A stretch of DNA of 21,067 nucleotides from a virus, in IMG/VR virus record IMGVR_UViG_3300025282_004410, positions 1 to 21,067 of that record; one strand, written 5' to 3'. Below are positions 1-21,067 of this stretch, piece after piece (position 1 is the stretch's first letter; every line of letters starts with the position of its first letter). Both the position numbers and the translations under genes were made by a program. The notes below the pieces were generated by a model that was not told the origin of the DNA, did not search any database, and saw nothing but the letters and a program-made list of their open reading frames with translations.

Positions 1-2
1 GG

Positions 3-110
3 CTTATTCCTTTCCTCCTGAAGATCGGTGACATGGCCGTGAAGGTCACAAGATCTAAAAAGGATGATAAGGCATGGGCAAAGGTTAAAAAGGTCTTAGA
101 AGGGCTTTAA
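3..110 (+). CDS. C-terminal end of an unknown small phage protein (5'-partial)
   Basis: An open frame enters from the left edge and ends at TAA 108-110, leaving 35 residues. The visible part begins with a short hydrophobic stretch (LIPFLLKIGDM) and then becomes strongly basic and charged (VKVTRSKKDDKAWAKVKKVL). The last A of its stop is the first base of the next start (TAATG), so the two genes are translationally coupled and it belongs to the same operon. No domain can be named from so short a piece. A small membrane-associated or head-tail accessory protein would fit, but this is a guess. Support is the overlap, the compatible strand and codon use. Confidence 0.6.
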   Translation, partial: LIPFLLKIGDMAVKVTRSKKDDKAWAKVKKVLEGL

Positions 111-2626
111 TGCCTAAAAAGGGCAAACAGCTTGAAGACTTTAGTGGTGGCGTAAATACTTATGCTGATCCTCAGAATATTGCTGATAACGAATTAGCTC
201 ACTGCTCAGGATTTAAATCTGAACTAGGAGAGATTGTTGTTCTTGGTGATATGAAGGCAGCTTATTCGCCATCAGCAGCTAATGGAAATACTATTATAGA
301 ACCTGGGTATGGACTATTTACATTTTCACATGATTATACTGCTGCTGGTGCGTTAGGTGCAACTGATTATCTTGTAGTGCAGGGTACTTCTTCACATTTA
401 ATTCTTATCTATACATCGGCAGGATGGGTATCTGCAATAGATATGGGTACTTCTTCATCAGATGAGGCGCTAAATGGTACTACAAGGCCATTAAATCCTT
501 GTTTTTTCTTTGTAGATGGTGCACTTAGGGTCTCTCCAGGCAATTTTGCAGCATTTGATACTGGTGCAAATACTAATGGTGCTGAGACAGTAGCTCCTGG
601 CTATTCAGAACTTATGGGGTGGATAGGAGGAATTCAGGCTGATAGTGCTAAGGCTGATGCTGGAGATATAATAGTTATAAATGGAGTTGAATATCTTGTT
701 ATAGTACAAGACCTTGGAGGAGGCGCTATAATTCATATTTGTGTTAGACATACAACGGGTTTTTTCCCATCTTTAGCAGTTACAGGACAGGATATACATG
801 TTATGCCTGATGCAAAATGGCGTGGTATTGTTAATAGGAGGTTATTTTCAAAGGTAACTACAGCAGGAACATTTATTGAATGGTATACATGTCCTATGAC
901 TCCAAAGCCACCTGCATATAATTTTGAGAGTATTGATGATGCGGTATTTGTAGAAGTGCCATTCCTAGCAGATTTTCATGTAGGTGATCTTCTTTCTGCA
1001 GGTACTGGATATACAAGTGGTGTAGTGGCTATAGGAACTAAGAATGATAATGCAAATACTGATGGGGTATGGGATACAACTGTCAGATTTTGGATATCAG
1101 CATTATATGATGATGCGAGACAAGAATCTCAGCCGTTTTGTGATACCACTACAGAAACTATTGCATCTGGCGCGGAATTAGGAGTGGTAGTTAATGTGCA
1201 ATATTCACATGATGGTACTCCAGCATATTGCTTAAATAAACGTGTTGTTGGGGCAAGACTTTATTATGAAGATACAGTAAATGAATTAGGTACTTTGTAT
1301 CAGTTATTAGATATAGATTTTGAAAAAGGATGTAAAAAAGCAGAGTCTGAATCTTATACTCCTTGGGTACAAAGAACTGCAGACCAAGAGGCTATTTGCC
1401 CAACAACAACTGGAGCAACAGTAGCTGACAGGCAGGGTGGAGATGCATTTACATGGGCAGTCCCTCCCAAGGCAGCCACATATGAGATAAATACGGGGTA
1501 TAGCGCAATTACTAATATACATGCTAGGTTCAAAACTGCAGTAGTAGCAAATAGAAGGACTTATGTTGGCAATGTGTATGAAGGAGGACAAGCATATGGA
1601 GATAGAATTCTTTATTCTCCTGTTAATAAATTCGATATATTGCCAGAAACTAATGCATTGCCTCTTGCAATTGGAGATGGTGATGAGATAGTAAAGTTGG
1701 CAACCTTTGCTGATAGGCTTTTAAGCTTTAAGAAGCGTACTTTATATATTATAAATATAGGCGGGGGTGCATTATCAGCATTTATTGAATCTGAACATGC
1801 CAATATGGGTGTAGAAAATCCATGTCAAGTATGTGATACTGAATACGGGGTAGCATGGGTAAATAAGTTTGGAGTATTTCTTTATGATGGGCAGAAGATA
1901 AATGAACTTACAAGAGGTAAATTGCAAGTATCAAATAGTACTAGAGGGCTTGGATTGAATATCGTAGAATCTTTGTCTCCTCTTATTGGGTATCATTCAT
2001 TAAATAAGTGGATTGTGGTACATGTTTCATCAGAAATATCTGGAGATTATGAGGATGAAGCATGGATATTTGATTTTAAAAATGGATCTTGGACATGGAG
2101 TCAGGAATTTACTGCAAATGCTGAGTATAAAACTAATATGGTAAATACTAACGATAATGAATTAATATTTGCTGCTGGCACTAATAGTACAGATACTCCT
2201 AATTTCTTTAAACTGCAGGGTACTGGAGTTAGCGATCCAGCTGAGGATAACTTATTCTTACTTACCAAAGATTTTACACTTAATGTGCCAAGTGCTAAGA
2301 AGAATTTGCATGGTGTGTATATTACCTATTCTGCAGGTGGTACTTCCCAGATAGAAGCAGATATTATATATAAACATTCAACTGGAGAAGACGTTATAGA
2401 TTTAATAGAGTCTGGCGGAGGAACAACTTATTATACAGCAGCATTAGGATTTAAAACTACTAGTGGTGAGAAAACAACAATTCAGCTTGTTCCTTCGAGT
2501 GGAATTATAAAGAATGCAAATAGCTTTCAACTAAAACTCCATAATAGAGATGTTGCACATGATTCTAGTAATGCATTTAAGCTTTATAATATAACTTTTA
2601 TCTATAGAGATAGGAGTCCACGCTAA
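110..2626 (+). CDS. Tail nozzle / tail tubular protein B-like structural protein
   Basis: 838 residues. The N-terminus carries the pattern DFSGGVNTYADPQNIADNEL (about residues 10-29), a recurrent opening of podovirus tail proteins of the T7 gp12 / P22 gp10 type, which form the distal nozzle or plug of a short tail. The rest is Gly/Ser/Thr/aromatic-rich and beta-strand-like, with no signal peptide or membrane helix. Around residues 529-548 the stretch KLATFADRLLSFKKRTLYII resembles the strand repeats of beta-propeller nozzle proteins (a value checked, then a device or key 'switched on'). The start ATG overlaps the previous stop by one base, and the stop TAA overlaps the next ATG by one base. 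Being first in the structural run and directly before a fiber-like gene fits a distal tail role. Class assignment is by motif and context; other tail-hub or stabilisation proteins share this opening. Confidence 0.72.
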   Translation: MPKKGKQLEDFSGGVNTYADPQNIADNELAHCSGFKSELGEIVVLGDMKAAYSPSAANGNTIIEPGYGLFTFSHDYTAAGALGATDYLVVQGTSSHLILIYTSAGWVSAIDMGTSSSDEALNGTTRPLNPCFFFVDGALRVSPGNFAAFDTGANTNGAETVAPGYSELMGWIGGIQADSAKADAGDIIVINGVEYLVIVQDLGGGAIIHICVRHTTGFFPSLAVTGQDIHVMPDAKWRGIVNRRLFSKVTTAGTFIEWYTCPMTPKPPAYNFESIDDAVFVEVPFLADFHVGDLLSAGTGYTSGVVAIGTKNDNANTDGVWDTTVRFWISALYDDARQESQPFCDTTTETIASGAELGVVVNVQYSHDGTPAYCLNKRVVGARLYYEDTVNELGTLYQLLDIDFEKGCKKAESESYTPWVQRTADQEAICPTTTGATVADRQGGDAFTWAVPPKAATYEINTGYSAITNIHARFKTAVVANRRTYVGNVYEGGQAYGDRILYSPVNKFDILPETNALPLAIGDGDEIVKLATFADRLLSFKKRTLYIINIGGGALSAFIESEHANMGVENPCQVCDTEYGVAWVNKFGVFLYDGQKINELTRGKLQVSNSTRGLGLNIVESLSPLIGYHSLNKWIVVHVSSEISGDYEDEAWIFDFKNGSWTWSQEFTANAEYKTNMVNTNDNELIFAAGTNSTDTPNFFKLQGTGVSDPAEDNLFLLTKDFTLNVPSAKKNLHGVYITYSAGGTSQIEADIIYKHSTGEDVIDLIESGGGTTYYTAALGFKTTSGEKTTIQLVPSSGIIKNANSFQLKLHNRDVAHDSSNAFKLYNITFIYRDRSPR

Positions 2627-3159
2627 TGGGTCTTAGTCAAAGAGAAAGGGCATTAGGGCATCAGAAAGGTGGATTAGTTACTTTAGATGTTGGTACTCCA
2701 GGTGCAAGAGAAGGGTCAGATGGCGATATGACATTAAGAAAAGTAGCTAAAGGACTAGTATTATATATTAAAAAAGATAATAAATGGTATGATGTAAATA
2801 ATCTAAATATAGGCATAGATTCATCTATAATAACTATAAAGTCAACTAGTGCAACTCCAGTGAATAATATAAATGTAGCAGGTATTAATACAATTTTTGT
2901 AGATACTGATGACTATGATTATGTTATAGGTGGATTTTCTGGCGGTATAAGAGGGCAGAAATTATATATTACAAAAATTCATGTTGACAATGCTTTAACT
3001 TTAGAGCATTTTGAACCAAGTAATAGTCAGGTAATACTTATACCTGATGTAGCTGATTTAACTTTTGAAGCTACAGATTATGGTGGGGCTACACTTATAT
3101 GCGATGGCAGCAGGTGGTATTGTGCTGGAATAGCGCATCAATATAGTAATGATACATAG
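2626..3159 (+). CDS. Fiber-like / receptor-interaction virion protein
   Basis: 177 residues. Residues 23-57 (GTPGAREGSDGDMTLR through KWYDV) match the short N-terminal repeat seen in many phage fiber and appendage proteins, where a 'GTP..EG..GDM..R....G..L..K..G.WY.V' unit precedes a beta-rich stalk. The centre (about 89-115) and the end (about 153-168, GGATLICDGSRWYCAG) follow the pattern of fiber C-termini ending in a 'tLi.dG..WY..G' strand. It starts at ATG 2626, sharing one base with the previous stop (TAATG), with an AGGAG-type site about 10 nt upstream. I infer a small trimeric tail appendage attached to the preceding nozzle protein. It has no enzymatic motif. A head-decoration role is the main alternative. 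Confidence 0.62.
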   Translation: MGLSQRERALGHQKGGLVTLDVGTPGAREGSDGDMTLRKVAKGLVLYIKKDNKWYDVNNLNIGIDSSIITIKSTSATPVNNINVAGINTIFVDTDDYDYVIGGFSGGIRGQKLYITKIHVDNALTLEHFEPSNSQVILIPDVADLTFEATDYGGATLICDGSRWYCAGIAHQYSNDT

Positions 3160-3168
3160 GGGATAATT

Positions 3169-4734
3169 ATGGCAAGAGGGCGATATAAATTAAAAAGAGA
3201 TCTTGCGGCAGAGCAGGGACAGATACAGAGTGCTGCTAAAAAGCGCGGTCTATGGGGCAGTATAGGAGGTACACTACTTGGCGGTCTTGCTATTGCAGTA
3301 ACTGGAGGCGCTGCAAGTCCAGTTGTAGCTGGCCTTATGGCTGGTGGAGGTAAGTATATTGGAGGGCATTTAGGGAATCTGCTTGCTGGCAAGACTAAAG
3401 GAGGCAGACTCAAGGGAGGAAAGTTCTTCCAAGGAGAAAGAGAGGCTCTTGCAAGCCAGATTAAAGAGAATATAGGTGCTCAAGCTGCTAAAGCTGGTCT
3501 TACAGCTGGCATGGCGAAGCTACCTGGTGCTGCTTTGAAGTTTGGTAAGGAGGGCTTTTCAGCAACAGTTCAAAAGGCAAGTGGGCAGGTGGGTAAAGCA
3601 GAGGAAGCTGCATCTCTATATGCTCCAGGAGAAGGTGGTCTTGGTAAGCTTTTAGATTTCAGAGGTAGCTTTGTAGGTAAGGGATTAGGAAAGATGCAAG
3701 CTGCAAGAGCTACTAGAGAGACTGCAGATGCTGCTAGAGAATGGGAGGCTATTCAGGGAGGGATGGCACCTACATATGGTGGTTTTGATATTGATAAAGT
3801 GCTGCAACAAGGTAAGGCACAGCGAGTTAAAGATGCTGTAGAGATGGAAAGATCTGTTTCGGCATTTGATAGAACGCTTGCAGCGCCAAGGTCAACTGCA
3901 GCACATCATTTGCAAAATATAAAGAAAGTAGATCCATCTAAGCTTGCAGGGGCTTCTGAAGCTCAGGCAAAAGCTATATCGGAAGGTTTAGTACCTCCTG
4001 AGTATGGTCTTCCCAAGGGAGTAACTTGGGGAGAGACTGCTATTGATCCAGGTAGAAGTGATCTGTCGTATGCAATACCAGGCCAAAAAGGGGGCTTACC
4101 AGGACATCAGGGTGCGCTATCACAATATCCTCACTATGCTGGAGATGTCCCTGATTTAATGGATATGTATGAAGATGAGTTAAGTTTAGCCCGAGTAGAA
4201 CGTATGGAGGCAGCTAAAAGTGCAGACCCCATACGTGGCATGCAACGGCTTAAAGGAGTAGAAGAACAAGATTATCTAATGGATATAGAAAGAGCAGATA
4301 TGCCTACAGAGGCTATTCCAACAGATATGCCATTAGGTAAGGGATTGAATCCAATTGAAAGAAAGTATTATGATAGAGTCAATCAAATGGAAGGTGGAGG
4401 ATATAGTACAAGTGTAAGGGGAGGATTGCCAGAAGAATATGGGCGTGGATATATTTCAAGAGAAACAGGAGATATAGTAAGACCTCCTGCCAGCCCTAAT
4501 GTTCCTTTGCAAGACTATCCTATGGAGGGTTTAGAAGATTTTAATTTACCTACTACAATGAATGAGGTATCTGTAAGTGGGCAAGGTGGGCCAGGGTTCT
4601 CTGAATTTGATGAAGCATCCTGGAAAGAAGGACGTAAGACATTGAGCAATATTGATTTTGGACTGGCAGATGAACAAATACCGTGGCAGAAAAGATTTTT
4701 TCCTAAAAAGCGAGGGTTTGAATCTAGATGGTAA
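3169..4734 (+). CDS. Probable internal virion / ejection protein with Gly-zipper membrane segment
   Basis: 521 residues. A short basic N-terminus is followed at about residues 28-73 by a long Gly/Ala-rich hydrophobic stretch (GLWGSIGGTLLGGLAIAVTG and onward) with small-residue spacing typical of membrane-inserting glycine zippers. The remainder is hydrophilic, Gly/Pro/Glu-rich and low in predicted globular structure, ending in a basic tail (KKRGFESRW). Such proteins are typical of the internal core or ejectosome of short-tailed phages (functional analogues of T7 gp14 or P22 gp7/16/20), which leave the virion and form a channel in the host envelope. A GGGG-containing site lies in the 9-nt gap before ATG 3169. 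No homologue is recognised by name; the role is inferred from the segment and from its neighbours. Confidence 0.6.
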   Translation: MARGRYKLKRDLAAEQGQIQSAAKKRGLWGSIGGTLLGGLAIAVTGGAASPVVAGLMAGGGKYIGGHLGNLLAGKTKGGRLKGGKFFQGEREALASQIKENIGAQAAKAGLTAGMAKLPGAALKFGKEGFSATVQKASGQVGKAEEAASLYAPGEGGLGKLLDFRGSFVGKGLGKMQAARATRETADAAREWEAIQGGMAPTYGGFDIDKVLQQGKAQRVKDAVEMERSVSAFDRTLAAPRSTAAHHLQNIKKVDPSKLAGASEAQAKAISEGLVPPEYGLPKGVTWGETAIDPGRSDLSYAIPGQKGGLPGHQGALSQYPHYAGDVPDLMDMYEDELSLARVERMEAAKSADPIRGMQRLKGVEEQDYLMDIERADMPTEAIPTDMPLGKGLNPIERKYYDRVNQMEGGGYSTSVRGGLPEEYGRGYISRETGDIVRPPASPNVPLQDYPMEGLEDFNLPTTMNEVSVSGQGGPGFSEFDEASWKEGRKTLSNIDFGLADEQIPWQKRFFPKKRGFESRW

Positions 4735-4738
4735 CATT

Positions 4739-4755
4739 AAGGAGATTATAATATG
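4739..4755 (+). promoter_or_regulatory. Strong Shine-Dalgarno, copy 1 of a duplicated initiation signal
   Basis: AAGGAG at 4739-4744 sits 8 nt before ATG 4753. The surrounding string (TTAAGGAGAT, T/A-rich spacer, TAATATGGCA) is nearly identical to the one in front of the gene at 5842. Both intergenic gaps also begin with CATTAA right after the stop codon. This fixes both starts and suggests the two genes are expressed at similar high levels. Confidence 0.75.
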
Positions 4756-5811
4756 GCATACGATAAATTAGCACAAAAAGGTAGATATGGTGATACAGAG
4801 ATACGTAATGTTGCAGGTAGAAAGTCTCATGTAAATAGAAAAGAATCTAATCTTATAGATTTATATGGTATGCTAGGTGAACGCTTAGTTCGAGATGCAG
4901 GGGCGGGTACTATAAATCCAAAGACTGGACTTCCTGAGTATCATGGAAGTAAAAGAAATTATTTCAAGCCTCCAGTTGGACATCCTGGGCATCATACTCA
5001 AGCAGAAATTAATGAAGAACGTCGAAAGAAAGCGGAGAGAAGAGCTTATGCAGATGCTCCAGATGAATTTGATAAGGATGCTTATGCAACAGCACTTGAG
5101 GAAGGTGAAGGAGAGCAATATTTATTAGACATTGGAATCCCTCAAAATAAGATAGAATATTTTGAAGCTAATGTAGATGTAAAGGGTGAACTAGATCTAG
5201 CACAGGAAGCAAAGACTCTTTCAGGAGAAGCCGCTACTCTTACGGAAGCAGGAGCTACTCTTGCAGAGGGTCAAGCTGAGGCACAATATGGAACTGAAGG
5301 AGAAGCGTATACAGGTGCTCAGGCAGCCTTTGATATAGGTAGTAAGGGTCTGGCGGAAGGAAGGCGTGGTGCTGCGGCTCGATATGGATTAGGAATGGAA
5401 CAGGCTGGGCTCCAAGCAGGAAGATCTTTATCTAGTGTTTATGCTCAGACATCTGCGCAACAGGAGAAAGCAGGATTTGGGCCTGGAGGAGCAGTAGCAG
5501 CTGCTGGTAAACGTGCACAGAAAGGCGTCTTTCAGGATTATACAACACAGCAGAAACAATTGGCAGAAGCTCAGACTTCAGCTATGACTGGGTTTGATAT
5601 TCAGGCAGAGGGATTAGCAGAGTCTCTAAGATCTTCAAAGGCAAGTGCTGATATTTCTTATACTGGTGCTATGGGGCAAGCTGATTTAACAAGACAAGGT
5701 GCTGGTTTGGATAGAGACCAAGCAGACCTCACTTATAAACAGAAGAAGTTTAGTGTAGGGCAACGAGCAGCAGATGAATGGTGGGAAACCTATGAAGCCA
5801 CGAATGTATAG
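4753..5811 (+). CDS. Probable internal virion protein, Ala/Gly/Gln-rich helical
   Basis: 352 residues. The N-terminal third is charged and includes KPPVGHPGHHTQAEINEERR. From about residue 145 to 320 the composition becomes Ala/Gly/Gln/Glu-rich and helical with weak internal repetition (AAxL, GLAE, QAxL, short units of around 7-14 residues), as in elongated core or ejection proteins. At about 241-257 the pattern GFGPGGAVAAAGKRAQK resembles the 'GF..GGs...a....q.' turn frequent in T7 gp14-like internal virion proteins. No catalytic motif or clear membrane helix is visible. The start is set by a perfect AAGGAG 8 nt upstream. Its place between two other probable ejection genes supports a virion-core role. 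The name is by context and composition rather than by a recognised family. Confidence 0.6.
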   Translation: MAYDKLAQKGRYGDTEIRNVAGRKSHVNRKESNLIDLYGMLGERLVRDAGAGTINPKTGLPEYHGSKRNYFKPPVGHPGHHTQAEINEERRKKAERRAYADAPDEFDKDAYATALEEGEGEQYLLDIGIPQNKIEYFEANVDVKGELDLAQEAKTLSGEAATLTEAGATLAEGQAEAQYGTEGEAYTGAQAAFDIGSKGLAEGRRGAAARYGLGMEQAGLQAGRSLSSVYAQTSAQQEKAGFGPGGAVAAAGKRAQKGVFQDYTTQQKQLAEAQTSAMTGFDIQAEGLAESLRSSKASADISYTGAMGQADLTRQGAGLDRDQADLTYKQKKFSVGQRAADEWWETYEATNV

Positions 5812-5828
5812 CATTAATCAAAGTACTT

Positions 5829-5844
5829 AAGGAGATGTAATATG
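5829..5844 (+). promoter_or_regulatory. Strong Shine-Dalgarno, copy 2 of the duplicated initiation signal
   Basis: AAGGAG at 5829-5834 lies 7 nt before ATG 5842. Together with flanking TTAAGGAGAT and TAATATGGCA it repeats the signal in front of 4753, within a 30-nt gap that also starts with CATTAA. Confidence 0.75.
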
Positions 5845-7695
5845 GCAACTTTTCAAACGCCAAGAATAGTAGTAGAACAAAGTCCATGGCAGACTTTCTT
5901 TGAGGAACTGCCAGGTATGTTTGCTACATATCAGAAGACTAAACTGCATGCAGAAGAGGCTGAAAGAGCTAGGCAATTTGCAAGAGATAGTCAGTATATT
6001 AAGCATGAGATGGATAAAGACCTTATGTACGAAAAGGCAATTATAGGATTACAGGAAATAGCTATAAACAAAGGTGTTACCATAGATATAGATCTAGGTA
6101 AGAATGAAGTTAGCTCTCCTGCTACCCATACTCGTGGTGGTGACAAAATGAATAAGATTGTACAGGAGAATATGATACAAGCTCCTGTCCATAATGCTGA
6201 ATATAGACGTTCAATTGCCTTAGATAATTTAAATTTAATCACCCAGGGTCAAAATGATGCTTTAATCTTAGATATAAATTATGATGGTAAAATTGATACA
6301 GCAGAAATAGGTACTTTTCAAAACAGTCCTGAAGGGCAACAACTTCTTAAGTCACTTGATCTTACTGAATTTCCTGAGCCTTATTTAAGAGGGGCAAGGG
6401 CATATTTAGAGCAACCAAAGGTTAAGCAGAGTAGGAAAGCCTTATTTGATCTTACTAATATGCTAGGAGCGCATGTTAAAGATACTGATCCTGATGCTCC
6501 AGGACTTCAATTTGATCCTTCAGATCCAAGGGCAATTGAGATAGAAAATACATTAAATGCGATTCAATTACAACAAATTCCTGCAGCTACCGCAGCACTT
6601 CAAAAGGTTGTTGGAGCTGAAGATCCTTATGCAAGGCAGAAATATACTCCTCTTGAGCAAACTCTACTTGAAAAAGAAGGAATGATAGTAGGAGAGGACC
6701 CTCGCATGGGAGCTATAGTTAAGCGCTCTAGGGAAGATATAATGGCTTCAGAAGAATTTCTTAATTTAACAAAGCAGAGGCAGGCAGCGCTTGATTCACT
6801 TAGTACTATACAGGATATTGACCCTAGGGGGCCAGATTATGTGCCTACAGGTCCAGAAGATGTCTCTCCCGAGCAGTTAGAGCAAGCAGATATAGTAGGC
6901 CAAACCGAAGAACAACTAGAGGCTATGTTAGCTGATACTGATGTCAGTAGGCAAGAAGCAGCTGAAACTATTATTAGACAAAAGAACATAGCTCAGACCC
7001 GTAAAGATGCCAAAGATGACCTTAAGCTAATGGATGCTGGGGAAGAAAGGGAACAAGAGAACTTTGATGCAGCACAAGACCAGCGATACAGAGGTCTTCG
7101 CTCCTTTTATGAATCTGGTCCTCTATATGCAAGAAAGACAACTAGTGGTAAATTTCCAGAGAATACTCCTAAATGGGTGAAAAAGATCTATAATGAAAGC
7201 AAGGTTCTTTATTCGTTACTTTCTGGTAAAACATTTCCTGGGGTAGGAGGAAAGCATGAAAGTGACGATGCAATGAAGATTATGCAACAAGATATACAAA
7301 AGTATATAACAGAAATTATGACTAAAAGTGGCTATGATCCACATGCAGATCTTGAGAGGGTTTATAATGCAGGAGAGACTGTGGATCTGAAAGCTAGAAA
7401 TGTTTTAAAATCTCCTAAATTCCAACAAGCTGTAGATCCTAGAGGTGATGGTACTTATGATACAAAAAAGGCTGCGATAAACTTGGATAAACTGTTTAAT
7501 TTGCATGGAAAATCTCAGTTAAGATGGGTACCTGGAATTGACCCTGATAAGCGTACAATGGCGCAAGGAGAGGCAATAGCACATCTGTATAATGTATGGT
7601 TTGGCCTTGAGCAAGAACTGATTAGAAGAAAAGGTTATTCTCTTGAAAGGCAGGATAAGCAGAGAGATTACGAGAAAGTAATCCAAGGATTATAA
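5842..7695 (+). CDS. Probable virion core / ejection protein with an EF-hand-like loop
   Basis: 617 residues, mostly charged and helical, with no signal peptide and no convincing membrane helix. The N-terminus (about 15-60) looks like an amphipathic helical region. Residues 144-155 read DINYDGKIDTAE, an exact fit to the calcium-binding EF-hand/dockerin loop (D1, N3, D5, G6, I8, E12). The C-terminal half (about 380-610) is Lys/Glu/Asp-rich. The stop TAA is immediately followed by the ATG of the giant RNA polymerase-helicase gene with no spacer, and that gene's ribosome site (AAGGA) lies inside this one, so the two are translationally coupled. I infer a partner of the giant protein in the capsid or in the injected complex. 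It has no recognised family name. Confidence 0.6.
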   Translation: MATFQTPRIVVEQSPWQTFFEELPGMFATYQKTKLHAEEAERARQFARDSQYIKHEMDKDLMYEKAIIGLQEIAINKGVTIDIDLGKNEVSSPATHTRGGDKMNKIVQENMIQAPVHNAEYRRSIALDNLNLITQGQNDALILDINYDGKIDTAEIGTFQNSPEGQQLLKSLDLTEFPEPYLRGARAYLEQPKVKQSRKALFDLTNMLGAHVKDTDPDAPGLQFDPSDPRAIEIENTLNAIQLQQIPAATAALQKVVGAEDPYARQKYTPLEQTLLEKEGMIVGEDPRMGAIVKRSREDIMASEEFLNLTKQRQAALDSLSTIQDIDPRGPDYVPTGPEDVSPEQLEQADIVGQTEEQLEAMLADTDVSRQEAAETIIRQKNIAQTRKDAKDDLKLMDAGEEREQENFDAAQDQRYRGLRSFYESGPLYARKTTSGKFPENTPKWVKKIYNESKVLYSLLSGKTFPGVGGKHESDDAMKIMQQDIQKYITEIMTKSGYDPHADLERVYNAGETVDLKARNVLKSPKFQQAVDPRGDGTYDTKKAAINLDKLFNLHGKSQLRWVPGIDPDKRTMAQGEAIAHLYNVWFGLEQELIRRKGYSLERQDKQRDYEKVIQGL

Positions 7696-10600
7696 ATGAC
7701 CTACCAAGAATTAGCTGCCTACCTTAGGTCAGAGTATTCCCCTACCTATGGGGGTGAAGAATGGCGTGACGATATACTTCTTGTAGAAGATTACATGACA
7801 GTTCGTCCTGACGCCATGGACTGGGATGTAGACATTTCCAATTTTAATGAACTTCAAGGGCTTACTGAAGAAGGAGCCCCTCTCCCTGTTGCAGGTTATG
7901 GAAAGCAATTAAAATTTGGTTTTACTAATATAGGCCTTCTTTTACCTCAGATGGTGCAAGCTGAGCAGGCAGAAGAATTGATGAAGGGTGTTGAGGGTGA
8001 GACTACTACTGCTGAAGATATTGGTGTCCTTCCAGGCGTACTTTCTCCTTGGGAGGCAGCTCCCGAAGACAGAGAAGAGAGTTGGGGTGAGTGGTATATG
8101 CGTTCTATGGCTAACCTTGCAGGTGCTGCCAGGGGCGCTTTAGGTGCTCCAATAGATAAAGTAATGGCTATGAGAAGGCTTATGCTCCAACAGACTGGTA
8201 GAATAAGCCCTGAGATAGCTGAAGGAGCGCTTAGAGGCGCAGAAGACTATAGAAGATGGAAAAACGAATGGACGAATGAATGGATAGATTCTGATCCAGA
8301 GCTACAAGGGCTCTTATTGTGGAATAAAGAGCATCCTGTTGGCTTTAAAGAACTTATTGAGGGCAATGCTGGTGATGTTGTTATGAGGGGTTTGATTCAA
8401 GCTGCCCCTTCTCTTGGTGCTTTTATGGCAGCAAACTATATTGCTGGTCCACAGGCAGCTATGGGTGTTGCTTTTGCTCTTGGTAAGGCTGCGTCATATG
8501 ATGAAACAATGTCAGCATTGGTTGATGAGATGGGCATTCCGCCAGAAGAAGCAATAGGATATGCCAATGATATGAGTACTATAGTTGGTGCAGGTGAAAT
8601 GATACTGGAATCTATTGGAGGCTTTGGAATATCCAAGGCATTAGGCAGGGATAAGGTAGCAAAAAAACTATATGACACTGCAGGTAGGAGATGGTTAATT
8701 AATAAGATAGCTAATCCTGCTATTAGGAAAAAACTACAAAGTGAAACTGCCTACACTTTGGTAGATGTTATGAAGAGTGGTGGTAAAGAATATTTAACTG
8801 AAGCCTTCCAAGAGATGAATTCATTCCTGGGAGTTGAAGCTGCCAAACAAGGCTATGGAGATGGTGCTCCTGAAAATGCCTTAGCTGATATTACTAAGCA
8901 GTATGGTGATTTCTTATCCAGTCGCGCAAGACAAAAAGAAGTATGGAAAGAAGCTGAGGCTGGGACAGCAGGATTTGTTGGATTTATTGCTGGTGTTAGT
9001 GTATCTGCTACAGGCTTAGGCCCTTCAGCCTGGGATGATTATCAATACTGGAAACAGCAGAAAGCAAAAAGAGCAAGAGAGGACTTCTTTAAACCTGTAC
9101 GTGAAGCTGAAGAGAAAAGAAGATTTGACGAAGAAGTTGAAGAGGCAGAGTTTGAAGATGCTGGCGTTCCAATACCAATAGAGAAACAATTAGGTCCTGG
9201 TCGGAGGCATATAGATTTTATTGAAGATGATGCTTTAATGCTTAATCTTATTACTGGTGGGCTAGAGTCTATCCCTGAGGATCAAAAGGAAAGAGCAATA
9301 TATCTACGTAAGGTCTACGGCCTATCTAATAACAGAAAAGCATTAGAGAAGATTAATGATATACTTAACAGGAGAGCTGATGTAGTAGAGAAGGCTGGTT
9401 TAACTCCTGCAGGAATCAAAGAAGGTATCATTGCACAATTCCCCTCAGATAATAAAGATCTTAACAAGATAATCAGTTCAGTAAATGAACGGGTAGATAA
9501 GTATGAAGCAGGAGAGATTACACCTACTGGAGAAGAAGTCTCTAAGCCAAAGGAAGGCTTACCTCTTGATGTTTTAGATCGACTAGAAGGAGTAGATGTT
9601 CCCGAAGGGCCTCCAGATGTAACAGATGTAGTCTCAGACCTTTTTGAACAGCGTGATATTGAACCCTATGTTGAGGAAGAAGTAACTGACCCAGATCAGA
9701 TTATATCCCCCGAAGAGGATGTTGTCATTGATGTTGCTGAACCAACTGGGTTTGAAGAGCCAAGTGAGGAAGTTTTAAAATTTGCTGCAGAAGGAGAAGA
9801 GTATAGGGGAGATAATATAGTTCAAACGCCTACCATACCAGCAGATGAACAGCTTACTCCAGCTAAACCTATAGTAGAAGTACCTGAAACTGGAGAGATT
9901 ACTGTTTATAGGGATGAGAAGAAATCTACTATTAAAATAGAGAAAGTCACTAATGATGTTGCTGCAGCTATTCAGAAAGATGAATCAGTTAAGGAAGTAG
10001 ATGCTCTTATCGTTGAGGGAGATCAAGCTGGACTTATAAGACAGATGCAACAAATGAATGTTCCTGGTGCAGATAAAATACCATTAACTAAGGATGGCAA
10101 GGTAGATTATACTGAAGCTGACCCATTTATTCAGGAATTCTTTAAGGATGACTTTAAATATATTCGATATAATAACAAACAGCTTGAGCAAAAGGGTGTA
10201 GAGTTCCATGACCTTGAGACTGGAGAGCATGTTACTACTAGTCCTATACTGGCAAAGATTTATGCTGGTCAGCGTAAAGCAAGGGATCTAAAGAAGAAAG
10301 TTCCAGTTGAAGAAAAACCTGCAGATATAGCTCCATTTATTTTTAAAGATAATATTATTAAGGGTGATGAGATTCTTGGATACGATCCTGAGGTAGGAAG
10401 GTTTATCAAGGGTGACGAGGTGCGTTCTAAGGAAGATTATCTTGCAGAACAAGAGCCAGCTGAAGCTGCTTCTTATGACAAAGAAGGGGAAGAAGCTATT
10501 GTAGGGCATACAGTCTTTGCTGATAATGCAATAAAATATGATAATTTGGTTAAAGTTAGATATGAGCCTAAGAATGATAGATTATGGATTAGAACTCTAG

Positions 10601-13600
10601 ATGGTGCAGGACGGAATATTGCAGGATATACTGAGATTCAAAGGCTTGCTGATCCAATGCGTAGGTTTGAATCTAAGGATGACTTAAAAGCAGAGATATT
10701 TAATCGTTATTATGAGGTTGTAGAAAAATTGTTAAACTCTGGCTACATAACCACAGAAACTAAGCTGAATTTAAGTGGGTTAAAATTAAAGAAGGATATT
10801 AATAAGGTTAGCGATTTAATACCTGAAAAAGCTCCAGCAGTAAGGCCTGTCGATCCTAGCGATATAGATGAGGGCATTGAGGTCACAGGTATTGATCTTA
10901 GTAAGTTCCAGAAGAAAGATAAGAAAAAAGAAGAGGCATTTTTAGAAGAGACATCTGCCCCTGAGGAATCCCAGATAGTGAATGTTCCCAGGCCTAATCT
11001 AACTATTTTAAGTGCAAGGACAGAGCAGCTACAGTATACGGGTGACCAAACAAAGAGCCTTACATATGTATCTTCTATTACAACTCAGGCTATAGAGGTC
11101 GGGAGAGAACGTGGGAGGCTTGGAATTATTTCTGGATATGCTGGTACTGGCAAGACTACAATTATAGAAAATATTGCAAAGGATATTAAGAAAACTTCTG
11201 GTAAAAATGTCTTCATTACTGCTCCTACTAATAAGGCAGTCTTAAGGCTTCGTGAGGTAGTTGACCCAAATGATGAAGGATTTGCTACTTTCGCTACTGT
11301 ACATAGTGCAATATATGGTGAGCCAGATGAAATTACTGGAAAATTTACACCCAAAACAACAATAACAGGAAATGATGTTGTAATTATTGATGAAGCGTCT
11401 ATGATACCAAGTGGTATGTGGGAAGATTTGGAGCAGTATGTAGTCAATAGAGGTGCAGACCTTATCCTTCTTGGTGATGGTTTTCAACTACCTCCTGTGC
11501 TTTCAAAAGGAGAGAATGACCCTCAGCTTCTTACCCGTGCAGGTGTTGAAATGAAAGAGGTTAGGCGACAAGAATTAGAGAGTAATATTTTATCTTATGC
11601 TACATTTTTAAGAAAGGTTGGGCTAGGAGAAGTTCCTGCACTCGACCCAACAACCATCGTAATACCTGATGGTTCGGAAGGCGATGTTAGAGTTAGCCAT
11701 GACTCTATTAATATGTTTTTGAGTTCGCTTAGAGAGAATCCAAATCAAGATATTATATATATTACTGCAACTAATAAGTGGAGAGAGCGAGTTAATGATA
11801 AAGCCAGGGTTGCAATTTATGGAGGAAAAGCAGGCAAAGAACCTTTACTCCCTAACGAAAAAGTTATATTTATTGCCAATGGTAGGCACTCTAAGAATGG
11901 AGAAGTTGCAATTATTGCTACCAATGAAGGGCTACGTAAAATTGATTTTATAGCTTTCAACCCCAAGACAAGGGAAGATGAAGAAATAAGAGGTTATGTA
12001 TTTGAATCAAAGGATGTAGGGGGAAGAACACTTTTAGTTCCTAAGTGGGAAAACCCTAACCTATACCATCAGCAGGTAAAAAAAGCTCCTAGTGATTTAA
12101 TGGAAACTACTAAAAAAGGTAAACGAATACTAGCTAGAGATGTAAATGTAGCTACTTATGGTTACGCTATCACTGCACATAAGTCACAAGGTAGCCAATG
12201 GGATACAGTATATGTGGATCAGAATTTTGTTTTTGGTGATAATCCTAATAGATGGTTATATACTGCCGCAACAAGAGCGCAAAAGAATTTAGTTATTCAA
12301 CAGGATGGAGACAAACAGAACTTGTCCTGGAATGGTATACATTCTATATCTAAAGGACCACAACCTAAGCGTCCACCAGGCTTTCCTCAAGATGGAGAGA
12401 TAGATGAGCGCTTACAAACTATTGCATTAGGTGATAAGATAGAGGATAACTATGAAGCTTTCTTGGCTATTGAAAGTAGGCTTCGTAGGCACCATCCTTA
12501 TGTTAATGTGCAGAAGCTAAACCAAGTGTTTACTCAGCATGGAGAAGAGGTTGCTGGTAAGGCTATAGGTACAGGTATCCAGATTAGCATGACTCAGGGC
12601 AACATTGGAATTATGGCTCATGAGTATGCAGAAGTATATGTAGACCTCCTGGAGGGTGACAAATTTGTAAATGATGCATTAAATCGTCTCAAACAGAAAG
12701 ACAGGAAGCAGGCAAAGCATCTACTTGCTAGCCATATTGATCAGTATTATACTGGTAAAATGAAAGACAAAGGACTCCTGTCTCGCATGAAATTATTCCT
12801 TAAAAGATTTCTTACAACGCTCAAATCGCTCTTTAGGACGCTTGAAGACCAAGAGCTGTATGATTTGATAGCTAACAAGTTTTTCGCGGGTGTGGGGGCC
12901 AGGAGGGCCCAGAAACGGGCAACTGCTGAAGAAGCAGGTCCCAAAGAAGAGGCTTTACAGCCTTTAAATACTAAATTAGGGGAATCCAGGCTTGCAATGT
13001 TCTTTGATGAGATGTGGTTTAGGGTTAAAGCTGCTGGAAAAATGGAAGCAAGGACAGTTGAGTTCAAGTCTGTGCTGCCTGATATCAGGGAGTTTATTCA
13101 GACTGTTCAGGGATCTATACCACAGGTATATCAAAATGCACTTAAACTCTGGGCTCAGGATAGATTCCCAAGAGAAGGTAAGGCATACTATGAACATACT
13201 CGCAGGTCTAACTATCATTATACTCCTGGTGTGGATGAGATAGCCTTCTTAGACTATGGATACATCCAGAGGATGATAGAGGATGATCAGTTCGCAGATA
13301 TTAATGAAGGCATGGGTAAAGTTAATATGGGAGAGCTTGATATTGATCTCTCAGGAGCTGATGTAAAGCTTGAAAGTGTAGTGCTAAGGGATCTTGGGGT
13401 AACGCTTACAACCAAAGAGAATAATGCATTATTTCATAAGACAAGAGATGCAGAAAGTTTTACTGAGTTTTTAGGGTACTTTAAAAATAATATTAAACCT
13501 ATTTTGAGAGGAGGTGATCACACACAACTCTTACGATACTATCTTGCAAGGAGATCTACTGTTGCAGTTAACAGAGAGGACAGAGCTGGTAACGAACGTG

Positions 13601-16600
13601 ACAATTTGGTGATTGATCTCAACAAGAAGAATCCATCAGTACAATATGCAGGGCCATTGGATATTGCTAGAAGGGATAAAAAGAATAAGAAATGGGACAA
13701 GATTAATCTCTTAGAGCATATTACAGGGCAGAGGCTGATATGGGCTACTGGAAATAATACCTTTAAGCAGTCCAATGGTGTCTGGGATGAGACATATGGC
13801 TTCTTAACTGCTGAGGATCTAGTAATGCTTGAACCTTCATTTAATAAGCTTAAGATAGTTCCAGTATTTACGAGGGGAGAGAAGGCTAACTTAGGTTTTG
13901 TAGAATGGAATAAAGATCATGAGGTAAAGGCTGCAAATGCAAGAAAGTATTGGCAAAAACAATTTGGAGAAGGAAAGATTACTGAGAAGCAGATGCTTAA
14001 TTTCCTGGGAGCTAATAGAGATCCTGCTGACATCACTTATGAGTTCCTTGCGGGAGAGATAGCTCGCTTTGAAGCGTATGAAAATATGTTCCCAGGGCTC
14101 TTAAAGACAGGTGATGGAGCTAAGATGCTTAAGCGTGCCAAGATCCCTACTGTGGGAGTCTCTATATCAGATGAGATACCTGACCAATCATTAGAGATAT
14201 TTGATCCAACCAATGTTTCATTTGTCTCCTCCAATGGACATGTACAGCCAGCTATGGTGCAGATACCAGGACATGAAGGACTGAGGTACATCTTTGATGG
14301 AGGTACTCCTACTAGTCATGATGCATTCAATGATTTTAGGGTGTTTATGGGACTGCAGCAAGGAGCAAAGCACTTCAAGACAGTTGTATATAATAATGAT
14401 GCTACTGACTTGATAGCAATGAAGCATCAGCATTTTGAAATGGAATCTGGGCTAGAAGCATGGGAGAATCATGGTAAGCCTAATGCAAAACTATTATGGA
14501 AGGTGGATGAGAATAGGAATATAATTAATGCTGAAGGTGAACAGATAAGCTTTATGAATACTGGAGATGAGTCCAAGATAGCATCATCTAATAAGATGAC
14601 CATTCCTGGGAATGCAATTGGATCAGTTAAGTATGGCAATACACATACTACTGGGAAGCATCCATTACAAGTATATAATTATAGAAGGGAAGATGCTGTA
14701 AAAGAAGCATTCAAAAAGCACTATCTACCACAGATTGATTCACGTATTAAAAATGAGATATCTGGTATTTTGTTTGGAAGTAAGGACAAGACTAATTGGG
14801 AGCATGTACTTGAGCTAGTAGAGAAACTGGATGGGTCCTATCCTGACTTTGCAACCCATAGTCTTACTGAGAAAGCCAGCCTTGAAGCAGATACGCATGC
14901 AGATATGACTACCATACTTAAGATCTTAGTTCAAAGCAAGATTATAGGGCCTGCTGTGCAGCTTGACAAAGTGAAGGGTAGTATCTTAGAGTTTAGACCC
15001 AGTCTTGATGGTACTGTGCAAGAAGGACAAATGAGTGTACCATATAAAAATGTGAAGAATACTATTATTAAGGATTATACTACTGCTACAGGAGATAAGA
15101 AGGCTGAGATTGCAGATGTTAATGAATGGCTTAGCAATAATGAGAACCATATGTATAGTTATAGATCTCCTATACCATACGGAGGTGGTGCTCATATGAT
15201 GCGGGTTATATCTGTACATAATGATAATGATATTGTTCAGTTGCATCCTAATGATCTTTTTGGTAGATATGAAGGTGATAATGATGGTGATACTTTACAC
15301 ATAGAGCAAGTGCCAAAGGATATTGTAGGCACTTATCTTAATGTACAGGAAGACCTGACTACTATTGATATGAATAAGTATGCAAAGAAAGAGCTTGTAG
15401 ATATATCAGATAGGGGTGCATTATATGATCTCATTGGTGAAATGACCTTTGGAGGCAGGGCTACAGGAGAGATTGCTAATATACAAAATGTATATGGACA
15501 GCTTCAGGATACTTTTTATAAAGCATTGCTAGATGGTGAAACAATAGTTCTTCGTGGCCCTAAAGAATCTTCTAGCTTTGAGGGATTTGAGAAAGAAAAT
15601 ATGGAGACTGCTCTTAGATATTATCTACAGGCTGCGCTTGACAATGCTGAGTTTTTGATCCTGAAAAAGATGGATTATAATCGTCCTAAGTTGATGAAAG
15701 GATTGTTTAAAAAGAGCACAGGAGAAGAGATAACTGACGAGCAGTACGAAGCATTAAAGCCTCTTTTAAATGAGATGCTTGAAGCTCCAAGGCTTAGAAA
15801 TGGTCGAGATAAAGAAGGTCCTTATACTATGGAAAAAACAATGCGTAAGAGTGCATTTATACATGCATTTTCTCATGCAAGAACAGAATATTTTATGCAA
15901 CTATATGAAGAAGCTGTGGAAGATAGTAGAAATAGAGGTACTGGCGAAATAGAAGGTATAGCTAAGTTTGAAGGGATATACTTCTTTGAAGGGCAGACTG
16001 TTGTTGAGGAGATAGCTAGTAGGCCTTTCGTAGTGTACAATCAGATGAAGAAAGAGAACCCTGAATACTTTCAACATATAAAAGAGAATACTTTCATAGA
16101 GAAGACATACAATAGGCATTCTGCATTGCATCAAGCAACAATGAATGTACTAATAAAAGCTAAGCCATTACAGGATGTATTTTTTAAGGAGGCAGAGGAA
16201 GCTGGTCTTAATATTAAAGAAGAGCTAAGGAAAGGAAAAGAGTATGAGGAAGCAATGGGGAATGCATACTTTGGTACCGAAACTACACAGGGCTTGATAG
16301 GTAAGTTAAAAACATTAGGTCCCCAGGTATGGGATAAAAGTGAAGAAGGTATTAGATTTACTGAAGACTGGGTAGATCAGTTTAATGCATTATCTAACAT
16401 TGCTAAGATAGAAGCTACCTTTAGATTCCTTGAACGTCATGCTGTTGCTTCAAAGTTACCTCCGTATGGGGATAAGTCAAAAGTTATGGGACTTTTGCAT
16501 GCAGGTATAATGAAAAACTATAATAAAATCTATAATAAATATGAATTAATACCACAGCTAGATGTAACTTATGGTAAAGAAGGTAAAGTTAAAATACAAA

Positions 16601-16704
16601 AATATCCTGGTGAATTAGCTAAAGCTTATGATGAGAGGGCTTCCGCTAAGCACAGAAGTAAGTTTAAGGGAATATTTAACTTCAGGAAGAAAAATTGTCC
16701 ATAA
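7696..16704 (+). CDS. Giant virion protein: SF1B helicase fused to a two-barrel-type RNA polymerase
   Basis: 3002 residues. Regions in order: N-terminal part with hydrophobic stretches at about 229-262 and 423-441; acidic linker about 630-740; SF1B (RecD2/Dda-type) helicase about 1100-1560 with Q-motif Q1118, Walker A GYAGTGKTT (1147-1155), motif Ia APTNKA (1176-1181), motif II DEAS (1232-1235), motif III GDGFQLPP (1260-1267), R1290/R1291, motif V TAHKSQG (1493-1499), motif VI AATR (1524-1527); degenerate zincin-like segment HEYAE (1642-1646); RNA polymerase-like region about 2190-2700. The last has R2490-S-P2492, L2516-H-P and D2528-N-D2530-G-D2532, in the order and near the spacing of beta-prime NRAPTLH, LHP and NADFDGD. 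Candidate beta-like barrel lysines are K2228 and K2243. It ends with tandem TAA TAA. Start: ATG abuts the previous stop, AAGGA 7 nt upstream. By analogy with N4 gp50 and crAss-like virion polymerases it is probably packaged, injected and used for early transcription. Helicase assignment is very firm; polymerase assignment is strong by motif but untested. Confidence 0.8.
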   Translation: MTYQELAAYLRSEYSPTYGGEEWRDDILLVEDYMTVRPDAMDWDVDISNFNELQGLTEEGAPLPVAGYGKQLKFGFTNIGLLLPQMVQAEQAEELMKGVEGETTTAEDIGVLPGVLSPWEAAPEDREESWGEWYMRSMANLAGAARGALGAPIDKVMAMRRLMLQQTGRISPEIAEGALRGAEDYRRWKNEWTNEWIDSDPELQGLLLWNKEHPVGFKELIEGNAGDVVMRGLIQAAPSLGAFMAANYIAGPQAAMGVAFALGKAASYDETMSALVDEMGIPPEEAIGYANDMSTIVGAGEMILESIGGFGISKALGRDKVAKKLYDTAGRRWLINKIANPAIRKKLQSETAYTLVDVMKSGGKEYLTEAFQEMNSFLGVEAAKQGYGDGAPENALADITKQYGDFLSSRARQKEVWKEAEAGTAGFVGFIAGVSVSATGLGPSAWDDYQYWKQQKAKRAREDFFKPVREAEEKRRFDEEVEEAEFEDAGVPIPIEKQLGPGRRHIDFIEDDALMLNLITGGLESIPEDQKERAIYLRKVYGLSNNRKALEKINDILNRRADVVEKAGLTPAGIKEGIIAQFPSDNKDLNKIISSVNERVDKYEAGEITPTGEEVSKPKEGLPLDVLDRLEGVDVPEGPPDVTDVVSDLFEQRDIEPYVEEEVTDPDQIISPEEDVVIDVAEPTGFEEPSEEVLKFAAEGEEYRGDNIVQTPTIPADEQLTPAKPIVEVPETGEITVYRDEKKSTIKIEKVTNDVAAAIQKDESVKEVDALIVEGDQAGLIRQMQQMNVPGADKIPLTKDGKVDYTEADPFIQEFFKDDFKYIRYNNKQLEQKGVEFHDLETGEHVTTSPILAKIYAGQRKARDLKKKVPVEEKPADIAPFIFKDNIIKGDEILGYDPEVGRFIKGDEVRSKEDYLAEQEPAEAASYDKEGEEAIVGHTVFADNAIKYDNLVKVRYEPKNDRLWIRTLDGAGRNIAGYTEIQRLADPMRRFESKDDLKAEIFNRYYEVVEKLLNSGYITTETKLNLSGLKLKKDINKVSDLIPEKAPAVRPVDPSDIDEGIEVTGIDLSKFQKKDKKKEEAFLEETSAPEESQIVNVPRPNLTILSARTEQLQYTGDQTKSLTYVSSITTQAIEVGRERGRLGIISGYAGTGKTTIIENIAKDIKKTSGKNVFITAPTNKAVLRLREVVDPNDEGFATFATVHSAIYGEPDEITGKFTPKTTITGNDVVIIDEASMIPSGMWEDLEQYVVNRGADLILLGDGFQLPPVLSKGENDPQLLTRAGVEMKEVRRQELESNILSYATFLRKVGLGEVPALDPTTIVIPDGSEGDVRVSHDSINMFLSSLRENPNQDIIYITATNKWRERVNDKARVAIYGGKAGKEPLLPNEKVIFIANGRHSKNGEVAIIATNEGLRKIDFIAFNPKTREDEEIRGYVFESKDVGGRTLLVPKWENPNLYHQQVKKAPSDLMETTKKGKRILARDVNVATYGYAITAHKSQGSQWDTVYVDQNFVFGDNPNRWLYTAATRAQKNLVIQQDGDKQNLSWNGIHSISKGPQPKRPPGFPQDGEIDERLQTIALGDKIEDNYEAFLAIESRLRRHHPYVNVQKLNQVFTQHGEEVAGKAIGTGIQISMTQGNIGIMAHEYAEVYVDLLEGDKFVNDALNRLKQKDRKQAKHLLASHIDQYYTGKMKDKGLLSRMKLFLKRFLTTLKSLFRTLEDQELYDLIANKFFAGVGARRAQKRATAEEAGPKEEALQPLNTKLGESRLAMFFDEMWFRVKAAGKMEARTVEFKSVLPDIREFIQTVQGSIPQVYQNALKLWAQDRFPREGKAYYEHTRRSNYHYTPGVDEIAFLDYGYIQRMIEDDQFADINEGMGKVNMGELDIDLSGADVKLESVVLRDLGVTLTTKENNALFHKTRDAESFTEFLGYFKNNIKPILRGGDHTQLLRYYLARRSTVAVNREDRAGNERDNLVIDLNKKNPSVQYAGPLDIARRDKKNKKWDKINLLEHITGQRLIWATGNNTFKQSNGVWDETYGFLTAEDLVMLEPSFNKLKIVPVFTRGEKANLGFVEWNKDHEVKAANARKYWQKQFGEGKITEKQMLNFLGANRDPADITYEFLAGEIARFEAYENMFPGLLKTGDGAKMLKRAKIPTVGVSISDEIPDQSLEIFDPTNVSFVSSNGHVQPAMVQIPGHEGLRYIFDGGTPTSHDAFNDFRVFMGLQQGAKHFKTVVYNNDATDLIAMKHQHFEMESGLEAWENHGKPNAKLLWKVDENRNIINAEGEQISFMNTGDESKIASSNKMTIPGNAIGSVKYGNTHTTGKHPLQVYNYRREDAVKEAFKKHYLPQIDSRIKNEISGILFGSKDKTNWEHVLELVEKLDGSYPDFATHSLTEKASLEADTHADMTTILKILVQSKIIGPAVQLDKVKGSILEFRPSLDGTVQEGQMSVPYKNVKNTIIKDYTTATGDKKAEIADVNEWLSNNENHMYSYRSPIPYGGGAHMMRVISVHNDNDIVQLHPNDLFGRYEGDNDGDTLHIEQVPKDIVGTYLNVQEDLTTIDMNKYAKKELVDISDRGALYDLIGEMTFGGRATGEIANIQNVYGQLQDTFYKALLDGETIVLRGPKESSSFEGFEKENMETALRYYLQAALDNAEFLILKKMDYNRPKLMKGLFKKSTGEEITDEQYEALKPLLNEMLEAPRLRNGRDKEGPYTMEKTMRKSAFIHAFSHARTEYFMQLYEEAVEDSRNRGTGEIEGIAKFEGIYFFEGQTVVEEIASRPFVVYNQMKKENPEYFQHIKENTFIEKTYNRHSALHQATMNVLIKAKPLQDVFFKEAEEAGLNIKEELRKGKEYEEAMGNAYFGTETTQGLIGKLKTLGPQVWDKSEEGIRFTEDWVDQFNALSNIAKIEATFRFLERHAVASKLPPYGDKSKVMGLLHAGIMKNYNKIYNKYELIPQLDVTYGKEGKVKIQKYPGELAKAYDERASAKHRSKFKGIFNFRKKNCP

Positions 16705-16815
16705 TAAAAAATAACGAAAAAGTTTTTCCATATATAGTACCTTTTCAACTTTTTTTAGAAAAGTCGCCCCTCCCAGCGTGCAAAATTTTGAAACCTAATC
16801 TATGGAGTTTATAAG
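16705..16815 (+). other. 111-bp intergenic gap in an otherwise gapless operon; possible internal promoter
   Basis: This is the only + strand gap over 30 nt. It is very A/T-rich at first, including the near-palindrome GAAAAAGTTTTTC (16717-16729), then has a small hairpin ACTTTT-TTTAG-AAAAGT (16748-16764, 6-bp stem, 5-nt loop). A C-rich patch (gtcgcccctcccagcgtgc, 16763-16781) unlike the surrounding DNA follows. I found no convincing sigma70 -35/-10 pair and no intrinsic terminator with a proper GC stem. All in-frame extensions hit stops (TGA 16789), so it is non-coding. GGAG at 16804-16807 is the ribosome site of the next gene. Confidence 0.45.
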
Positions 16816-19800
16816 ATGAGCCAATGCGATAGAACCGAAGAGGCAATGAATGAGGTACTGGAGTCTATAGATTCCAACCAACGGTCCATAGATAAGCGTA
16901 TGGACGAAAATATATCTCCTAGCAGTCCAGATACCAAAAAAAGACGTAGTGCTTGGAAGAAATTCAGAGATAGACTTAATAATGAAGAATATGGTACTAA
17001 TCCTAGTGAAAAACTTTTAAATAAGAAGTTTTTAGAGCTATATAAGGGCAAAAATGGAGAACAGGCACTACTTGCTGGCAAAATAGAAGAATTACTGGCA
17101 CAGAGCGATATAAGGTCTTTTGTATTTCTTGATTTCCTTAAAAAAGACATGTTAGCCCATGATGTATGGGAAATGATTACAATTGACTCTAAAGGACGTC
17201 CTGTATTGGAATCTCTTCCCTGGAAATATTTAAATAGCTTATATCATAGGATGTGGAACTTTGGGCAGGAAACTGATTGGGATTCGCAAAGAATGAGACG
17301 AGTCAATATTTCTTTTGGAAGGCCTTTTAATCTTAAATGGAAGGATTCCTCTGGTGGGTATGCTATCATGGAGAATGCTGTTGCTCAATATGCAGGCAAT
17401 ATACATAGAAATACTAATCAGTTCTTGAACTCTAATGGTCAAAGATTTACTAAAAATGGTGATCCTTATGGAATGAATGATGTCTATCAGTGGGCAGGGG
17501 AGATAGCTGAGCTTCTTGATGAAGGTATTAGGCAGGGAGAAGTAGATAAAAAGGGTAGCTTGGGCAATGTGCAGTCGCATTTTGTTAAGTTTATGACCAT
17601 GTATCTTAATGGGTGGATATCTCTAGATCATACTACTGGTGAATTTTCAATTGCTACTAGGTACCGCTCTCTTGGTGATACTTTTAAGCGAGCAGTAACC
17701 TATAAAGGACAGCTTGGGCAAATTGTCAACCAATCAGAGGGAAGATTATTTGATCTTAAGCTGGAAAGTGGAGCATTGTTTAAAAATGTTAATGAACAAG
17801 ACTTCAGTTACAGGGGTGGTAAGGATTATGTATTTGGGTGGACGGATTTAATTACCCTTGAAAGTTATAATGAAGCTAAGCATGGTGAGGCATTTTTCGA
17901 GAAGAAAGAATTTAATATGCCATTACCTGTTAAAGATTTTCTTGAGGACCATATTGATATGACTCCTGCAATGACTAAAAGAATGAATGAACTGTTTGTT
18001 ATGGTTAAAGGTTCTTATAATGAGCAAGGGAAACCTTCTTTTCGTGGTATCCACCAAGAAGTATATACTTGGTTCAATGGACTAAGGGATGAGAATGGCA
18101 ATTTTGTCCAAAAGAATGGTAGAGAAGTTTATGTTGGAGTTATGGAGGAATCTAAAAGAAAAATTAATGATGCTGTGCTTAAATGGTTTGTTGATGAAAA
18201 TGGTAAACCATATGATAAAAGGCTTGTTGAGCAGGGTTTACGTGCATTATGGGATGAAAATTATGTTCGAGGACCAGATGTCCCTGATCATCTTATGGAG
18301 ATAGTAGATGAACTTAGTATTTTTACTGAATTTGTTTTATTTCAAAGTTTATTTTGGGATACGCAGCAAATGCAACATAAAGATTCATTTCCTATACAGT
18401 ACCACTTAAAAAAGCTCCCTTTCCAATTTGATAAGCTGGAAAATAGACTAAAACAGGAATTAGATAGAGTTCAAAGAGAAAAATCTAAAGCTGATGTAAA
18501 TAAAAGAAGTTTTGATCTCCCAATAGAGACAATTGAAGGTGCTTTAGAGCATGCAGCATGGGCTAAAGGCAGGTTTAATATGCTGGATGAAGATACAATA
18601 ACTGATACTAAGATTGTCGGCAGAAAAGACTCTGTGCATGCAAAGCATATCACTAATGCTTTTGATCCTATGGAAATGCGTACAGATAGAGATCTTTATG
18701 GAGCTGGATATTTAACAAATCTGGCTAAAACTGTTGAAAGAAATAATTTAATTGCTGCCCTTATGGATTCAATGCGTATAGTAAAAACAGGTAAGTTTGT
18801 TAATCCAGAAGCAGTAGAACAAGCTATTATGTCTCTTTATCATGGTACTATTGGGCATCCTGAAACAAGGGGAATGGTTGCAGGTATTGATTTTTCTCCA
18901 AATGCAATATCACAACAACTTGAGAAATTAAATATAAATATTCCTAGTTCTGTAATAGAAACAAATTTTAAGACATTAAACAGATATTTTACTTTTATAT
19001 TGCTTAATAAGTTTGGTACAGCAGCAGGCAATTCATCCCAAGCTGTTGAAAAAGGTATGATATTTGGTTTTCAGTTATTAACAGAAATGCAAGATTACTA
19101 TGAGAGATATAAAAATGATCCTGGATTACAAGCATTATTACAAAAAGCTGATGTAGCAGCATTTACTGATTATTTTAGTAAAAACATGGTTGGCGAAATG
19201 CGTGCCCTTGAGGAGTCAAGGATACAAGTAGTTCCTGCACTTGCCGCTATGATAAAGTATAAGAAAGATGTTGAAGCTGGCAAGAATGAAGACGCTGCAT
19301 TTAAGATAATGAAAAGAGAAGTTGCTTTATTTATGAGGACTGAAATAGCTAAAGGCGACGTTCCTACCCTAGTAGAGCTTACCCAGCGTAAGAAAGCAAT
19401 GAATAGGAATACTAGGCTAGAACGTGTAAATAAGATGGCTAACTGGGCTATTACACAGGAATATGACCCAGCCCCTCCAATGCCAGGAAGTAGATTTGTT
19501 AAGTTAAAAGCAAAATTTGGTCAAGCATTAAGATATATATCTCAACATAAGCGAGATATGGCTGGGCTCCCTACAATGGCAATTACTGAAGCAGCTACAA
19601 GATCTCTCAGCTGGATCATAGGAGCCGAACTACATAGGCGAATGGTGAGATATGAAGTTCCTTTGCATAAACTTGAACCTGAGATTGATTTTTTACAGAA
19701 AGAACTTATTAAAAATAAAGCTTTAGACTCTAAGGGCAGAAAAGCTATTAAAGAAAAGCTAAAAATGCTAAGAAAGCAACGTTCAGAATTTCTTTTAGTA

Positions 19801-20583
19801 GGCAAATGGGCAACCAGAGCTTTAGATTTTGACCTTGAGAAAGCTTTATATCCAGAATCAGGAAGAGTATCAAGCAGTAAATTCTTTGGTTTATTTGGTG
19901 ATTTTGGTAAACAAAGGATGGAAGAGGAAGGCGAAAAGGCAAAAAATGCTTATAGAGCCAATATACCTATTGGAGAAGATCCAAGCAAATGGAATGTTTA
20001 TGCATTTTTTAAAACAATGGGAGACTTAGGTAAAGGATTATTGCCTGAATACATATGGAAAGCAATACATGGAGGTAAATATGTTCCTAAGCATGTAAGA
20101 CAGACTACAGATAAGGCATCTGCCACACTACAAAGATTGGGTAATATATGGGCTTTTACTGTGGCATATGATTTAATGGTGGGGTTTGGCATTGGAAGAT
20201 TTTTCCTTGGAGGGGTAACACGTAAAGTTTTGCAGAAATTAGACAGATCCCATCAGCTTGGTAAGGCAAATTCTAACATAGCAAGTTTATTAATATCTTT
20301 ACCAGTCTTGCTTGCAATTAGCCAATGGGGAGATGATGATGATGAAGTGGATAAAAATGAATTATGGGATTTTTTACTTTTTTCAGTGCCTATGGTTGGA
20401 GTAGGAGGAGCTATAGCTGCAAATGCTATAATGTGGCTTTGGGGTACAGTAGGTGGCAATCTACAAGAAGCTTGGGATGATTATGGTAAAAAGGTTGTTA
20501 GGACAATGTCTCCATCACAAGTATTTCCTATCATTGAAGAGACTGCAGAACCTGTAATTGAATATATAGAAGAAGAATTCTAA
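16816..20583 (+). CDS. Large probable ejection protein with C-terminal membrane segments
   Basis: 1255 residues. The N-terminus is charged (about 1-100). The middle is globular-looking and aromatic-rich with no catalytic motif I recognise. A segment about 712-750 (including NRYFTFILLNKFGTAAGN) recalls the conserved 'N..T...N' stretch found toward the end of very large phage virion polyproteins. Near the C-terminus lie hydrophobic segments at about 1109-1135, 1153-1169 and 1185-1210. An acidic run DDDDE (1173-1177) sits between the last two, and the protein ends in an acidic tail (EYIEEEF). This pattern suggests insertion in the host membrane after ejection. Start ATG 16816 has GGAG 8 nt upstream and is the first ATG after the in-frame stop at 16789. 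As the next gene after the giant polymerase it is the likely channel partner, or the separated C-terminal part of a once longer polyprotein. Confidence 0.65.
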   Translation: MSQCDRTEEAMNEVLESIDSNQRSIDKRMDENISPSSPDTKKRRSAWKKFRDRLNNEEYGTNPSEKLLNKKFLELYKGKNGEQALLAGKIEELLAQSDIRSFVFLDFLKKDMLAHDVWEMITIDSKGRPVLESLPWKYLNSLYHRMWNFGQETDWDSQRMRRVNISFGRPFNLKWKDSSGGYAIMENAVAQYAGNIHRNTNQFLNSNGQRFTKNGDPYGMNDVYQWAGEIAELLDEGIRQGEVDKKGSLGNVQSHFVKFMTMYLNGWISLDHTTGEFSIATRYRSLGDTFKRAVTYKGQLGQIVNQSEGRLFDLKLESGALFKNVNEQDFSYRGGKDYVFGWTDLITLESYNEAKHGEAFFEKKEFNMPLPVKDFLEDHIDMTPAMTKRMNELFVMVKGSYNEQGKPSFRGIHQEVYTWFNGLRDENGNFVQKNGREVYVGVMEESKRKINDAVLKWFVDENGKPYDKRLVEQGLRALWDENYVRGPDVPDHLMEIVDELSIFTEFVLFQSLFWDTQQMQHKDSFPIQYHLKKLPFQFDKLENRLKQELDRVQREKSKADVNKRSFDLPIETIEGALEHAAWAKGRFNMLDEDTITDTKIVGRKDSVHAKHITNAFDPMEMRTDRDLYGAGYLTNLAKTVERNNLIAALMDSMRIVKTGKFVNPEAVEQAIMSLYHGTIGHPETRGMVAGIDFSPNAISQQLEKLNINIPSSVIETNFKTLNRYFTFILLNKFGTAAGNSSQAVEKGMIFGFQLLTEMQDYYERYKNDPGLQALLQKADVAAFTDYFSKNMVGEMRALEESRIQVVPALAAMIKYKKDVEAGKNEDAAFKIMKREVALFMRTEIAKGDVPTLVELTQRKKAMNRNTRLERVNKMANWAITQEYDPAPPMPGSRFVKLKAKFGQALRYISQHKRDMAGLPTMAITEAATRSLSWIIGAELHRRMVRYEVPLHKLEPEIDFLQKELIKNKALDSKGRKAIKEKLKMLRKQRSEFLLVGKWATRALDFDLEKALYPESGRVSSSKFFGLFGDFGKQRMEEEGEKAKNAYRANIPIGEDPSKWNVYAFFKTMGDLGKGLLPEYIWKAIHGGKYVPKHVRQTTDKASATLQRLGNIWAFTVAYDLMVGFGIGRFFLGGVTRKVLQKLDRSHQLGKANSNIASLLISLPVLLAISQWGDDDDEVDKNELWDFLLFSVPMVGVGGAIAANAIMWLWGTVGGNLQEAWDDYGKKVVRTMSPSQVFPIIEETAEPVIEYIEEEF

Positions 20584-20602
20584 AGGGAGAGCTACCTTAG
20601 GC

Positions 20603-20636
20603 AAAAAAAAGGGGGGATAGCGCTAACTATCCCCCT
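20603..20636 (-). terminator. Intrinsic terminator for the - strand genes
   Basis: GGGGGATAG (20612-20620) pairs perfectly with CTATCCCCC (20627-20635) around a 6-nt loop (CGCTAA). On the - strand the hairpin is followed at once by eight T (complement of the A-run 20603-20610), the classic rho-independent form. Read on the + strand, the hairpin is followed by CT-rich rather than T-rich sequence, so it would stop the virion operon only weakly. An outer complementarity GGAGAG (20586-20591) / CTCTCC (20637-20642) could extend the structure. It separates the convergent + and - transcription units. Confidence 0.85.
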
Positions 20637-20650
20637 CTCTCCTCTAACTG

Positions 20651-20827
20651 CTAATGAATGATGTGTTTCTTTGTCAAGATTTCCATAGTTTTCATTGCAG
20701 CTTTTCTAATGCAACTGGAAATATTTTTATCTAAGGCCTTCTCTCCAAGTCTTTCTATCTCGTTACGAAAATCTAGTTCTCGCTTCCAGACAAAGTCTCG
20801 TATATCTGTACCGAAGATATTTTTCAC
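20651..20827 (-). CDS. Small uncharacterised phage protein (GTG start)
   Basis: 58 residues from GTG (20827-20825) to TAG (20653-20651). The product starts MKNIFGTDIRDFVWKREL, is highly charged and helical (DFRNEIERLGEKALDK), with one Cys and a basic C-terminus (TKKHIIH). The start is decided by GGAGG on the - strand (complement of 20835-20839), 7 nt before GTG, and by a four-base GTGA overlap with the upstream nuclease gene, the usual sign of translational coupling. It is followed by the - strand terminator. No domain is recognised. Context suggests a small partner or accessory to the neighbouring nuclease/DNA-metabolism module. The + strand frame over the same bases (from 20658) is a shadow. 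Confidence 0.7.
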   Translation of the reverse strand: MKNIFGTDIRDFVWKRELDFRNEIERLGEKALDKNISSCIRKAAMKTMEILTKKHIIH

Positions 20828-21067
20828 AGTTGTTCCTCCGTAGTTATCTTCATTGCATCGTTAATCGCAATATTTTTTAACCAGTCCTCAAAGCGAAGAA
20901 TAATAAGAGTCTCTCCTCTATCTTGCTTACAAACTACAGCATCTACATGCTCTGTTGGTTGGAGGAAGGAAGCAATGCTCTTGCGGCATTTAGCCTGTAT
21001 TCGGTAACTTTTGCCGACCAATACATCAACTTCCTCGTGCCAGCCAAGGCTGCGACCGTTAGAACCC
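20824..21067 (-). CDS. PD-(D/E)xK nuclease, Holliday-junction-resolvase-like (5'-partial)
   Basis: The frame is open from the right edge to TGA (20826-20824), giving 80 visible residues beginning GSNGRSLGWHEEVDVLVGKS. The stretch VDVLVGKSYRIQAKCRK has the nuclease core order: acidic D in an outgoing strand, then a strand ending Q-A-K (the (D/E/Q)xK element) followed by basic residues. It is followed by DAVVCKQDRGETLIILRFED, matching the 'D.l.v..Dr.e.lvvlrl.dfl' end of small phage/archaeal-type resolvase-like endonucleases. Such enzymes cut branched DNA in phage recombination and packaging. The N-terminal catalytic Glu lies outside the window. A TTG at 21021 could be called as a start but lies inside the conserved core, so the gene really begins beyond the edge. 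It overlaps the next gene by four bases (GTGA). Confidence 0.72.
   Translation of the reverse strand, partial: GSNGRSLGWHEEVDVLVGKSYRIQAKCRKSIASFLQPTEHVDAVVCKQDRGETLIILRFEDWLKNIAINDAMKITTEEQL

Follow-up and report, generated by a model that had tools for sequence, protein, structure and literature searches.

A phage giant protein that joins a Dda-like helicase to a predicted two-barrel RNA polymerase

The window analysed here is the whole of IMG/VR record IMGVR_UViG_3300025282_004410, a stretch of 21,067 bases that is probably a fragment of a larger genome and within which no early genes are found. Its central feature is the gene for a giant protein, which lies among the following neighbours.

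110..2626, + strand: probable tail protein of 838 amino acids, in the structural operon
3169..4734, + strand: protein of 521 amino acids with a hydrophobic N-terminal stretch, a candidate ejection or pore protein
4753..5811, + strand: protein of 352 amino acids, assigned by gene context to an ejection-like module
5842..7695, + strand: protein of 617 amino acids, encoded directly 5′ of the giant gene
7696..16704, + strand: giant protein of 3,002 amino acids, intact, with an ATG start and no internal stops
16816..20583, + strand: partner protein of 1,255 amino acids with C-terminal hydrophobic helices, encoded directly 3′ of the giant gene

The 838-residue protein matches no family in Pfam or PHROGs, but its homologues occupy the equivalent place upstream of the giant gene in the related contigs G001, G004 and G005, and it is the position and composition of the 521-residue protein that suggest an ejection or pore function. 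In relatives, the giant gene stands at the end of a structural operon, downstream of genes for the major capsid protein (MCP), portal and tail. In one of these, contig G003, the structural genes encode an SU10-type MCP (2.2e-18), a P22-type portal (3.4e-47) and a large terminase (TerL) that is distantly N4-like. A partner gene for roughly 1,100–1,300 amino acids adjoins the giant gene on its 3′ side in the members checked. Because the giant gene closes the structural operon and is followed by this conserved partner, its product most probably belongs to the ejection module of a podovirus; we call it virion-type, and presume it to be packaged, from gene position. Contigs G003, G005, G002 and G004 are podovirus-like, encode DnaB-type replication proteins on the other strand and have no close match among the phage records searched.

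The giant protein is laid out as an N-terminal region, a linker, an SF1B helicase, a zincin-like domain and a two-barrel RNA polymerase (RNAP). An earlier note made from the sequence had described the helicase and polymerase motifs in one reading frame; the frame is intact and every motif that it named is where it had been placed, although that note had overlooked both the conserved partner gene downstream and the zincin-like domain that separates the two enzymes. The domains and motifs are as follows.

11038..12309, + strand: Dda/RecD2-like SF1B helicase, residues ~1115–1538 (Pfam, PHROG, Foldseek)
11134..11160, + strand: helicase motif I (Walker A), GYAGTGKTT, residues 1147–1155, invariant in all six fused helicases
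11383..11400, + strand: helicase motif II, IIDEAS, residues 1230–1235, with DE-S conserved in the six
11473..11496, + strand: helicase motif III, GDGFQLPP, residues 1260–1267, with GDGFQL invariant in the six
12172..12204, + strand: helicase motif V, TAHKSQGSQWD, residues 1493–1503
12265..12282, + strand: helicase motif VI, AATRAQ, residues 1524–1529
12388..12900, + strand: zincin-like domain, residues ~1565–1735 (boundaries approximate), 92% identical to the near-copy L003
12619..12633, + strand: HEYAE, at the place of HExxH in most relatives
13555..16701, + strand: predicted single-chain two-barrel RNAP, residues ~1954–3002 (AF2 model, Foldseek, 17-member family)
14263..14655, + strand: putative first barrel (DPBB-B, beta-like), residues ~2190–2320, with conserved K2228 and K2243
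15148..15330, + strand: catalytic barrel (DPBB-A, beta-prime-like), residues ~2485–2545, with R-S-P...LHP...DNDGD
15277..15291, + strand: metal-binding DNDGD, residues 2528–2532, its three Asp invariant in 17 members
15451..15513, + strand: candidate bridge helix, residues ~2586–2606, following the catalytic barrel (helix 687–707 of the AF2 model)

A complete SF1B helicase of the Dda/RecD2 group occupies residues ~1115–1538, as the earlier note had read from the motifs, and here motifs, family profiles, PDB sequence and fold all agree. The segment matches Pfam AAA_30 (3.7e-22) and UvrD_C_2 (1.1e-13), the PHROG profile of Dda-like helicases (phrog_325, residues 1135–1538, 2.4e-63) and, in a sequence search of the PDB, Dda-like and RecD2 chains. 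An AF2 model of residues 1090–1899 has a pLDDT of 58 overall, being good across the helicase core and of low confidence outside it, and its helicase is closest by Foldseek to DSH9 (1e-17), T4 Dda (3upu, 7.6e-17) and RecD2 (5e-16). Helicase activity is predicted, with translocation on DNA expected to run 5′–3′.

The domain that follows is classed only as zincin-like, because HEYAE replaces the HExxH motif that most other family members keep. In both the window and L003 (HEFAE) the third zincin ligand is Glu, so that neither carries the canonical HExxH; compared with most relatives, a metal ligand has been lost or altered.

The polymerase part matches nothing significantly in Pfam, PHROGs or the PDB by sequence, and a five-member profile likewise retrieves nothing significant from the PDB. 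We nonetheless regard the series YRSP (residue 2489), LHP (2516) and DNDGD (2528) as real, because its degenerate DNA pattern LHP-x8-GDxDGD has a single occurrence in the window and none in 100 shuffles, retrieved true relatives from the viral collection and covers residues that are invariant among them. The alignment of 17 relatives has 28 invariant columns, including D2528, D2530, D2532, R2490, P2492 and K2228, and K2243 is nearly invariant (at least 90% of rows); the two lysines, placed in the other barrel, may serve in catalysis by analogy with known two-barrel RNAPs.

An AF2 model of residues 1900–3002, built on the 17 relatives, reaches a pLDDT of 83.2 and a pTM of 0.80. Foldseek ranks the virion RNAP of crAss-like phage phi14:2 first in the PDB (6vr4, 9.4e-10), followed by QDE-1, RDR2 and then the RNAPs of P23-45 and P74-26 (gp64 among the matches), and all 18 matches at E ≤ 1e-3 are single-chain two-barrel RNAPs. 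TM-scores are moderate (0.2–0.5) and rmsd values large, which we attribute to differing domain arrangements. Judged by these matches, residues ~1954–3002 appear to carry both barrels in one chain. The earlier note had proposed a two-barrel RNAP, rather than one of the T7/N4 type, in the helicase chain; the model agrees with that proposal, and no non-polymerase fold is among the matches. The position and role of the first barrel are predicted by analogy with other two-barrel RNAPs, and the bridge helix is a candidate assignment from the model. No sigma-like melting device is recognised in the RNAP chain.

A search with a five-member alignment reached 20 loci, or about 20 relatives, in IMG/VR. 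Full-length cases are giants of 1,545–3,749 amino acids with DxDGD, which is invariant in all 17 relatives taken into the alignment. Contig G004 encodes a short member (1,395 amino acids; L081, 1390–5574) that has the polymerase, lacks the N-terminal half of the giant protein and is preceded by an 852-residue gene. The order helicase, zincin-like domain, RNAP and partner of ~1,200 amino acids recurs at ~28% identity, and thus the same domain order, for which the earlier note had advised a search, does exist in other phages.

Other searches were narrower in their yield. Protein-based scans with the window alone returned only its two near-copies, the genome contig collection yielded no relative, and tblastn searches of INPHARED with the polymerase of the window or of L092 found no relative; with the full-length giants of the window and L098, the matches listed cover the helicase segment only. 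A scan for the GDNDGDT pattern gave other giant RNAP-like proteins and no new close kin. The giant phage reading frames in L026, L037 and L050 carry R-x-P...GDNDGDT and are likely further two-barrel RNAPs outside the family. A beta-prime-like frame with LHP...GGDFDGD (L011, 3390–4997) adjoins another large frame on a 36-kb contig, and this pair looks like a split RNAP of the jumbo-phage type, unrelated to the window family.

The fusion is not an assembly artefact, because its layout recurs in records at several distances: a second metagenome assembly (L083) holds an identical giant protein (100%, intact), that of L003 (contig G001) is ~80% identical, intact and laid out as in the window, and four more distant records also show the single-chain layout. 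A chimeric assembly was therefore ruled out by the same architecture in six records of varied divergence.

Only 6 of the 17 aligned members carry a fused helicase (the window, L003, L084, L085, L088 and L098), which lies N-terminal of the zincin domain throughout. The remaining 11 have none in the giant protein, and we saw no Dda-like helicase elsewhere on their 20–58-kb contigs, which may be fragments. As a general rule, then, the polymerase can do without the helicase. Upstream of its helicase, L085 (the giant protein of G003) has a match to phrog_9995 (6.8e-28) and a DprA-like domain (3.7e-17) in residues 717–979.

On the RNAP tree, presence and absence of the helicase need three changes; helicase trees unite the six fused helicases in a single clade (support 78/87 with one outgroup set and 99/97 with another). 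These trees are compatible with a single gain and later losses, and also with the transfer of one lineage of helicases. When the window is compared with L003, the regions of the zincin and the RNAP are 87–92% identical (RNAP 87%) with dS of about 0.5, whereas the helicase segment (window 11050–12375) is only 54% identical with dS of about 1.5, and linker residues 720–1040 are rewritten. From this difference, the helicase module seems to have been exchanged by recombination, independently of the RNAP. The dN/dS values of 0.25 for the helicase, 0.125 for the RNAP and 0.09 for the zincin region indicate that all three are under purifying selection.

Against viral structure models, Foldseek returned close matches to the polymerase (A0A516LSI3, TM 0.86; A0A516LUR1, TM 0.82) and also crAss-like proteins annotated as 'DNA helicase', including two from Suoliviridae.

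MT774375, 65825–80149 (L114): cr50_1 protein QOR58058.1, 4,774 amino acids, annotated 'DNA helicase'
MT774379, 16381–31221 (L116): cr118_1 protein QOR58373.1, 4,946 amino acids, annotated 'DNA helicase'

In the cr50_1 protein, HEAFH is at residue 1665 and GSDFDID near 3154, and residues 4248–4726 form a Dda-like helicase; cr118_1 has the same zincin, two-barrel RNAP and Dda-like helicase. Like the window protein, both thus join a zincin or zincin-like domain, a two-barrel RNAP and a Dda-like SF1 helicase in one chain, but the order is zincin, RNAP, helicase, with the helicase C-terminal, whereas in the window it is N-terminal of both other domains. The catalytic barrels are in register (R-S-P...DNDGD in the window, R-x-P...DFDID in the crAss RNAP), and no sequence similarity between the two RNAPs is detectable beyond this catalytic motif. 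The cr50_1 gene has tail genes on one side and, on the other, a 1,386-residue gene that resembles the 1,255-residue partner of the window in size and place, although no similarity between the partners was detected.

In a tree, the cr50_1 and cr118_1 helicases group with free crAss helicases, apart from the window clade, and a single clade for both sets, as one shared fusion would require, is rejected by the AU test (p-AU 3.9e-7). On this evidence, helicase and two-barrel RNAP have been fused at least twice, independently. As the window itself carries no TerL, portal or MCP, membership of Crassvirales was assessed with the genes of its relatives, whose TerL, portal and MCP have no phmmer match to those of cr50_1; we therefore do not place the family in that order.

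The interpretation offered in the earlier note therefore holds for the domain identities and for the occurrence of the domain order elsewhere, but not for the absence of a precedent: two deposited Crassvirales genomes pair the same enzymes in reversed order, and the IMG/VR relatives pair them too. Although the helicase–RNAP fusion is thus already present in deposited sequence, we found no description of it in the article texts consulted, most of which were searched by term.

We propose, with a probability of roughly 60%, that the giant protein is an early RNAP, that it forms part of a podovirus-like phage's ejection module and that it brings its own strand-opening motor into the cell. The chain would run from an N-terminal tethering region through the helicase and the zincin-like domain to the polymerase, and would be packaged and then ejected together with the partner gene product. 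Its helicase would engage the incoming phage DNA, separate the strands or clear the DNA, and hand single-stranded template over to the polymerase that shares its chain. Such a fusion could free early transcription from host melting factors and couple it to DNA entry. A more specific form, in which the helicase strips and opens the incoming duplex at the envelope and feeds it straight into the polymerase as a self-contained transcription-entry engine, evolved at least twice and with an exchangeable helicase module, is more tentative, at somewhat less than even odds.

The strongest argument for functional coupling is that the pairing of helicase and RNAP arose independently in two phage groups. 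The coupled model is also supported by the RNAP fold, because the catalytic residues are conserved and because the operon place of the giant gene matches that of the cr50_1 helicase–RNAP gene, and it accords with a helicase that is motif-intact in six members and constrained (dN/dS 0.25). On native N4 DNA, the virion RNAP (vRNAP) of phage N4 shows no activity, and the opening of its promoters depends on host gyrase and single-stranded DNA-binding protein (SSB) (PMC4496689); a fused helicase would be a natural supply of opened template. Against the model, the 11 of 17 relatives that do without a helicase are the strongest argument that it is not necessary, helicase segment and RNAP have evolved along separate courses, and proteolysis could part the two enzymes.

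Other readings assign the helicase a different task. A helicase kept at the envelope by the N-terminal region and the partner protein might instead translocate on the entering genome and pull it into the cell, with transcription as a parallel job of the chain. Its podovirus-type context and ejection-like neighbours with hydrophobic stretches would suit such a motor, and a second one is plausible given that N4 genome entry is driven by early-gene transcription (PMC4496689) and that the authors of the P23-45 study propose, in the article text, transcription during translocation through a tape-measure pore (PMC10770324). We consider this unlikely, however, as most relatives have no helicase yet must import DNA, and Dda-kind SF1B helicases move on single strands whereas the genome enters as duplex, on which no loading site is known. 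Slightly less probable still is that the giant protein carries several unrelated enzymes into the cell, where zincin-assisted cleavage separates them, the helicase then protecting DNA or countering defences, by clearing bound proteins or disturbing a RecBCD-like attack, rather than aiding transcription. The zincin-like domain does lie between the enzymes, metallopeptidases occur in other giant phage proteins (PMC5512222, article text), the helicase module was apparently exchanged independently of the RNAP, and L085 adds its DprA-like domain; set against this are the loss of the third histidine (HEYAE), the single open frame for RNAP and helicase, and the pairing of a Dda-like helicase with two-barrel RNAPs twice independently.

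A late operon is also expressed in the cell, and the protein might accordingly be a middle or late RNAP with a helicase, made after infection and only incidentally encoded beside structural genes. This we regard as very improbable, because the gene follows tail genes in the operon with a partner gene conserved across the family, and because it holds the same position in crAss-like phages, whose RNAP-associated proteins are virion components, as found by mass spectrometry for crAss001 according to the article text (PMC10172136).

The coupled early polymerase that we favour bears on the question of how injected phage RNAPs reach double-stranded promoters without sigma factors, for which N4 borrows gyrase and SSB. 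The recurrence of the fusion points to a repeated need of injected polymerases for a DNA-opening partner, and two independent fusions in opposite orders would represent a phage-encoded answer to DNA opening that is directly testable. In at least two deposited crAss-like genomes, a protein annotated 'DNA helicase' contains an RNA polymerase of the virion kind. For a group of polymerases that escapes sequence searches, there is now an aligned family together with a confident model.

Among known systems, phi14:2 gp66 (6VR4), a single-chain two-barrel RNAP, is the best PDB fold match of the window polymerase while being only 10% identical to it, and to our knowledge it has no fused helicase. QDE-1 and RDR2 likewise hold both barrels in one chain, but their biology, RNA silencing, differs; we know of no helicase in these chains. 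Closer in context is P23-45 gp96, described in the article text as a giant virion protein with a two-barrel RNAP, a metallopeptidase and membrane segments, whose RNAP part is present in the virion (PMC10770324). In contrast to the window protein, it is a tape measure protein with the RNAP at its N terminus, and its phage is long-tailed. The authors also mention that crAss-like and N4-related phages have vRNAPs fused to large uncharacterised proteins, and the word 'helicase' is absent from their text (PMC10770324). N4 gp50 is the giant, ejected early RNAP of a podovirus, and the distantly N4-like TerL of G003 recalls that phage, yet gp50 is a T7-type single-subunit enzyme; this type of virion RNAP, by which N4-like phages (Schitoviridae) are recognised, is not what the window encodes, its RNAP being two-barrel. 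T4 Dda and RecD2, finally, have helicase motifs, profile and fold in common with the window protein, but they are stand-alone proteins, whereas the window helicase is one domain of a virion-type giant.
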